Positions 1-64,000 of a stretch of DNA of 64,000 bases are shown piece by piece. A program made the position numbers and the translations under genes. The notes under the pieces were generated by a model. It searched no databases, was not told where the DNA came from, and saw only the letters and a list, made by a program, of their open reading frames with translations. Source of the DNA: Flavobacterium sp. (lineage in GTDB: Bacteria > Bacteroidota > Bacteroidia > Flavobacteriales > Flavobacteriaceae); contig NZ_JAHEBT010000052.1 of the NCBI RefSeq assembly GCF_024642105.1, positions 372,001-436,000 on the forward strand, written 5' to 3'. Positions within the stretch are counted from its first letter, which is position 1, and every line of letters starts with the position of its first letter.

Positions 1-315
1 AAGCAATTCTGGATACGGTTTTAAATAATTGTATAATGGAGTAAGATTATTTCCTTCTTTATCCACATATACAAAACTAGCACCATAGGTACTGAAATTG
101 ATAGCTTTTAAATTATAATCTTCTAAGGCTTCCATTTCGGCCAAACGATAGACAATCCAATTCCTAAGTGACGTTATATCTTCACAAGGAAATCCATCTT
201 CATCTACTGTTTCTGGAAAAACAACCGACTGCTCCCATACAATTTGGTAGTTTTCATTAAAAAGAAAAACTTTTTTATTCGTCTTTCCAATATCAAAAAC
301 AGCTACTACATTCAT
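1..315 (-). CDS. FGGY-family sugar kinase, probably rhamnulokinase (3' part beyond window)
   Basis: I translated this by hand; it is not in the ORF track because its stop lies beyond base 1. It starts at the ATG complementary to 313-315 and gives 105 residues up to the window edge. The N-terminus carries the FGGY-family phosphate-binding signature (FDIGKTNKK, residues 7-15), followed by NFSTYGASFVYVD, typical of the first actin-like subdomain. It lies 11 bases after the rhamnose isomerase stop, at the end of the rhaT-rhaD-rhaI gene line, so phosphorylation of L-rhamnulose is the expected role (the RhaB step). The kinase assignment is seen in sequence; the substrate is inferred from context. 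The sugar-recognition and C-terminal ATPase parts are outside the window. Confidence 0.8.
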   Translation of the reverse strand, partial: MNVVAVFDIGKTNKKVFLFNENYQIVWEQSVVFPETVDEDGFPCEDITSLRNWIVYRLAEMEALEDYNLKAINFSTYGASFVYVDKEGNNLTPLYNYLKPYPELL

Positions 316-326
316 TTTTGATTGTA

Positions 327-1601
327 TTATAATCCTGTTGCAACAGTTTTTGTTCCTCTTTCTTTGATTAGCTCTTGTCTTACCGCAAAATCACGATACA
401 AAGCCACTGGATTTAATGCAGCACCTGAACGCAAACGTGCCTCAGCTACTAAAGCTCTAACATCGGTACGGAAGGCATTCTGTAAAATTTCTTGTGCTTT
501 TACCACATCATTTTCATTTTGCGCAATTTCTAAAGCTTTTCTATCTACTAATAACGCTTGTGCATAAGCAATCATAATTGCTTCAACAGATTGCAATAAA
601 TCTTCTAATGGATCTTTAACATTATGAGAAGCATCAATCATCCATCCCAAATCTTTGGCATGATTCATTCCTCTAGCATCCATACCTTCTACCAACTCAT
701 TGAAAATCAAAAACAATTGGTAAGGCTTCATTGCTCCTGCAGTCAAATCATCATCTCCGTATTTAGAATCGTTAAAATGGAATCCTCCCAATTTACCTTC
801 CATTAACAATATCGCTACAATTTGTTCAATATTAGCATTTGGCAAATGGTGTCCTAAATCCACTAAAGTAAAGGCTTTATCTCCTAATTTTTTTACATAT
901 GAATACGATTGTCCCCAATCAGCCACAGTAGTAGAATAGAAATTAGGCTCGTTGCTCTTATACTCTAAGTACATCTTCCAATTTGATGGTAAAGCGGCAT
1001 AAATTTCCTCTAAACTTTCCAAGGTATTTTGGTAGGCTTTGCGAAAATTCAACTGCCCAGGAAAACAAGATCCATCGGCCAACCAAACTGTTAAAGACTC
1101 TGAACCCAATGCAATTCCTTGTTGAATTACTTCAATGTTATGTGCAATGGCTTGTTTACGAATAGCTTTATTTACATTCTGTAAAGAACCATATTTATAA
1201 GTGTATTCTTGATTGGTTTGGTCTTGAAATGTATTTGAATTTACCGCATCAAATTTCAGTCCGTGTTGAGAAGCCAAGTTTTTGATAGCTTGATAATCTG
1301 TTGGAATATCCCACGGAATATGTAATGAAATCGCACCTGAAGCATTGTTCAAAGCATGCAACAATCCTACATCTTCTATTTTTTCTTCCAGTGAACGAGG
1401 CTCTCCTCCTCCTGGAAAACGACCAAAACGAGTTCCCCCTGTACCTAATGCCCAAGATGGAATAGCGATTTGAAAATCAATTAATTTTTGGATTATATTT
1501 TCTGTTTCACCAATTTCTGATGCAGTGAAAACTAATTTATTAGCATGCGATTTAAGCAAATCAGCATTATGAGAAGCTATTTTATTTGAATCAAGTAACA
1601 T
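327..1601 (-). CDS. rhaI: L-rhamnose isomerase (Pseudomonas-type catabolic isomerase)
   Basis: This 424-residue TIM-barrel isomerase converts L-rhamnose to L-rhamnulose in the cytoplasm. It resembles the Pseudomonas stutzeri type of rhamnose isomerase rather than the E. coli RhaA type. Metal-binding residues expected for that fold are visible in the second half: MYLEYKSNEP (Glu), LVDLGHHLPN (Asp, His), GFHFNDSKYGDDD (His, Asp) and MIDASHN (Asp). No signal peptide is present. It sits between the aldolase/dehydrogenase gene (115-base gap holding a hairpin) and the kinase (11-base gap), which fits a single rhamnose catabolic operon read from the rhaT promoter. Length and motifs are intact. Confidence 0.9.
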   Translation of the reverse strand: MLLDSNKIASHNADLLKSHANKLVFTASEIGETENIIQKLIDFQIAIPSWALGTGGTRFGRFPGGGEPRSLEEKIEDVGLLHALNNASGAISLHIPWDIPTDYQAIKNLASQHGLKFDAVNSNTFQDQTNQEYTYKYGSLQNVNKAIRKQAIAHNIEVIQQGIALGSESLTVWLADGSCFPGQLNFRKAYQNTLESLEEIYAALPSNWKMYLEYKSNEPNFYSTTVADWGQSYSYVKKLGDKAFTLVDLGHHLPNANIEQIVAILLMEGKLGGFHFNDSKYGDDDLTAGAMKPYQLFLIFNELVEGMDARGMNHAKDLGWMIDASHNVKDPLEDLLQSVEAIMIAYAQALLVDRKALEIAQNENDVVKAQEILQNAFRTDVRALVAEARLRSGAALNPVALYRDFAVRQELIKERGTKTVATGL

Positions 1602-1658
1602 AATATTTTTTTTAAAGGTAAATAAAAAAGAGAATTAGACAACGATTTTTAAAATTAA

Positions 1659-1692
1659 ATCTCTAACGCCCAAACCAAGAGACGTTAGAGAT
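1659..1692 (-). terminator. Intercistronic hairpin between rhaD and rhaI
   Basis: A perfect 10-base stem (ATCTCTAACG / CGTTAGAGAT) encloses a 14-base loop in the 115-base gap between the aldolase/dehydrogenase and isomerase genes. On the minus strand it is followed by TTTAATTTTAAAAA, only moderately T-rich. It may be a partial terminator or an mRNA processing and stability element that sets the ratio of the two products. The function is inferred; only the stem is seen. Confidence 0.45.
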
Positions 1693-1716
1693 AAAAAACA
1701 AAAACCAATCTAAAAA

Positions 1717-3858
1717 CTATCGATAAAATCCCATTGACACCCCACCGTCAACATTCAAGGCATTTCCTGTTGATTTATTCAACAAACCTCCTACGAATGC
1801 ATAACAAGCGTTGGCGATATCATCTGGTAATATAATTTCATTCAACAAAGTACGCTTAGCGTAATAAGCAGGTAATTCTGCTACAGTAATTCCGTAGGCT
1901 TTTGCACGACCTTCTGCCCAACCTCCTGACCAAATATTAGAATCAGAAATTACTGCATCTGGATTAACTGTATTCACACGAATTTTATCTGCACCTAATT
2001 CAGCTGCCATTAATCGTGTTAAGTGAGCCTGAGCCGCTTTGGCCGAACCATATCCAGGATTGTTTGGGCCTGCTACCACTGCATTTTTAGAAACGATATT
2101 CACAATATCTCCTCCAAAACCTTGTTTGCGCATGACCTCAATTCCAGCTTTTGAAACAATAAATTGTCCTTTCACTAAAATATCATACAATCTATCCCAT
2201 TCTTCTAGACTATGTTCCGCAATTGATTTTGAGATACTGATTCCGGCGTTATTCACCACAATATCTACTCCACCAAAGGCTAAACAAGCCGCATCTAGTG
2301 CTTTCTCTGTACTGTTTTCATCGGTCACATTTAAAAGTGCACTTGAAACCGCATCTTTACCAAACATTTTAGTAAAATCTGCCGTAGCTCCTTCTAAACG
2401 TTCTTCATTAATATCATTGATAATTACACAAGCCCCTTCTTCAGCGAAGCGTTTAGCAATTGCTTTTCCAATTCCTCCTGCTGAACCTGTAATTAAAGCT
2501 ACACGTCCTGACAATGCTTTTGGTTTTGGCATACGTTGCAACTTAGCCTCTTCCAATAACCAATATTCAATATCGAAGGCTTCTTGATGAGGCAATGAAG
2601 TATATTCTGAAACTGCTTCAGCTCCTTTCATTACATTCACCGCATTCACATAGTATTCTGAAGCCAAACGGGCCATTGTTTTATCTTTCGCAAAAGTGAA
2701 CATACCAACACCTGGATATAAAATTACCACAGGATTTGGGTCACGCATTGCTGGTGAATTCGATTTTTTACAAGCATTGTAATAGTCTGAATACATAGCT
2801 CTATAGGCTTCAAAAGCAGGTGCTAACTTTGCTTTGATTGCTTCCACATCCGACAAATCTTCATTTGGAGTTAACTCCAATACCAAAGGACTAATTTTAG
2901 TTCTCAAAAAGTGATCTGGGCAAGAAGTTCCAAGCGGCGCTAATCGTTCTAAATCGTTCGAATTAATAAACTCTAATACCCTAGCATCATCTGTATAATG
3001 ACCAATCATTTTGCGCTCTGACGAACAAAATCCACGTAAAATTGGAGCTACTTTAGCGGCTTGTAATTGACGAGAATCTATCGCTAGACTTTCTAGTTTT
3101 TGCCCACCAAAAACAGGACGTTTTTTCCCGTAATTGCTTTCTAAATATTCGGCACATTTCTCAATTACTTCCAAAGTATTGATATAACTTTCATAAGCTG
3201 TATCGCCCCAAGTGAATAATCCGTGAGAACCTAGCATAATTCCTCTTAACTTTTTCCCGCGAGACGCCGCTTCTTCTAAACACGCTCTTAATTGCAATCC
3301 TAAGTCAAACCCTGGTTTTTGCCATCCTACCCAACCGATTTCTCCATTGAATAATTCTTCTGTGATTTTAGCACCGTCTTTAGCGGCTGCAATGGCAATA
3401 GCTGCATCTGGGTGTAAGTGATCAATATGTTTAAAAGGCAAAAATCCATGTAAAGGGGTATCAATAGAAGGTGCTTTTGAAGCCAAATCAAAAATACAGT
3501 GGTTGAATAGCTCTACCATTTCATCTTCAAACTCAATCCCTCTGTACACATTTTCCAAATTGCGCAAACGCTCTAAATAAAGTGCAGCACAACCTGATTT
3601 AGTCAATGTTCCAATATCTCCACCAGAACCTTTAATCCACATTACTTCTGAATCAGCTCCTGTTAATGGGTCTTTATCTGTGATTTTTACTGAAGTATTT
3701 CCTCCTCCGTAATTCGTTAATCTTAAATCAGCTCCTAATAAATTAGAACGGTAAATAAAAAGTGCTACCTCATCTCCTGCTAATGCCTTCGCTTTAGTTT
3801 CATCCCATAAGTAGCTCACGTGTTTAAAAGTCATGTTATCTGTATTTATATTTGACAT
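1717..3858 (-). CDS. rhaD: Bifunctional L-rhamnulose-1-phosphate aldolase / L-lactaldehyde dehydrogenase
   Basis: This is a 713-residue fusion. The N-terminal part (to about residue 430) is a class II aldolase with GGGNTSVKI near the start and the zinc-binding His clusters DHLHPDA and GSHGLFTWG. The C-terminal part (from about 445) is a short-chain dehydrogenase with the NAD motif TGSAGGIG, the NNAG motif and the YGSAK catalytic Tyr/Lys. Proteins of this layout split rhamnulose-1-phosphate into dihydroxyacetone phosphate and L-lactaldehyde and then oxidise the aldehyde (Bacillus-type RhaEW, TIGR RhaD_aldol-ADH family). There is no signal peptide. It lies 31 bases downstream of rhaT, so it is almost certainly co-transcribed. 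Both active sites look complete. Confidence 0.92.
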   Translation of the reverse strand: MSNINTDNMTFKHVSYLWDETKAKALAGDEVALFIYRSNLLGADLRLTNYGGGNTSVKITDKDPLTGADSEVMWIKGSGGDIGTLTKSGCAALYLERLRNLENVYRGIEFEDEMVELFNHCIFDLASKAPSIDTPLHGFLPFKHIDHLHPDAAIAIAAAKDGAKITEELFNGEIGWVGWQKPGFDLGLQLRACLEEAASRGKKLRGIMLGSHGLFTWGDTAYESYINTLEVIEKCAEYLESNYGKKRPVFGGQKLESLAIDSRQLQAAKVAPILRGFCSSERKMIGHYTDDARVLEFINSNDLERLAPLGTSCPDHFLRTKISPLVLELTPNEDLSDVEAIKAKLAPAFEAYRAMYSDYYNACKKSNSPAMRDPNPVVILYPGVGMFTFAKDKTMARLASEYYVNAVNVMKGAEAVSEYTSLPHQEAFDIEYWLLEEAKLQRMPKPKALSGRVALITGSAGGIGKAIAKRFAEEGACVIINDINEERLEGATADFTKMFGKDAVSSALLNVTDENSTEKALDAACLAFGGVDIVVNNAGISISKSIAEHSLEEWDRLYDILVKGQFIVSKAGIEVMRKQGFGGDIVNIVSKNAVVAGPNNPGYGSAKAAQAHLTRLMAAELGADKIRVNTVNPDAVISDSNIWSGGWAEGRAKAYGITVAELPAYYAKRTLLNEIILPDDIANACYAFVGGLLNKSTGNALNVDGGVSMGFYR

Positions 3859-3889
3859 AGTTTATTATTTGTTTTAAAAAAATCTACAA

Positions 3890-4939
3890 TTATAATGAGT
3901 TTCCAATACCCACTATAAAAATGGATGCCAAGATTAGACCGATTCCTAAAAGAAATGTTCGGAACGTTTTTTTGGAAACGCCTGACCATTCTTTTAAATA
4001 AAATCCCCAAAAATTAGCCGTTAAAATGATCGTAGCCATGTGTAAAATCCATGAACTCGCCCCATTACCTAATTTACTTTCTCCCATTCCATAAAAGAAA
4101 AATTGTAAAAACCACATGGTCCCTGCAATAGATGAAAACAGCACATTTTTAGCTATAGGTGTGGCGGTATTGGTGTAATCTACAAATGATTTATTTTTGA
4201 AGTTCAGGTACATACACCAAATGAAGTTAGTGGTTAATCCTCCCCAAAGGATCACGATATAAGTCACGTTATTTTGAAACAACGGGTTAAATCCTTGTCG
4301 CACTGCTTCATCTGCCATTGGCTTTCCAGCTTCGATTCCGAAATTGAAAAATGAACTCAAAATACCCGAAATAATAGCAATAATTAATCCTTTTACTAAA
4401 CTAAAATCTTTGTCTTTATCTTCATGACCTGTAGCAAAATCAGCTTCTTTTAGCATTCCTGCTTTCCCAGAAATTGCTATTCCAATCAGACAAACTAAAA
4501 CTCCAAACAACACCATTTGACCTCCTGTATTAGAAATCATATCCGTAAAAGAAACTTTTCCCTCAACAGGGTAAAAATTATAATAAATAGAAGGGACTAA
4601 TGCTCCAAAAGCAGAACAAAAACCTAATGTTATTGAATTTCCTAAGGACATTCCCAAATAACGCACACCTAATCCATAGGTTAATCCGCCAATACCCCAT
4701 ATCAATCCCATAGTATAGGTTACTGTTTTAATAGAAGGAGCAGTAGCACTAATAATAGCAGAAAAATTAGGAACCGTTAAATAAGCTGCGATGGGTGGTA
4801 CAATGAGCCATGAAAAAAAACCTCCTACAATCCAGTAGCTTTCCCAAGACCATCCTTTTACCTTTTTAAAAGGCATATAAAAACTTCCCGAGGAGAAACC
4901 TCCTATCGAGTGAAATAAAATTCCTAATAATGATTCCAT
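3890..4939 (-). CDS. rhaT: L-rhamnose/proton symporter
   Basis: This 349-residue inner-membrane protein has about ten hydrophobic segments and matches the RhaT family in length (E. coli RhaT is 344 residues). Family-like stretches include FHSIGGFSSGSFYMPFKKVK at the N-terminus, WESYWIVGGFFSWL, and GTMWFLQFFFYGMGESKLG in the second half. It imports L-rhamnose with protons. It is the first gene of the rhaT-rhaD-rhaI-kinase line and is divergent from the GntR regulator. Its promoter carries the ACAGGA direct repeat shared with the pectin genes, so uptake of the monosaccharide appears co-regulated with polymer breakdown. Confidence 0.9.
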   Translation of the reverse strand: MESLLGILFHSIGGFSSGSFYMPFKKVKGWSWESYWIVGGFFSWLIVPPIAAYLTVPNFSAIISATAPSIKTVTYTMGLIWGIGGLTYGLGVRYLGMSLGNSITLGFCSAFGALVPSIYYNFYPVEGKVSFTDMISNTGGQMVLFGVLVCLIGIAISGKAGMLKEADFATGHEDKDKDFSLVKGLIIAIISGILSSFFNFGIEAGKPMADEAVRQGFNPLFQNNVTYIVILWGGLTTNFIWCMYLNFKNKSFVDYTNTATPIAKNVLFSSIAGTMWFLQFFFYGMGESKLGNGASSWILHMATIILTANFWGFYLKEWSGVSKKTFRTFLLGIGLILASIFIVGIGNSL

Positions 4940-4974
4940 TCTTTTCTATTTTTTTAATTACTAATTTTCGTTTG

Positions 4975-5023
4975 GTAAAATAAAAGAATGTAAAAAACAA
5001 AACTATCCTGTACTATCCTTTAC
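4975..5023 (-). promoter_or_regulatory. ACAGGA direct-repeat operator and promoter of rhaT
   Basis: On the minus strand AAAGGATAGTACAGGATAG gives two half-sites with a 10-base period. The proximal half-site is followed after 20 bases by TATTTTAC, a weak match to the Bacteroidota TAnnTTTG box, and the start codon lies 63 bases from the operator edge. It is the best direct repeat of the set because GATAG is also repeated. Confidence 0.7.
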
Positions 5024-5111
5024 TAAAAAAGAATTTTAATTCTAATTTATTTTTACAATTATCTCAATTGATTAGCAAACAAAACCTTCGAAATAATAAC
5101 ATCTAATAGCA

Positions 5112-5141
5112 TTGTAGGATTAAATTTAATATATATATTTG
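5112..5141 (+). promoter_or_regulatory. Possible promoter of the GntR regulator
   Basis: TTG at 5112-5114 followed after 19 bases by TATATTTG (5134-5141) fits the Bacteroidota TTG / TAnnTTTG promoter. The implied leader is about 110 bases. In such AT-rich DNA the match could be chance. Confidence 0.35.
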
Positions 5142-5256
5142 AGCCGTTTATTGTACCTAAATAACAACACCTTTTTGCATTTTAAACTAGAGCTTATTTT
5201 GTAGAGATTCCCAATATCGTCAAAAACTAAATACGAATAGAACACCTGTATTTATT

Positions 5257-6303
5257 ATGGAAATGATTAAATTTATCAATATAGATGAAAATTCACGAGT
5301 ACCAAAATACAAGCAAATTGTAGACTCTATCATTTATAATATCTCTATTGGAAATCTTCAAATAAATCAAAAGATTCCATCAATAAATATGTTTAGTGAA
5401 GATTTTTATATCTCTAGAGATACCGTAGAAAAAGCATACAATATTTTAAAAGAGCGAAAAGTAATTTCTTCCATTAAAGGAAAAGGGTATTATATTACCC
5501 GTACCAATTTAATTTCTAAAACAAATATTCTTTTTTTAATTAATAAACTAAGCCCATACAAAATGACAACGTATAACTCTTTTGTCAATAGTATTGGAGC
5601 TAATTCAAACACTGATTTATTGATTTATCATTGTGACGAAACTTTATTTTTAAATCTTTTGGATAAAAACAAAGACGATTATGATTACTATGTAATCATG
5701 CCTCACTTTAAAACAGACGATTTAAAACATGTGAGTTATACCGAAGAAGTGGTAAAAGCTATAAAGAAAATCCCTAAAGAAAAGCTTGTTATTATGGATA
5801 ATATTAAGCTCGGAATGGATGGCCAAATCGTTGAAATTTACCAAGATTTTGAAAATGATATTTATAATGCACTAAAAGAAGGTCTATCTAAAATAGCCAA
5901 TTATGAAAAATTAATTCTAATCTATCCAGATAAAGCAGTTTATCCGTACCCAAGAAGAATTTTGCATGGATTTAGAAAATTTTGCGTAGAGTATTCTATT
6001 AATTTTGAAATTTTGAATGAAGTCTATGATGATATGATCCTGAAAAAAGGGGATTTATTTATCACTATTGAAGAATCTGACTTAGTGAGTTTAGTAAAAC
6101 AAATCAGAGATAGTACATTCACTTTAGGAGAAAATATCGGGATTATTTCTTATAACGACACCCCTCTAAAAGAATTACTTGGCATAACCGTTATGTCTAC
6201 CGATTTCAAAGTAATGGGAGAAAGCGCTTCTCAAATGATTATGAACAATGAAAAAGGCACCGTTAAAGTCCCATTTAATTTCATTGATAGGAATTCTATT
6301 TAA
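5257..6303 (+). CDS. GntR-family transcriptional regulator with periplasmic-binding-protein-like sensor domain
   Basis: This 348-residue protein has an N-terminal winged helix of the GntR family (about residues 15-80: VPKYKQIVDSI, then SRDTVEKAYNILKERKVI and GKGYYI). The longer C-terminal domain resembles the LacI/periplasmic-binding-protein sugar sensor, for example GENIGIISYNDTPLKELLGI near the end. It is divergent from rhaT and is the only transcription factor of the sugar locus inside the window. A role as rhamnose-responsive regulator is therefore plausible but inferred. Its own promoter lacks the ACAGGA direct repeat. GntR proteins usually bind inverted repeats, so it is not certain that this protein reads that operator. 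Confidence 0.85.
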   Translation: MEMIKFINIDENSRVPKYKQIVDSIIYNISIGNLQINQKIPSINMFSEDFYISRDTVEKAYNILKERKVISSIKGKGYYITRTNLISKTNILFLINKLSPYKMTTYNSFVNSIGANSNTDLLIYHCDETLFLNLLDKNKDDYDYYVIMPHFKTDDLKHVSYTEEVVKAIKKIPKEKLVIMDNIKLGMDGQIVEIYQDFENDIYNALKEGLSKIANYEKLILIYPDKAVYPYPRRILHGFRKFCVEYSINFEILNEVYDDMILKKGDLFITIEESDLVSLVKQIRDSTFTLGENIGIISYNDTPLKELLGITVMSTDFKVMGESASQMIMNNEKGTVKVPFNFIDRNSI

Positions 6304-6323
6304 ATTTTCAAATAACAATATCC

Positions 6324-6342
6324 TTTTGTCTTAAAGACAAAA
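6324..6342. terminator. Small hairpin between convergent genes
   Basis: TTTTGTCTT / AAGACAAAA forms a stem with a very tight loop in the 63-base gap between the converging regulator and PL11 genes. Runs of T and A flank it on both strands, so it could end transcription from either side. The stem is AT-rich and weak. Confidence 0.4.
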
Positions 6343-6366
6343 AGAGGCATCTCAAATAAAATATTT

Positions 6367-8256
6367 TTATTTCTTTTTTATCAAATTAAATTGATTGAAT
6401 GGAAGCAATATAATATTAGGTTTTGAAACAGATTTCATCCCTTTTCCCATATAAAAACTAGTGTGAGGTGGCTGATTATATCCAACATTTTGCCAAGCAA
6501 TGCTCAATCTGTATTGAGGATCATGCATCAATGTATATTGTTTAATCTCAGTTGGAATAGTGGTTGTATAAATTCTTAATTCTTTATTATCTGAGCTTCT
6601 TAGAATAAGTTCTTCTCTCCAATCACCGAAGATATCAGCAGAAAGTGCTGGAGTTGATTTAGTCCCATTATTAGATGCCGCGCCTTCAGCTGTAAATAAC
6701 CTTCCAGAACCATACTTATCGATGGTGTTAGAATTGAGCAATTCTCTACTCGAATCTCCGTCCCAATAAATTAAAAAATTAGTTGATGCAGGAACTTTCC
6801 CTACTATGTTTCCTTTAATATCAAATAAAAAAGGAGATCCTGACGACCACATTTGCGCCCCCTCTTTAGTGGCATCAATATTATCCGCAACACCTCTACC
6901 AACATCCTTATTTTGTGAACCTAAAAACAAAATTTCTCCATTAATAGCTGAAAACAAAGCCACTCCAGGACCTGTGGTTCCTTCTTCAATTTCATGAACT
7001 CCAAAAACTTCTAGTCCAGGAATAGTTGGGTCAAAATCACTTACGTGCAAGGCGTCCCCATGTCTCAAACCAGTAGTATACAATCCTTTTCCATTGTCAT
7101 CTACACACATAGAACCAAAAATAATTTCATCCCGTCCATCATTATCTACATCGGCAACCGAAAGATTATGATTCCCCATTCCTGAATAAGGGTCATTCCC
7201 ATTCTTAGTATCGAATACCCATCTAGAACTCATTTTTTTATCTTTGAAATCCCAGGCAGCCAAAACAGTTCTTCCATAATATCCTCTACCCATTACTATA
7301 CTTGGATGAATCCCATCTAAATAAGCCACACAAGCTGTAAAACGATCTGATCGGTTCGCAGTTTTGTCGTTTTTTCCATTACCTCCTTGACCTCCCCAAG
7401 CCCCTAAATCTCCTCTAGATGGAATATAGTCAACGGTACTAATCAATTCTCCTGTTTTTCCATTAAAAATGGAAAGATATTCTGGCCCTTCTACTATTTT
7501 ACCATAAGTAGGTGAATCTGTTTTTTTATCCCTCCAATCTTTGGAAACATCCCCCACTGATTTTCCGAGACTATCCGTAGTACCATCTGCTGTTTTACAT
7601 ACAAATTCCGAAATCCCATCACCATCAAAATCATACACTAAAAATTGAGTGTAATGTGCCCCTTCACGAATATTAATTCCTAAATTGATTTCCCATAAAA
7701 AAACGCCTCCTAAAGTATACGCTTGAAAAACAGGAGGGTCTGTCATTCCTGTAAAAGAAGGATCTAGTCCTTTGCCTGTTAAATGAACTATTAACTCGTA
7801 CTGCCCATCTCCATTCAAATCTCCTACAGCAACATCATTAGGAATGTATCCTATTTTCTCTTTTATAGGAATGGATAAATATTGTCTTTCTAAACTATTA
7901 GAAGGAAGTGTAAAACTCCCTAAGGGATCACTTTCAACACCATCAAGAACGGTGGTAACATACCATGTATTTTCATCCCTAACTTTAGCTTTGGTATCTA
8001 TAAAATTAGTTGCCCCTACGATAGGCGCTTTATTAAGTCGAATTGCAGTGTTACCTGCACTCTTGCGGTATAGGTTAAAGGCCAAATTATCAGGGTCGGT
8101 ACCTAAAACTCTCCATCCAATAAAAAAATTACCATTATCATTTACTACAATTACACCTCTGTCTAGTGCTTCCATTTGTCTTTGACCAAAAAGGGTCCAA
8201 CCAGACAAAATGAATAAAACCAACAATAAGTGACTTTTTTTAAAAAAATTTATCAT
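6367..8256 (-). CDS. Rhamnogalacturonan lyase, polysaccharide lyase family 11
   Basis: This 629-residue secreted lyase has a Sec signal peptide (cleavage after about LFGQ, residue 25). The mature protein has the PL11 layout: a short N-terminal beta domain, then an eight-bladed propeller rich in calcium-binding DxDGDG loops (DLNGDGQYE, DFDGDGISE, DVDNDGRDE), with GNHNLSVADV and HDPQYRLSIAWQN typical of the family. It cleaves the rhamnose-galacturonate backbone of RG-I by beta-elimination, leaving unsaturated ends for the GH105 enzymes of this locus. It is the last gene of the minus-strand operon beginning at 14087, 27 bases after its neighbour. All parts appear complete. Confidence 0.93.
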   Translation of the reverse strand: MINFFKKSHLLLVLFILSGWTLFGQRQMEALDRGVIVVNDNGNFFIGWRVLGTDPDNLAFNLYRKSAGNTAIRLNKAPIVGATNFIDTKAKVRDENTWYVTTVLDGVESDPLGSFTLPSNSLERQYLSIPIKEKIGYIPNDVAVGDLNGDGQYELIVHLTGKGLDPSFTGMTDPPVFQAYTLGGVFLWEINLGINIREGAHYTQFLVYDFDGDGISEFVCKTADGTTDSLGKSVGDVSKDWRDKKTDSPTYGKIVEGPEYLSIFNGKTGELISTVDYIPSRGDLGAWGGQGGNGKNDKTANRSDRFTACVAYLDGIHPSIVMGRGYYGRTVLAAWDFKDKKMSSRWVFDTKNGNDPYSGMGNHNLSVADVDNDGRDEIIFGSMCVDDNGKGLYTTGLRHGDALHVSDFDPTIPGLEVFGVHEIEEGTTGPGVALFSAINGEILFLGSQNKDVGRGVADNIDATKEGAQMWSSGSPFLFDIKGNIVGKVPASTNFLIYWDGDSSRELLNSNTIDKYGSGRLFTAEGAASNNGTKSTPALSADIFGDWREELILRSSDNKELRIYTTTIPTEIKQYTLMHDPQYRLSIAWQNVGYNQPPHTSFYMGKGMKSVSKPNIILLPFNQFNLIKKK

Positions 8257-8283
8257 GATTTTTTAATTAATTATTATCCTCTT

Positions 8284-10407
8284 TTAAAACATCTTTTTAA
8301 ACCCTTCACTTTGTACTTTCCAAGTACCATCTTTTGGGAATCCAGGATTGACCTCTGTACTTCCATCCCATCCAGCACACATCATAGCAACAGCTGCTAA
8401 CACTCCTCCATTTCCTGGCAAATACAAGCGAAGTCGTTCATCTTGAAAATTATGCCCATTTTTTAAATAGGTATTGGTTCTAACATTCATAAACAAAGCA
8501 TCCACAGCTTTTTCTGGAAGCTGTAAACGTGCCGCACACATAGCAGTCATTGGAAAATCCCATCCCCATGTTTTTTCCCAAGACCAATTGTCCCAAATCA
8601 AATTAAATGTATTTTTCATTATGGATTTATCCAAAAGGCTTGTCTCTGGAAGCATTCCAAAGGTCCCTAACACCGAAGGATGATCTGTCTTAAATTCGGG
8701 ATTTGTATAGGAATCTGTAGCACTTTCTGTGGCAAGATATACTTGATTCTTCACAGGAAGAGGGGCTAATTTTATAGCTACTTCTTTCCATCGTTCTGGA
8801 ACAGATTCATTCAATCTTTTCTTCCAATTAATGGCAGTATTTAATGCCCAATTCCAATACGCCAACTCATACGTTGGGTTAAACGTTTCCATTGCCTTAA
8901 AACGTTCTTGTGCAGGAATAACTCCGGGTCCCAAATTATAAACTTTCTTTTCAGGATCATATTGTGCAAACGAAGCCATAAAATCTGCCGTAGCAAAAAC
9001 ACGTTCTTTGTATTTTTCTAAAGTCAGCTGAGTAGGTAAGGAACGGTACAACAACTCCGCATAGGTAATAAAATGAGGTTGTTGCCAAATAAGAAAAGAA
9101 CCTATTGAAGATGGGCTTTCATTGCCATCAGGGTCAGTCATTTTTTGCCATCTAGCACCCTCGAATCCTTGTCTTTGGGCAATTATTTTAGCTTTATCGA
9201 AAACTTTTTGATACCACGGAAGACTTTTTTCAAGTAACTCCGGACGATTCCAGAGTGCAAAATGTACCCCGTGCCACCAATGCATTTCTAAATGGGGTTT
9301 TCCGTACCAACTGTTATAGGTCAAACCTGTTTCTTGAGGAGGTACTGTTCCAGTACACTGTAGTTTTGTTACATATTGAGAAAGGATGACTCTTCGTTCC
9401 AATTCATGGGCGCGTTTGTCTGTGCTTCCCGAAAAATCAACCGCTGCACCACTCTCCCAAAAATGTTGCCAACCTGATGTACTACTAGTTTGAATCTCCG
9501 AAAATGAAGGAACTGTTTGTTCTTTATTGGTTGTTGGGGCAAACAAACAGCTCAGTTCTATGGTGTTTGTTTTAAAAGGTTCTATTAGAAAATAATGATT
9601 GCCTTTCTTTTTTAATTGAGCATTCCCTTTCCAATTCAAACGAATAGCATAAGAGAGACTATCCATCTCATGCGTCACAAGAGCCGATGTCTTAGTTTTT
9701 TGGACAACCGTACTTATATAATCTTCAACACCTTCCCATTTCGTTCCTGTATCGTCCCAATTTCCTGTTGGATACGGAATTTTTAATCGAATTTTCAACC
9801 TCCCACTTTGAAGTAAATCAGATTGTATTTTAACCCCTATCGCGTCTTTATTTTGATGGGAAGAAGTTTTCACCTTCACTGGTATTCCTTCAAGGATGAA
9901 AGAACTTTCAATTTCACCAGTCCATAAATTTAATACCTGAGAAATCGATTTAATATCCTTAGGTTGAGCCAAGGTGCCATCTTTTTTAACCAACTCAAAT
10001 CCTAAATTACCTAATTGCAATAAATGTGGATTTTGCCTGAACCAATTGACCGCTTCTTTAACTCTTTCGGGGGTTTTCAACTGAGTCGTATACGAGATAT
10101 TTCGACCAAACTGTTTAAATTCTTTTAAGGTTTCTGAAAATTTATACTGATTCTTATTTTTATAACTATCCCAACCCCATTCTGAAGCTGTGCCTAATGG
10201 AACTCCATTCTTATAGGTATCTGGAAAAGTTTGCAATCCTGTAGCATCTACCGTAAATGCAAAAGTACCATTCCCTACCGTTAAAGAAGCTAAAGTATCT
10301 ATCTCGTGGACATGAACATTATGACGACTGACTAACGCTTTTCGGTCTATTTTAGATTGCGCTAATAGGGAAAAAGAGAATAATAAGAGTATAAAATTGT
10401 ACTTCAT
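8284..10407 (-). CDS. Secreted putative glycosidase, family not recognised
   Basis: A 707-residue protein with a clear signal peptide (ending LLAQ, residue 18). I cannot assign it to a family. The middle contains EMHWWHGVHFALWNRPELLE and repeated Trp/Tyr-rich helices (ETFNPTYELAYWNWALN, WGWDFPMTAMCAARL), which suggest an alpha/alpha-toroid catalytic domain like that of GH65 or GH95 enzymes behind an N-terminal beta-sandwich (about residues 20-290). Candidate acid residues are plentiful but I cannot pick the catalytic pair. It lies between the DUF4450 gene (11-base gap) and the PL11 lyase (27-base gap), so it probably acts on rhamnogalacturonan fragments. That role is inferred from position only. 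Confidence 0.6.
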   Translation of the reverse strand: MKYNFILLLFSFSLLAQSKIDRKALVSRHNVHVHEIDTLASLTVGNGTFAFTVDATGLQTFPDTYKNGVPLGTASEWGWDSYKNKNQYKFSETLKEFKQFGRNISYTTQLKTPERVKEAVNWFRQNPHLLQLGNLGFELVKKDGTLAQPKDIKSISQVLNLWTGEIESSFILEGIPVKVKTSSHQNKDAIGVKIQSDLLQSGRLKIRLKIPYPTGNWDDTGTKWEGVEDYISTVVQKTKTSALVTHEMDSLSYAIRLNWKGNAQLKKKGNHYFLIEPFKTNTIELSCLFAPTTNKEQTVPSFSEIQTSSTSGWQHFWESGAAVDFSGSTDKRAHELERRVILSQYVTKLQCTGTVPPQETGLTYNSWYGKPHLEMHWWHGVHFALWNRPELLEKSLPWYQKVFDKAKIIAQRQGFEGARWQKMTDPDGNESPSSIGSFLIWQQPHFITYAELLYRSLPTQLTLEKYKERVFATADFMASFAQYDPEKKVYNLGPGVIPAQERFKAMETFNPTYELAYWNWALNTAINWKKRLNESVPERWKEVAIKLAPLPVKNQVYLATESATDSYTNPEFKTDHPSVLGTFGMLPETSLLDKSIMKNTFNLIWDNWSWEKTWGWDFPMTAMCAARLQLPEKAVDALFMNVRTNTYLKNGHNFQDERLRLYLPGNGGVLAAVAMMCAGWDGSTEVNPGFPKDGTWKVQSEGFKKMF

Positions 10408-10418
10408 GATTTTAATTT

Positions 10419-13400
10419 TTATCTAGCTAAGGTAACACTCATTAATCCAATGACTACATCATTAGCAATTGTTCGTAACGTAAGACTTTTCAATTTTTTG
10501 TTTTTATTCAAGGGTAAATCTAAAATGGTAGCAGCTCCACCATCAATTGATTTCCCATTGTATTTTTCTTTTGACTCCTTTCCAGAAACGATTGTTCCTG
10601 TTTTTAAATGAACCCGCATAGGCCGTGGTATTTTCAATGCAAAAGCAAAACCATCTGTATAATAATCTTGTTCTATTGGCCACCAGGTTTCTGGATTTCG
10701 TAACACCAATTTATCGGTTGTGCCATCAGTATATTCAATAATTACAACACCATTATCAAATTGGCTTTGCATAGGATTTGTAGAACCCGCCATTAAAAAC
10801 CACGCGTGAGAAGCATTTCCTGTAAGTGGAATGGTTTTCTCTTTTGGATAATTATCCCATTGCGAAGTGAATAAAATATTGTTGGCACCTTCTATCCCTG
10901 GGGTTGAAAATAAAACACCCTGAGGAAGTGTGATTGTGTTCTTTTCTCCTGCTAATTTGCGGAAACCACCATCATCTACATCAAATGTTCGTAATGAATG
11001 TGGCCAATCGCCTATCCCTTGCCAAGGGAGTTGTAAAGTAGTAACCTGTGGTCGTGGAGACAGGTATTTATTTTTAAAGATTTGGGTAACCTTATCATTA
11101 AAATACCCTGACAAATCAACAGTTTCTAGCTTATCTTTTGTAGTAGCCTGCCAATTGTATAACGATTCAGTTACAATTTCACCATTAGAAAGTGTAATGG
11201 TTACGAGATTTGTTCCTGTCATCAGGTTGTTTTCAGGAACTACTACCTCTGTACTAAATTTACCCGAAGGAATGTCGACTGATGTAGTAAATCCGTTGAC
11301 ACGTACAACTGCTTGTACAGGACTGTTTGTATTATTCTGCAATACAAAACTATTGCTATTTTCCTCCGAATCCTTTCTTGTAATTAAACGAACCGCCTTT
11401 TCAACTTTGAAACAAATGGGCATCCACCACGATAATTTTCCTTGTTGTAATTGTAGAAATACAGTATAATTTCCAGCTGAAGCATTAACTTTAGCTGAAA
11501 ATCCCGATGATTGAGTAACAATATTCTTCAATGCGTTTTGTGGGTCATTTACTTTTAAAACAGTTGCTCCTGAAAAATTTTCGTTTATCAAACTACCATT
11601 TATATATGTTTTTTCAGCAGGCGGCAATACCGGTTTATCTCCTTGCCAAGTAATATGGATTACATATTTATCAGATGCGGTTGTGTTAATTTCGATTACT
11701 GGTTTGCCTACAGCTGAAGCTATATTTATCCAACTAACCGATTTCCCATTTATAGTAATGTTTTTTACCTGACCTTTAGCAATAGCTTGGAATTTTAAAT
11801 TAAGACTTTGAGGTAATTTAGGTTCCAATGTATACACATCTTTTGGACCACTACGTTTAAAATCAAACGAAATATCTGGTGTGGCAAAAGAAGCGTAATT
11901 CCAAGTTGAAGGCAAACCTGGGCGAATAGTAAGTCTGTTACTCAACCCATTTGGTACAATCCCAAAAAGACCTTCTACCAAAGCTCTTGAAAACATTCCT
12001 ATAGGATCGCCAAAATCTCTGTAAGCTTCATTACGTATCGCGTCATAATACGAAATTTGCACAAAATTACCAGGGCTTCCGCCAAGGTACATCGAAGCTA
12101 GCACCTCACTTTTAAATAATTTATACGCTTCGTCAGTACGACCTCCTTGCCAATTGGCAAGTGCTGTATGCATCGATTCTGCCAATACCGAATTGTTTAA
12201 TGACCACTCATAAGGCATCCATTTGGTAGTAGAAAGCGTATAATAACCATCATCATCTAAACCTTTTGCTTTTATGGGAATATGTGGTATTTCATTATCG
12301 ATGTAACGCAAACTCTGATAGGCCTGAAATGGGTTCGTCGTTTCCGAATCTAAACTGTGATAAACCGTCCATAATGCAGGTGCCGAATGCAATAAACGGT
12401 TTCCCAATGCATCTTTATATTCGGCAAAAGTCCCCTTATCTTTCATCCATAATTGAGTATTCATCGCGTTCAAAATCGTATCAGCCTCATTACGGTAAGG
12501 TGTTGGGTCTTCACCAAGAATAGTGGCTATTTGTGCCGCTTTTTTGAATGCATAATAATTATAAGCCGATGAATGTGCCACACCTCCGCCACTATATTGC
12601 AAGGCATCGCTCGCCCAAATAGCTGCATAAGCATCGTACAAACCATCTCTATCCGAATCAAAATTGCGAGTCTCCCATTCTAGATGACGCTTTACTACCG
12701 GCCAAGTTTCCTTTAAAAAAGTCATATCAGCCGTCCATTCGTAATGCCGCAATAATATATCGATATATACTAAATTCATATCGTAATGATGTGCAGTTAG
12801 TTTTTCTCCATTAGGATTTCTACTAATATAACCACTCGTAAACATTCCTACTCCAAGTTTCTCAAGACTTCGAGACAGATGATGTACCGTATCGGCAATA
12901 ACAGATCCGCTCATTGGGCTTGTTAGTTGAGATTTAGCATAGCTTTCTAAATGCATTTTGGCTCGGTCATGCCAACCCAAAGCATCTGCAGTATATGCAC
13001 CTCGCCAACCATTCAATCGCATACGCCAACCTATTGAACCGTGCATATAAGACGGTGCTTCCCAAGTAGCATCTGATGCTATCGCCAAAGTTCCACCAAG
13101 AGTATTAATATAAGGATCTGGAGTAGTGATGGTAATACGATCTGCTATTGATTTTCGAGCTATTTCTGCCTTTGCAAAAACCTGAGGTACCTCACTATAA
13201 TTAAACGCAATTTTAGTAGCTGGATTATGGATAGTAAAGTAATAATCCGTATTGGTTTTAGCATCTATTCTACCTGCTAAAGCGGGCGCACCTTCTGCAT
13301 TCGAATCATAAAATCCTTGTGGTGTGTTTAATTTAGTAGCCTCACTTATTTTTAGTGTAGCCTCTGAAGGAAAAGTTCCTACTAATACTTGTGCTTTAAG

Positions 13401-14087
13401 TTTTTTAGATTCTTGCTTTAAATCTTCTACAAAATAGCGACCGTCTTTTCCGACTTCTAATCCCGTTCCGTATTGCAAAGTAAAGCCTGTGTTTTCAATC
13501 GTATAATTATTATCCTTGCAATTTTCGGGTTTTAGGTAAAAACTTGATTCAGGATCTGGCCCCATGTCTCCATCACGACTGAACTTTTTACCCGAAGCAC
13601 CACCAAAAGCCCAGAATAATACAACGGGTGTTTTTACATCTTGCATTTTTGCTTTTATAATACAACCTTCCGCATCTGCCATTGCCAATACTTCCAGCAA
13701 CAATTTTCCAGTTCCAAGCATCGGGTCTTCTATAGTATAAAGCATCGCACCAGCTCTATATCTTGCCGTAATTGTTTTAGCTGTAGTAAGCCATTTACTA
13801 GTAGTGCCTGTACCAATACCTAATTTAAAATTACCTCCCATTCCTGGCATATACAAAGCAAATTCTGGTAAATCACCGGCCTCAACTCTAAACGCTGTAT
13901 GGGTTCCATAGAGCGCTCTATTGAATTTTCTTGTACCATTTTTCAGAAGAAAACTATCTCCATCAGGCACATAATGCATTGTACGGACATTTCCGTGCCA
14001 AAGGGCTTTTTCTTGACCAATAATTATAATTGGCAATAAAAAAAACAGACAGTTAAAAAAAAGACGAGGTATTTTATTATGTATCAT
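10419..14087 (-). CDS. Large secreted DUF4450-type protein, putative glycoside hydrolase
   Basis: The track ORF begins at 14129, but I prefer the Met at 14087: it opens a standard signal peptide (IPRLFFNCLFFLLPIIIIGQ) and keeps the usual distance to the operator. The mature protein has about 1200 residues. The N-terminal third, with NRALYGTHTAFRVEAGDLPE and LYMPGMGGNFKLGI, matches what I remember of DUF4450 proteins of Bacteroidota. The middle (about 360-760) is an alpha/alpha-barrel with TSPMSGSVIADTVHHLSRS, HHYDMNLVYIDILLRHYEW and SRDGLYDAYAAIWASDALQY. The C-terminal third is beta-rich, with probable carbohydrate-binding modules. It is first in the operon with the unclassified enzyme and PL11. 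Activity on an RG-I side chain is inferred. Confidence 0.7.
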   Translation of the reverse strand: MIHNKIPRLFFNCLFFLLPIIIIGQEKALWHGNVRTMHYVPDGDSFLLKNGTRKFNRALYGTHTAFRVEAGDLPEFALYMPGMGGNFKLGIGTGTTSKWLTTAKTITARYRAGAMLYTIEDPMLGTGKLLLEVLAMADAEGCIIKAKMQDVKTPVVLFWAFGGASGKKFSRDGDMGPDPESSFYLKPENCKDNNYTIENTGFTLQYGTGLEVGKDGRYFVEDLKQESKKLKAQVLVGTFPSEATLKISEATKLNTPQGFYDSNAEGAPALAGRIDAKTNTDYYFTIHNPATKIAFNYSEVPQVFAKAEIARKSIADRITITTPDPYINTLGGTLAIASDATWEAPSYMHGSIGWRMRLNGWRGAYTADALGWHDRAKMHLESYAKSQLTSPMSGSVIADTVHHLSRSLEKLGVGMFTSGYISRNPNGEKLTAHHYDMNLVYIDILLRHYEWTADMTFLKETWPVVKRHLEWETRNFDSDRDGLYDAYAAIWASDALQYSGGGVAHSSAYNYYAFKKAAQIATILGEDPTPYRNEADTILNAMNTQLWMKDKGTFAEYKDALGNRLLHSAPALWTVYHSLDSETTNPFQAYQSLRYIDNEIPHIPIKAKGLDDDGYYTLSTTKWMPYEWSLNNSVLAESMHTALANWQGGRTDEAYKLFKSEVLASMYLGGSPGNFVQISYYDAIRNEAYRDFGDPIGMFSRALVEGLFGIVPNGLSNRLTIRPGLPSTWNYASFATPDISFDFKRSGPKDVYTLEPKLPQSLNLKFQAIAKGQVKNITINGKSVSWINIASAVGKPVIEINTTASDKYVIHITWQGDKPVLPPAEKTYINGSLINENFSGATVLKVNDPQNALKNIVTQSSGFSAKVNASAGNYTVFLQLQQGKLSWWMPICFKVEKAVRLITRKDSEENSNSFVLQNNTNSPVQAVVRVNGFTTSVDIPSGKFSTEVVVPENNLMTGTNLVTITLSNGEIVTESLYNWQATTKDKLETVDLSGYFNDKVTQIFKNKYLSPRPQVTTLQLPWQGIGDWPHSLRTFDVDDGGFRKLAGEKNTITLPQGVLFSTPGIEGANNILFTSQWDNYPKEKTIPLTGNASHAWFLMAGSTNPMQSQFDNGVVIIEYTDGTTDKLVLRNPETWWPIEQDYYTDGFAFALKIPRPMRVHLKTGTIVSGKESKEKYNGKSIDGGAATILDLPLNKNKKLKSLTLRTIANDVVIGLMSVTLAR

Positions 14088-14152
14088 ACTTTGTTTTTCT
14101 TTGATGTGTTTTGAAAAACTGAAAGGCAATTTCTTTATTTTAAAATGATTTA

Positions 14153-14173
14153 CTGTCCTGTACCTACCTGATA
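14153..14173 (-). promoter_or_regulatory. ACAGGA direct-repeat operator of the DUF4450-PL11 operon
   Basis: On the minus strand TCAGGTAGGTACAGGACAG shows two half-sites with a 10-base period, 65 bases from the ATG at 14087. No convincing TAnnTTTG box lies at the usual 19-base distance (GAAATTGC is found there), so this promoter may be weaker or more activator-dependent. It mirrors the operator of the divergent operon. Confidence 0.6.
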
Positions 14174-14198
14174 TTAGGTAACTTTTTACCTCAACTTG

Positions 14199-14244
14199 TC
14201 AGGATGGTACAGGACAGTAATACAAACTTCAACAACTATTTTTG
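14199..14244 (+). promoter_or_regulatory. ACAGGA direct-repeat operator and promoter of the CE12-GH2 operon
   Basis: TCAGGATGGTACAGGACAG (14199-14217) is followed after exactly 19 bases by TATTTTTG (14237-14244), a full match to TAnnTTTG. The start codon is at 14276. Confidence 0.75.
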
Positions 14245-14275
14245 AATACTACGTACATCTTTATTTATTGTTTTT

Positions 14276-15634
14276 ATGACTTTAAAAAAACTATTTGTTC
14301 TTGTTTTTCTCTTTGGTTCTGCCAATATAGGTTTCTCTATGAATTGGTTTGATTCCCAAAACGATCCAACTAAAAACAACACAATCAACGGTATAAATAA
14401 GACGAAAATTCAGCAGTTTATTTTTGGCAAAAACAAAAACAAGACAGGGATTATAATTGATTCTTCTATTCAATATGACTCCAAGACAGGCTATGGATTT
14501 GACTTCAATACTGCACAAAATGTACAAATTAAGGCTAATAACTTTAGCGCTATAAAGCCAACTTATTTTTCAATTAAACTTCCTGAAGGTAATTATAGCA
14601 TTAAAGTCACCATGGGGAGTAGTGAGCAAGAATCTAATATCACTATTAAAGCGGAATCCAGACGAATACTGCTCGCCGAACTCCGAATTCCAAAAGGAAA
14701 AGAAATATCCAAAACTTTCAATGTGAATGTAAGAAACCCTAAAATCGACACTAATTCCTCTATTACTCTTAAAGAAAGAGAACTAAGTGACCTCAACTGG
14801 GACGATAAACTTTCTTTAGAATTTCTTGGAATCGTGGCTATCCATAAAATTGAAATCATCCCCATATCAAAAATAACGACCCTTTTCTTGGCTGGAGATT
14901 CTACTGTGACTGACCAAGATTTAGAACCTTGGGCGTCTTGGGGACAATGTATAACTCAGTATTTTGACACTGCTATTGTAGTAGCTAACTATGCTGTTTC
15001 TGGAGCCTCTCTGAGTTCTTTCAAATCAAGTGGCCGATTAAAAAAAATAGAAACATTAATTCAACCAGGAGATTATCTCATTATTGAATTTGGTCATAAC
15101 GACGAAAAAATAAAAGGCGAAGAAAATGGTCCATGGCGTTCTTATTCTGACTTGCTCACTGAATTTATTCAAATGGCAAAATCGAAAGGAGCAATTCCTA
15201 TTTTAGTAACTCCAACTCAACGTCGCTTTTTTAATGAAAACGGAACCTTAAAAGCCACTCACGGGGAATTTCCTGATGCCATGCGCGCAGTAGCTACAAG
15301 AAATAATGTATCACTTATTGACATTACTAAAATAACTACTGATCTCTACGAAGCATGGGGAGACCCTCTTTCTAGAAAAGCATTTGTGCAATACCCAGCC
15401 AATACTTTTCCTGGTCAAACGAATATTTTAGAAGACAATACGCACTTTAATAGTTTTGGTGCTAATGAAGTTGCACGATGTGTAATTACAGGAATTCAAA
15501 AATTACCGATTCCGTTAAAACAACACATCTTACCATCTGTTACTACTTACAACCCAAAACAACCTAATATGTTTTCAAATTGGACCCTTCCAATGAGTTC
15601 TCGATTTGAAGCAGTAAAACCAGATGGCAATTAA
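14276..15634 (+). CDS. Rhamnogalacturonan acetylesterase (CE12, SGNH hydrolase)
   Basis: A 452-residue secreted esterase with an N-terminal signal peptide (about 20 residues). A non-catalytic beta domain (about residues 40-200) resembles the extra N-terminal module of some CE12 enzymes. The SGNH catalytic domain follows, with block I LAGDSTV, block II YAVSGAS, block III FGHND and the Asp/His block DNTHFNSFG. CE12 enzymes remove acetyl groups from galacturonate in RG-I and open the chain to the PL11 lyase. It is the first gene of a plus-strand operon, 13 bases before the GH2, under an ACAGGA operator. The catalytic set is complete. Confidence 0.87.
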   Translation: MTLKKLFVLVFLFGSANIGFSMNWFDSQNDPTKNNTINGINKTKIQQFIFGKNKNKTGIIIDSSIQYDSKTGYGFDFNTAQNVQIKANNFSAIKPTYFSIKLPEGNYSIKVTMGSSEQESNITIKAESRRILLAELRIPKGKEISKTFNVNVRNPKIDTNSSITLKERELSDLNWDDKLSLEFLGIVAIHKIEIIPISKITTLFLAGDSTVTDQDLEPWASWGQCITQYFDTAIVVANYAVSGASLSSFKSSGRLKKIETLIQPGDYLIIEFGHNDEKIKGEENGPWRSYSDLLTEFIQMAKSKGAIPILVTPTQRRFFNENGTLKATHGEFPDAMRAVATRNNVSLIDITKITTDLYEAWGDPLSRKAFVQYPANTFPGQTNILEDNTHFNSFGANEVARCVITGIQKLPIPLKQHILPSVTTYNPKQPNMFSNWTLPMSSRFEAVKPDGN

Positions 15635-15647
15635 TCTATCTTGAATC

Positions 15648-18518
15648 ATGATTTTAAAAAAAATATTCTCGTACCTCATTATTATTCTTTTAGCATTTTT
15701 TTCAAAAAAAAGCGTTGCTCAACAAACCGATAAAATATTCCTTTCTGGAAAAGATTTTGAACATCCCATTCAATGGGATTTTTATTGCACTGATGGAAAT
15801 AACAGTAAAATCTGGTCAAAAATAAACGTGCCTTCTCAATGGGAATTAGAAGGTTTTGGAGAATACACCTATGGAAGATGGTACAAAGAATTAAACCAGA
15901 AAGAGCCTAGTAAAGAAGAAGGTCTTTATAAATACGAATTTGAAATTCCTGCCGACTATAAAGACAAAGATGTAGTGATTGCTTTTGGTGGAGCCATGAC
16001 TGATACCGAAGTGAAAATAAACGGTAAATTAGCTGGAGAAATTCACCAAGGTGGTTTTTATGAATTCAAATACGACATTACTTCTTTATTACAATTTGGC
16101 ACCAAAAACAAGCTGGAAGTTCATGTATGGAAACATTCAAGTAACAACTCTGTTAATGCTGCAGAACGAAGAGCAGATTGGTGGTTATTTGGCGGAATTT
16201 ATCGTCCAGTATGGCTAGAAGTTTCACCAAAAACACAAATTCAGCATATTGCAGTTAACGCCAAAATGGATGGTTCAATCACTATTGATATGAATCTTAA
16301 AAACATTCCTAAAAGTACCGTGCTAGAAGCATCTCTTAAAGGATTGAACGGAGAAAATTTTCAAACATTCTCTTTTCCAATTAAGGCAAAAAGTGGTAAA
16401 GAAACTATTGCTGCCCAATGGAAAGATATCAAACCGTGGAATACAGAAACCCCCAATTTATACAACTTAGAACTAGCTCTAAAACAAAACGGGACGGTAC
16501 TTTATAAATTGGACAAAAAAATTGGTTTCAGAACATTAGAATTCAAGAAAAAAGACGGAATTTATGTGAATGGCACCAAGATCATAATGAAGGGTATCAA
16601 CCGCCATTCCTTTTGGCCAGAGGGCGGGCGAAGCACCAGCAAACGCATTAGCATATTAGACGGTCAGTTGCTAAAAGACATGAACATGAATGCTGTTCGG
16701 GGTCATTACCCACCCGACGATCATTTTATGGACGTTTGCGACTCATTAGGACTTTTTGTTTTGAATGAATTGGCTGGATGGCAAAATTCGTACGACACCC
16801 CAACAGGAACTAAATTAGTTCAAGAAATGGTGCGTCGCGATGTTAACCATCCTTCAGTAATTATTTGGGACAACGGAAACGAAGGGGGATGGAATTACGA
16901 AGTGGATAACGTTTTTACCGAAAATGATCCACAAAAAAGAATCGTGATTCATCCTTGGTCGGACTTCAATGGTTGGGATACGCACCACTACCCTACTTAT
17001 TTAACAGGAATGCACCGATTCAACAGTGGAGAAAACGTATTTTTTCCAACAGAATTTATGCACGGAACTTACGATAACGGACACGGTGCCGCTTTAGAAG
17101 ATTTTTGGACGAGATACAAGCAAAGTCCTTTATTTGCAGGGGGATTTATGTGGGCTCTTTTAGATGAAGCTGTTTTACGTTCAGATTGGAAAGGAGATGC
17201 GAAATTTGACTCGAAAGGTTCTTTAGGAGCAGACGGAATTTTAGGCCCTCATAGAGAAAAAGAAGGAAGTTATTATACCGTGAAAGAAATTTGGGCACCT
17301 ATCCAATTTCAGCCAAAACAAGTAACCAAAGATTTTGATGGTTCCTTTTTAATAACCAACGATTACCTGTTCAGTAATTTAAATTCCTGCAAAATGGAAT
17401 ACAAAATAATACAATCAGATGCTGACATTCTTTATTCAGATGCTGTTTCTAAAGAAATACGTTCTGGAAAAATTGATATTCCAAGTATTGAGCCCGGCGA
17501 AACCCGCAAAATTAAATTTGCGGTTCCTGATAATTTCTTCGATGGCGATGTTTTATCAATAACTGCGTATGACATACATGAAAAGGAAATTTATACTTGG
17601 ACTTGGCCTATTCATAAAGCCAATTACTTTGCCTCTAAGTTTTTACTATCCAAAGACACTAAATCTAAGGCCGTGGCAACTCGTAATGGAAATCAAGTTG
17701 TTTTAACAGGAGCCAATGTTACGGTTACTTTGGACAGTACAACTGGGGAAATCGTAACGATTAAAAACGCAACTGCTGTAGTTCCTTTAACGAATGGTCC
17801 TCGTCCTATAGGAATGAAAGCTAAACTGAAAGAGGTAAAACTTTCACAAGAAGGTGAAAAAGCAGTCTGCACAGTAACTTACTCTGGCGGATTAAACACT
17901 ATAAAATGGATTATGCATCCTGATGGTAGATTGAAAATGGAATTGATTACTTTGAAAAACGCAGAAAATTCAGGTGGTTTTGACGGAGCTTATTTTGAAG
18001 ACAAAATTAATTCCTTTGGAGTTACATTCAGTTTTCCTGAAAAGGAGGTCACTGGAATAAAGTGGTTCGGAAGAGGGCCTTATCATGTTTGGAAAAACAG
18101 AATCAAAGGAACTACTTATGGTGTTTGGGAAAAGAGCTATAATACCACAATAACAGGAGAAAGTTTTGAGAATTTAGTTTATCCGGAATTTAAAGGCTAT
18201 CATGCCAATTTATTAGGTGCCAATTTAAAAGCAGGTACATCATCATTTAAAGTTTTCAGTGAATCTGACAATTTGTTCCTGCGCTTATTTACTCCTGATT
18301 TACCTAAAAATGGGTTCCCAGGAAGTAATCCACAACCTGCTTTTCCTGAAGGCGACATTTCCTTTATGTATGAAATTCCAGCGATGCGTGATTTCAAACC
18401 ATTGGAGCAACAAGGTCCAGAAAGTCAACCCACTAATATTCGCATCAAAAAAGGGGATGACGGAATTTCAATGAATCTATGGTTTGATTTTAGGACCTAT
18501 AAACAACATTCTAATTAA
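15648..18518 (+). CDS. Glycoside hydrolase family 2, probable beta-galactosidase (956 aa)
   Basis: This secreted GH2 enzyme has a signal peptide ending KKSVAQ (about residue 25). Domain order is the sugar-binding jelly roll (about 35-195, DTEVKINGKLAGE), an Ig-like domain, the TIM barrel (from KMKGINRHSFWPEGG-like sequence near residue 310) and C-terminal beta domains with the beta-galactosidase small-chain-like region (KWFGRGPYHVWKNR). The acid/base Glu is in WDNGNEGG and the nucleophile in FPTEFMHG. It probably removes galactose from RG-I side chains, although GH2 also includes glucuronidases and other activities. It is flanked by CE12 genes with 13- and 6-base gaps, so it belongs to the same operon. 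Confidence 0.85.
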   Translation: MILKKIFSYLIIILLAFFSKKSVAQQTDKIFLSGKDFEHPIQWDFYCTDGNNSKIWSKINVPSQWELEGFGEYTYGRWYKELNQKEPSKEEGLYKYEFEIPADYKDKDVVIAFGGAMTDTEVKINGKLAGEIHQGGFYEFKYDITSLLQFGTKNKLEVHVWKHSSNNSVNAAERRADWWLFGGIYRPVWLEVSPKTQIQHIAVNAKMDGSITIDMNLKNIPKSTVLEASLKGLNGENFQTFSFPIKAKSGKETIAAQWKDIKPWNTETPNLYNLELALKQNGTVLYKLDKKIGFRTLEFKKKDGIYVNGTKIIMKGINRHSFWPEGGRSTSKRISILDGQLLKDMNMNAVRGHYPPDDHFMDVCDSLGLFVLNELAGWQNSYDTPTGTKLVQEMVRRDVNHPSVIIWDNGNEGGWNYEVDNVFTENDPQKRIVIHPWSDFNGWDTHHYPTYLTGMHRFNSGENVFFPTEFMHGTYDNGHGAALEDFWTRYKQSPLFAGGFMWALLDEAVLRSDWKGDAKFDSKGSLGADGILGPHREKEGSYYTVKEIWAPIQFQPKQVTKDFDGSFLITNDYLFSNLNSCKMEYKIIQSDADILYSDAVSKEIRSGKIDIPSIEPGETRKIKFAVPDNFFDGDVLSITAYDIHEKEIYTWTWPIHKANYFASKFLLSKDTKSKAVATRNGNQVVLTGANVTVTLDSTTGEIVTIKNATAVVPLTNGPRPIGMKAKLKEVKLSQEGEKAVCTVTYSGGLNTIKWIMHPDGRLKMELITLKNAENSGGFDGAYFEDKINSFGVTFSFPEKEVTGIKWFGRGPYHVWKNRIKGTTYGVWEKSYNTTITGESFENLVYPEFKGYHANLLGANLKAGTSSFKVFSESDNLFLRLFTPDLPKNGFPGSNPQPAFPEGDISFMYEIPAMRDFKPLEQQGPESQPTNIRIKKGDDGISMNLWFDFRTYKQHSN

Positions 18519-18524
18519 AATACA

Positions 18525-20033
18525 ATGAAAATAATCAAAATAGCCTTAGTGCTACTTATAGCACTCTTATTTTTCAATTTTAAAGATAAAGACCACCCTA
18601 AACCTGTTATCTATCTCGTAGGTGACTCCACTGTAAAAAATGGAAAAGGTGATGGAGCTGGCGGACTTTGGGGTTGGGGCGATTTCATCGGACAATTTTT
18701 GGATACTACAAAAATAAGCGTTCAAAATCATGCCTTAGGCGGAACAAGTAGCCGTACTTTTCAAAGTAAAGGATTATGGGAACCCGTTTACAATAAGCTT
18801 AAAAAGGGAGATTATGTAATAATCCAATTTGGTCACAACGACGATGGACCATTGAACGATACACTTCGTGCAAGAGGTACCATCAAAGGCATTGGAGAAG
18901 AAACCCAAGAAATTGACAATATGCTAACCAAAAAACATGAAACTGTTCACAGCTACGGTTGGTATATACAAAAAATAGTAAAAGAGGTCAAATCAAAAGG
19001 GGCAATCCCAATCATTTGTTCCCCTATTCCAAGAAACGATTGGGCAGCAGGGAAAGTACCAAGAAACGACAAATCGTATGGATTATGGACCAAACAAATT
19101 GCTGAAAAAGAAAACGTGACTTTTATCGATTTGAATGCTATAATGGCTCTTAAAATGGATACATTAGGAGAATCTAATGTTACGGAAACTTATTTTTACA
19201 AAAGAGATCATACACATACTTCTGCAAAAGGGGCTGTGATGTCAGCTACTTCAATTATTGAAGGTTTGAAAGCGAGTGATAACCCATTAAAAAAATACAT
19301 TTTAGACAATCCAAAAATTATACTTCCTGCCAAGAAAAAAATCTATTTGATTGGCGATTCGACAATGGCCAATAATGGCAACAATCCTAATGCCGTAGGT
19401 TGGGGAGTTGCCTTCCCTAAATATTGCGACACCACTAGAATTGAAGTTATCAATAAAGCCCGTGGTGGAAGAAGCACTCGTACTTTTGTTAAAGAAGGAT
19501 TGTGGGATATGGTAAAAAATCAATTAAAACCCGGAGACTTCATTATGATTCAATTTGGTCATAACGATGCTGGAGCGATTGATAAAGAAAAATTTAGAGG
19601 TTCGTTAAAAGGAAATGGTAATGAAACACAACAAGTGGTTCGAGATAGTATCACTGAAACGGTGCAAACTTTTGGTTGGTATATGGAAAAATTCGTCAAA
19701 GAAGCGAAAGAAAAAGGAGCTATTCCAATCGTTTTGAGTCAAACGCCAAGAAACGAATGGCCAAACGACAAAGTGGAACGAAGAGCTGATTCTTACGGAG
19801 GATGGTCGAAAATTGCAGCAGAAAATACAGGTGCTTTTTTCATCGATTTAAACGAACTTGTAGCCTTGAAATACGAGCAATTAGGTAAAGAAAAAGTCAA
19901 TACCTTTTTTCCAAAAGACCATACACATACAGGTATTGATGGGGCTATTTTTAATGCCGAAACGGTTGCCGAAAGCCTAAAAAAAATCAGAAAAATTGGC
20001 CTTGAAGAATATATTATACTTCCAAAAAAATAA
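18525..20033 (+). CDS. Protein with two tandem CE12 rhamnogalacturonan acetylesterase domains
   Basis: A 502-residue secreted protein made of two complete SGNH/CE12 domains in one chain. Domain 1 (about 28-260) has LVGDSTVKNG, NHALGGTSSRTF, IQFGHNDDG and RDHTHTSAKG. Domain 2 (about 268-495) has LIGDSTMANNG, NKARGGRSTRTF, IQFGHNDAG and KDHTHTGIDG. Both keep all four catalytic blocks and share an insert (GxGxETQ...) and a GWY(I/M)xK helix, so they arose by internal duplication. A short hydrophobic N-terminus (ALVLLIALLFFNF) is a signal peptide or anchor. It lies 6 bases after the GH2. Both halves presumably deacetylate RG-I, perhaps at different positions; that split is inferred. Confidence 0.85.
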   Translation: MKIIKIALVLLIALLFFNFKDKDHPKPVIYLVGDSTVKNGKGDGAGGLWGWGDFIGQFLDTTKISVQNHALGGTSSRTFQSKGLWEPVYNKLKKGDYVIIQFGHNDDGPLNDTLRARGTIKGIGEETQEIDNMLTKKHETVHSYGWYIQKIVKEVKSKGAIPIICSPIPRNDWAAGKVPRNDKSYGLWTKQIAEKENVTFIDLNAIMALKMDTLGESNVTETYFYKRDHTHTSAKGAVMSATSIIEGLKASDNPLKKYILDNPKIILPAKKKIYLIGDSTMANNGNNPNAVGWGVAFPKYCDTTRIEVINKARGGRSTRTFVKEGLWDMVKNQLKPGDFIMIQFGHNDAGAIDKEKFRGSLKGNGNETQQVVRDSITETVQTFGWYMEKFVKEAKEKGAIPIVLSQTPRNEWPNDKVERRADSYGGWSKIAAENTGAFFIDLNELVALKYEQLGKEKVNTFFPKDHTHTGIDGAIFNAETVAESLKKIRKIGLEEYIILPKK

Positions 20034-20037
20034 CAGT

Positions 20038-20063
20038 ATACCCCCGATTAAAAACGGGGGTAT
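20038..20063. terminator. Strong terminator between convergent operons
   Basis: A perfect 9-base GC-rich stem (ATACCCCCG / CGGGGGTAT) with loop ATTAAAAA, followed by TTTTTATA on the plus strand. It ends the CE12-GH2-CE12 operon. The minus-strand side has a short T run after ATACTG and may also end the mutarotase operon. Confidence 0.85.
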
Positions 20064-20074
20064 TTTTATAAAAA

Positions 20075-20401
20075 TTAATCCAAATGAAACACCTCTTGTA
20101 ACGGAATTGCAACAGGAGAATTATCCGGATTAGTTTCCATAATATCCGCCATATAACTCCACCACTTTTTAACCACAGGATGGTTAGGCAGATACGATTC
20201 ATTAAAGCCTTCATCTAATTTTTGAAAAGCAAAAAGAGTTAACGTTTCTTCATCAAGAAAAATACTATAATCATGGACTCCTGCTTCAGAAAGCAAGTCT
20301 TGTAATTCAGGCCAAATTTCATCGTGCCTTTTTTTATACTCTGCCTCAAAACCCGGTTTTAATTTCATTTTGAAAGCATTTCGATAGGTATTCTTTGTCA
20401 T
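20075..20401 (-). CDS. rhaM: L-rhamnose mutarotase
   Basis: A 108-residue cytoplasmic protein of the RhaM family, which interconverts the anomers of L-rhamnose so that all of it can enter the isomerase. The family's active-site features are visible: [12 protein letters not shown] near residue 24 and the paired Trp in [13 protein letters not shown] near residue 78. Its start codon overlaps the stop of the upstream GH43-like gene by 4 bases (ATGA), so the two are translationally coupled. It is placed in a polymer-degrading operon about 15 kb from the other rhamnose genes, but shares their operator type. Confidence 0.92.
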
Positions 20402-21411
20402 TTTTTATGTTTTAAATTAATCTTCACAATTTGATCACGATGACACATAATTTCACCATTTTTATATTCAAGCTCTGCAAGTTGAATAGAACTTCTTCTA
20501 GTATCGTAAGTATCTTTTCCTTTGTTTTCTGGAATTCGGCCAGGGTGTGTAAAATAAAAAATATAAGCCTTGTTTCCATTTATAATCACATCAGGATGTC
20601 CCCCAATAACTTGATCATCTTGTCCAACCCCTGGAATTTGCAAAATATTTTTCTCTTGTCGATTCCAATTTACAAAATCTTCTGACGAATAAACGCTTAG
20701 TCCATTCCAAGTATCACAAATCATCCAGTTTTTACCTTTCCAATGAAATACTTTGGGCCCTTCTCCTCTATCCTTTATAACCTGCTGATTGATATCTACC
20801 CAGTGGTATAAATCAGGACTATCTGCGTAATAAATAGACTTCTTATCCCGTTCGTTATTGTAATACATTCGCCAATGCCCATTTGGTAATCGAAATACAG
20901 AAGCATCGATACAACGATCTGAAGCCAATTTCAATTCCGATTGAAAATCCCAGTCTAATAAATTTTCACTTGTTAAATGAATAATATAACGTGGATGATT
21001 CCAATCTTCAAAAACACCTGGAACTATGGTCAGGTACATATGAAAAATACCGTTATGTTCAATTACATCTGGTGCCCAATAGGTCGCATTTTCAAGAGCA
21101 TAATTAATCCTACAAGTTTGTTTATAGCTCCAGTGTGCTCCATCTGTAGACGCTGCGATTCCGATAGGAGTGCCATGAACCCAACTCACTCCTTTACTGT
21201 CTTTGTCATTGGCTCTCCTATTAGTGTAGAACATAAACCATTTCTTTTCTTTTAGATTCCAAATTACCGTTGGGTCTGCAGCACCATCGTAAATAGTATC
21301 TCTAAATAACGGTTTACTTGCTATATGACGAGTTTGTGCAATTAAAGGCAAGAATAATACACTAAAAATTATTGAAAGTAAAATCTTATTTTTATCTATT
21401 ATAATTTTCAT
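20398..21411 (-). CDS. Secreted GH43-like five-bladed beta-propeller glycosidase
   Basis: I place the start at the Met at 21411, eleven codons inside the track ORF, because it opens a clean signal peptide ([17 protein letters not shown]). The mature protein, about 310 residues, is a beta-propeller with the pattern of GH43 and relatives: GAADPTVIW in blade 1 (general base Asp), [10 protein letters not shown] in the middle (Asp) and [11 protein letters not shown] (acid Glu), plus repeated Trp/Tyr strands. An arabinosidase or galactosidase role on RG-I side chains is likely; the subfamily is not recognised. It lies downstream of the acetylesterase gene and overlaps rhaM by 4 bases. Confidence 0.72.
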
Positions 21412-21462
21412 CTTTACATGTTTATAAAACATCAATTCCATATAATTAATTTCTACAACTAA

Positions 21463-23007
21463 TTAAAAATTCATATACGTTTTCTCTGGCCAATCATCAG
21501 TACGGAATGGTGATGCTGGCAAATTCTCTTTATTATATAAATTAGGTTCTGGAATGGCTTTCCATGCAAATCGAACCGCTACTGGTTTTTTTACTTTTGA
21601 CGAAGAAACCAACACAGATTTACCCTTTATTACTGCCTCAGCAGGATAAAATAATTTATCTTCTCCTGCAATTTCAAATTCTGTTAGGTGTTCTCCTTTT
21701 TGCATTAGACCTGAATCAGCGTAATCAAAATAAATTTGGATACGAGACCCTACTAATTTCATATGATTGTATATTGGTCCCGAATAAGTCAAATTAGATT
21801 CTCCATACGTTTTAGCACGAGCCCAAATAGCAAGTCTTTTTCCAACTGTTTGTTTGTCAATTGGATGAATATTTTTAGCATCCCCTACATCTGTTGTAAC
21901 CACCATCCCTGAATTATTTATAGTTTTCAAGGCCAATAACTGTGCTTCTCTTATCTCTGCATTTTGGCCTTGGTGAGGTGTTATTTGAACATAATAAAAA
22001 GGGAAATCGCCTTGTTTCCAATCGTCTCTCCAGTTTTTAACCATCGCTGGAAATAAAGTTCTATATTGATAAGCCCTTTCTGAGTTACTCTCTCCTTGGT
22101 ACCAGATAACTCCTTTCATAGTGTAGTTAATCAATGGATAAAGCATTGCATTGTACAACACACAAGGTTCTTTATTAACACTCTCTTTTGTTGGTTTTTT
22201 AAATACCGCTTTAGCTAAATCCGAATCCTTATTGGTTTCTAATTTTTGCTGACGAATATTTAAATAATATTTTTCTAAAGCGGCATTGTATTCTTTTTCT
22301 TTGACAGCATTACGCTCTAGAATAGGTAAGAAATCAGGATTGGATTCTAATACTTGTTGCGAAGTCCATGCCTCAGCTTTGGTACCTCCCCAAGAAGAAG
22401 AAATCAAACCAATTGGAATACGTAAATTTTCATAAAGATCTCTACCAAAAAAATAAGCTACAGCCGAAAAGGTAGTAATTGTACTCGAATTGCATTCTTT
22501 CCAACTACCTTTAACATCATTTAAGGGCTTTTGGGAAGCATCTAATGCCACCGTAAACAGTCGTATATTGGGATAGTTTGCCTTTTCTACTTCTTCTTGA
22601 TAGTTCTTAACTCCTGTTTTCCAAGTTTTCTCTTCTCTTCCTACAGGGAAAAACATATTGGATTGACCCGAACATATCCATACTTCTCCAATCAAAATAT
22701 TGTGAAGTATAATTTTATTTTTTCCTTCTAATTCAATAGTATACGTTTTTGTGCTTCCTGCAGGAGTTGTAACAGTTGTTTTCCAATTGCCTTCTGTATC
22801 AGCTATGATTTCTAAAGGAAACGTTTGCCAGCCCGTCTGAATACTAATTTTCTCATTTGGCGATGCCCATCCCCATAAATTAACCACAGCGTTTTGTTGT
22901 AAAACCATATTGTCTCCTACTAAAGACGGCAATTTAATTTGGGCATTGGCCGAAAACAGGAAACAAATAAAGGCTACAAATACTGTTATTTTTTTTAAAC
23001 TCATCAT
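21463..23007 (-). CDS. Secreted sialate-O-acetylesterase-type SGNH esterase
   Basis: A 514-residue protein with a signal peptide (FVAFICFLFSANAQ). The start may be either of two adjacent Met codons (23007 or 23004). It has the layout of the sialate O-acetylesterase family: an N-terminal beta domain (LVGDNMVLQQ, LWGWASPNEKI), then block I VWICSGQSNM with the catalytic Ser, GVIWYQGESN, and the C-terminal Asp/His block AKNIHPIDKQ. In pectin loci such enzymes remove acetyl or methyl esters from side-chain sugars rather than sialic acid; the exact substrate is unknown. It is first in the operon with the GH43-like enzyme and rhaM, under an ACAGGA operator. Confidence 0.82.
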   Translation of the reverse strand: MMSLKKITVFVAFICFLFSANAQIKLPSLVGDNMVLQQNAVVNLWGWASPNEKISIQTGWQTFPLEIIADTEGNWKTTVTTPAGSTKTYTIELEGKNKIILHNILIGEVWICSGQSNMFFPVGREEKTWKTGVKNYQEEVEKANYPNIRLFTVALDASQKPLNDVKGSWKECNSSTITTFSAVAYFFGRDLYENLRIPIGLISSSWGGTKAEAWTSQQVLESNPDFLPILERNAVKEKEYNAALEKYYLNIRQQKLETNKDSDLAKAVFKKPTKESVNKEPCVLYNAMLYPLINYTMKGVIWYQGESNSERAYQYRTLFPAMVKNWRDDWKQGDFPFYYVQITPHQGQNAEIREAQLLALKTINNSGMVVTTDVGDAKNIHPIDKQTVGKRLAIWARAKTYGESNLTYSGPIYNHMKLVGSRIQIYFDYADSGLMQKGEHLTEFEIAGEDKLFYPAEAVIKGKSVLVSSSKVKKPVAVRFAWKAIPEPNLYNKENLPASPFRTDDWPEKTYMNF

Positions 23008-23034
23008 TGTAAATAAATTTTAACGGATAGATTT

Positions 23035-23081
23035 TAAAGATACTAGAGCTAATTAATATGAGTATCCTGTACTAGCCTGCA
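23035..23081 (-). promoter_or_regulatory. ACAGGA direct-repeat operator and promoter of the acetylesterase-rhaM operon
   Basis: On the minus strand GCAGGCTAGTACAGGATAC gives two half-sites at a 10-base period. Exactly 19 bases after the proximal one lies TATCTTTA (23035-23042), a near match to TAnnTTTG. The start codon is 28-31 bases further on. Confidence 0.7.
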
Positions 23082-23086
23082 AAATA

Positions 23087-23114
23087 AAAAGGCGCTATAA
23101 GTATAGCGCCTTTT
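23087..23114 (-). terminator. Terminator of the SusC/SusD operon 1
   Basis: Perfect 13-base arms AAAAGGCGCTATA / TATAGCGCCTTTT separated by two bases, followed on the minus strand by TTTTTATTTTG. It lies 20 bases after the SusD stop and just before the operator of the next operon, which insulates the two units. Confidence 0.85.
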
Positions 23115-23133
23115 AAGGAATTCAAACAATTTA

Positions 23134-24651
23134 TTAATATCCAGGATTTTGAGTATATAATCCCGGTGCAGCTAAAATTTCTTGCAAAGGAATTGGATAT
23201 AGCAACGAATTTTTATCAATAGTAAGTATCTTATTATTGATATCTTCTGTCGCTTTCCAAGCATTCATAATAGTCAAAGCATTTCCTGATCGAATTAAAT
23301 CAAACCATCTAGTCCCTTCAGAGAAAAATTCTTTTCTTCTTTCATCAAATAATTGATCTAAAGTTGTATTCAAAGCATTTGCAGGAATACCAGCTCTCGT
23401 TCTAACTTGATTCATAATAGCATCTACGTCAGCTTGAGTTCCTCCACCTCCGTGAAGCGTACATTCAGCCATCATCATTAAAATATCTGTATAACGCATC
23501 ACCATAAAATCAACACCCCAATCTGTTCTAGATAATCCATATCTAGTTTTATCAATGTATTTTTTGAAAACAGGTAACGTATAAGCCACATTTGAAGCCG
23601 TATAACTCGTTGCTATACCTTGTATTTTTCTTTTATCAACGGAACTAAATTTATTAAGAAATTCATTTGAAATTGGTCTAGCTTCCAAAGAACCTTGCTG
23701 TGCTAAACCTAAAGAAGTGAAATACGGCTCATATCCTACTTCAATAACAAAATTACCTCCTACTCCATTTCCAGTTCCTTGTGTGTATGGAATTGTTAAA
23801 ACATTTTCTTTATTTGCGAGACCTTCAACTGTAAAAATAGCCGCATAGTCTGTTCCAAATGCATACAACCCACTATTCTTGATATCTAATAATTGTTGGT
23901 ACGCTTTATCCCATTCATTCAATCCTAGAGTAGAACCATCTATACCGTATGTTGGACTAGAACGAGTCATATACACTAATCCTAAGATTCCTTTTGCAGC
24001 ATATTTAGTCGCTCTTCCGTAATCTGCAGCTGCGTAAGATGCTGGTAAATCAGCTATTGCTTTTTCTAGGTCAGAAATAATTAACGTATACACGTCTTTA
24101 ACAGGGGTTCTTCCAATTTTTGCTGCTTCTTGAGCTGACATCGTTTTATCGATTAACGGCACACTTCCAAACCATCTGATTAAATCAAAATAACAGAACG
24201 CACGTAAAAAACGAGCTTCGGCCGCCATTGTTGCTCTATCAGTAGTATTAGTGATAATAGAACCTTTTTGGTCTATTTTTTCTAATAATTGATTGGCTAA
24301 ATAAATAGCTTTATAATTACTTACGTAAGCTTCTTTCAAATAAGAATTAGAAGCTATTGAAGTATAAAAACTATTAATCCCTTCCCATTCTCTTGATGCA
24401 GTAGTAGTAGCATACAAGTTGTCAGATCTTGTTTCACTCAAATTCAATACTCTATTGGCATACCCATATTCGTTAGCTCCGTGGAATGCAAACGAATAAA
24501 CACCATTTCTAGCCTGAATAAAATCATTAGGCGTTGAATAGAAGTTCTCTGTAGTACCTTGGGATAAAGGAAGTTGATTTAACTCCTCATCACATGACGC
24601 TAGAACAAATAATATAAAAATATTTGCTACTAAATAAATATATTTCTTCAT
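23134..24651 (-). CDS. SusD/RagB-type surface glycan-binding lipoprotein (pair 1)
   Basis: A 505-residue lipoprotein with a signal peptide ending in the lipobox LASC, followed by acidic residues (CDEEL) of the kind that direct lipoproteins to the cell surface in Bacteroidota. SusD features include the N-terminal NQLPLSQGTTENFY, helical repeats with AEARFLRAFCYFDLIRWFG, the late helix RTRAGIPANALNTTLDQLFDERRKEFFSEGTRWFDLIRSG, and the C-terminus SLLYPIPLQEI...NPGY. It caps the SusC transporter and binds the imported glycan fragments. It lies 7 bases after SusC in the same operon. Confidence 0.93.
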   Translation of the reverse strand: MKKYIYLVANIFILFVLASCDEELNQLPLSQGTTENFYSTPNDFIQARNGVYSFAFHGANEYGYANRVLNLSETRSDNLYATTTASREWEGINSFYTSIASNSYLKEAYVSNYKAIYLANQLLEKIDQKGSIITNTTDRATMAAEARFLRAFCYFDLIRWFGSVPLIDKTMSAQEAAKIGRTPVKDVYTLIISDLEKAIADLPASYAAADYGRATKYAAKGILGLVYMTRSSPTYGIDGSTLGLNEWDKAYQQLLDIKNSGLYAFGTDYAAIFTVEGLANKENVLTIPYTQGTGNGVGGNFVIEVGYEPYFTSLGLAQQGSLEARPISNEFLNKFSSVDKRKIQGIATSYTASNVAYTLPVFKKYIDKTRYGLSRTDWGVDFMVMRYTDILMMMAECTLHGGGGTQADVDAIMNQVRTRAGIPANALNTTLDQLFDERRKEFFSEGTRWFDLIRSGNALTIMNAWKATEDINNKILTIDKNSLLYPIPLQEILAAPGLYTQNPGY

Positions 24652-24658
24652 CTTATTT

Positions 24659-27600
24659 TTAATTAAAATTAATGTTAAGTCCTAGTACCAATGATTTTGC
24701 CAAAGGTGCTCCTCCGTAATCAACAGGCAAAGCAAATGCTCCATCAGAACTTGCGGCAGTATTAACCGCTTCTGGATTGTATCCTACTTTGTATTTGTTC
24801 CAATAGAACCAGTTCTCTCCACTTATGTAGATTCTAGCTTTATCAATTCTTGTTAAAGATTTTACAGCTTTAGACAAATCATATCCTAGAGTAATATTTC
24901 TGACACTTAGATAATCTGAACTATATAACCAATCCGTATTAGCTTGGTAACCAAAAGAAGTTTTCCAATTACCTCTTACAGCAGGATTTACATCTAAATT
25001 ATTTTCTCCAGCCGACATCCCTGTACGATTAATACCTCTACCTATCAATCCGTATACAGTACCTCCATTTTGTCCTTGAACTAGAACATTCAAATCAAAA
25101 TCTTTATACTTAAATGTATTAGTGATTCCCCAAGTAATTTTAGGTGTTGGATTCCCAACATCAACTCGGTCATCCGCAGTAATTTTTTTGTCCCCATTTT
25201 GGTCAACATATCTTGGATCTCCTAATTTTAAAACATTCCCTCCAATTGTTGTTCCTCCTTTATCAATATCAGCTTGAGTAACTACACCATCCTGAACTAG
25301 CATATATAAAGTATACATTGGTTTCCCTACTTCTAATTTTACGTATGGAACTCCATTAAGACTTGTAGATATTTCAATCTTAGATTGACCCGGACCTAAA
25401 GCTAAAACTTTATTTTCATTGTGACTTAAATTAAGTGAAGTCTTCCATTTGAAACTTTTTGTAGCAACATTAGAAGTATTCAATTCAAATTCCCATCCTT
25501 GGTTTTGTACTTTACCAACATTAGTCAGATAGTTAGTAAATCCAGACGCACCCACTACAGGTACTTGTAATAATAAATCGCTATTGATTTTTCTGTACAC
25601 CTCAAATGTTCCTGAAATTCTGTTTTTCAAAATTGAAAAGTCCAAACCTAAGTCGGTACTTTTAGATTCTTCCCAATGTAATAATGGGTTCGGTATTGAA
25701 CCAACACCTTGACCTAAACTATTAGCACCTCCTAGGGTGTAATTATAACTTGCTAAAGTAGAATAAGCTGCGTAATTACCAATATTATTACTACCATTAA
25801 CCCCTGCACTCGCTCTTAGTTTTAAATCATTAATCCAATCCACTTTTTTCATAAAACCTTCTTGGGTAACTCTCCAACCCAAAGACAATGATGGAAATAC
25901 TCCCCAACGTTGTTGAAACCCAAATTTAGAAGACCCATCTCGTCTAATACTAGCAGAAATTAAGTACTTCTCTTTAAAATCATATTGTAACCTTCCAAAG
26001 TATGAAAGTAATGTATTCTTTTCTGAATTGGTAGTCCCTGTTGAACCTGTAGGCAAAGTCTCAATAGAAAAACTATTATAAAGAGCACCTGATGCAAGAT
26101 TAGACCTAGTCATTTGGTAGGAACTGAATGATTGTCCTAATAATAAATTGAAACTATGATCTTTAAAAGATTTGATATAATTTAAAGTATTCTCATTTAC
26201 AATGTTTTGTCTTCTATAAGTATTATATGCCCCGATAATACCTGTTAGAAGGTTACTTGGTGTATAATTCTCAGTGGTATTATCTGTATTATCAAAGTTT
26301 ATTGTACTCTTTAACGTTAAATTGCTACTTAATTTATAACTCGCATAAGATGAAATTAAATTTCTATACATCGAGTTTTTTCCTTTTCTAGCCAATAAAT
26401 TTAACATACTAGTAGTACTACTACCCCAAGCATATCGAACAGTATACTGCTCACCTAAATCATTAAAGGCGTTTTCAAAAACAGGAGGAGCACCAAGAGC
26501 TTTGTGTAAAGTATTATCTTTACCTTCAACTCCCGGATCGTCTTTAATAGAATAAGATGGTGCTAAATTAAATCCTACTTTAAAACTATCTGATAATTTG
26601 ATATCAATGTTTGCTCTAGCAGAAAACAATGAATATTCTGTACCAATAATATAACCTGTGTTTTTTGAATAATTAGCAGACACGTAGTAATTTACCGCAT
26701 CTGATGCTCCTGAAGCTGACAACTGATAATTTTTAAATTCTCCTGTACGGAAAATTTTATCCTGCCAATCAATATAATCAAGACCCGGATGACCTGGCAT
26801 ATCCCATCTAGCATCATATACATACGAAGTATATTTAGAATTACTTGGTATCAAAGGTGTAGATGGATATCTTAGATTATAAGTGGCTATTCTTTCTGCT
26901 ATAGTTTGAGTAGCTGTTGCTCCTGGTATTCCTGATGTTATCCAGTTATCATCTATAAATGTTTTTTGTCTAGCTATCCATTGATCTGCATTCAAAACAT
27001 CAACTCGATTAGCTTCCTTACTTAATCCTGAATAAGTATTAAACGTGAATTTAGCTTTTCCTGCTTTACCTCTCTTGGTGGTGATAAGCACCACTCCATT
27101 TGAAGCTCTAGAACCATAGATTGCAGCGGCGGCGGCATCTTTAAGAACTTCAACAGAGGCAATATCGTTGGGATTCATATTATCTAAGGGGCTTCCATTT
27201 GAAAAACCTCCTGCACTGTTCCCTCCTTCTGTGTGAATAGGAAATCCATCGATAACGTACAAAGGTTCATTACCCGCAGAAATAGATCCTGCTCCTCTAA
27301 TCTCCACACTGAAAGGTTGGCCTGGCAAACCTGTAGTTTGTTTTACTCTAACCCCAGCTATTTGTCCTACCATTCCTTGATCTAATCTTGAAATAGGTCT
27401 CTCCGTAAAACTTTCTGTTTTAATAGAAGACATAGAACCTGTAGTAACTTTTTTCTTTTGAGTACCGTAACCAACAACCACGACCTCGTTTAAGGACTCA
27501 TTTTCGGTTTCTAAAGCAATAGTATACGAACTCGCACTACCCACTTTTTGTTCTTTGGATTTAAAACCTATATAAGAAAACACTAATGTACCTCCATTAG

Positions 27601-27799
27601 ATACGGAAATACTAAATTTCCCATCGAAGTCTGTACTTACTGCCTTTTTAGTTCCTTTTACCAAGACAGTAACCCCTGGTAAAGGTTGGCCTGAAGGATC
27701 GTTAACCTTCCCTGTAACCAATTTTTCTTGAGCAAACGCTGATGTACACATTAATGTATACATAATGATGCTCATTAAAAGAATAATTTTGTTCTTCAT
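24659..27799 (-). CDS. SusC/RagA-type TonB-dependent outer-membrane transporter (pair 1)
   Basis: A 1046-residue outer-membrane transporter. After the signal peptide (ending SAFAQ, residue 24) come the carboxypeptidase-D-like domain (about 28-100, GKVNDPSGQPLPGVTVLVKG), the ESLNEVVVVGYGTQKK segment typical of SusC, the plug domain with the signature PLYVIDGFPIH and a glycine/alanine-rich SusC box (DAAAAAIYGSRASNGVVLITTK), and a 22-strand-type barrel to the C-terminus. It imports oligosaccharides using TonB energy. It pairs with the downstream SusD. The 5' leader and signal sequence resemble those of the GH2 gene at 28060 (see findings). Confidence 0.95.
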   Translation of the reverse strand: MKNKIILLMSIIMYTLMCTSAFAQEKLVTGKVNDPSGQPLPGVTVLVKGTKKAVSTDFDGKFSISVSNGGTLVFSYIGFKSKEQKVGSASSYTIALETENESLNEVVVVGYGTQKKKVTTGSMSSIKTESFTERPISRLDQGMVGQIAGVRVKQTTGLPGQPFSVEIRGAGSISAGNEPLYVIDGFPIHTEGGNSAGGFSNGSPLDNMNPNDIASVEVLKDAAAAAIYGSRASNGVVLITTKRGKAGKAKFTFNTYSGLSKEANRVDVLNADQWIARQKTFIDDNWITSGIPGATATQTIAERIATYNLRYPSTPLIPSNSKYTSYVYDARWDMPGHPGLDYIDWQDKIFRTGEFKNYQLSASGASDAVNYYVSANYSKNTGYIIGTEYSLFSARANIDIKLSDSFKVGFNLAPSYSIKDDPGVEGKDNTLHKALGAPPVFENAFNDLGEQYTVRYAWGSSTTSMLNLLARKGKNSMYRNLISSYASYKLSSNLTLKSTINFDNTDNTTENYTPSNLLTGIIGAYNTYRRQNIVNENTLNYIKSFKDHSFNLLLGQSFSSYQMTRSNLASGALYNSFSIETLPTGSTGTTNSEKNTLLSYFGRLQYDFKEKYLISASIRRDGSSKFGFQQRWGVFPSLSLGWRVTQEGFMKKVDWINDLKLRASAGVNGSNNIGNYAAYSTLASYNYTLGGANSLGQGVGSIPNPLLHWEESKSTDLGLDFSILKNRISGTFEVYRKINSDLLLQVPVVGASGFTNYLTNVGKVQNQGWEFELNTSNVATKSFKWKTSLNLSHNENKVLALGPGQSKIEISTSLNGVPYVKLEVGKPMYTLYMLVQDGVVTQADIDKGGTTIGGNVLKLGDPRYVDQNGDKKITADDRVDVGNPTPKITWGITNTFKYKDFDLNVLVQGQNGGTVYGLIGRGINRTGMSAGENNLDVNPAVRGNWKTSFGYQANTDWLYSSDYLSVRNITLGYDLSKAVKSLTRIDKARIYISGENWFYWNKYKVGYNPEAVNTAASSDGAFALPVDYGGAPLAKSLVLGLNINFN

Positions 27800-27828
27800 T
27801 TTACAATAATTTTGGTTGTTAATTAAAC

Positions 27829-27876
27829 CAAATGTATTTATAACGTTTTCGCTTTCTGTCCTGTACTTTCCTGTAG
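27829..27876 (-). promoter_or_regulatory. ACAGGA direct-repeat operator and promoter of SusC/SusD operon 1
   Basis: On the minus strand ACAGGAAAGTACAGGACAG is a perfect repeat of ACAGGA with a 10-base period. Exactly 19 bases later comes TACATTTG (27829-27836), a full TAnnTTTG match. The start codon is 29 bases after that box. Confidence 0.8.
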
Positions 27877-27960
27877 GAATTGTTGTAACTGAATTAAAAA
27901 ATACTAATTAAATATTTAAACAATTGAAAATCAATTATTTAAATATTTTATTTTGCAATA

Positions 27961-27997
27961 AAAAAAACGCACTTTTTTGAAAAAAGTGCGTTTTTTT
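27961..27997 (-). terminator. Terminator of the GH2 gene
   Basis: An almost uninterrupted 37-base palindrome: 18-base arms rich in A/T with the core ACGCACTTTTTT, folding on GTGCG with T runs on both sides. It lies 62 bases after the GH2 stop and upstream of the SusC operator, so it ends the GH2 message. Confidence 0.85.
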
Positions 27998-28059
27998 GAA
28001 ACTTTTCCTTTTTTTAAATCATAAAAAAATCATTACAATTTACTGTATTGGTTTAATAA

Positions 28060-30474
28060 TTACTTTACTGTTAAGGTCTTCTCAATTCCTTTCAATCCCG
28101 TAGCTGAAACTTTTAGTTTTACAGTTCCTCCTTTTTGTGATGAACGTAAAATTGCCATTGCAAAACCGTTGTAAAGTTTCTTTTTATTACCCGAAAACAA
28201 ATCATCACTTGAATGATTTCCATTGTCTACTGCAATTATAGCAGCAGGACCACTAACATCAAAAGTTACTTCTCCAGAAACAGTTGCTACTTTATTGCCA
28301 ATACTATCCACAGCATACACTTTAACATACTGAAGATCCATTCCATCTGCTTTCCAGTTTGGATTTTCTGTTTCTAATTTTAGTGCTACTGCTTTTCCAG
28401 TCGTCTCCAACTCGTGACGAGCTACTTCTTTGCCTCCTTTTCGAGCAATAGCCGTAATTTTACCCGCTGAATATGGAACGTTTTTCCAATAAATAGTATT
28501 GCGTTTTGTTACTTCAGTACTATTTTGCTGTACACCTATAGACTTTCCATTTACTACTAATTCTACTTCATCTGCGTTAGTATAGGTGTACAAATTATAT
28601 GCATTCCCTTCTATGCGGTTCCAATGTGACGAAATTACTTTTTGCCCAACCACTTGGTCGTTCCACATTTTGGATTCCCCTTCATTATCCACTATACCGA
28701 TATAAACTAAAGGTTCATCTGTAAAAATACTTTTGGTTAACCATGCTTGAGGAAAAGGTTCCATCGAATGATTGAAAAACGAATAGTTCCATCCTTTTCT
28801 TGGCCAACCTTGAGATTCACCCCAATATTCAATTCCTCCCCAATACGCCAGTCCGACCATTTTTTCTCTGTCCATTCCAAAATAAGGTGCAGCCAACTCA
28901 TTGGTTACCGCTTCACTTTGATAAACAATCATATCAGGCGCATGTTTTAGATACTCTTGGTAATCCTCCCAAGTATAATTAAAACTAGCCACTTCGGTAA
29001 CGGTTGCCAACTCAGGCGGAACAATATTTTCTTTGATACGAAAGTCCGGATTGGCTCTAATAATCCCTCCGGCGCGGGCTGGATACATAGCAACTGTTGT
29101 TTTACGGGTAGGATCATAGCGTTTAGCCACTACATCCATAATTTTATAGGTAGTTACACCCCAATCAGTTGTTGGCCAATTCCATCGTTCTTCCTGAAAC
29201 TGTAATTCATTTCCAAAACTCCACAAAATTACCGAAGGATGATTACGGTCACGTTTAATCCACTCTTTCATATTATTGTACCATATATCATTCCATGGTG
29301 CACTCCCTGCCCATGCTGTTTGGCTCCCCCACTTGTCGTATAATTCATCAACCACTAAAATTCCTTTTTCATCGGCAAGTTTAAAAAAAGACTCTGAATA
29401 GGGATTATGAGAAGTTCGAATGTGATTAAAACCAAAAGCTTTTAACTTATCCATCATTCTAGCAATTGCCGTTTCATGAGCAGCTGCACCTAACGCACCT
29501 AAATCATGATGATTAGCAACACCTTTAAGAAAAACTTTTTTACCATTTAATTTAAGTCCAAATTCTTTTGAAAACTCAATGGTGCGAATTCCAAACTTTT
29601 CAGTAAGCTTATCAGTCACTTTACCGTCTACTACCAATGACACTTCAGCTGAATACAAATGAGGTGTTTCGCAAGACCAAAGCTGTGGATTAGCGATATT
29701 AACCTTTGGCAATGCAACTTCTACTTCAACAAGATTTGACTTTTTGGGAGCCATCGTTTTTGTTTCGGCTACTTGTTTCCCTTCGGGAGAGACTATTTTT
29801 GTAATAATTTCTAATTGGTATTCTTTATTTTTAATACCTGCCACTTCAACCTGTACATTCACTTCTGCATTTTGATTAGAAATTTTTGGAGTCGTTATAA
29901 AAACACCATGACGCGCAATAGAAATTGGGTCTTTAACTACCAAATGTACATCTCTAAAAAGTCCGCCACCGGTATACCAACGAGAACCTCCCTCTGTAGA
30001 AGAACGAACAGCAACTACATTGACATCATCATATTTAATAAGATTAGAAATATTTGTTTCAAAACCAAGATAACCATAACTAGTTCCGCCTATTTTCTTC
30101 CCGTTCAGCCAAACTTCGCCATGCAGCATAATCCCCTCAAAATCAAGAAAAACTTGTCTCCCAACCCAACTAGCATCTGCTTTGAATGTTTTACGGTACC
30201 AAGCAATACCAAGAGTTTTAAATCCACGCCCTTTATTGGCTGTTTGATCCCAAGGTTGTTCAAACTGAAAATCATGTGGTAAATCCAGCACACGCCAATC
30301 ATTATCATTAAAATTGAGTTCTTGAGCGTTTGGAATCTCACCTGATTTGAATTTCCAACCAAAATTGAAAAGTTGGTTTTTTCTTATATTATCATTAGTG
30401 CTTTGAGCCAAAGTTGATATACACATCAGAACACAAATGATGGTGCCCATTAAAAGAATAGTTTTATTCTTCAT
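28060..30474 (-). CDS. Glycoside hydrolase family 2, probable beta-galactosidase (804 aa)
   Basis: A secreted GH2 enzyme with a signal peptide ending STLAQ. Domain order is the sugar-binding domain (about 35-190, GEVWLNGKKIGGTSYGYL), Ig-like domain, TIM barrel (from VFLKGVANHHDLGALGAA, near residue 325) and C-terminal beta domains of the DUF4982 and bacterial Ig-like kind (LELETTGK, VYAVDSIGNKVATVSGEV). The acid/base is in SFGNELQ and the nucleophile in VYQSEAVT. This shorter subfamily is common among beta-galactosidases of pectin loci. It forms a single-gene transcription unit with its own operator and terminator. Its leader and signal sequence are similar to those of the adjacent SusC. Confidence 0.87.
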   Translation of the reverse strand: MKNKTILLMGTIICVLMCISTLAQSTNDNIRKNQLFNFGWKFKSGEIPNAQELNFNDNDWRVLDLPHDFQFEQPWDQTANKGRGFKTLGIAWYRKTFKADASWVGRQVFLDFEGIMLHGEVWLNGKKIGGTSYGYLGFETNISNLIKYDDVNVVAVRSSTEGGSRWYTGGGLFRDVHLVVKDPISIARHGVFITTPKISNQNAEVNVQVEVAGIKNKEYQLEIITKIVSPEGKQVAETKTMAPKKSNLVEVEVALPKVNIANPQLWSCETPHLYSAEVSLVVDGKVTDKLTEKFGIRTIEFSKEFGLKLNGKKVFLKGVANHHDLGALGAAAHETAIARMMDKLKAFGFNHIRTSHNPYSESFFKLADEKGILVVDELYDKWGSQTAWAGSAPWNDIWYNNMKEWIKRDRNHPSVILWSFGNELQFQEERWNWPTTDWGVTTYKIMDVVAKRYDPTRKTTVAMYPARAGGIIRANPDFRIKENIVPPELATVTEVASFNYTWEDYQEYLKHAPDMIVYQSEAVTNELAAPYFGMDREKMVGLAYWGGIEYWGESQGWPRKGWNYSFFNHSMEPFPQAWLTKSIFTDEPLVYIGIVDNEGESKMWNDQVVGQKVISSHWNRIEGNAYNLYTYTNADEVELVVNGKSIGVQQNSTEVTKRNTIYWKNVPYSAGKITAIARKGGKEVARHELETTGKAVALKLETENPNWKADGMDLQYVKVYAVDSIGNKVATVSGEVTFDVSGPAAIIAVDNGNHSSDDLFSGNKKKLYNGFAMAILRSSQKGGTVKLKVSATGLKGIEKTLTVK

Positions 30475-30509
30475 ATTACAATAATTTTATTTTGGTTGTT
30501 AATGAATTT

Positions 30510-30557
30510 CAAATTTATTTACAATGAACACATACTCCGTCCTGTACTTTCCTGTAG
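30510..30557 (-). promoter_or_regulatory. ACAGGA direct-repeat operator and promoter of the GH2 gene
   Basis: On the minus strand ACAGGAAAGTACAGGACGG is a perfect ACAGGA repeat with a 10-base period. Exactly 19 bases later lies TAAATTTG (30510-30517), a full TAnnTTTG match. The operator core is identical to that of SusC operon 1. Confidence 0.8.
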
Positions 30558-30605
30558 ACATTAATAATAGAATTTAAACCATTAGTGATATAATTAAAAA
30601 ATAAA

Positions 30606-30633
30606 AAAACGTGATTTATTAAAATCACGTTTT
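30606..30633 (-). terminator. Terminator of the CBM9-like to GH28 operon
   Basis: A perfect 12-base stem AAAACGTGATTT / AAATCACGTTTT with loop ATTA, followed on the minus strand by more T residues. It lies 32 bases after the GH28 stop and just upstream of the next operator. Confidence 0.85.
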
Positions 30634-30664
30634 CCCGATTATTAAGGTTCCTATTTATAGATAT

Positions 30665-31990
30665 TTACTGTATTTCTTTACTATTAAAATAAACATTCTT
30701 AAGAGTAATTCCTTGTATTAAACTTTTATCCATTTCATCGTTCAAGGTTTTAATTTTCAAATTTTCAAATGAAAAATTTGACAACCGAACATTTGGATCT
30801 TTTTCTACCCCATAAAAAACATCACAACTAAGTTCAATATTTTTTAAGGTGATATGGTCTCCATATGATAGCGGAATATCGGGACGGCCTTTTAAATCAA
30901 AAAACTGTTTCCACGCAAAAACAGCCAATCCAGTTTTTGCATCGCCTTTTATATTCTCCACTCTAATATACTCATATCGTTGAGGAGTATCCGGTCTCAT
31001 TTTGAGCCATAATAGTCGTGATGCATCTTTCACCTCACAATTACGCATGATAATGTTTTTATTATGAATCGCCTCACTTCCATTGGTCAAAGCCGAATGG
31101 CAAAATCCAAAATTGCAGTTTTCAATTATCACATTGGTATTTTCTCCGTTATTTTTATCTTGGTCGGCATAAGGTCCTTTACCTCCTTTTAAAGCAATAG
31201 CATCATCATTAACCGACATATAACATCCTTTGACCAAAAAATTAGAACAAGCGTCAATATCTATAGCATCTGTACTCGGCGCTTTTACACCAATATGCGG
31301 GGAATAAATATACAAATCCAAAAGCTTCACATTAGTACACTTATAATAATGACTCGTCCAAAAACCAGAATTAATTAATTTGACGTCTTGAATTTGTACA
31401 TTATTAGAATTCCAAATAAAAACCAATCTAGGTCTAGAAACTTCAAGATTCGTACATTTTGGATTCTCTTTGCGTCGTTGCCAAAAAGCCTTCCAATAAT
31501 TCAATCCGTTTCCATTTATAGTCCCTTTACCCGAAATAGAAAAACCATCTACCTCATAAGCATTGACTAAAGCCGGAAAATAATCCAAGTTTTGACCTTC
31601 CATTCTTGAAGGCATAATTGGATAATCAGCAATCAGGTCTGATCCTTTTAAAACTCCATTCGCCACAATATGCAAATGCGTTTTAGGTTTAAAAAAAAGG
31701 GCTCCACTCAAAAAGACGCCTTTGGGAATCACAATAACTCCACCGCCATTTGAAGCCGCTAAATCAATCACTTTTTGAATCGAAGTGGTTTGCACTTTGG
31801 TACTATCTTGATTTACTCCAAAATCGGTTATGGTATAAGTCTTACCCAAATCTTTTAATTTAATCTTAGTATTCTCTCTAAACCAACTCGGAATTATAGT
31901 CCCATCTGGAAAAGTAGTATCATCAGTTTGTGAATAGGCAGTTTGAAAAAATCCCAAAAGACCTAGTATTACAATCAAAAAATGTCTCAT
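30665..31990 (-). CDS. Glycoside hydrolase family 28 (polygalacturonase / rhamnogalacturonase type)
   Basis: A 441-residue secreted enzyme with a signal peptide ending TAYSQ. It is a right-handed parallel beta-helix with GH28 landmarks: an N-terminal Asn/Gly-rich entry (ASNGGGVIVIPKGVFLSGAL), DAIDIDACSNFL, VNDDAIALKGG with the catalytic Asp pair, GFCHSALTNGSE, and LLWLKMRPD, which replaces the usual RIK motif. The enzyme should hydrolyse galacturonic acid linkages; with the RG-I theme here an exo-acting galacturonidase on RG oligosaccharides is likely. It is the last gene of a five-gene operon, 20 bases after the PL22-like gene. Confidence 0.87.
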   Translation of the reverse strand: MRHFLIVILGLLGFFQTAYSQTDDTTFPDGTIIPSWFRENTKIKLKDLGKTYTITDFGVNQDSTKVQTTSIQKVIDLAASNGGGVIVIPKGVFLSGALFFKPKTHLHIVANGVLKGSDLIADYPIMPSRMEGQNLDYFPALVNAYEVDGFSISGKGTINGNGLNYWKAFWQRRKENPKCTNLEVSRPRLVFIWNSNNVQIQDVKLINSGFWTSHYYKCTNVKLLDLYIYSPHIGVKAPSTDAIDIDACSNFLVKGCYMSVNDDAIALKGGKGPYADQDKNNGENTNVIIENCNFGFCHSALTNGSEAIHNKNIIMRNCEVKDASRLLWLKMRPDTPQRYEYIRVENIKGDAKTGLAVFAWKQFFDLKGRPDIPLSYGDHITLKNIELSCDVFYGVEKDPNVRLSNFSFENLKIKTLNDEMDKSLIQGITLKNVYFNSKEIQ

Positions 31991-32010
31991 TTCAGTATCG
32001 TTTATTTAAA

Positions 32011-33363
32011 TTATTTTCGTTCCAACCACTCTTTTGGAACTTTTACTATACAAATATTCATTGACCTATTATCTTCCGAAAGCATAGCCGACTGAATTTG
32101 TATTTTAGTCCCATCTGGACTAAAAGTAGGATGAACATGATCTGCAGCGGTTTCTTTATGCCCTGTGGTAAGAAGTTTCATTTCTTTTGTTTTTCGATCA
32201 ATCAAATACAAACTTCTTGAGAAGTCGTCTCCGACGGCCCATTTACCATCTGAAGAACCATGCACATGCCATAAACCACTACCACTTGACGTTTGACCTA
32301 CAATTTCCATTTCTCTAGTTCGTAAATTTACGATAGCCAACCCTGTTGGTTTTTCTCGAGTTCCCGAAGGTCCCCAATTGCTTTCTTGACCCGGATTAAT
32401 TGGATTTCGAACCTCTTTGCTGTCAGTAACTTCAACCGGTTTCTCTTTTTGTACGTCTATTTTTCGATGCCCCATGATGGCCATAGCTACCTCATCTTTT
32501 GAAATTACAGCCTCGTGCGTTACCCATTCGTAGTCTGATTCCGGATAAAGTGGGCGTAAGCCTGTTCCATCAGACATAACCGTCCAAGTACGTTGTGGCG
32601 ACTTTCCTCCCGTTTCCCAGCAAAAAACAATTTCGCCTGGATTCCAAATATTAGACTGAATATGTCCTACCTGAAAAGGTACAGAAACTACGTGTTTAAA
32701 AACCCCTGTTTTAATATTCATACTTCCAATTCCTCCAGGTCCTGCCCCCATATTACGAGGACCAAAGTTATTTTCAAGTTGAATTCCAGGAGACAAATGT
32801 CTTGCAGCCTCCTCTTTTCCTATTCTGAAATAAATTACATCTTCATTCGCATCCAAAGCCATATCACCCGAAGCTCCCATATCTGGAGAGGTAATTCCAC
32901 ATATTTTTTCATAGACGGCAACTGGCTTCATCTTGCCCGATTTACTATCTTCAAAAACTTTTGCTAAATCAACTTCAATAATTTGCATCGCTTTTTCATT
33001 AGCTTGTCTCATGAAATATAGTTTCATGGATTTTTGGGCAATACACAAAGTGCCATTATAGCCTCCTTCTGTAACCTGAACAATCGCTCCCGATTTTTCA
33101 TTCACAGCCATGGCTTCGCCTTTTACTCTATTGGAACGAAAAACAAGCCATTCTCCATCTGATGTCCATTGCGGATGGGTAGGATAGGTCTTTGAATCCC
33201 CAGCCTGTTTTGTGGTTAAGAAAAGTAACTCTTGTCCTGTTATTGGGTCTACAACCACCTTTTTTTCTGAAGGGAATCGAGTTCCTATTTGGCTAAAAGC
33301 CAATGATCCTATCAAAAAAAATGCAGTGCTCGCAATGGTAGATAAACTTGATTTAAATTTCAT
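32011..33363 (-). CDS. Secreted PL22-like (oligogalacturonate lyase-like) TolB-type beta-propeller
   Basis: A 450-residue protein with a signal peptide (ending SLAFSQ). The propeller blades have TolB-like turns (HPQWTSDGEWLVFRSN, HPTFSPDGTKIQIQS). The start DPITGQELLFLTT and the C-terminal DHVHPTFSPDG...VKVPKEW resemble oligogalacturonate lyases of family PL22, where an H-x-H pair of the last blade helps hold the metal. A glycine-rich insert (GPRNMGAGPGGIG) is unusual. It may be a lyase for unsaturated galacturonides or a related, uncharacterised branch. It is fourth in the operon, between GH105 (23-base gap) and GH28 (20-base gap), which fits trimming of backbone fragments. Confidence 0.65.
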   Translation of the reverse strand: MKFKSSLSTIASTAFFLIGSLAFSQIGTRFPSEKKVVVDPITGQELLFLTTKQAGDSKTYPTHPQWTSDGEWLVFRSNRVKGEAMAVNEKSGAIVQVTEGGYNGTLCIAQKSMKLYFMRQANEKAMQIIEVDLAKVFEDSKSGKMKPVAVYEKICGITSPDMGASGDMALDANEDVIYFRIGKEEAARHLSPGIQLENNFGPRNMGAGPGGIGSMNIKTGVFKHVVSVPFQVGHIQSNIWNPGEIVFCWETGGKSPQRTWTVMSDGTGLRPLYPESDYEWVTHEAVISKDEVAMAIMGHRKIDVQKEKPVEVTDSKEVRNPINPGQESNWGPSGTREKPTGLAIVNLRTREMEIVGQTSSGSGLWHVHGSSDGKWAVGDDFSRSLYLIDRKTKEMKLLTTGHKETAADHVHPTFSPDGTKIQIQSAMLSEDNRSMNICIVKVPKEWLERK

Positions 33364-33386
33364 AGAATCTAAGGATTTTAAGTTTG

Positions 33387-34721
33387 TTATTTTTTAACTT
33401 TAAGTTGTAATGAGCTATCGTTAATTTCAAATTCATTGTTTTTTAACAACAATAGCACTTCTGAACCTGCTAATAAAACCGGTCCGTAGCCATGAGCTGC
33501 AAACAAATTCACTGGACGATAGTAGTAGAAAGCAGGGTCAAATCCCATTCCTGTCCCCACACAAGTACCCTCTACTTGTCCTTTTGGATTGACTTTCGTC
33601 GCCACTGCATTCCATCCCAAAAGTACTGCTGGAGCAAAAGCCATTTTATCTATATACCCACGATTGATAGCTCTAGCAATGGAATAAGTATAAATAGCCG
33701 TTGCCGAAGTTTCTAAATAAGTATCATTTTTATCAATCAATTGGTGCCAAAATCCTGTTCCGTCTTGGTATTTTACCAATCCATTAATATGGGCCTGTAA
33801 TTGTGCCAAGACTCCCGCATATCCAGGATGATTTTTTGGCAAAACTTCCAATAATTCTACCATAGTCATTACTGCCCAACCATTGGCTCTAGCCCAGTGA
33901 AATTGAGGATGAACTGACATGGATTGCACCCATCCGTGCATATAAATCCCTTTCTCTTTGTTGAACATTCTTTCTGAAAACTGATTGACTTGTTTAACCG
34001 CATCATCAAAATATTTTGTATCTCCTGTGTAACTTCCCATTTGGGCTAAAGCTGGAACTCCCATAAACATATCATCAAGCCATAGCGTATTGTCTTGTGG
34101 TCTATTACGAGCTAAAGTACCATCTTTAAGTCGGAATTCTTTTTCACTGATGTAAGTAACTAAATTGTTAATTAAAGGATCAATATCGCCTTTAAACCCA
34201 TTTCTCTTTGCCTTAATAAAAGCGGCACAAACTGCTCCTCCATCATCCAATGCTCTTGGATGCAATAGCGAATGGATTGGGGTATCTTTTTCATTTTTAG
34301 GCTTATAATTTTCCGCCAAGTCACTCAATAATTTTAATCTACTATTCGTGTAATCTGCAAAATATTTTTCGCCTGTAGCCTCAGAGGCCAAAAGCATTCC
34401 GGCGTAAGTAACGCCCCATTCATAACTGGTCAATCTAAACGCTCCTGGTTCAAAAATCACATTCTCTTTTACTTTCTTAAGATCTTTAATTTCTTGTTTG
34501 GTAGTAGCATCTATTACTTTAGAAGCCGTATTCTGGTTTAAAAAAGTATATACTCTATCCAAAACAGCTTTAACATTCTCCTTTTGAGGCACACCATACG
34601 GAGTAGGATATTCTGGTTTAAGTAAATGCAATGGTGTAGTAACATCGTTAGTCTGAGCATTTACCGAGGTAAAAAACCCAATACACAATAAAGCTAAAAT
34701 GTTGGTTTTTAAAATTTTCAT
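33387..34721 (-). CDS. Unsaturated rhamnogalacturonyl hydrolase, GH105 (444 aa)
   Basis: A secreted enzyme with a signal peptide ending SVNAQ. The alpha/alpha-barrel shows GH105 motifs: TSYEWGVTYAGMLLASEATG, HPRALDDGGAVCAAFI, WLDDMFMGVPALAQMG with the catalytic Asp, HWARANGWAVMTMVELLEVLP, and GTCVGTGMGFDPAFYYYRP near the end. GH105 hydrates the unsaturated galacturonyl residue left at the non-reducing end by PL11, which releases it from rhamnose. It lies between the DUF4861 gene (7-base gap) and the PL22-like gene. A second GH105 at 51040 is only distantly similar. Confidence 0.9.
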   Translation of the reverse strand: MKILKTNILALLCIGFFTSVNAQTNDVTTPLHLLKPEYPTPYGVPQKENVKAVLDRVYTFLNQNTASKVIDATTKQEIKDLKKVKENVIFEPGAFRLTSYEWGVTYAGMLLASEATGEKYFADYTNSRLKLLSDLAENYKPKNEKDTPIHSLLHPRALDDGGAVCAAFIKAKRNGFKGDIDPLINNLVTYISEKEFRLKDGTLARNRPQDNTLWLDDMFMGVPALAQMGSYTGDTKYFDDAVKQVNQFSERMFNKEKGIYMHGWVQSMSVHPQFHWARANGWAVMTMVELLEVLPKNHPGYAGVLAQLQAHINGLVKYQDGTGFWHQLIDKNDTYLETSATAIYTYSIARAINRGYIDKMAFAPAVLLGWNAVATKVNPKGQVEGTCVGTGMGFDPAFYYYRPVNLFAAHGYGPVLLAGSEVLLLLKNNEFEINDSSLQLKVKK

Positions 34722-34728
34722 AGAATTA

Positions 34729-36021
34729 TTAATTAATAGTGATTGTAATTTCAGTTGAAAGTTGTTGGGCTAAATTGATAACATATTGATTAAAATAGCT
34801 CGAGTCTTTAAAATTTTTATCTGTGCTCAGTTCCCAAGCCGCAATTGGATAATAACTAATAGTCTCATTATTTTCTACAGCAAACTTAGCTAAATACGAA
34901 TTGGTCAATTGCCCCGTTTTAGGCGCTTCCATATAGCCTTTAAATCCTTTTTTGGGAACAATAATTGCTATTCCCATAATCCATTCTCGATTATAGCCTA
35001 AATTATCATGTTGAATAAGACAAATAAAATTGCCTGCTTCAACTATATTTAAAGGTTTTTGATTATTAATATTAGAAAGTGCAATAAGCAACATTTCGTT
35101 TCCTTTAAGTCCTTCTAAACTCACTGTGTTTTTATACCCGTACATCCCCGGCCAAATCGAAGTTGTTTCTTTAACTTGGTATTGATTCCCTGATACCAAC
35201 CAATTTTGATACGTATAACGCAATACGGAATTTTCTGAACCTTCGGCTACTATTTTAAAAGTAGTTTTTTCAATATTATTCAAAGTATCAGTGGTGATAA
35301 TTCCTAATCTATTGATTTCATCACCTACCAATAATGCATAACCTCCTAAACCTGCTGAATTGCCAACAGGAAAAATATCTCTACCCCAATCCCACATGGT
35401 ATGATAATTATCTTCTACCGCTCCTTCGCTATTAATCCCAACATTCTCTGGGGTAATGGCTGATACTTTTTTACCAAAAACATCTTTAGCGTTTCGGCCA
35501 TCCAAATAATGTCGAAAACCAATCTTGTCGTTTTCCCATGTGGGTCCATCGGTTTGGTATTTTTGGAATCCTAATTTTTTATGCACTTGATTGGCTAATA
35601 GTATTTCTTCTGTGGCAGGTTGAACAGGCAGGTTTTTAGCTTCTCTTTTACCAAACCGAACACTTGTTCTGATTGGAAATTGTGGTGCTTTTTTTACCCA
35701 ACTTAGCTGAATTGTTTTGGTTTCTTTCGCGGCAAAATTTGTCGCCAAAAAAAGCTCATCCCATTTCCCATCCCCGTCTAAATCGTTTACCTGAGAAGGA
35801 ACGACAACTCCATTATACGTGAGCAATGGAAACCCTTTTTGGTTTAAACTAGCGTCTATGCTATTTCTTTTTATACTCACTGCTTTATCTGTCAAAGCTA
35901 TTTCGGCAGCATTGGTCAAAGTGATTGATGTAGCCTTTTTTTGTTGGGCTACTACATTACACGCTAAGAATACTGTTGCAACCATAAATAGAGGCAAACT
36001 CATTTTAAATTTAATTTTCAT
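34729..36021 (-). CDS. DUF4861-type secreted protein
   Basis: A 430-residue protein with a signal peptide ending VVAQQ. I recognise it as the DUF4861 type found in pectin and other polyuronide loci of Bacteroidota; no activity is known to me. Visible features are DLDGDGKWDELFLATNF near residue 75 (calcium-type loop), TDGPTWENDKIGFRHYLDGRNAKDVFG, DNYHTMWDWGRDIFPVGNSAGLGGYAL in the middle, and IAAWELS near the end. The conserved His, Trp and Asp clusters suggest an enzyme rather than a binding protein. It is second in the operon, 15 bases after the CBM9-like protein and 7 before GH105. An action on unsaturated uronide fragments is inferred from the company it keeps. Confidence 0.7.
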   Translation of the reverse strand: MKIKFKMSLPLFMVATVFLACNVVAQQKKATSITLTNAAEIALTDKAVSIKRNSIDASLNQKGFPLLTYNGVVVPSQVNDLDGDGKWDELFLATNFAAKETKTIQLSWVKKAPQFPIRTSVRFGKREAKNLPVQPATEEILLANQVHKKLGFQKYQTDGPTWENDKIGFRHYLDGRNAKDVFGKKVSAITPENVGINSEGAVEDNYHTMWDWGRDIFPVGNSAGLGGYALLVGDEINRLGIITTDTLNNIEKTTFKIVAEGSENSVLRYTYQNWLVSGNQYQVKETTSIWPGMYGYKNTVSLEGLKGNEMLLIALSNINNQKPLNIVEAGNFICLIQHDNLGYNREWIMGIAIIVPKKGFKGYMEAPKTGQLTNSYLAKFAVENNETISYYPIAAWELSTDKNFKDSSYFNQYVINLAQQLSTEITITIN

Positions 36022-36036
36022 TTGAATTACTTTTTA

Positions 36037-37134
36037 TTATTTTACTGCCACGTCCCAAACTTTTGAGCGTCTTGATTTTCCTTTAGGTCCTGCTATGTCT
36101 AAAACAACGATATATTTTCCTGCTTCTTTATATTGATGTATTGGACTTTGTTCTGAAGAAATGGTTCCGTCTCCAAAATCCCATTTCCAAGACGTAATTT
36201 CTCCCTCTGAGGTATCGACAAAAGCTACTTTTCGTTGATTTTTATCGATAACAGTAAAAGTCCAATTGGCTGAAATGGCTGTCTTGAATTCGTTTTCCAA
36301 AGGCATCAACTTGAAAGGCAAACTATAAGATGCATTGCCATACATGGTGTGTTCTTTTGACAGGTTCCAAAATCCATTATTTTTTTCACTGTTCACATCA
36401 TCATAATCAATCACCGCCCAGCATAGCCCAATATTCTTATTCTCTTCCAAGATAGATTCAACAGCTCTTTTGGGGTCATTCCCTGCATAATCAAAAGGCG
36501 TTATCCAGAACTCTAAGGTCAATTTTCCTGAGGTTCCTGGTTTAAAATTATAGTGATACGCCGCATTGGAATAAGGCATTTCTTTTATCCAAGGCTGACT
36601 TCCCCAAACTAAAGCCCAATCTTTTCCCTCGGCGGGTGTGAAAATATGATAGTTTTGGGCATGAACACCATGAAAAGAAAAATAGGCATCCATTGGATTC
36701 AAATTTTTGTTAGGATGAAATCGATCAATAAATGGCCCTCCAGACTGGTCTGCATCTACAATAACTTCAAAAGTATCATTATGCAAACCTGGCAAAGAAA
36801 AATCCCAATAATCATCGTACGCTTCATACAGAAAATACAATCTATTCAATCCTTTTACCCAAGCTACCTTAACACTAACCTCTATGTTTTTAGGATTGAC
36901 TTTACTGTGTTTTCCACTATCCTCCCATAATTCATTCATTCCAACTGTATAAGCCTCGGGAACTAGTTTCCAGTCTTCTGAGTTTCCATCAATCATTGGA
37001 ATTTTATTGGCTGGAAACTGAAAAACCTTGAAACTTCTAGTGTCTTGAGACCAAAGTTGGAGTGTAAAAAAAAGCAACAGTAACACTTTTTTAATGACAC
37101 TAAAATTTGGAATATAAAATCTCTTATTAATCAT
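36037..37134 (-). CDS. Secreted CBM9-like domain plus PKD domain protein
   Basis: A 365-residue protein with a signal peptide (VLLLLFFTLQLWSQ). The larger part (about 40-280) looks like a family-9 carbohydrate-binding module: IPMIDGNSEDWKLVPEAYTV at the start, VKVAWVKGLNRLYFLYEAYDDYWDF, NDTFEVIVDADQSGG, and LTLEFWITPFDY. The C-terminal 80 residues are a PKD domain (WKWDFGDGTISSEQSP, HQYKEAGKY). No catalytic domain is seen, so it is probably a glycan-binding accessory. It lacks a lipobox, so it would be secreted or periplasmic unless anchored otherwise. It is the first gene of the operon ending with GH28. Confidence 0.72.
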   Translation of the reverse strand: MINKRFYIPNFSVIKKVLLLLFFTLQLWSQDTRSFKVFQFPANKIPMIDGNSEDWKLVPEAYTVGMNELWEDSGKHSKVNPKNIEVSVKVAWVKGLNRLYFLYEAYDDYWDFSLPGLHNDTFEVIVDADQSGGPFIDRFHPNKNLNPMDAYFSFHGVHAQNYHIFTPAEGKDWALVWGSQPWIKEMPYSNAAYHYNFKPGTSGKLTLEFWITPFDYAGNDPKRAVESILEENKNIGLCWAVIDYDDVNSEKNNGFWNLSKEHTMYGNASYSLPFKLMPLENEFKTAISANWTFTVIDKNQRKVAFVDTSEGEITSWKWDFGDGTISSEQSPIHQYKEAGKYIVVLDIAGPKGKSRRSKVWDVAVK

Positions 37135-37190
37135 CGAATAAAAAAATTAGCCCAATTCATTGGTTACTTTATATAAAACACTAGTTTTTT

Positions 37191-37239
37191 CAAATTTATT
37201 GAATTCAAAAAAACAAACTATCCTGTGGCATCAGGTTAC
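37191..37239 (-). promoter_or_regulatory. ACAGGA-type operator and promoter of the CBM9-like to GH28 operon
   Basis: On the minus strand ACCTGATGCCACAGGATAG has a perfect proximal half-site and a degenerate distal one (ACCTGA). Exactly 19 bases later is TAAATTTG (37191-37198), a full TAnnTTTG match. The fixed spacing supports the call despite the weak distal half. Confidence 0.65.
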
Positions 37240-37259
37240 TGTTTAACTTTAAAAAAATA

Positions 37260-37293
37260 AAAAGCGCTATAATTTTTCAACTATAGCGCTTTT
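37260..37293 (-). terminator. Terminator of the SusC/SusD operon 2
   Basis: A perfect 12-base stem AAAAGCGCTATA / TATAGCGCTTTT with a 10-base loop, followed by TTATTTTTTT on the minus strand. It is 30 bases after the SusD stop. Confidence 0.85.
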
Positions 37294-37323
37294 AAAATAA
37301 TCTTATTCAATTATCAAATAGCA

Positions 37324-39276
37324 TTAATATCCAGGATTTTGCATCGCTTGTTTCTCAGCTGCAGATAGTGGTTTTCCACTTGCGTAAACCGCATCTAAGA
37401 AAGTCTGAGGTATTGGGCGTAGATTATGCTTATCTTGAACATTTGGAGCTGCTTCTGGATTGTAAGCCTTAGCTCTAGCAACCAAAGTTTTGGTTCTACT
37501 CAAGTCTTCCCAACGATGGAATTCTCCACAAAGCTCTCTAGTACGCTCGTTTAAGATTAAACATAACATTTTATCATACTCACTAGTGTATCCCAATTTT
37601 GCGATTACAGCTAAATCTTGATCTGGATAAGTCCCTGCAGTGATAGTTAAGCTTGTAGCAGCTGTTGTTGCTGTAATATTATTTGATTCATAATATGAAT
37701 TTTCAGCCATAAATGAACTATTTCTACCTCCAAGAACAGCAACAGTAACCGCAGCAGAACCATCCGTATAAGCAGCACGATCTTCTCCTGCTTTATAAGC
37801 AGCACGAGCTCTAACAGCATTTATATAAGGCAATGCATCTGCAAAAGATCCTGTACCCGCTTTAGCTAAACGTACTTTAGCCTCAGCAGCCATTAAATAG
37901 GTCTCTGCTGAACGAGCTAAAACAAGATCACGAGTTCCTTTTGTTGCGTTATAATCCAATCTAGCACCATCCATATATTTACTCAATGACGGAAATCTAA
38001 CTCCTGCCATTAGATTACCATTATCCGCTGCATAAGCCACGAAAACACTTGGTATTTTTTTACCTGTTTTTGCATATACTATATTATCTGTCAATCCATT
38101 ATTAGTTTTAGCAAAACGAGTATTATCTGTTGATTTATTGACTACATACATAATTCCTAAATCAGTACCATTTACATATCCAGATGCCGCCTTATTAATA
38201 GCGCTCTTGGTTTGAAAACTTTTCCAAAAACGAGAATCATTAACATTATCAAATACATCAAAAGTAAAATACGTTGGTGCTAAACGACTGAATGGTCTTC
38301 CTCCCCCTGTATTACGTTCCATTTGAGGCAATTGATCATAGGTTGATAAGAAAAATAAATGTTGTTGGTTTTCACCAGAGTTTAATGCATTAGAGTTATA
38401 ACTAGCAGACAAAATTAATTCTGGTAATTTCTCATTAGCGCCATCTGGAGCTTTATAATCCCATAAATTAACATAGTTAGCTGCCAATGGGTGATTAGCA
38501 ATTACTTGGTCTGACAAAGTAACTACCTGTTGTAAATCAGCCGTTTTTGTGTCTGAATTCCAAGAATCATTGATTTCACTAGCACGAGTCAAATAGGCTT
38601 TTGCCAAATAGTGTGCCACTGCATCTTTAGTAATTTTAGTAGGACCACCCGTATTAGCTAAAAGTCCGTACGCTTTTGTAAAATCGTCTATTACTTGAGC
38701 CAAAACCTCTTTTGCACTAGCTCTAGTAAATTCTAACTCTACAGTAGAACTTGTTTTTAGTTTTAAAGGTACTCCTCCATATTGTCTCACCAATTTTAAA
38801 TAATTATAGGCTCTTAAAAAATATCCTTCCCCTAACGCTGTTTTTTTGATAGCATCTTTTGTTGAAGTACTTGCAGTTGCCGATTCAATTAATTGATTCG
38901 CATTTCCAATTCCTATATATAATTTATCCCAATTGGTATTTGCTGCAACAGTATTTGCATTGTTTACTGTTACAAAGGAAGATAATCCAGAAGCATACGA
39001 ATTCCAAATATGATTGGACGCATCTCCTCCTGCATGAAATTCATCTGTCCCTGATTCTGTAGATGCAAGAGGGACTTCACGAATATCGGTTGAGTGGTTC
39101 AGTACTTGATAATAAGTTCCTATAGCTAAAGCCTGAATTCCTTCTTCAGTTTTTAAATAGTCTTTACTGTAAGCTGTTGTTAAATTTTCATCTAGAAAAT
39201 CTTGACTACAGGAGCTACTTAATGCCAAAGTAGCTACTAGCATTAAGTTGATGTATAATGTTTTATAATTTTTCAT
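37324..39276 (-). CDS. SusD/RagB-type surface glycan-binding lipoprotein (pair 2)
   Basis: A 650-residue lipoprotein, longer than the SusD of pair 1. The signal peptide ends at SSSC, followed by SQDFLDE. SusD features include DFLDENLTTAYSKDYLKTEEGIQALAIGTYYQVL at the start, GEGYFLRAYNYLKLVRQYGGVPL, RSAETYLMAAEAKVRL, LNERTRELCGEFHRWEDLSRTK and the C-terminal NLRPIPQTFLD...NPGY. The additional length is in the middle (about 250-430) and may form a different ligand surface. It pairs with the SusC 20 bases upstream. The operon lacks the ACAGGA operator. Confidence 0.92.
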   Translation of the reverse strand: MKNYKTLYINLMLVATLALSSSCSQDFLDENLTTAYSKDYLKTEEGIQALAIGTYYQVLNHSTDIREVPLASTESGTDEFHAGGDASNHIWNSYASGLSSFVTVNNANTVAANTNWDKLYIGIGNANQLIESATASTSTKDAIKKTALGEGYFLRAYNYLKLVRQYGGVPLKLKTSSTVELEFTRASAKEVLAQVIDDFTKAYGLLANTGGPTKITKDAVAHYLAKAYLTRASEINDSWNSDTKTADLQQVVTLSDQVIANHPLAANYVNLWDYKAPDGANEKLPELILSASYNSNALNSGENQQHLFFLSTYDQLPQMERNTGGGRPFSRLAPTYFTFDVFDNVNDSRFWKSFQTKSAINKAASGYVNGTDLGIMYVVNKSTDNTRFAKTNNGLTDNIVYAKTGKKIPSVFVAYAADNGNLMAGVRFPSLSKYMDGARLDYNATKGTRDLVLARSAETYLMAAEAKVRLAKAGTGSFADALPYINAVRARAAYKAGEDRAAYTDGSAAVTVAVLGGRNSSFMAENSYYESNNITATTAATSLTITAGTYPDQDLAVIAKLGYTSEYDKMLCLILNERTRELCGEFHRWEDLSRTKTLVARAKAYNPEAAPNVQDKHNLRPIPQTFLDAVYASGKPLSAAEKQAMQNPGY

Positions 39277-39296
39277 AATCTATTTTTTTATTATTT

Positions 39297-42200
39297 CTAG
39301 AATTGAACGTTTAATCCTAAAGTAAATCCGCGATTTGAATAGGTGGTTTGAGTATCAAAATCCATCCATTTTGCTTTAGAGAATAACATTCCTGGATTAG
39401 AAGCTTGAAGGTACATTCTTAATTTAGAAACACCTATTTTTTCTGCCAATTCATCTGTGAAATTATAACCAAGAGAAATGTTACGGATTTTCAAGAATGA
39501 ACCATCTAAATATCCTAAAGTTGGATGGTATTGATCTCCAGTTGCCGCAGAATAAATTGGTTTTTGATACGCTGCATTGATATTATTTTCTGTATAATAA
39601 TCCAATACTCTTTGGCTTGTTTTACCACTTAAATTTTCTGCTCCAGCACTAGAAAGATAATTCATTCGTCCATAGATAAAGAAAGATAATTCGAAATTCT
39701 TGTAATTAAAAGTATTAGTCAATCCTGTCACAAATTTAGGTTCAGTACTACCAATAATTACACGGTCATTGGCATCAATTTTATAGTCCCCATTTTGATC
39801 TACAGGTCTTGCGTTTCCGAAAGAGAATCCAGCACTATTAGCATTGAATTTTGCCATTTCAGCAGCGTCTTCAGGTTTCCAAATTCCATTAGATGCAAAA
39901 CCGTATATAATACCTTGAGGCTGACCAATAAAACGAGTATTGTTTATATCATCAAATTTTCCGTTTTGTAACTCTACAATTTTGCTTTTCTGCCATGAAG
40001 CACTCAAACTTGAACTCCATTCAAAATCAGCTGTTTTAACATTAACAGTATTCAAAGTAAGTTCCACTCCATTACCTTCTGTTGCGCCCACATTTTCAAG
40101 TGTTGTTGCAAAACCTGTAACTGTTGGAATAGTTCTACTTAATAATAAATCAGTTGTTTTACTAGTGTAGTATTCCAAACTTCCTGAAATTCTACTATTC
40201 AATATAGAGAAATCAACTCCATAATTGTATTGTGTTGTTTTTTCCCAGGTAAGATCTAAATTACCCAAACTTGTATTGTTACTAAGTCCAGATCCAAATG
40301 GATGAACAATTCCTACCAAAGGTGGTTGGGTAGCGTAAGCTGCTACCGCAGCATTTCCTGTAATACCATAACCCGCTCTCAATTTCAATTGGTTAATCCA
40401 AGAAACGTTTTGTAAAAATTCTTCTTTATCCAAACGCCAAGCTAAAGCGGTACTAGGGAAAAATGCCCATTTATTTCCTGGAGCCAATTGTGAAGCCCCA
40501 TCAAAACGACCTGAAGCCGTAATTAAATATTTATCTGCATACCCATAATTAATTCTTCCCATATAAGACAACAAACCCGTCTCTGTTAAATCAGAGCTAT
40601 ACGATGCAAGTACTGGCACATTTGAAGGAATCAATGCATTCCATTTGTTAGCCGAATTTGGAATTTTTTCAGCTGACATAGCATTTCCTTCATTTCTATA
40701 TTGAGTTTGACTCTGCAACAATGTCAATCCAAAATTATGATTGCCTAATGTTTTGTTGTAGAAAAGTAATTGATCTAAAGTATACGAGATAGTTTGATCT
40801 TTTGATAATGAAGCATAACTAGTTCCTGAACGAGCCGAAGACTGCCCATCTAAAAACACTCCGTTTCTATACGCTGTGATATCGGGACCAAAATTAACAC
40901 GGTATTTAAGCCCATCTAATTTTGAAGAAATTGCTCCTAAATCCAATTGCGCATAAAAACTACCAAAAGCACGTAAAGTTACACGTTGATCTTGTGAATA
41001 CAAATGCTCATCATAAACATTTCTAATAGTAGAATCCCCACCTGGATTAATAATTCTAACTCCATTGGCATCAAAAGGCATTGCATAAGGCAAGTTTTGT
41101 CTTGCTGTTTGGTAGATTCCCCCTGATGAGGCTACTGCAGATCTACCTACTGTAGATTGACCGTATTCATTAACTCCATAACTAGTATTTAAATTAGCTC
41201 CCATTGAGAACCATTTGTTTGGCGCAATATCAACACTCACGTTACCATTATAACGTTTGTAACTTTGACCTTTTAAAGTTCCCGTATTGTCCATGTATCC
41301 AAATGACCCATAAGCCTTTGTCTTTTCTGTACCTCCACTAACACTTAAAGTATGTTGTTGTGTCACTCCAGTTTGTGTTACAAATTTAGCCCAATCAGTG
41401 GTAGCTACTTTAGAACCATCCCATGTTCCAGAAGCCCATCCCTGTGCAATATTGTTCCAAGCCGTTGGATCAGCGGTATCTAAAAATATTGTTCTATCAT
41501 TTGCAATAGTTGGCGCATCACCTCTTGGGAAACCTGCTGGATTTGAATAGTATCTAGCCCAACGACGCAATTCAATATATTCTGCAGAATTCATCATTCT
41601 TGCATTTTCATGAATTGTTTCTGTAATTATAGAAGTATCATAATTTAAAGTATACTTTCCGTTTTTACCTTTTTTAGTTGTTACAATGATAACCCCATTA
41701 GCCCCACGAGAACCATAAATAGCGGTAGCTGAAGCATCTTTTAATACATCAATTGACTCAATATCATTAGGATTTATAAAATCAATCCCCCCTGAATTTA
41801 ATGGGATTCCATCTACTACGTACAATGGTGAATTTGAAGCAGAAATAGAACGCGCTCCACGTATTCTAATACTTCCAACAGTTCCTGGACGCTCATTTGA
41901 AGAAATATCTACACCAGCCGCTTTTCCTTGTATTGCTTGAACTGCATTTTGAACAGGTCTAGAAGCAATTTCCTCTGCACCCACACTTACAATTGAACCC
42001 GTAAGATCTTTTTTCTTCTTTGTTCCATACCCAACAACAACAACTTCTTCTAAAGTATTGTTGCTATCAGTCAGTTTAACATCATAAACAGATGATTGAC
42101 CAATGGTTTTTTCTTCAGTTTTAGAACCCGTATAGGTAAAAACCAATACCTGACCAGTAGCAGCGTTGATAGTATAATTACCATCAAAATCAGTACTCGT

Positions 42201-42359
42201 ACCTTTCTGAGTTCCTTTAATAATTACGTTAGCACCTGGCAAAGGAAGTCCTGCAGCATCTGTGACTTTACCTTTAACCACCTTGCCTTGCGCATAGCCC
42301 GATGAATACATTAGAGTAAACAAAGCTATAATAAACAAATAGGTAATTTTGTTTTTCAT
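39297..42359 (-). CDS. SusC/RagA-type TonB-dependent outer-membrane transporter (pair 2)
   Basis: A 1020-residue transporter with a signal peptide ending SSGYAQ. It has the carboxypeptidase-D-like domain (GKVTDAAGLPLPGANVIIKG), the segment LEEVVVVGYGTKKKKDLTGS, the plug with PLYVVDGIPLN and the SusC box DASATAIYGSRGANGVIIVTTKKG, then the barrel up to the terminal aromatic residue (LGLNVQF). It is clearly diverged from the SusC of pair 1, so the two pairs probably import different fragments. Regulation also seems different, with a LacI-type palindrome about 67 bases upstream of the start instead of the ACAGGA repeat. Confidence 0.94.
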   Translation of the reverse strand: MKNKITYLFIIALFTLMYSSGYAQGKVVKGKVTDAAGLPLPGANVIIKGTQKGTSTDFDGNYTINAATGQVLVFTYTGSKTEEKTIGQSSVYDVKLTDSNNTLEEVVVVGYGTKKKKDLTGSIVSVGAEEIASRPVQNAVQAIQGKAAGVDISSNERPGTVGSIRIRGARSISASNSPLYVVDGIPLNSGGIDFINPNDIESIDVLKDASATAIYGSRGANGVIIVTTKKGKNGKYTLNYDTSIITETIHENARMMNSAEYIELRRWARYYSNPAGFPRGDAPTIANDRTIFLDTADPTAWNNIAQGWASGTWDGSKVATTDWAKFVTQTGVTQQHTLSVSGGTEKTKAYGSFGYMDNTGTLKGQSYKRYNGNVSVDIAPNKWFSMGANLNTSYGVNEYGQSTVGRSAVASSGGIYQTARQNLPYAMPFDANGVRIINPGGDSTIRNVYDEHLYSQDQRVTLRAFGSFYAQLDLGAISSKLDGLKYRVNFGPDITAYRNGVFLDGQSSARSGTSYASLSKDQTISYTLDQLLFYNKTLGNHNFGLTLLQSQTQYRNEGNAMSAEKIPNSANKWNALIPSNVPVLASYSSDLTETGLLSYMGRINYGYADKYLITASGRFDGASQLAPGNKWAFFPSTALAWRLDKEEFLQNVSWINQLKLRAGYGITGNAAVAAYATQPPLVGIVHPFGSGLSNNTSLGNLDLTWEKTTQYNYGVDFSILNSRISGSLEYYTSKTTDLLLSRTIPTVTGFATTLENVGATEGNGVELTLNTVNVKTADFEWSSSLSASWQKSKIVELQNGKFDDINNTRFIGQPQGIIYGFASNGIWKPEDAAEMAKFNANSAGFSFGNARPVDQNGDYKIDANDRVIIGSTEPKFVTGLTNTFNYKNFELSFFIYGRMNYLSSAGAENLSGKTSQRVLDYYTENNINAAYQKPIYSAATGDQYHPTLGYLDGSFLKIRNISLGYNFTDELAEKIGVSKLRMYLQASNPGMLFSKAKWMDFDTQTTYSNRGFTLGLNVQF

Positions 42360-42648
42360 TAGTAGTTTGAATTTAGTTAGTAAAATAAATTATTTTATTG
42401 ATGGATAAATCTTATTTATAAATTTATGCAATCGATTACACAAAACTATTACATATTTTTTTATTATCCTAATTAAAAATTCAAAAAAAAACGATGTGCA
42501 TATAAAATAACAGGTATAATTATATATGTTGTAAATATTATTTGCATTTATTGCAGTTTTCTCATTAGCATCTGTTTTTAAAACTTGCTCTGTTTTATCC
42601 TTCCAATATTTAACAAATCTTACACTATATATTTTCTCTATTTATTTC
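42360..42648. other. Intergenic region upstream of SusC 2 (289 bases)
   Basis: A very AT-rich gene-free stretch between the GH43-like gene and SusC 2. Apart from the palindrome at 42427-42440 I see no ORF, operator of the ACAGGA type, clear terminator or RNA gene. Its length suggests regulatory content. Confidence 0.6.
42427..42440. promoter_or_regulatory. Possible LacI-family operator upstream of SusC 2
   Basis: TGCAATCGATTACA is a near-palindrome around ATCGAT with a single mismatched pair (C/T). Its form is like LacI-family operators with a central CG. It is 67 bases upstream of the SusC 2 start. A related half-site (TCGATTGTA) lies near 43780, upstream of the next gene. The regulator is not in the window. 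Confidence 0.45.
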
Positions 42649-43719
42649 TTATTTCAATTTAAAAATAAACCCCGAAGCCGTTTCATATTTTCCTCCTTGA
42701 GATGCTGCAAACAAATAAGTTGGCTTTCCTTTTTGAAATAATAATTGGGGACGTTCTAATCTTCCATATCGATTTAAGTGCTTAGGAGCTTCTGGCTGAT
42801 TTACATATTTATTCAAGGACTGAAAAGCAATTAATGGGTCGCTCCATTGTTTACCATCTAAGGAGTCCATATATAACCCATCATCTATACCAAAATAACC
42901 TAAATCTCGAGTTAACATCTTAAATTTCTTATTTTCATACCAAACAAAAGCATCTTCACATTGTTTGTTATCCCCTGTTTTGGAAAAATCAACTATTGGA
43001 TTCTCTTCAAATTTTTCATAAGGACCATACAATGATTGAGAAATAGCCAAGCCGTATTTCCTATTTCCACGAATATCAAATTTTGGATTTTCATAACCTG
43101 CCGCATCCAATGACTTATAATAAAGCCAATATTCTCCATTAGGGTGTTTTAAAAACGAAGGATTGGTAGTAATATAATCATCCCAACTGCCTTTTTCTCC
43201 AGGAAGTAACAACGGCTTATCTGGTCTCTCCCAGGGTCCATAAAGCGAATCCGAAGTCGCAAGCCCTATGCGTTTTGTATTCATTTTCCCGTTAGAATTT
43301 CCCATAAAAAAAAGCGCATATTTCCCATCCACAAAATGAATACTTGGATTATGACAAGTAGTTGCATCCCAATAATCGCCACCTCTAGGCGATAGAACTG
43401 TACTAACATAAGTATAAGGACCTTCAGGTTGATCTGCTACAGCATGGGCAATTTCTGAACTATTAATCCAGCCACTCATTTTTTTAGCTTTGGGCCATCG
43501 AGAGAAAAAAACATGTATTTTACCATCAGGACCTTCAATTGGACTGTTACACCAAACGTAATAATCTTCAAATTCTAAAGCACGACCAATAGGTTGAAGT
43601 CGTTTTTCAAAATCAGAAAGTCTTGGGTCTTTTTCTAAAGCATTACTACTGGCTGAAAATGGAAGCCCTAAACCAACTAAAGCTAGTGAATTCCCAATTA
43701 TGAATTTGCGTCGGTTCAT
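42649..43719 (-). CDS. GH43-like beta-propeller protein with Tat-type signal
   Basis: A 356-residue protein beginning NRRKFIIGNSLALVGLGLPF, which resembles a twin-arginine signal (RRKF plus a mildly hydrophobic stretch). The mature part is a propeller related to GH43/GH117-type enzymes: DYYVWCNSPIEGPDGKIHVFFSRW, TCHNPSIHFVDGKYALFFMG, TTNPSFLKHPNGEYWLYYK, CEDAFVWYENKKFKM. Candidate catalytic acids include the Glu/Asp of CEDAF, but the subfamily is not recognised. It stands alone with 146 bases upstream and no ACAGGA operator. It probably trims a side-chain sugar in the periplasm. Confidence 0.68.
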   Translation of the reverse strand: MNRRKFIIGNSLALVGLGLPFSASSNALEKDPRLSDFEKRLQPIGRALEFEDYYVWCNSPIEGPDGKIHVFFSRWPKAKKMSGWINSSEIAHAVADQPEGPYTYVSTVLSPRGGDYWDATTCHNPSIHFVDGKYALFFMGNSNGKMNTKRIGLATSDSLYGPWERPDKPLLLPGEKGSWDDYITTNPSFLKHPNGEYWLYYKSLDAAGYENPKFDIRGNRKYGLAISQSLYGPYEKFEENPIVDFSKTGDNKQCEDAFVWYENKKFKMLTRDLGYFGIDDGLYMDSLDGKQWSDPLIAFQSLNKYVNQPEAPKHLNRYGRLERPQLLFQKGKPTYLFAASQGGKYETASGFIFKLK

Positions 43720-43865
43720 TTTTTTTGATTAGGATTAGAGATTAAGGAAAAACTTTAAAAAGTAATTATTACAAAATTTCGATTGTATTTATCGTATTAT
43801 TTAATAAACAATTAAAATATCTAGAACTAAACACTCTAAAAATTATTAAACTATTAAAAACACAT

Positions 43866-46745
43866 TTAATGATTATTCTTTAATAATTCTATACTAAATT
43901 CACCTACGAAATATTCTCCAGTGTTTGTTAAAAGTTGTGGAATAGATTCATCTGCTTTTCGACCTTTTTCTGGTCTACCTAATACGCCCAATAATATGTT
44001 TACAGTTTCCGGTTTAGCAGTATCGTGCTCCAAATAACCTAGATTAGAAATACGTACTACGCCAATTTCACCACTTTGTTCTACCCAACGCATTACTTTT
44101 GTTCCGCTAGTTTCCTTATCTTTATTTAATCCTCCCCAGACTCCTAAAATCGGTGCAGATTGTTTGTTTGCATAAGCATCGTATGGACCAAGTCCCAACC
44201 AATGCAAACGGTTTAGCTCAGGTACCGCATCTACAGCCATTCCTACAATTGGCAAACTTGGCACCTCCACTTTGGTTTGAATCTGATAATGAACATCTAA
44301 TTTCCCATCCAATCCAATTGAATATCGGTAAATTGTAGTAAATTGATTTTTACTATCCACTAAATAATTCACTGTCGCTTTTATAACAATACTAGATTGA
44401 TTTTCTTCTACATTCCAATCTATAACCGATTGTTCATAAAGATTAAGATTGACTGCTTGGCTAGATTCTTTTTTACCGATTACACTAACTTCCGCTCTAT
44501 CTAATTTACGCCATATAACTGGTCTCAAATCATTTAATAATGCTTTACCCTTTAAACTTGCCGAAATCAACTGACCTATTTTAGGGTCAAATACATAATG
44601 TACTTCTCCTGCATCAATGGTAACTTTTTCCCCTTTTATAACTGACAATCTTCCCTCTGGAGATTTTTTAGTCAACCCCTCCATACGCGGACAAAGTTCC
44701 ACCGCTTTACGATTAATCTCCATCCCCTCTGGATTGGTAAAAATAAACCAAGCATAATACGTTTTTCCTATACTAATAGAAGTCAAATTATCTAATGGCA
44801 ATTTAAAGGTCGACTCAGTGTGGGGTTGGCCTTCAATTGTTCCTGAACCCGAAGCCAATTCCTTTTGGTCTTCTCGAATAGACCAACTAATTTTTATCTT
44901 ATTAAAATTCGTAAAGTCAAAATCATTTTGCATAGGAATACTGACCGTTTTTTCACCAGGAGTAAAAAGCACCTTATTCAAAGTAGGATATACCTGAGCA
45001 TAAACCGCTTTTGTCTCCCAGTAATCTCTTGTCAAATTACGGTAAGAGTCTACAATACCATCCCAACCCGCGTCATCAATCCGAAGGTAATCATCTCCTT
45101 CGCTCAATTTTGAGAGCTTTTCTTTAGGTCTCAAAACTGGCGTTTTGATCCCTTGGTCTGCCCACATCCAGATTGCAGCTCCTGTACCAGAAGGGTGTTT
45201 AGTTAATGCTTTCCAACGTGCTCCCAAACCACCAAATCCATCAACTCCAAAAGAATGAGTATATTCTGTAGAAATGATTGGACGATTAGATCTGCAAGCT
45301 AATAGGTCATACTCTTGTGGTTTCCAATAATGAGGTGCGAGAATATCTACTTCTGCTGGAAGCCATTCTTCCGCGCGCCAAGGCAGTAGAACAGGACGAG
45401 TCGGATCCAAATTTTTAACCAATTTTACCGATGCCATATGTAAGCTAGTTAAAGCATCTTCGTTCCCTATTGACCAATAAATAATAGAAGGTCTATTAAT
45501 ATCTCGTACAACCGTCTCATACGATCTTTGTAGTACTGCCCCAGAAAAGGATGCGTCATACATTAAATCAGCCGCTCCTCCAAGCGAAACTTCTTCACCA
45601 ACGTACATCCCCAATTCATCGCAGAGCTCTACAAAACCTTGTGCATGAGCATAGTGAGCCATTCGAACATAATTAATATTTGCAGCTTTCATCAGTTTAA
45701 TATCTTGTAACCAGTGTTCTTTTGTTGTTGCTCTACCTACATCTGGATGTTCGTCATGCCTATTCACACCTCGTAACTTTACTGCTTGACCATTAATTCT
45801 GAAAACTCCTCCTGCAGTAGAAATCTCGCGAAATCCTACGTGTTCGGTACGAGAATGTACCACCATATTTTTTTCTAAGAGTTCAACACGAAGTCTATAA
45901 AGATAAGGAGTTTCTGCAGTCCAATGTAGAGGATTATTCACACGCATGGTCATCAATACTTCTCTATTTGTTGCAGTATGTGCTGGCACTAAAATTTCTT
46001 GATGTTCCAAATCCTTTCCATCTTTTGTATATAAAGTAACCCTCATATTGTATGACTCACCTGGACTTGGATAATTTCCTGGAAGAGTTTCCTTATTCCT
46101 ATCTCCCACCATTATATTTATCTTTAGTTGAGCATCTTTATATAATTCATCGAATTCTGTCTTCACAATGAGACGATCAATCCATCTTTTCTTTGGCATT
46201 GCCTCAAGAAAAACATCTCTATAAATACCTCCTAATGTCCAATCATCATAAACATCAAATTTATAATCGGGGTTAACTTGACGTACACGCACCGCAAGTT
46301 GATTAGACTCACCCGCCTTAAGCTTTCCATCGACATCAAAACTAAATGAGGTATATCCGCCATTGTGAGTTCCTATAAAATTTCCGTTAAGCCAAACTTC
46401 GGCTGATGACCACACTCCACCAAAATGAAGCTTAACATACTTTTCTTTCCAATCAGCTGGAACTTTGAAATCATATAAATAAAAACCCTCACTTGCTTTA
46501 TCTCCTTCAAAACCTCTATATACAGGTTCCTCGTAGCCAAGAACAGACCAGTTTGAAGGAACAGGAGTTGGTTTAAAACTTCTGCTGTCATATTTATTGG
46601 TAAAAAAATTTGACAAACTATCAGCCTCTTTTTCAGTTTTAGCAAGCATAAATCTCCAAGTACCATTCAAATTTAGTTGTTCTTGAGCGATAATTTGAAA
46701 ATTTACAAGTAGTAATGTGATTGCAAGAATTACACGTATATTCAT
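43866..46745 (-). CDS. Glycoside hydrolase family 2 (959 aa)
   Basis: A secreted enzyme with a signal peptide ending QIIAQ. It has the GH2 layout: sugar-binding domain (about 25-195, SSAEVWLNGNFIGTHNGGYT), Ig-like domain, TIM barrel (from VKLRGVNRHDEHPDVGRA, near residue 320) and long C-terminal beta domains ending in a beta-galactosidase small-chain-like region (RLHWLGLGPYDAYANK). The acid/base is in WSIGNEDAL and the nucleophile in STEYTHSFG. Beta-galactosidase is the most likely activity. It is a single-gene unit, divergent from the PL22-GH106 operon, with its own ACAGGA operator. It differs clearly from the other two GH2 enzymes. Confidence 0.86.
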   Translation of the reverse strand: MNIRVILAITLLLVNFQIIAQEQLNLNGTWRFMLAKTEKEADSLSNFFTNKYDSRSFKPTPVPSNWSVLGYEEPVYRGFEGDKASEGFYLYDFKVPADWKEKYVKLHFGGVWSSAEVWLNGNFIGTHNGGYTSFSFDVDGKLKAGESNQLAVRVRQVNPDYKFDVYDDWTLGGIYRDVFLEAMPKKRWIDRLIVKTEFDELYKDAQLKINIMVGDRNKETLPGNYPSPGESYNMRVTLYTKDGKDLEHQEILVPAHTATNREVLMTMRVNNPLHWTAETPYLYRLRVELLEKNMVVHSRTEHVGFREISTAGGVFRINGQAVKLRGVNRHDEHPDVGRATTKEHWLQDIKLMKAANINYVRMAHYAHAQGFVELCDELGMYVGEEVSLGGAADLMYDASFSGAVLQRSYETVVRDINRPSIIYWSIGNEDALTSLHMASVKLVKNLDPTRPVLLPWRAEEWLPAEVDILAPHYWKPQEYDLLACRSNRPIISTEYTHSFGVDGFGGLGARWKALTKHPSGTGAAIWMWADQGIKTPVLRPKEKLSKLSEGDDYLRIDDAGWDGIVDSYRNLTRDYWETKAVYAQVYPTLNKVLFTPGEKTVSIPMQNDFDFTNFNKIKISWSIREDQKELASGSGTIEGQPHTESTFKLPLDNLTSISIGKTYYAWFIFTNPEGMEINRKAVELCPRMEGLTKKSPEGRLSVIKGEKVTIDAGEVHYVFDPKIGQLISASLKGKALLNDLRPVIWRKLDRAEVSVIGKKESSQAVNLNLYEQSVIDWNVEENQSSIVIKATVNYLVDSKNQFTTIYRYSIGLDGKLDVHYQIQTKVEVPSLPIVGMAVDAVPELNRLHWLGLGPYDAYANKQSAPILGVWGGLNKDKETSGTKVMRWVEQSGEIGVVRISNLGYLEHDTAKPETVNILLGVLGRPEKGRKADESIPQLLTNTGEYFVGEFSIELLKNNH

Positions 46746-46817
46746 AATTAAAAATTGATTAAAATCACTAATTAACCCTTTGAGAATAATTTTTTAAGCT
46801 ATTTGGGTTCGATGTGA

Positions 46818-46866
46818 TAAAAATAATAATGTTAATTAGTAGTGGTATCCTGTGCCTCCCTGCCTA
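46818..46866 (-). promoter_or_regulatory. ACAGGA direct-repeat operator and promoter of the third GH2 gene
   Basis: On the minus strand GCAGGGAGGCACAGGATAC shows two half-sites at a 10-base period. Exactly 19 bases later lies TATTTTTA (46818-46825), a near match to TAnnTTTG. The leader to the start codon is longer than elsewhere, about 72 bases. Confidence 0.7.
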
Positions 46867-46940
46867 TAGGCAAGGAATAGATTTAATGGAATAACCGCTT
46901 CATTTAAATATTAAGGATATAAAACAAAGAAGCATTCTAC

Positions 46941-46986
46941 ACAGGATGCAACAGGATAGCATTACAAATTAGATATTCTATTTTTA
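46941..46986 (+). promoter_or_regulatory. ACAGGA direct-repeat operator and promoter of the PL22-GH106 operon
   Basis: ACAGGATGCAACAGGATAG (46941-46959) is a perfect ACAGGAT repeat with a 10-base period. TATTTTTA (46979-46986) follows exactly 19 bases later, and the start codon is at 47014. Confidence 0.78.
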
Positions 46987-47013
46987 CTTAAAATCTTTCG
47001 ATAAATTTTAGAC

Positions 47014-48276
47014 ATGAGAAATAGCAAAATCATATTATTCATTGTGACATTATTATGTTTTTCTTGTAAAGAGAAACAAAGCATCATTAACTCTAAGAGT
47101 AATATAATTCGTAGTCAAAATACGATTCCTATTTTAGAAACTTCTAAGGAAAGTTCACAGACTAAAGTATGGATTGACTCAGAAACGGGACATCAAATAG
47201 AAAAGTTAGTGGACAGAGAAGGTAACAACAGTAGTTTCTATTTTCACAACAATCCTTTTTTGCCGACTAGAGACAAAAAAAACTGGCTAATGGTTTTTCA
47301 TGGAAGTACCGCAAATGGAGAACAATTATTTACGATCGATTTAGAATCAAAAGAAATTGTTCAACTCACAAATACGCCCGGATCAAAAAGCGGAGAAATC
47401 GTAGGAGTGAAAACAAGACAAGTCTACTATAGAATAAAAGACAGTATATTTTCTACTCATATCGATTCTCATAAAACTAAATTTATTTTCAAATTCCCGT
47501 CTGATAAAATTGGTTCTGTAGCGACTTTAAATGCAGACGAAACATTACTTGGAGGGGTGATATCTTCAAAAGAAGAACAAGAAATATTTAAAAACAATCC
47601 AGAGAAAAAAGATTTCTTTGAAAAAATTTATAACGCCAAACTAAAACGTACTTTAATCACAATTGATGTTGCTACTGGAAACTTAAACGAATTATTTTCT
47701 GAAAATGCTTGGTTGAACCACGAACAATTTTCGCCTACAAACCCCAATTTATTTATGTATTGCCACGAAGGTCCTTGGCACAAAGTGGACCGTATATGGA
47801 ATATCGACATTCGTTCAAAAGACCGAAAAAAAATCCATAATAGAACTGTAGAAAGAGAGATTGCCGGACACGAATTTTTTAGCCCAGATGGAAAAACAAT
47901 CTGGTTTGACCTCCAAATTCCTAGAGGAGAAACATTTTTTTTAGCCGGAAAAAATTTAGAAACCAATGAAGAAAAGCGTTATACTTTAGAGCGCGACGAA
48001 TGGTCCATACACTACAATATAGCTCCAGACATGAAAACCTTTGCCGGGGATGGCGGAAACGAGGGACAGGTAGCTCACGCAACAAATGGAAGATGGATTT
48101 ACCACTTTACCCCTAAAGGAGACCAGCTAATTTCAGAAAAATTGGTAAACATGAAAAATCATAACTACAAATTAGAACCTAATGTTCATTTTTCTCCTGA
48201 CGGAAAATGGATTATTTTTAGAGCTAACTTTGAAGGAAATTCTCAAATCTACGCTGTAGCCATCAATAAACCCTAA
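47014..48276 (+). CDS. Oligogalacturonate lyase, PL22 (lipoprotein)
   Basis: A 420-residue lipoprotein (signal peptide ending CFSC, then KEKQ). The rest is a seven-bladed propeller close to oligogalacturonate lyases: an opening WIDSETGHQIEKLVDREGN, NAWLNHEQFSPTNPNLFMYC, CHEGPWHKVDRIWNID, GHEFFSPDGKTIWFD and the last blade LEPNVHFSPDGKWIIFR. The active-site and metal-site His/Arg regions are recognisable, but the HPH motif known from the Erwinia/Yersinia enzymes reads NVH here. It converts short galacturonides to keto-uronates. It is the first gene of a four-gene operon, 3 bases before GH106. Confidence 0.85.
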   Translation: MRNSKIILFIVTLLCFSCKEKQSIINSKSNIIRSQNTIPILETSKESSQTKVWIDSETGHQIEKLVDREGNNSSFYFHNNPFLPTRDKKNWLMVFHGSTANGEQLFTIDLESKEIVQLTNTPGSKSGEIVGVKTRQVYYRIKDSIFSTHIDSHKTKFIFKFPSDKIGSVATLNADETLLGGVISSKEEQEIFKNNPEKKDFFEKIYNAKLKRTLITIDVATGNLNELFSENAWLNHEQFSPTNPNLFMYCHEGPWHKVDRIWNIDIRSKDRKKIHNRTVEREIAGHEFFSPDGKTIWFDLQIPRGETFFLAGKNLETNEEKRYTLERDEWSIHYNIAPDMKTFAGDGGNEGQVAHATNGRWIYHFTPKGDQLISEKLVNMKNHNYKLEPNVHFSPDGKWIIFRANFEGNSQIYAVAINKP

Positions 48277-48279
48277 TTT

Positions 48280-51015
48280 ATGTCAACAAAATCAAACCTT
48301 AACCATATTATAATTATTTTATTCTCGGTTTTTTCTCAAGGAATAGTAAGTCAAACAATCGCTTCTCCTTGGCCAAAAATAACCAATACCAGTCAACCTT
48401 GGGCTCGTTGGTGGTGGATGGGAAGTGCTGTAGACAAACCCAATCTCAAAAAAAACCTGATTGATTTACGAAAAGCTGGAATTGGAGGAGTAGAAATTAC
48501 CCCAATCTACGGGGTTAAAGGGCAAGAAAATAATTTCATAGATTATCTTTCTCCTAAGTGGATGGAAATGTTAGATTATACCATCAAAATTGCAGACAGT
48601 ACAGGTATGCAAGTAGATATGGTTTTAGGTACTGGATGGCCTTATGGAGGTCCTCAAGTAGATGTACCTCATGCTGCAACCAAACTAATTGTAGAAAAAT
48701 ATACTGTAAAAAAAGGGGCTAAATTCATTCAAGAAATCAAGATAGACCCTACCAAAGAAAAAACACCAGCGCAATTACTACATGTTGTTGGTTATGGAGC
48801 TGACGGCAGTTATATAGACTTAACCAATCAATTAAAAGAAAACATATTAGAATGGACAGCCAAAAAAACAGACTATACCTTATATGGCGTTTTTAGTGGT
48901 AAAACCGGACAACAAGTAAAACGTGCTGCACCTGGTGGCAAAGGATACACTTTAGACCATTATTCAGAAGAAGCACTCAATACTTATGTGACTCCTTTTA
49001 ATACTGCTCTTAAAGGTTTTGAAGGTAGAATTCGCTCTATTTTCAATGACAGCTACGAAGTATATGGCACTGATTTTACACCTCAATTCTTCAAAGAATT
49101 TGAGAGTCGAAGAGGATACGACCTTAAAAAAGAATTGCCAAAACTTCTCAGCAAAAACAATCTAGAAGCCGACAATAGAATAAAAAGTGACTACCGCGAG
49201 ACGCTATCCGATTTGTTGTTGAATCGTTTTGATAAACCTTGGACCAATTGGGCGCACTCTAAAAACTTTAAAACAAAATTACAAGCACACGGTTCTCCTG
49301 GCAATCTAATAGATTTATATGCTTCAGCAGACATTCCTGAATGCGAGACTTTTGGTTCCATGCCATACGACGTTTTAGGATTAAGACGAGAAAAACAAGA
49401 CATTCGCGAAGGCGATGCCGACCCTGTAATGCTAAAATTCTCATCTTCGGCAGCTCATATTTCTGGCAAACCATTAGTTTCATCAGAAACATTTACTTGG
49501 TTACGTGATCATTTCAAAATAGCCTTATCTCAGTGCAAACCCGAAGCAGAAGATTTACTCTTAAACGGTGTTAATCATATTTTCCTGCACGGCTCTACCT
49601 ACTCACCAGAAAATGCAAAATGGCCGGGTTGGAAATTTTATGCGTCGGCTAATTTTAATGCTAACAACACCACTTGGGAAGATGCTCCTGCCCTATTTTC
49701 TTATATTGCCAATTGCCAATCGATGTTGCAACAAGGAAAATCAGATAATGAAACTTTATTGTATTGGCCTGTATATGATACTTGGAGTCACTATCTTGAA
49801 GGCTCTTTATTCATCGAATTTAAGATCCACTCTTTGGGTGAATGGTTAAAAAACACCCCTTTTTATACTACCACACAAAACTTGATAAAACAAGGTTATG
49901 GAGTCGATTTTATCTCGGATAATTTCATTGCACAAGCCCAAGTAGTAGATGGAAAAATAGCGCTCCCTGGAGGCACATTCAAATCATTAATTGTCCCTCC
50001 TTCCGAAAAAATGCCATTAGCTACATTAGAAAAATTAATCGCACTAAAAAAAGCTGGCGGCAAAATTATTTTTGAAGGACTTCCCTCATCTGTTCCTGGA
50101 TATTTTGAATACGAAAATCAAAACAAACAAATGATTGCTTTGCTTGACGCTAATAAAGAAATTCTTCAACCAACAAGCGATATCTCAAAAGCACTAGCAG
50201 AGGCTAAAGTATATCCTGAAAAATTAATTGAAACTGGATTAAAATACATCCGAAGAGATAGCAACGGTGAGAAAATATACTATATCGTTAACCACACTTC
50301 AAAAACGATTGATGATTTTATTCCGCTACAAATTGCTAATAAAGAGGTAGTGATTTTTGACCCATTAACTAAAGATTATGGTAACGCGATTGTACAGAAA
50401 CAAAACGATATAACTATGGTTAAAGTCCATTTAGAGTCGGGGCAAGCCTTGTTCTTGAAAACCGAAAATCAAGCTTCTCAACCAAAATGGAAGTACACAG
50501 AAAAAACAAACGAACCCATCGCATTAAATGGCAATTGGAAAATATCCTTCGACAAAGGAGGACCTCAACTTCCTTCTAAAGCTTCATTGTCTAGTTTAAA
50601 ATCTTGGACCACATTAAGCCCCGAAGCCGAAGCATTCTCTGGAACAGCAACCTACAGTTTATCTTTTAACGCACCTAACATAACCGCTGATAATTGGAGT
50701 TTGAATTTGGGCGACGTTCGCGAAAGCGCTCAAGTATGGCTTAATGGTGTTTTTATCGGAACAGCATGGGCAAACCCATTTAGTTTGAATATTGGAAAAC
50801 TAAAAAAAGGAAAAAACGAACTCACGATTAAAGTAACTAATCTTGGTGCCAACCGTATCCGAAATATGGAACTAAAAGGGGAAGAATGGAAAATATTTTA
50901 CGAAATCAATATGGTAGACAAAGACTATAAAAAATTTGATGCAACTAAATGGGAACCTACTCCTTCAGGATTATTAGGACCTGTAAGTATCACACCTTTA
51001 CAAAACAAGAACTAA
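48280..51015 (+). CDS. Alpha-L-rhamnosidase, GH106
   Basis: A 911-residue secreted enzyme with a signal peptide (to about residue 25). The start of the mature protein, PWARWWWMGSAVDKPNLKKN and GIGGVEITPIYGVKGQE, with MVLGTGWPYGGPQV, is diagnostic for GH106. The TIM barrel continues with SSETFTWLRDHFKIAL and NGVNHIFLHGSTYSPE. The C-terminal 200 residues form a GH2-like sugar-binding sandwich (SAQVWLNGVFIGTAWANPF). GH106 releases alpha-L-rhamnose from RG-I oligosaccharides, feeding RhaM, RhaI and the kinase. The gene is 3 bases after PL22 and 24 bases before GH105. Confidence 0.92.
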   Translation: MSTKSNLNHIIIILFSVFSQGIVSQTIASPWPKITNTSQPWARWWWMGSAVDKPNLKKNLIDLRKAGIGGVEITPIYGVKGQENNFIDYLSPKWMEMLDYTIKIADSTGMQVDMVLGTGWPYGGPQVDVPHAATKLIVEKYTVKKGAKFIQEIKIDPTKEKTPAQLLHVVGYGADGSYIDLTNQLKENILEWTAKKTDYTLYGVFSGKTGQQVKRAAPGGKGYTLDHYSEEALNTYVTPFNTALKGFEGRIRSIFNDSYEVYGTDFTPQFFKEFESRRGYDLKKELPKLLSKNNLEADNRIKSDYRETLSDLLLNRFDKPWTNWAHSKNFKTKLQAHGSPGNLIDLYASADIPECETFGSMPYDVLGLRREKQDIREGDADPVMLKFSSSAAHISGKPLVSSETFTWLRDHFKIALSQCKPEAEDLLLNGVNHIFLHGSTYSPENAKWPGWKFYASANFNANNTTWEDAPALFSYIANCQSMLQQGKSDNETLLYWPVYDTWSHYLEGSLFIEFKIHSLGEWLKNTPFYTTTQNLIKQGYGVDFISDNFIAQAQVVDGKIALPGGTFKSLIVPPSEKMPLATLEKLIALKKAGGKIIFEGLPSSVPGYFEYENQNKQMIALLDANKEILQPTSDISKALAEAKVYPEKLIETGLKYIRRDSNGEKIYYIVNHTSKTIDDFIPLQIANKEVVIFDPLTKDYGNAIVQKQNDITMVKVHLESGQALFLKTENQASQPKWKYTEKTNEPIALNGNWKISFDKGGPQLPSKASLSSLKSWTTLSPEAEAFSGTATYSLSFNAPNITADNWSLNLGDVRESAQVWLNGVFIGTAWANPFSLNIGKLKKGKNELTIKVTNLGANRIRNMELKGEEWKIFYEINMVDKDYKKFDATKWEPTPSGLLGPVSITPLQNKN

Positions 51016-51039
51016 TTCAATTACTACACTTATAAAAAA

Positions 51040-52164
51040 ATGAAAAAGCTATTTTTACTCTTAACTATTACACTCATTAGTTCTGCAAATACAATTGCAC
51101 AACAAGCATTTGATAAAAAATTAATTTTAAAGCAAATGCAAACAGCCAATGGTTATTTTATGGACAAATGGCCTGATACAGGTAAAACCATTATTACCAA
51201 CAAAGAACGTCCTAGCAATATTTGGACACGAGGAGTGTACTATGAAGGGCTAATGGCACTACACGAAATATACCCAAAAGAAACGTATTATAACTACGCT
51301 TATGCTTGGGCAGAATTTCACAAATGGGGTTTTAACTCTGGAAATACAACTAGAAATGCCGACAATTATTGTGCGGCTCAAACCTATATTGATTTGTACA
51401 ATTTAGAACCTGACGCTAAAAAATTAAAAAACACAAAAGCAACTATGAATATGTTGTTGAATACCCCTCAATTGGATGATTGGTCGTGGATTGACGCCAT
51501 CCAAATGGGAATGCCTGTTTTTGCTAAAATGGGAGTGTTAGAAAAAGACAATCGTTACTTTGAAAAAATGTACGAAATGTATATGTACTCCAGAAATAAA
51601 CATGGTGACCGCGGCCTTTTTAATACTAAAGATGGACTATGGTGGCGCGATGCCGACTTTGACCCTCCGTACCAAGAACCTAACGGCCAAGATTGTTACT
51701 GGAGTCGTGGAAACGGCTGGGTAATTGCAGCTTTAGCCAAAGTATTAACCATAATCCCAAAAGATGCGCCACACAGAGACCAATACGTTACAGATTTAAA
51801 AACCATGGCGGCGGCTTTAGTTCCAATTCAAAGAGTGGATGGATTTTGGAATGCAAGTTTGCACGACCCAAATAATTATGGAGGAAAAGAAGCTTCAGGA
51901 ACTGCACTTTTTGTTTACGGAATTGCATACGGAATCAACAATGGAATCTTGAAAAAAGAAATTTATCTACCTGTGATCCAAAAAGCATGGAAAGCACTTA
52001 CTGAAGAAAGCCTGCACGAAAACGGATTCTTGGGTTACCTTCAATCAACGGGAAAAGAACCTAAAGACGGGCAACCACTATCATACGATAAAATTCCAGA
52101 CTTTGAAGATTATGGATTGGGTTGTTTCTTATTAGCAGGGACAGAAATCTATAAAATGAAATAA
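51040..52164 (+). CDS. Unsaturated rhamnogalacturonyl hydrolase, GH105 (374 aa)
   Basis: A secreted alpha/alpha-barrel enzyme with a signal peptide ending NTIAQ. GH105 motifs include GYFMDKWPDTG, RPSNIWTRGVYYEGLMALHE, DDWSWIDAIQMGMPVFAKMG with the catalytic Asp, YWSRGNGWVIAALAKVL and GKEASGTALFVYGIAYGI. It shares function with the 444-residue GH105 at 33387 but is a different subfamily, so the two may act on products of different length or with different reducing-end neighbours. It is third in the PL22-GH106 operon. Confidence 0.9.
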   Translation: MKKLFLLLTITLISSANTIAQQAFDKKLILKQMQTANGYFMDKWPDTGKTIITNKERPSNIWTRGVYYEGLMALHEIYPKETYYNYAYAWAEFHKWGFNSGNTTRNADNYCAAQTYIDLYNLEPDAKKLKNTKATMNMLLNTPQLDDWSWIDAIQMGMPVFAKMGVLEKDNRYFEKMYEMYMYSRNKHGDRGLFNTKDGLWWRDADFDPPYQEPNGQDCYWSRGNGWVIAALAKVLTIIPKDAPHRDQYVTDLKTMAAALVPIQRVDGFWNASLHDPNNYGGKEASGTALFVYGIAYGINNGILKKEIYLPVIQKAWKALTEESLHENGFLGYLQSTGKEPKDGQPLSYDKIPDFEDYGLGCFLLAGTEIYKMK

Positions 52165-52205
52165 AGTACTATTAAAATACAATTGAATAGTTAAAATAGA
52201 ATTGT

Positions 52206-54014
52206 ATGAAAAACAAAACCAATAATCTAAAAATGACTAAATGGACGCTGCTTTTGCTGCTTTTTGGAACAGCATTATCATTTGCTCAAAATAAAGAAAT
52301 CCCTTTATGGGAAAAAATCCCAAGCGCTATCCAAAATTCAGAATATAAAGAAGAAACCCTTTATGATTCAGAACAAATTATAAAAGGAGTGAACAAAGTG
52401 GTCCAACCAACACTAACCCTCTTTTTAGCCGATTCTAAGAAATCAAACGGAGCAGCTGTAATTATCTGTCCAGGGGGAGGTTATGCTCATTTAGCTATTA
52501 ATAAAGAAGGTTTTAAAGTAGCTAAATGGCTCAATAGTCTAGGGATTTCAGCATTTGTTTTAAAATACAGATTGCCAAACGATGCTATTATGAAAGATAA
52601 AACCATCGGTCCTCTACAAGATGCTCAAGAAGCCATAAGAACAATCAGACGCAATGCAAAAGAATGGCACCTAGACCCAACAAAAATAGGAATTATGGGA
52701 TTTTCAGCAGGTGGACATTTAGCCACTACATTATCAACTCATTACCAAGATAACGTATATGAGTCCGACGCAACTATAAGTGCACGGCCTGATTTTTCTA
52801 TCTTGATATACCCCGTAATTTCAATGGAAGATGGTATAACCCATAGTGGGTCTAAAGTGAACCTTTTAGGCACCAATCCAAGTCAAAATTTAATTGAGAA
52901 ATATTCCAATGAAAAGCAAATCACTTCAGATACTCCAAAAGCATTTCTAGTTCATGCCTCTGATGACAAAGCCGTTCCGGTTGTAAATTCAATTAATTAT
53001 TACCTTAATTTGAGAAAAAATAACGTACCTGCCGAAATGCATCTATATGAAAATGGCGGACATGGATTTGGTTTAGGTACTGGAGGTACTCATAAAGATT
53101 GGCCAAAAACCTGCGAGAAGTGGTTAGTAGAAAATGGTTATGTTACACCATCCGAAGGCTATCTTTTTTCTTATTTCAAAGGCAACGGACAAGATGGACT
53201 ACATTTGGCATACAGCCAAGACGGATACAAATGGAAAGCATTAAAAAATGACTCCTCTTTCTTAGCTCCCGAAGTGGGAAAAGACAAATTAATGAGAGAC
53301 CCTAATATCATTTTAGGGGCCGATGGTTGGTATCACATGGTTTGGACGGTAAGTTGGACAGACAAAGGAATTGGTTATGCCTCATCAAAAGATTTAATTC
53401 ATTGGTCAAAACAAGAATTCATCCCCGTAATGAGCCGCTTCAAAACAGCACGCAACACTTGGGCCCCTGAAATAACATATGATTACAAACATAAAAAATA
53501 CATTATCTATTGGGCTTCCACAATTGATAATAAATTCTCTGAGACCAAACCAACTGTTGAAAATGGTTATAATCATAGAATCTATTATACCACAACCCGA
53601 GATTTTAAAAAATTCAAACGAACAAAACTTTTATTTGATCCTGGTTTTAATGTAATTGATGCAACAATTGTTCATCAAGAGGATGGCTATGCTATGTTTA
53701 TGAAAGACGAGACTCCTAACCCAGCTCAAAAAAACATTAAAATTGCTCATAGCCAAAAAATAACTGGACCTTATCACAATGTTAGTCTACCTATTACAGG
53801 AAAATATTGGGCTGAAGGACCAAGTGTAGCTAATATAAATGGGAAACAAATAGTATATTTTGACAAATACAAAGACAAAAAATACGGTGCCGTAATCAAA
53901 ATGGCTAATGAGTGGAAAGACATCTCAGACGAAATCAGCTTTCCGGAAGGAACAAGACATGGAACAATAATTCAAGTCCCAACAGAATTGATTAATTTAT
54001 TAAAAAAAGAATAA
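52206..54014 (+). CDS. Fusion of an alpha/beta-hydrolase esterase and a GH43-like propeller
   Basis: A 602-residue secreted two-domain protein; the signal peptide ends LSFAQ (about residue 28). The N-terminal domain (about 30-310) is an esterase of the bacterial feruloyl/acetyl-xylan type: PGGGYAHLA (oxyanion), GFSAGGHLA (nucleophile Ser), HASDDKAVPV (Asp) and NGGHGFGLG (His). The C-terminal domain (about 315-600) is a five-bladed propeller with the GH43 acid triad pattern RDPNII, IDATIV and AEGPSVA. One protein could therefore deacylate a side chain and then cleave the exposed sugar, for example acylated arabinan. It ends the four-gene operon, 41 bases after GH105. Confidence 0.82.
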   Translation: MKNKTNNLKMTKWTLLLLLFGTALSFAQNKEIPLWEKIPSAIQNSEYKEETLYDSEQIIKGVNKVVQPTLTLFLADSKKSNGAAVIICPGGGYAHLAINKEGFKVAKWLNSLGISAFVLKYRLPNDAIMKDKTIGPLQDAQEAIRTIRRNAKEWHLDPTKIGIMGFSAGGHLATTLSTHYQDNVYESDATISARPDFSILIYPVISMEDGITHSGSKVNLLGTNPSQNLIEKYSNEKQITSDTPKAFLVHASDDKAVPVVNSINYYLNLRKNNVPAEMHLYENGGHGFGLGTGGTHKDWPKTCEKWLVENGYVTPSEGYLFSYFKGNGQDGLHLAYSQDGYKWKALKNDSSFLAPEVGKDKLMRDPNIILGADGWYHMVWTVSWTDKGIGYASSKDLIHWSKQEFIPVMSRFKTARNTWAPEITYDYKHKKYIIYWASTIDNKFSETKPTVENGYNHRIYYTTTRDFKKFKRTKLLFDPGFNVIDATIVHQEDGYAMFMKDETPNPAQKNIKIAHSQKITGPYHNVSLPITGKYWAEGPSVANINGKQIVYFDKYKDKKYGAVIKMANEWKDISDEISFPEGTRHGTIIQVPTELINLLKKE

Positions 54015-54032
54015 TTTTAAGGGCAGTATTAA

Positions 54033-54899
54033 TTACAAATCAAATAAATAAGCTGCCGAAAAATTAAAATAATTGGTGTTTTTTAAATTAGTTTCGGTTC
54101 CTATTGGCGATGGAAAATTGATATTGTAACCCAACTCAAAATCAAAAGAGTTGACGCTAAATTGAATTGGGAAATTGACTTGCTTATTGATCAAATAAAA
54201 TTGTTTATTTGTCGTGTAATCTGTTACTAAACGACCATTCTGAATATAAGTCCGAGACAACTCAACGGTTTGGTCTCCAGCAATTACACTGAATTGAGGC
54301 CTAATGTCCAATCGGTATTTTGGCGTTTTGATTAGTTTAACTACAAAATAAGTGGTCGATGCTAGTTGAAAAGCTTTATCAGCACCAAATAAATACGATC
54401 CTGAAAGTTGTGTCCCAATTGTTTTCTTCTTATTCTTAATTCCAACTCCAACATTAATATCGTTTTCAAACGAGTTAGAAAGACCATTGTTGTAAAAATA
54501 TCTTGTGTATGAAGTATAATATTTAAAAGTAGTATTCTTTCCTAAACTTTTTCCATAGCCAATATTTACGGTAGTCAAATCCCATTTAGGGTCAAATTTA
54601 TCATAGTAAATACCAGACACATTTAACGATAATCCTGAATAGTGAAGATAACTTATCTTAGGACTCAAACTATATTGATGAACGCCTATATCTCGTCCAG
54701 AAAAATAAGTGTTACTGTTGTAGTTCATAGAAAGGTATAAAAGCTGATACTCGGAAAATGAAGCTAAGACTTCATCTAAGGTTTTATTGTTTTGGAATAG
54801 GTCATCAATAAAGTCATCCGTCTCTTTATCTGCCATTTCTTGCGAGAAAGAAGTAAAAACTATTGAAATAAAAAAAAATAAAGTAATGTATTTTTTCAT
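54033..54899 (-). CDS. Outer-membrane beta-barrel protein of unknown function
   Basis: A 288-residue protein with a signal peptide ending TSFSQ. After an acidic helical segment (about 20-50, DKETDDFIDDLF) the sequence is a series of alternating amphipathic strands with aromatic girdles (YYTSYTRYFYNN, FDFELGYNINF) and ends in an aromatic-rich strand (FNFSAAYLFDL), as in small outer-membrane barrels. No family is recognised. It lies downstream of the LTxxQ-protein gene, but a terminator-like hairpin stands between them. It converges with the sugar operon. A role in an envelope stress response is inferred from position only. Confidence 0.6.
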   Translation of the reverse strand: MKKYITLFFFISIVFTSFSQEMADKETDDFIDDLFQNNKTLDEVLASFSEYQLLYLSMNYNSNTYFSGRDIGVHQYSLSPKISYLHYSGLSLNVSGIYYDKFDPKWDLTTVNIGYGKSLGKNTTFKYYTSYTRYFYNNGLSNSFENDINVGVGIKNKKKTIGTQLSGSYLFGADKAFQLASTTYFVVKLIKTPKYRLDIRPQFSVIAGDQTVELSRTYIQNGRLVTDYTTNKQFYLINKQVNFPIQFSVNSFDFELGYNINFPSPIGTETNLKNTNYFNFSAAYLFDL

Positions 54900-54917
54900 T
54901 TTGGCCTAAAATTAAAA

Positions 54918-54950
54918 AAGTAAGCAATCGAAACAATCAATTACTTACTT
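54918..54950 (-). terminator. Terminator-like hairpin between LTxxQ gene and outer-membrane gene
   Basis: AAGTAAG / CTTACTT arms (extendable past one mismatch) with TTTTTTAATTTT following on the minus strand. It lies 22 bases after the LTxxQ stop and 19 bases before the next start, so it may act as an attenuator that lowers expression of the barrel protein. Confidence 0.5.
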
Positions 54951-54971
54951 GGACACAAGATATGAAAAAAA

Positions 54972-55397
54972 TTAATTTTTTCTCATTTTCCGTTCTTTTA
55001 TCTCATTTATTTTTTCTCTAATTTTATTTTCGTTTTGGGAATGTAATTGTTGCCTTTGCTCCTTTGTGATAGTTGTTCTAAATTCTTCTTTAAGTGCTTT
55101 AGCTCTTTCTCTATTTTCACTTAAAATGGCTTTTTGAGTTGCTGTAAAAGTTGCCACAAGAGCAGATTGCTGTTGTTCTTTAGTTAACGTCCGGTCTTTT
55201 AGAATGGCTAATTGCTCGGCTGTAAGCGATGCCTTAAAAGCATCTCTATTGGCCTTCATAAGATCACGTTGTTCTTTTAAAAGTTTTTGTTGCTCTATGG
55301 TAAGATTTTCTATTGCATCTTTGTCTTGCGCCATCGTCTTTGTCGGACTTAAAAGTAACATAAACGCAATAATTAAAAGTGTAGTTGTTGATTTCAT
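54972..55397 (-). CDS. Periplasmic LTxxQ-type (Spy/CpxP-like) helical protein
   Basis: A 141-residue protein with a signal peptide ending KTMAQ. The mature part is charged, helical and built of repeats of the LTxEQ kind: LTIEQQKLL, LTAEQLAIL, LTKEQQQSA and ITKEQRQQL, as in Spy and CpxP chaperones of the envelope. The C-terminus is strongly basic (EIKERKMRKN). It is third in a line after an ECF sigma factor and a single-span membrane protein, 32 bases from the latter. By analogy with Spy/CpxP and the CnrX-type sensors it may bind unfolded proteins or signal to the sigma system. That is inferred. Confidence 0.68.
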   Translation of the reverse strand: MKSTTTLLIIAFMLLLSPTKTMAQDKDAIENLTIEQQKLLKEQRDLMKANRDAFKASLTAEQLAILKDRTLTKEQQQSALVATFTATQKAILSENRERAKALKEEFRTTITKEQRQQLHSQNENKIREKINEIKERKMRKN

Positions 55398-55429
55398 TTA
55401 TTTTTTTTGACTATAATTTAGAATTAAGT

Positions 55430-55954
55430 TTAAATGTCTTCTAGAATAGAATTTTCAATATATTGATCTACTTCGGCTTCTTCAAGAAATAATGATTTGA
55501 CTAAGATATCATTTTCATTTTGAACAACATTATCTACTTTCGTTTTTTGATGTTCAATATACTTATTGGTTTTAGACATAATTGATTCTAAGTTTTCAAT
55601 ATCTCGATTTGAATCTGATTGTACTAGCGATTGGTTAATTTCATTAGAAGATTCTTTTTCTACTATTGATGCTTCATTAGTGCCTGAAATAGTATTAGAT
55701 GAAAACTGAAAATAGACTGCGATTCCTACAACAAGAGCTATACTAGCCGCAATTTTCAAAATATTCTTTTTGTGCAAAAACCAATTTACTGTATGACTAG
55801 TAGTATCATTAGTGGTTTTCATCAAAATTTCATTTTTTGATTGAGCAAAGTATCCTTCCGGAAAATCTAATCCTAGTTCTTCTTTATGGATTTTATTTAG
55901 CTTTTCATCCTGTAACTGATGTGTTTCTATCACATTTTTTCTGTCTTTTCTCAT
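55430..55954 (-). CDS. Single-span membrane protein, putative anti-sigma factor
   Basis: A 174-residue protein with a charged N-terminal cytoplasmic part (about 1-68), one transmembrane segment (ILKIAASIALVVGIAVYF, about 69-88) and an acidic Ser/Asn/Glu-rich outer part (about 90-174). No zinc-binding anti-sigma motif (HxxxCxxC) is seen. Position 18 bases after the ECF sigma gene and topology suggest an anti-sigma factor; the sequence alone does not prove it. Confidence 0.6.
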   Translation of the reverse strand: MRKDRKNVIETHQLQDEKLNKIHKEELGLDFPEGYFAQSKNEILMKTTNDTTSHTVNWFLHKKNILKIAASIALVVGIAVYFQFSSNTISGTNEASIVEKESSNEINQSLVQSDSNRDIENLESIMSKTNKYIEHQKTKVDNVVQNENDILVKSLFLEEAEVDQYIENSILEDI

Positions 55955-55972
55955 TTTATCGCTAATTTAATC

Positions 55973-56542
55973 TTACTTTTTTAAAAGTGAAATATCTATA
56001 TTTTCAATTTTACTCTGGATGACACTTACCGTATTATAATATGATGTCTTCAAACTTCCTTCTTTCATTCCTGTAATTTCGGCAATTTCCCTAAATTTTA
56101 AATCGTCATAATATTTCATATTGAATACTTCTCGATGCTTATCTGGCAATTCTGAAAGTATTTGCTGTAATTTTACTTGAAGTTCGTCGCCTTCAAAAAA
56201 AGAATCTCCCATTAAATTATCCAAATACTTTCTATTGACATCATCAATTGAAATATGATATTTTTTTTTGTTTTGCTCTATAAAACGGAGCGATTCATTA
56301 TACGCAATTCGATGCATCCAAGTGTACAAGGTGCTATCTTGTGAAAAATTAGGCAGGCCTTTATAAATTCTAATAAAAGTATTTTGTAAAACATCATCTG
56401 CATCTTCGTGAGTCCCTACTAACTTACGAATAAGCCAATACAACTTTATTTGATACAGATCCAGCAATTTTTTAAAGGCAGCATCCTTTTGATTATTGCT
56501 GATCAACCTCTTTACAAAATCAACCTCATTCTCCAATTGCAA
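55973..56542 (-). CDS. ECF-type RNA polymerase sigma factor
   Basis: A 189-residue sigma-70-family protein of the extracytoplasmic-function group. Region 2 is in the first half (DADDVLQNTFIRIYKGLPNF, then LYTWMHRIAYNESLRF), and region 4 in the second (LSELPDKHREVFNMKYYDDL, FREIAEITGMKEGSLKTSYY). Region 3 is missing, as expected. It leads a line with a probable membrane anti-sigma protein and an LTxxQ protein. It should direct polymerase to envelope-related promoters; its targets are unknown. The sugar genes are served by TAnnTTTG promoters, so a link to the pectin locus is not suggested. Confidence 0.88.
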   Translation of the reverse strand: MQLENEVDFVKRLISNNQKDAAFKKLLDLYQIKLYWLIRKLVGTHEDADDVLQNTFIRIYKGLPNFSQDSTLYTWMHRIAYNESLRFIEQNKKKYHISIDDVNRKYLDNLMGDSFFEGDELQVKLQQILSELPDKHREVFNMKYYDDLKFREIAEITGMKEGSLKTSYYNTVSVIQSKIENIDISLLKK

Positions 56543-56714
56543 GTTATTAAATTTAATATTTAAGCCATTTAATTTACCTAATCTATCTATTAGACCCTAA
56601 TTATCTGATTTAGTTTTTATAAATAATTTTTTTTCTATATATAAAAATAATACATTTTGTTTTAGCATTCAAAAACCACAAAAAACATTCCATTCATTTT
56701 TAAAATACAGGCAC

Positions 56715-56742
56715 AAAGGCTATCAATCAATTGACAGCCTTT
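56715..56742. terminator. Hairpin downstream of the PepSY-repeat gene
   Basis: AAAGGCT / AGCCTTT arms extend inward through TCAA/TTGA past one mismatch. It is followed by GCTTTTGTATTTT on the plus strand but a poor T run on the minus strand, so termination of the minus-strand gene is plausible but weak. Confidence 0.45.
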
Positions 56743-56776
56743 GCTTTTGTATTTTGAAAAAGGGATACTTTCTTAA

Positions 56777-57976
56777 TTAGCTTTTAATTTTTAAGAACAC
56801 TCCTGTTGCGCTAAAATTTAGTTTAACTTTAATTCCCGCAGCTGTAGTAATAATTACATCATAGGTACCATCTGATTCTATATGAGCCTCTTTAACTGTA
56901 GCACCGACATAATTTGTTGCAATATACGTTTTGATATCAGCAAGTAAATTAGCTATAGCAACTGAAGCCTCATTAGATGGGTAATGATTATTGCTGTGAG
57001 AGCTTAATGAAACAAAAGTACCATCAGCTTTAAATTTTAATTCTAATTTTAAACCATCTGCTGTAAGAATATGCACCTCAAAAGTACCATCTGATTCTCT
57101 TTCTGCACTAACTATTGTTGAACCCACATAATTTGTAGAGATATAAGTCTTGATTATAGCAGACAAATCAGCAACTGCTATTACAGTTCCATTGTCTGAG
57201 TGATGAATATCATCTGAACTCACAGCAACAAAAGTACCTGAAGCAGAAAAATTAATATTCAATTTAGCTCCTGATGCAGTTGTAACAAAAACATCAAAGC
57301 TTCCATCTGATTCTTTGTGTGCCGAAGTAATGGTGGCTCCTGTGTAATTAGTAGAAATATAAGTAGTAATTGCAGGCAACAAATCAGCTATTGCAACTGG
57401 CGTATGATTATTAGCATGATTGTGTCTATGATTACCATTGGCCTTTAAGGCTCTCTCAGAAACAAAAGTACCATCTGCTTTAAAATTTAATTTTATTTTA
57501 TTTCCATCAGCAGCAGTTATCATAACATGAAAACTACCGTCTGATTCTATGTGTGCATTATTAATAACAGCGCCCACATAATTAGTAGAAATATACGTTG
57601 TAATCGCTGGCAACAAATCGGCTATTGCCACAACAGATTGCACTTTAGCGGAAATCAATGCTCCTTTAGTTGTAAAACTTAATTTAGTTACAACCGTATT
57701 TGCTGCTGAGCTAGTTGATTTTGCAGTCGTCGCCGAAGTTTTAGCCACATATACGACATACGTCCCATCTGAAACTAAATTAACTTCTGTCGTTGTTGCT
57801 CCAACATAATTAGATGCAATATAGGTCGAAACAGAAGTAGGCAAAGCAGTTGCAGCTACTACTTCATAAGTTGAACTTGTAGCAGCAGTAGCACCGACAC
57901 CAACAGGCTCATCATTTGAACAACTAAAAAGCACTACTGATAATGCTAAAGCAATAAGAATTTTTTGATTTTTCAT
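56777..57976 (-). CDS. Lipoprotein with five tandem PepSY-like (BLIP-type) repeats and His-rich linkers
   Basis: I place the start at the Met at 57976, 18 codons inside the track ORF, since it opens a lipoprotein signal (ALALSVVLFSC, then SNDEP). The mature chain consists of five repeats of about 60-80 residues, each with the core (D/A)LLPAITTYISTNYVGA, then HxESDGSFxV and KLNFKADGTFV. This matches the PepSY-like domain related to beta-lactamase-inhibitor folds (DUF2874). Linkers after repeats 2, 3 and 4 are rich in His and Asn (NHRHNHANNHT, DDIHHSDNG, SHSNNHYPSN). The first repeat is the most diverged. The function is unknown; surface or periplasmic binding is likely. It is a single-gene unit. 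Confidence 0.75.
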   Translation of the reverse strand: MKNQKILIALALSVVLFSCSNDEPVGVGATAATSSTYEVVAATALPTSVSTYIASNYVGATTTEVNLVSDGTYVVYVAKTSATTAKSTSSAANTVVTKLSFTTKGALISAKVQSVVAIADLLPAITTYISTNYVGAVINNAHIESDGSFHVMITAADGNKIKLNFKADGTFVSERALKANGNHRHNHANNHTPVAIADLLPAITTYISTNYTGATITSAHKESDGSFDVFVTTASGAKLNINFSASGTFVAVSSDDIHHSDNGTVIAVADLSAIIKTYISTNYVGSTIVSAERESDGTFEVHILTADGLKLELKFKADGTFVSLSSHSNNHYPSNEASVAIANLLADIKTYIATNYVGATVKEAHIESDGTYDVIITTAAGIKVKLNFSATGVFLKIKS

Positions 57977-58130
57977 TTTTAAAAGATTTAAGAAATTATT
58001 TGTAATTTTTATATTAATTATTTGTCTCATTACTTTAGACCTAGAAACAGTAAAAAAGTTTTTTTTATTTCAAAAAAAAAATAAATTTAGCTCTAGAATA
58101 AAATATAAATACTTGATTATTAGCAAGGTT

Positions 58131-58176
58131 ATTAAATACAAAAACCTCAAGATATCTTGAGGTTTTTGTATTTAAT
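58131..58176. terminator. 46-base perfect palindrome, terminator of mtgA
   Basis: Both halves are exact reverse complements over 23 bases (inner core AACCTCAAGATATCTTGAGG, then TTTTTGTATTTAAT outward). It folds into a long stem with T runs on either strand, so it can terminate in both directions. It lies 10 bases after the mtgA stop. Confidence 0.85.
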
Positions 58177-58186
58177 TTATTATGTC

Positions 58187-58864
58187 CTAATACTGAATCT
58201 TTCCTATATGCCGCATTACACGAACAATTCTTGCTTTTCTCCTATTGATAAAAGCCGAAGAATTAGACGCTTTAAATTTTCTTGGATTGGGTAAAATAGC
58301 CGCAATTCCAGCCGCTTCCATTTTAGTTAAACTCGAAGCATCTTTACCATACCAATACTGTGTGGCTGCATGCGCTCCATAAATCCCATCGCCCATTTCG
58401 ATACTATTCAGGTATACCTCCATAATGCGCTCTTTACCCCAAATCAATTCAATCAAAACCGTAAAATAAGCCTCTAACGCTTTTCTAAAATAACTTCTGC
58501 CCTGCCATAGAAATACATTTTTAGCCGTTTGTTGAGATATAGTACTCCCTCCTTTTATTCTTTTCCCGTTTGAATTATTTTGAAATGCTTTTTGCATGGC
58601 GCTAAAGTCAAATCCATGGTGTCGTAAAAAAGTGCCGTCTTCACTAGCAATTACTGCTTTTTGCAAATTCATTGATATGTTTTCAATGGGTTCCCAATTG
58701 TGCTCAAAATAAATCGGTTTTTTATCCCACTTATTTTCAATAATACGAATACCCATTAAAGGTGTAAATGGCACAGGGACAAATTTGAAAAAGACTACTA
58801 AAAAAACAGAAAGTCCAAAAAACCACAACACAACTTTGTACAAAATACGTTTCAACTTCACCAT
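58187..58864 (-). CDS. mtgA: Monofunctional biosynthetic peptidoglycan glycosyltransferase
   Basis: A 225-residue GT51 enzyme anchored by one N-terminal transmembrane segment (VLWFFGLSVFLVVFFKFV). All GT51 motifs are present: ASEDGTFLRHHGFD with the catalytic Glu, KGGSTISQQTAKNVFLW, KALEAYFTVLIELIWGKERI MEVYLNS and EAAGIAAILPNPRKF. It polymerises glycan strands from lipid II without a transpeptidase domain, as in MtgA of other bacteria. It stands alone, divergent from the S9 peptidase gene. Confidence 0.92.
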   Translation of the reverse strand: MVKLKRILYKVVLWFFGLSVFLVVFFKFVPVPFTPLMGIRIIENKWDKKPIYFEHNWEPIENISMNLQKAVIASEDGTFLRHHGFDFSAMQKAFQNNSNGKRIKGGSTISQQTAKNVFLWQGRSYFRKALEAYFTVLIELIWGKERIMEVYLNSIEMGDGIYGAHAATQYWYGKDASSLTKMEAAGIAAILPNPRKFKASNSSAFINRRKARIVRVMRHIGKIQY

Positions 58865-59103
58865 AAAAAAGAATCTAAAAATGCTTTCAAGAATTAAACA
58901 CTATTTGAATAGGCATAAAAATAATACTTTTTTGGAGCTATCTCCAGCTGTCCACTATATCTTTTTCTTTTTTTTATCCCAAAACCTCCCCTCATCCAAA
59001 AAAAGAAAAAGGATGCCGTTCCCATCTGGGCTAAAATTTCGCATTAAAATCGCGTTTCTCATTAGAATTAATTATTTTTATGAACCGAAAAACAATAAAT
59101 GTT

Positions 59104-60999
59104 ATGAAAAAAATAATTCTTTTCACTTTAATCAGTTTACATGCCATGGCGCAAAACACAATGACTCCTGAACTACTTTGGAAATTAGGCAGAATTAGTC
59201 CTTTAGGTATTTCTAAAGACGGCAAAAATATTGTCTATAAAGTAAGTACGCCCTCTGTAGCAGAAAACAAATCCAATTCAAAAACCTACATTTTACCGAT
59301 TACTGGAGGTGTGTCAACAGAAATTAAAGACAGTAAAACTATCTTGACCGACAAAAATATCTCGCCTGATGGAAAATATATCGTGTACAACGAAGAAGTA
59401 AAAATTGACAAAGTACATGGAAAAGACTTTTATCCAGAACTACAAAAATCTGACGTACAAATCTACAATGGATTAGACTACCGTCATTGGGACACTTGGA
59501 ACGAAGGGAAATTCAATCACGTTTTTTACAAAGAAAACAAAGAAGGAGCTATTGGAATTGACATCTTAAAAGGAGAAAACTTCGATAGTCCACAAAAACC
59601 TTTTGGCGGAGACGAAGATTATATTTGGTCGCCAGACAGCAAAAGTATTTTGTATGTATGCAAGAAAAAAGCAGGCACACAATATGCTATTTCGACCAAT
59701 ACTAATATTTATCAATATGACTTAGCTACAGGAAACACAACTAATTTAACCGAAGATAACCAAGGGTATGATATGGCACCTCAATTTTCATCTGCTGGGA
59801 ATTTAGCTTGGTTACAAATGAAACGTGACGGGTATGAGGCAGACAAAAACGATATCATTGTTGCCTTCAAAGGAATGAAGTTAAACTTAACGGAGAATTG
59901 GGACGGAAGTGTGGATCATTTTTTATGGAGTAAAGACGGCAAAAGTATCTACTTTATTGCGGCTGTTGACGGAACCAAACAACTTTTTGAAGTGAACTTT
60001 CCAGGCATGACAAAAACAGCAATTCAGGTGCGCCAAATTACCAACGGCGATTTTGATATGAATGATATTATTGGTTTTTCTGGAGATACGATCCTCTTAA
60101 CTCGTGCCGACATGAACCATGCCGCTGAAATTTACTCGTTTCATCTAAAGAAGAAAAACTGGACTCAATTGTCTAATGTGAACACAGCAACTTACAACAC
60201 TTTGGCGCTAAGCAAAACGGAAAGACGCTATGTAACTACTACCGATGGGAAGAAAATGTTAGTTTGGGTAATTTTACCTCCTAATTTTGATGCTACAAAA
60301 AAATACCCAACCTTATTATATTGCCAAGGAGGACCTCAAAGTGCTTTGACACAATTTTATTCGTACCGTTGGAATTTCCAATTAATGGCAGCTAACGGTT
60401 ATATTGTAGTCGCTCCCAACCGTCGTGGAATGCAAGGTCATGGTGTAGCATGGAATGAGCAAATCAGTAAAGATTGGGGCGGACAAGTAATGGACGATTA
60501 CCTATCAGCGATTGATGACGTGGCCAAAGAATCGTATGTAGATAAAACACGTTTAGGATGTGTGGGCGCTAGTTATGGTGGTTATTCTGTATTTTATTTA
60601 GCTGGTATCCACAACAACCGTTTCAAAACTTTTATTGCTCACGATGGAGTGTACAATACCCAAAGTATGTTTGGTACTACCGAAGAAGTCTTCTTTAATA
60701 ATTGGGATTTTGGAGGTGCGTATTGGGAAAAAGACAATGCCGCAGCGCAAAAAAGTTACACTACGTTCAATCCAATGAATCTTGTAGACAAATGGAACAA
60801 ACCCATTTTAATTATTCAAGGTGGAAAAGATTTCCGTGTGCCAATAGGACAAGGTCAAGAAGCGTTCCAAGCCGCACAACTTCGTGGTATAAAAAGTAGA
60901 TTTTTGTATTTTCCAGAAGAAAATCATTGGGTATTAAAACCTCAAAATGCGCAAATTTGGCAAAAAGAATTTTTCAAATGGCTGAAAGAAACTTTGTAA
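59104..60999 (+). CDS. Secreted S9-family peptidase (prolyl oligopeptidase / dipeptidyl peptidase type)
   Basis: I prefer the start at 59104, eight codons inside the track ORF, where a signal peptide begins (KKIILFTLISLHAMAQ); the earlier Met remains possible. The N-terminal two thirds form a TolB/DPP-IV-like propeller (ISPDGKYIVYNEE, YIWSPDSKSILYV, LWSKDGKSIYFI). The last 250 residues are the alpha/beta-hydrolase domain with the Ser in GASYGGYSV, Asp in GGKDFRVP and His in EENHWVL. It removes dipeptides or cleaves after small residues in peptides in the periplasm. The final 640-residue length is normal. It has no functional link to the neighbours. Confidence 0.88.
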   Translation: MKKIILFTLISLHAMAQNTMTPELLWKLGRISPLGISKDGKNIVYKVSTPSVAENKSNSKTYILPITGGVSTEIKDSKTILTDKNISPDGKYIVYNEEVKIDKVHGKDFYPELQKSDVQIYNGLDYRHWDTWNEGKFNHVFYKENKEGAIGIDILKGENFDSPQKPFGGDEDYIWSPDSKSILYVCKKKAGTQYAISTNTNIYQYDLATGNTTNLTEDNQGYDMAPQFSSAGNLAWLQMKRDGYEADKNDIIVAFKGMKLNLTENWDGSVDHFLWSKDGKSIYFIAAVDGTKQLFEVNFPGMTKTAIQVRQITNGDFDMNDIIGFSGDTILLTRADMNHAAEIYSFHLKKKNWTQLSNVNTATYNTLALSKTERRYVTTTDGKKMLVWVILPPNFDATKKYPTLLYCQGGPQSALTQFYSYRWNFQLMAANGYIVVAPNRRGMQGHGVAWNEQISKDWGGQVMDDYLSAIDDVAKESYVDKTRLGCVGASYGGYSVFYLAGIHNNRFKTFIAHDGVYNTQSMFGTTEEVFFNNWDFGGAYWEKDNAAAQKSYTTFNPMNLVDKWNKPILIIQGGKDFRVPIGQGQEAFQAAQLRGIKSRFLYFPEENHWVLKPQNAQIWQKEFFKWLKETL

Positions 61000-61033
61000 T
61001 ATAAATAGGAAGAGAGCGGCCAAAAGTAAAAAA

Positions 61034-61118
61034 ATTGTCATTCCGAATTTATTTCGGAATCTATAAATAGTTCAAATCAATTATTTTAAAGAAACTGAAA
61101 CAAGTTCAGTTTGACAAG
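61034..61118. repeat. Candidate interspersed intergenic repeat (two hairpins, TTGTCA ends)
   Basis: An 85-base stretch bounded by inverted TTGTCA / TGACAA ends. It contains hairpin ATTCCGAA-TTTAT-TTCGGAAT (61040-61060) and hairpin AAACTGAA-ACAAG-TTCAGTTT (61092-61112). I recall similar TGTCATTCCGAA...CTGAAACAAGTTCAG elements scattered between genes in Flavobacterium genomes. It fills the gap between convergent genes and may also end transcription. Confidence 0.55.
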
Positions 61119-61128
61119 AATATGGATT

Positions 61129-61605
61129 TTAGGACGCCCTCTTTTTATTATTGACAATATCTTCAATAATATTTAAATGATGACCTGTGTGAATTTCAAG
61201 AAAACGGATTGTTTCTTTTAATTTTAATTTTCCAAAGTAAGGATGTTCAAAAAAGTGATCTTTGGAAACTACCTCCAACGCTTTAATTGCGTCTCTTGTT
61301 TTAGACAAATGTTCTTGTAAATCTTCATTGTTTATGAGTGCTTTTGGGACCACAACTTTGGGTGCTTTTGCTTTTCCTCTGGGAATTTTTTTCGTTGCCA
61401 ATACAACCAACTTCATCAAACTAAACTTCCAGTTATAATCTTTCGGATTGGACTGTTGTACAGCGCTAACAATCCCATTTATGGTTAAAAGCGAATGTTC
61501 AATTTGCCATCCAACAGTAGATTGTGATACTTGTGGATTAATCAATTCACTACTTGGAATATGGAATTCTAATTGATTCAATAAAGCCGCTAAGTTGTTT
61601 TTCAT
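61129..61605 (-). CDS. DinB-like / DUF1569-type small protein
   Basis: A 158-residue cytoplasmic protein of mostly helical character. The spaced His residues GWQIEHSLL (about 35), HPYFGKLKLKETIRFLEIHTGHHLNIIEDI (about 118-147) are as in DinB-type four-helix metal-binding proteins, where three His hold a metal. The DinB superfamily includes thiol transferases; the role here is unknown. A basic middle stretch (KKIPRGKAKAPKV) is present. It is a single gene convergent with the S9 peptidase. Confidence 0.65.
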   Translation of the reverse strand: MKNNLAALLNQLEFHIPSSELINPQVSQSTVGWQIEHSLLTINGIVSAVQQSNPKDYNWKFSLMKLVVLATKKIPRGKAKAPKVVVPKALINNEDLQEHLSKTRDAIKALEVVSKDHFFEHPYFGKLKLKETIRFLEIHTGHHLNIIEDIVNNKKRAS

Positions 61606-61736
61606 TTTATGGTTTTGAGTAATTAGAATTTGTCTCCAACCAAAAATACGAAAATGAAAATTAGATTGGATGGATAATTTATGAATCTGCTCTGATAGAG
61701 CAAAATTGAGATTGCTTATGCACGACTTAAAACAAA

Positions 61737-61762
61737 AAAACCTTGCATTGCTGCAAGGTTTT
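61737..61762 (-). terminator. Terminator of the fabH-accB-accC operon
   Basis: A perfect 11-base stem AAAACCTTGCA / TGCAAGGTTTT with loop TTGC, followed on the minus strand by TTTTTTTG-like sequence. It lies 23 bases after the accC stop. Confidence 0.88.
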
Positions 61763-61784
61763 CTATGAAATGTTTTTTTATTTC

Positions 61785-63131
61785 TTATTCCGGATCATTC
61801 ATTTTGAATGTGTCCATGAAAGCTGTTGTGTAATCACCCGCAATATAACGAGGATCGTCCATCAACTGTCTGTGGAACGGAATCGTAGTTTTAACTCCTT
61901 CAATTACGAATTCGTCCAATGCTCTTCTCATTTTACTGATAGCTTCTTCACGTGTTTGTGCTGTTGTAATCAACTTAGCAATCATAGAATCGTAGTTTGG
62001 CGGAATAGAATACCCTGAATATACGTGAGTATCTAAACGCACACCATGACCGCCTGGCATGTGCAAGGTGGTGATTTTTCCTGGTGACGGACGGAAGTCA
62101 TTGTACGGGTCTTCGGCATTGATACGACATTCAATAGCGTGTAATTGTGGCAAGTAATTTTTACCAGAAATTGGCACACCAGCTGCCACTAAAATTTGCT
62201 CACGAATCAAGTCGTAATCAATTACTTGTTCTGTAATTGGGTGTTCTACTTGGATACGCGTATTCATTTCCATGAAATAGAAATTACGGTGTTTGTCTAC
62301 CAAGAATTCTACTGTTCCAGCTCCTTCATATTTAATATATTCTGCAGCTTTTACAGCAGCTTCTCCCATTTTTAGACGCAATTCATCGGTCATAAATGGA
62401 GAAGGTGTTTCTTCTGTTAATTTTTGGTGACGACGTTGTACAGAACAATCTCTTTCAGAAAGGTGACAGGCTTTACCGTAAGAATCTCCTACGATTTGGA
62501 TTTCGATATGACGAGGCTCTTCGATTAATTTCTCCAAGTACATTCCGTCATTTCCAAAAGCTGCAGCTGACTCTTGACGAGCGCCTTCCCAAGCTTTTAA
62601 TAAATCTTCTTCTTTCCAAACAGCACGCATTCCTTTTCCACCACCACCAGCAGTGGCTTTCAACATTACTGGGTAACCAAATTGGTTAGCCAATTCTGCT
62701 GCTTGTTCGTACGATTCTAAAATACCTACTGAACCTGGAACACAAGGAACTCCTGCTTCAATCATGGTCGATTTAGCCGAAGCTTTGTCTCCCATTCTAT
62801 CAATCATTTCTGGAGCTGCACCAATAAATTTGATACCGTGTTCTTGACAGATTTTTGAGAATTTTGAATTTTCAGAAAGGAAACCGTATCCTGGGTGAAT
62901 TGCATCAGCATTAGTAATCTCTGCTGCTGCAATAATATTGGACATTTTCAAATACGATAAATTACTTGGAGCGGGACCAATACACACTGCTTCATCTGCA
63001 AATTTTACGTGTAAACTTTCCGCATCAGCAGTAGAATAAACAGCAACTGTTTTGATTCCCATCTCTTTGCAAGTACGAATTACACGAAGTGCAATTTCTC
63101 CTCTATTTGCAATTAATATTTTTTTAAACAT
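61785..63131 (-). CDS. accC: Acetyl-CoA carboxylase, biotin carboxylase subunit
   Basis: I use the Met at 63131, nine codons inside the track ORF, because it gives the family-standard N-terminus [21 protein letters not shown] and a normal length of 448 residues. The ATP-grasp fold shows [19 protein letters not shown], the glycine-rich loop [12 protein letters not shown], the substrate region [12 protein letters not shown] and the catalytic [13 protein letters not shown]. It carboxylates the biotin of AccB at the cost of ATP, the first step of fatty-acid synthesis. It follows accB with a 71-base gap and ends the operon. Confidence 0.95.
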
Positions 63132-63202
63132 AGATTTTTTAATTTGAAAATTAAACAATTTGAAAATTTGAAAATGAATTCAAATGACTACATTTTTTCA
63201 AA

Positions 63203-63694
63203 TTAAGACGGATCTACTAAGAATAATGGTTGATCGAATTCTACTGGAGACATATCATCCACTAAAATTTTAACAATTTTACCAGAAACTTCTGATTCGA
63301 TTTCGTTGAATAATTTCATTGCTTCAATTACACACAAAACATCTCCTTTACCGATACTACTTCCTACCTCAACAAAAACAGGTTTGTCTGGAGAAGGTTT
63401 TCTATAGAAAGTACCAATAATTGGTGATTTGATCGTAATATATTTAGACTCTTCTGCTACTGGTGCTGCTGGTGCTACTGGTGCCGCAGCTACTGGAGCT
63501 ACTGCTTGAGGAGCTACTGCTTGTTGCAACATGGGTTGTGCAGGCATTTGCTGAACATACGTTGTTGTTTCTGTAGCATTACCTTCTAAAGTCGTTCTGA
63601 TGGTCACTTTTACATCGTCCATCTCCAATTTAACCTCTGCAACTCCTGAGTTTGCAACAAATTTGATTAGGTTTTGAATTTCTTTTAAATCCAT
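63203..63694 (-). CDS. accB: Biotin carboxyl carrier protein of acetyl-CoA carboxylase
   Basis: A 163-residue protein with an N-terminal helical part, a Pro/Ala-rich linker (about residues 55-82, [18 protein letters not shown]) and the C-terminal biotinyl domain with [16 protein letters not shown] and the biotinylation motif EAMKL (Lys about 127). It carries carboxybiotin between AccC and the transferase. It lies between fabH (23-base gap) and accC. Confidence 0.95.
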
Positions 63695-63717
63695 AATGAT
63701 TTGTTTTTAGTTTACAT

Positions 63718-64000
63718 TTATTTTTTGTCGTAGGCCCATTTCAAATAAATAGAACCCCAAGTAAATCCACCACCAAAAGCAGCAAATATTATTGTATCTC
63801 CTTTTTTGAATTGTTTTTCAAAATCATTCAATACTAATGGTAAAGTAGCCGAAGTAGTATTTCCATATCGTTCGATATTCATCAATACTTTCTCTTCTTC
63901 TAAGTTCATTCTGCTAGCAGTAGCATCAATGATACGTTTATTAGCTTGGTGTGGCACTAACCAATCTACGTCTTCATTAGTCAAATTATTTCTTTTCAAG
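63718..64000 (-). CDS. fabH: 3-oxoacyl-ACP synthase III, C-terminal part (5' part beyond window)
   Basis: The last 94 residues of a beta-ketoacyl-ACP synthase III, open at the window edge; the Met that starts the track ORF is internal. The catalytic His lies in WLVPHQANKRII and the catalytic Asn in YGNTTSATLPL; the C-terminus FAAFGGGFTWGSIYLKW is typical of FabH. It condenses acetyl-CoA with malonyl-ACP. It precedes accB and accC, a known order in Bacteroidota. Confidence 0.93.
   Translation of the reverse strand, partial: LKRNNLTNEDVDWLVPHQANKRIIDATASRMNLEEEKVLMNIERYGNTTSATLPLVLNDFEKQFKKGDTIIFAAFGGGFTWGSIYLKWAYDKK

Follow-up and report, generated by a model that had tools for sequence, protein, structure and literature searches.

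Which reaction does the 707-aa protein encoded beside a PL11 rhamnogalacturonan lyase in this Flavobacterium sp. genome carry out, and to what family does it belong? All positions given here are those of the window, the whole stretch of 64,000 nucleotides that was analysed. The genes on which the question turns are:

8284..10407, minus strand: 707-aa protein, secreted (alpha/alpha)6 toroid, candidate exo-alpha-glycosidase (ORF, AlphaFold model, Foldseek)
10354..10407, minus strand: putative signal peptide, residues 1-18 of the 707-aa protein (by inspection)
6367..8256, minus strand: PL11 rhamnogalacturonan lyase, next gene downstream (Pfam RGL11_C, E=4e-194)
10419..14129, minus strand: DUF4450 protein, next gene upstream, GH94/GH116-like toroid with C-terminal beta domains (domain match, fold search)

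A complete, exported member of a three-gene run

The 707-aa gene is a single open frame of 707 codons in the window, and its product begins with MKYNFILLLFSFSLLAQS, which by eye resembles a signal peptide. Only 11 bp separate the stop of the DUF4450 gene from its start, and 27 bp separate its own stop from the PL11 start codon; it is therefore the middle gene of a tight DUF4450–target–PL11 run. A preliminary description had called the protein complete, secreted and tightly coupled to the lyase, and all three points stand: the frame is uninterrupted from ATG through stop, inspection finds a putative signal-peptide N-terminus, and the PL11 gene follows on the same strand. The PL11 call is secure, as the protein also matches the PDB PL11 entries 4cag, YesW and YesX. 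Nor is the 707-aa ORF a product of chance, because relatives at 36–79% identity span three phyla.

A large family without a name

Searching Pfam, NCBIfam, PHROGs and PDB sequences with the single protein returned no naming match, so the earlier statement that the protein could not be placed holds for every family library searched (Pfam, NCBIfam, PHROGs). We found at least 589 confirmed matching stretches of the family in species genomes; the best 80 of these at least 589 matches are all from Bacteroidota, at 57–79% identity. A true copy is present in 27 of 396 Bacteroidota genomes, a count that leaves out weaker rows representing GH65-like proteins or a fragment. Plasmids carry relatives at 36–41% identity in the Alphaproteobacteria and Actinomycetota (Asticcacaulis, Arthrobacter, Paenarthrobacter, Streptomyces and Nonomuraea). 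Leaders differ across the family: Bacteroidota relatives have Sec, lipoprotein-like or other N-terminal hydrophobic leaders, those of Asticcacaulis and Streptomyces are twin-arginine-like, and the Paenarthrobacter and Nonomuraea proteins are leaderless.

Wherever they are annotated, members are labelled ‘hypothetical protein’, and our literature search returned no paper describing the family and none on DUF4450. Viral contigs yielded no relatives, and a viral fold library matched the model of the protein with distant GH65/GH95 toroids alone. L082, which at first seemed to be another copy in the genome, proved to be a chance match inside an ORF resembling a transcriptional regulator. The family is large, conserved and spread over at least three phyla, and the preliminary description had seen neither it nor its closest link, the DUF4450 gene. 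We regard it as a candidate new CAZy family as judged against Pfam, NCBIfam, PHROGs and PDB; a recent-family or ‘unclassified GH’ entry may exist.

A GH65/GH95-like toroid filed in neither family

An AlphaFold2 model built from alignment A1 (54 sequences of the family; pLDDT 95.3, pTM 0.94) shows an (alpha/alpha)6 toroid with an N-terminal beta-sandwich, as in GH65. The top Foldseek match in the PDB was FjGH65A (7fe3, a GH65 alpha-1,2-glucosidase; E 4e-26, TM 0.69/0.73, 15% identity), followed by GH95 structures, GH65 phosphorylases, human PGGHG and then GH139. The alpha/alpha-toroid suggested earlier from Trp/His-rich helices is borne out by the model and its GH65/GH95 matches, and the motif quoted at that time, EMHWWHGVHFALW, is present at residues 374–386.

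Family models placed the protein less readily. The Pfam GH65 models did not match it, the scanned relatives fell below the 27-bit cut-off, and the best E among the 54 members was 1e-7; some members weakly match the GH65/GH95 N-terminal and GH65 central Pfam models. The match to the kojibiose hydrolase model (NF053734) lay far below cut-off, and neither the protein nor its scanned relatives rose above cut-off for the GH95 catalytic domain (PF22124). Because the HMM cut-offs and the base features of both families failed, we file the protein in neither GH65 nor GH95; that it works like a GH65/GH95 enzyme is nevertheless the best reading. GH65, GH95 and GH139 cleave alpha-glycosides by inversion (PMC8626586, PMC12282258).

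With the GH65 hydrolases (FjGH65A, PDB 7fe3; kojibiose hydrolase, NF053734), the protein has in common its domain order, toroid fold and the place of the acid Glu, but it is only ~15% identical, an HLEM loop replaces FjGH65A Trp343-Asp344 at the -1 subsite, and its gene lies in a pectin context whereas theirs lie in dextran contexts. It likewise has its toroid in common with the GH95 alpha-L-fucosidase/galactosidase enzymes (AfcA 2eab-2eae, 4ufc), whose NxEM loop and TGW(S) Trp resemble its HxEM and WGW(D). The GH139 2-O-methyl-L-fucosidase (9hyq), an RG-II pectin enzyme, belongs to the same superfold but matches less well (query-normalised TM 0.59) and has a different active site. One family member weakly matched the N-terminal model of the DUF5703 proteins (PF18961); these are separate proteins, and the sequences compared lack the HLEMHWWH and WGWD motifs.

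A predicted acid and a candidate base

In FjGH65A the acid is Glu472 and the base Glu616 (PMC8626586), while a Glu acid and an Asn base aided by an Asp have been proposed for GH95 and GH139 (PMC12282258). We aligned A1 by hhalign with relatives of the GH65 hydrolases (FjGH65A-like; 96.5%) and with GH95 (97.3%), leaving out the profile alignment to cytosolic GH65 phosphorylases, which was too weak in the C-terminal half, and scored invariance over 61 family sequences from three phyla. Three motifs emerged (hhalign, invariance):

9271..9294, minus strand: HLEMHWWH, residues 372–379, -1 subsite loop; H372 at the GH95 Asn-base position
8905..8922, minus strand: VIPAQE, residues 496–501; E501, predicted general acid (FjGH65A Glu472)
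8557..8568, minus strand: WGWD, residues 614–617; W616, the GH95 TGWS Trp; D617, candidate base or activator

Five of the residues that never vary in the 61 sequences lie in and beside EMHWWHGVHFALW (H372, E374, W378, H379 and W386); the others are W420, K422, W441, E501, E514, W614-W616, D617, P664 and N666, with K370 and R419 near-invariant. The assignment of E501 as general acid is well supported, because VIPAQE aligns without gaps on VIGANE (FjGH65A Glu472) and E501 is invariant; against GH95 the acid position is off by two residues. E430, which a short PDB alignment had brought under suspicion as the acid, is conserved in 52 of the 61 only, and E501 fits instead.

The alignments place the base at neither known position. 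The GH65 base Glu616 corresponds to N653/H652 (N653 by ungapped count), and both were rejected as base because they vary among the 61. HLEM (residues 372–375) aligns with GH95 NxEM, so H372 stands for Asn423 and K370 for Asn421; the Asn421/Asn423 and Asp766 system of GH95 is thus replaced by K370, H372 and P664. WGWD aligns with GH95 TGWS, and the invariant Asp617 and His372 sit in neighbouring nucleophile-side loops. We infer, from an alignment at ~15% identity, that D617 is the best base candidate, and judge its membership of the base machinery to be evenly balanced.

A pectin locus linked to DUF4450 and rhamnose genes

Further genes of the window bear on the substrate:

33387..34721, minus strand: GH88/GH105 (unsaturated galacturonyl hydrolase type; domain match)
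48280..51015, plus strand: GH106 alpha-L-rhamnosidase family protein (domain match)
3890..4939, minus strand: RhaT, L-rhamnose/proton symporter (above curated cut-off)
1717..3858, minus strand: RhaD-type bifunctional rhamnulose-1-phosphate aldolase/dehydrogenase (above curated cut-off)
327..1601, minus strand: L-rhamnose isomerase homologue (E=7e-147, below cut-off)

The closest link of the family is the DUF4450 gene. Among the 396 sampled genomes, 15 of 15 with DUF4450 also carry the 707-aa gene, and DUF4450 occurs nowhere else among them; for PL11 the figure is 17 of 21 (Fisher 3e-20 and 2e-19, respectively, statistics that ignore phylogeny and relatedness). The DUF4450 gene and the 707-aa gene lie within ~4 kb of each other in 11 of the 15. 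Modelled over 811 residues (pLDDT 79), the DUF4450 protein has fold matches among GH94 phosphorylases and among GH116-type beta-glycosidases, and the pair may therefore unite an alpha-acting with a beta-acting toroid. Over 37 dereplicated loci the commonest neighbours were DUF4450 (20), GH105 (16), PL11, CE12-type GDSL, GH28, GH43 and GH2 (11 each) and GH106 (4). In Asticcacaulis, of a different phylum, a pectate lyase adjoins and DUF4450 is nearby; GH88 genes lie beside the homologue on 2 of 3 plasmids, and the CB 48 plasmid also has GH28 and oligogalacturonate lyase genes.

Several further arrangements were seen in these loci. Two GDSL/CE12-type esterase domains share one polypeptide at 18525-20033 (+), and in some relatives (e.g. 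L046, L062, L080) two adjacent genes each match this double esterase. A BD-FAE alpha/beta-hydrolase esterase is fused to a GH43-type domain at 52206-54014 (+), and related RG-I loci encode GH43-GH28 fusions (L067:13521-15764, L069:2856-5159). A DUF4861 protein (34729-36021, -) and a PKD-domain protein (36037-37134, -) adjoin the GH88/GH105 gene in the same pectin cluster. Unlabelled ORFs lie upstream of the homologues at L035, L045, L048 and L053 (Pedobacter, Arcicella, Emticicia); the one scanned, L035:6737-7963, matched a beta-helix model only.

In the window, genes for transporting and catabolising L-rhamnose lie next to the 707-aa operon. RhaT occurs in 13 of 80 loci (the best 80 of at least 589 matches), and in two Emticicia the order is 707-aa homologue, RhaT, GH105, with RhaT directly next.

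Actinomycetota copies have MFS or ABC transporters and GH3, GH1 or GH97 genes as neighbours, not pectinases; since some members are also leaderless, the family is not confined to pectin. The leaderless L194 and L195 (Paenarthrobacter, Nonomuraea) share operon-like runs with sugar transporters and GH3 or GH1. The family may possess a second, non-pectin specificity, and the context would suit intracellular cutting of imported diglycosides, e.g. rhamnosyl-glucosides.

Proposed function and its rivals

We consider it likely that the protein is catalytically active as an alpha-glycosidase on pectic oligosaccharides, those of RG-I or others, and somewhat more likely than not that it belongs to an unnamed family of the GH65/GH95 superfamily and is exported to act on RG-I lyase products as an inverting exo-alpha-glycosidase, with inversion, base and substrate all predicted. 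In the periplasm its substrates would be the oligosaccharides left where PL11 has cut the RG-I backbone. The leaving glycosidic oxygen would receive a proton from Glu501 while water held by the WGWD/HLEM loops attacks the anomeric carbon, with Asp617, possibly via or with His372, as general base and Trp616 stacking on the -1 sugar. Alpha-L-rhamnose is the likeliest -1 sugar on three grounds: genes for rhamnose use are linked, 6-deoxy-L-sugar hydrolases are found within the superfold, and rhamnosyl-glucosides would go well with the GH1/GH3 partners of the actinobacterial copies. RhaT would then import the L-rhamnose released. This specificity nonetheless falls somewhat short of an even chance, and neighbouring rhamnose genes fit any RG-I-trimming enzyme. 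The preliminary description had read the gene's position as a sign of a missing activity in RG-I breakdown, an argument we rejected: the locus already holds GH28, GH105, GH106, GH2 and GH43 genes, so elimination cannot identify the reaction. The presence of GH106, GH28 and GH105, which cover the known RG-I backbone exo-steps, also weighs against the exo-alpha-glycosidase reading itself, as do the Actinomycetota neighbourhoods.

Alpha-D-galacturonate on rhamnose comes second as the -1 sugar, though it is improbable. Such an exo-alpha-D-galacturonidase would remove non-reducing-end GalA (GalA-alpha-1,2-Rha) and free rhamnose for RhaT; it draws on the same locus evidence, and a carboxylate could be bound by K422 (invariant) together with K370 and R419 (nearly so). 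GH28 proteins are already in the locus, however, and the GH1/GH3 partners in Actinomycetota fit galacturonides poorly, which leaves this enzyme unlikely. A GH95-like alpha-L-fucosidase or alpha-L-galactosidase on RG-I or arabinogalactan side chains is similarly unlikely: the fold closely matches GH95 and GH139 and W616 aligns with the GH95 Trp, but the GH95 Asn pair and Asp are replaced (N423->H372, N421->K370, D766->P664) and a non-systematic look noticed no L-fucose genes beside the 707-aa gene. L-fucose, L-galactose or another sugar, taken together, is a slightly better but still doubtful prospect as the substrate.

Two readings depart further from the exo-alpha-glycosidase. Many invariant His, Trp and Asn residues in the pocket loops and the lack of a carboxylate at the classical base positions could point to a polysaccharide lyase or to a toroid that binds carbohydrate but has lost catalysis. 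The 50 best PDB fold matches include no lyase, however, and E501 and D617 are absolutely invariant; we hold this very unlikely. A GH65-type alpha-glucoside phosphorylase would have the same fold and, like the GH65 phosphorylases, no hydrolytic base, yet the protein is exported (putative leader), W614-G615 occupies the place of the two phosphate-binding serines of GH65 (ungapped count) and no phosphorylase family model scored above cut-off; we give it hardly any credence.

Our most far-reaching proposal, made tentatively, is that the protein founds a new multi-phylum GH65/GH95-superfold glycoside hydrolase family that releases an RG-I sugar with an unusual base, the invariant Asp617/His372 pair replacing the Glu of GH65 or the Asn/Asp of GH95, and forms a conserved module with the DUF4450 toroid. 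If so, a family of three or more bacterial phyla that no searched library names would gain a fold, a predicted acid and short lists of candidate bases and substrates; the breakdown of a major pectin would gain an extra step, toroid hydrolases a new case of a changed base, and the DUF4450 gene a functional partner.
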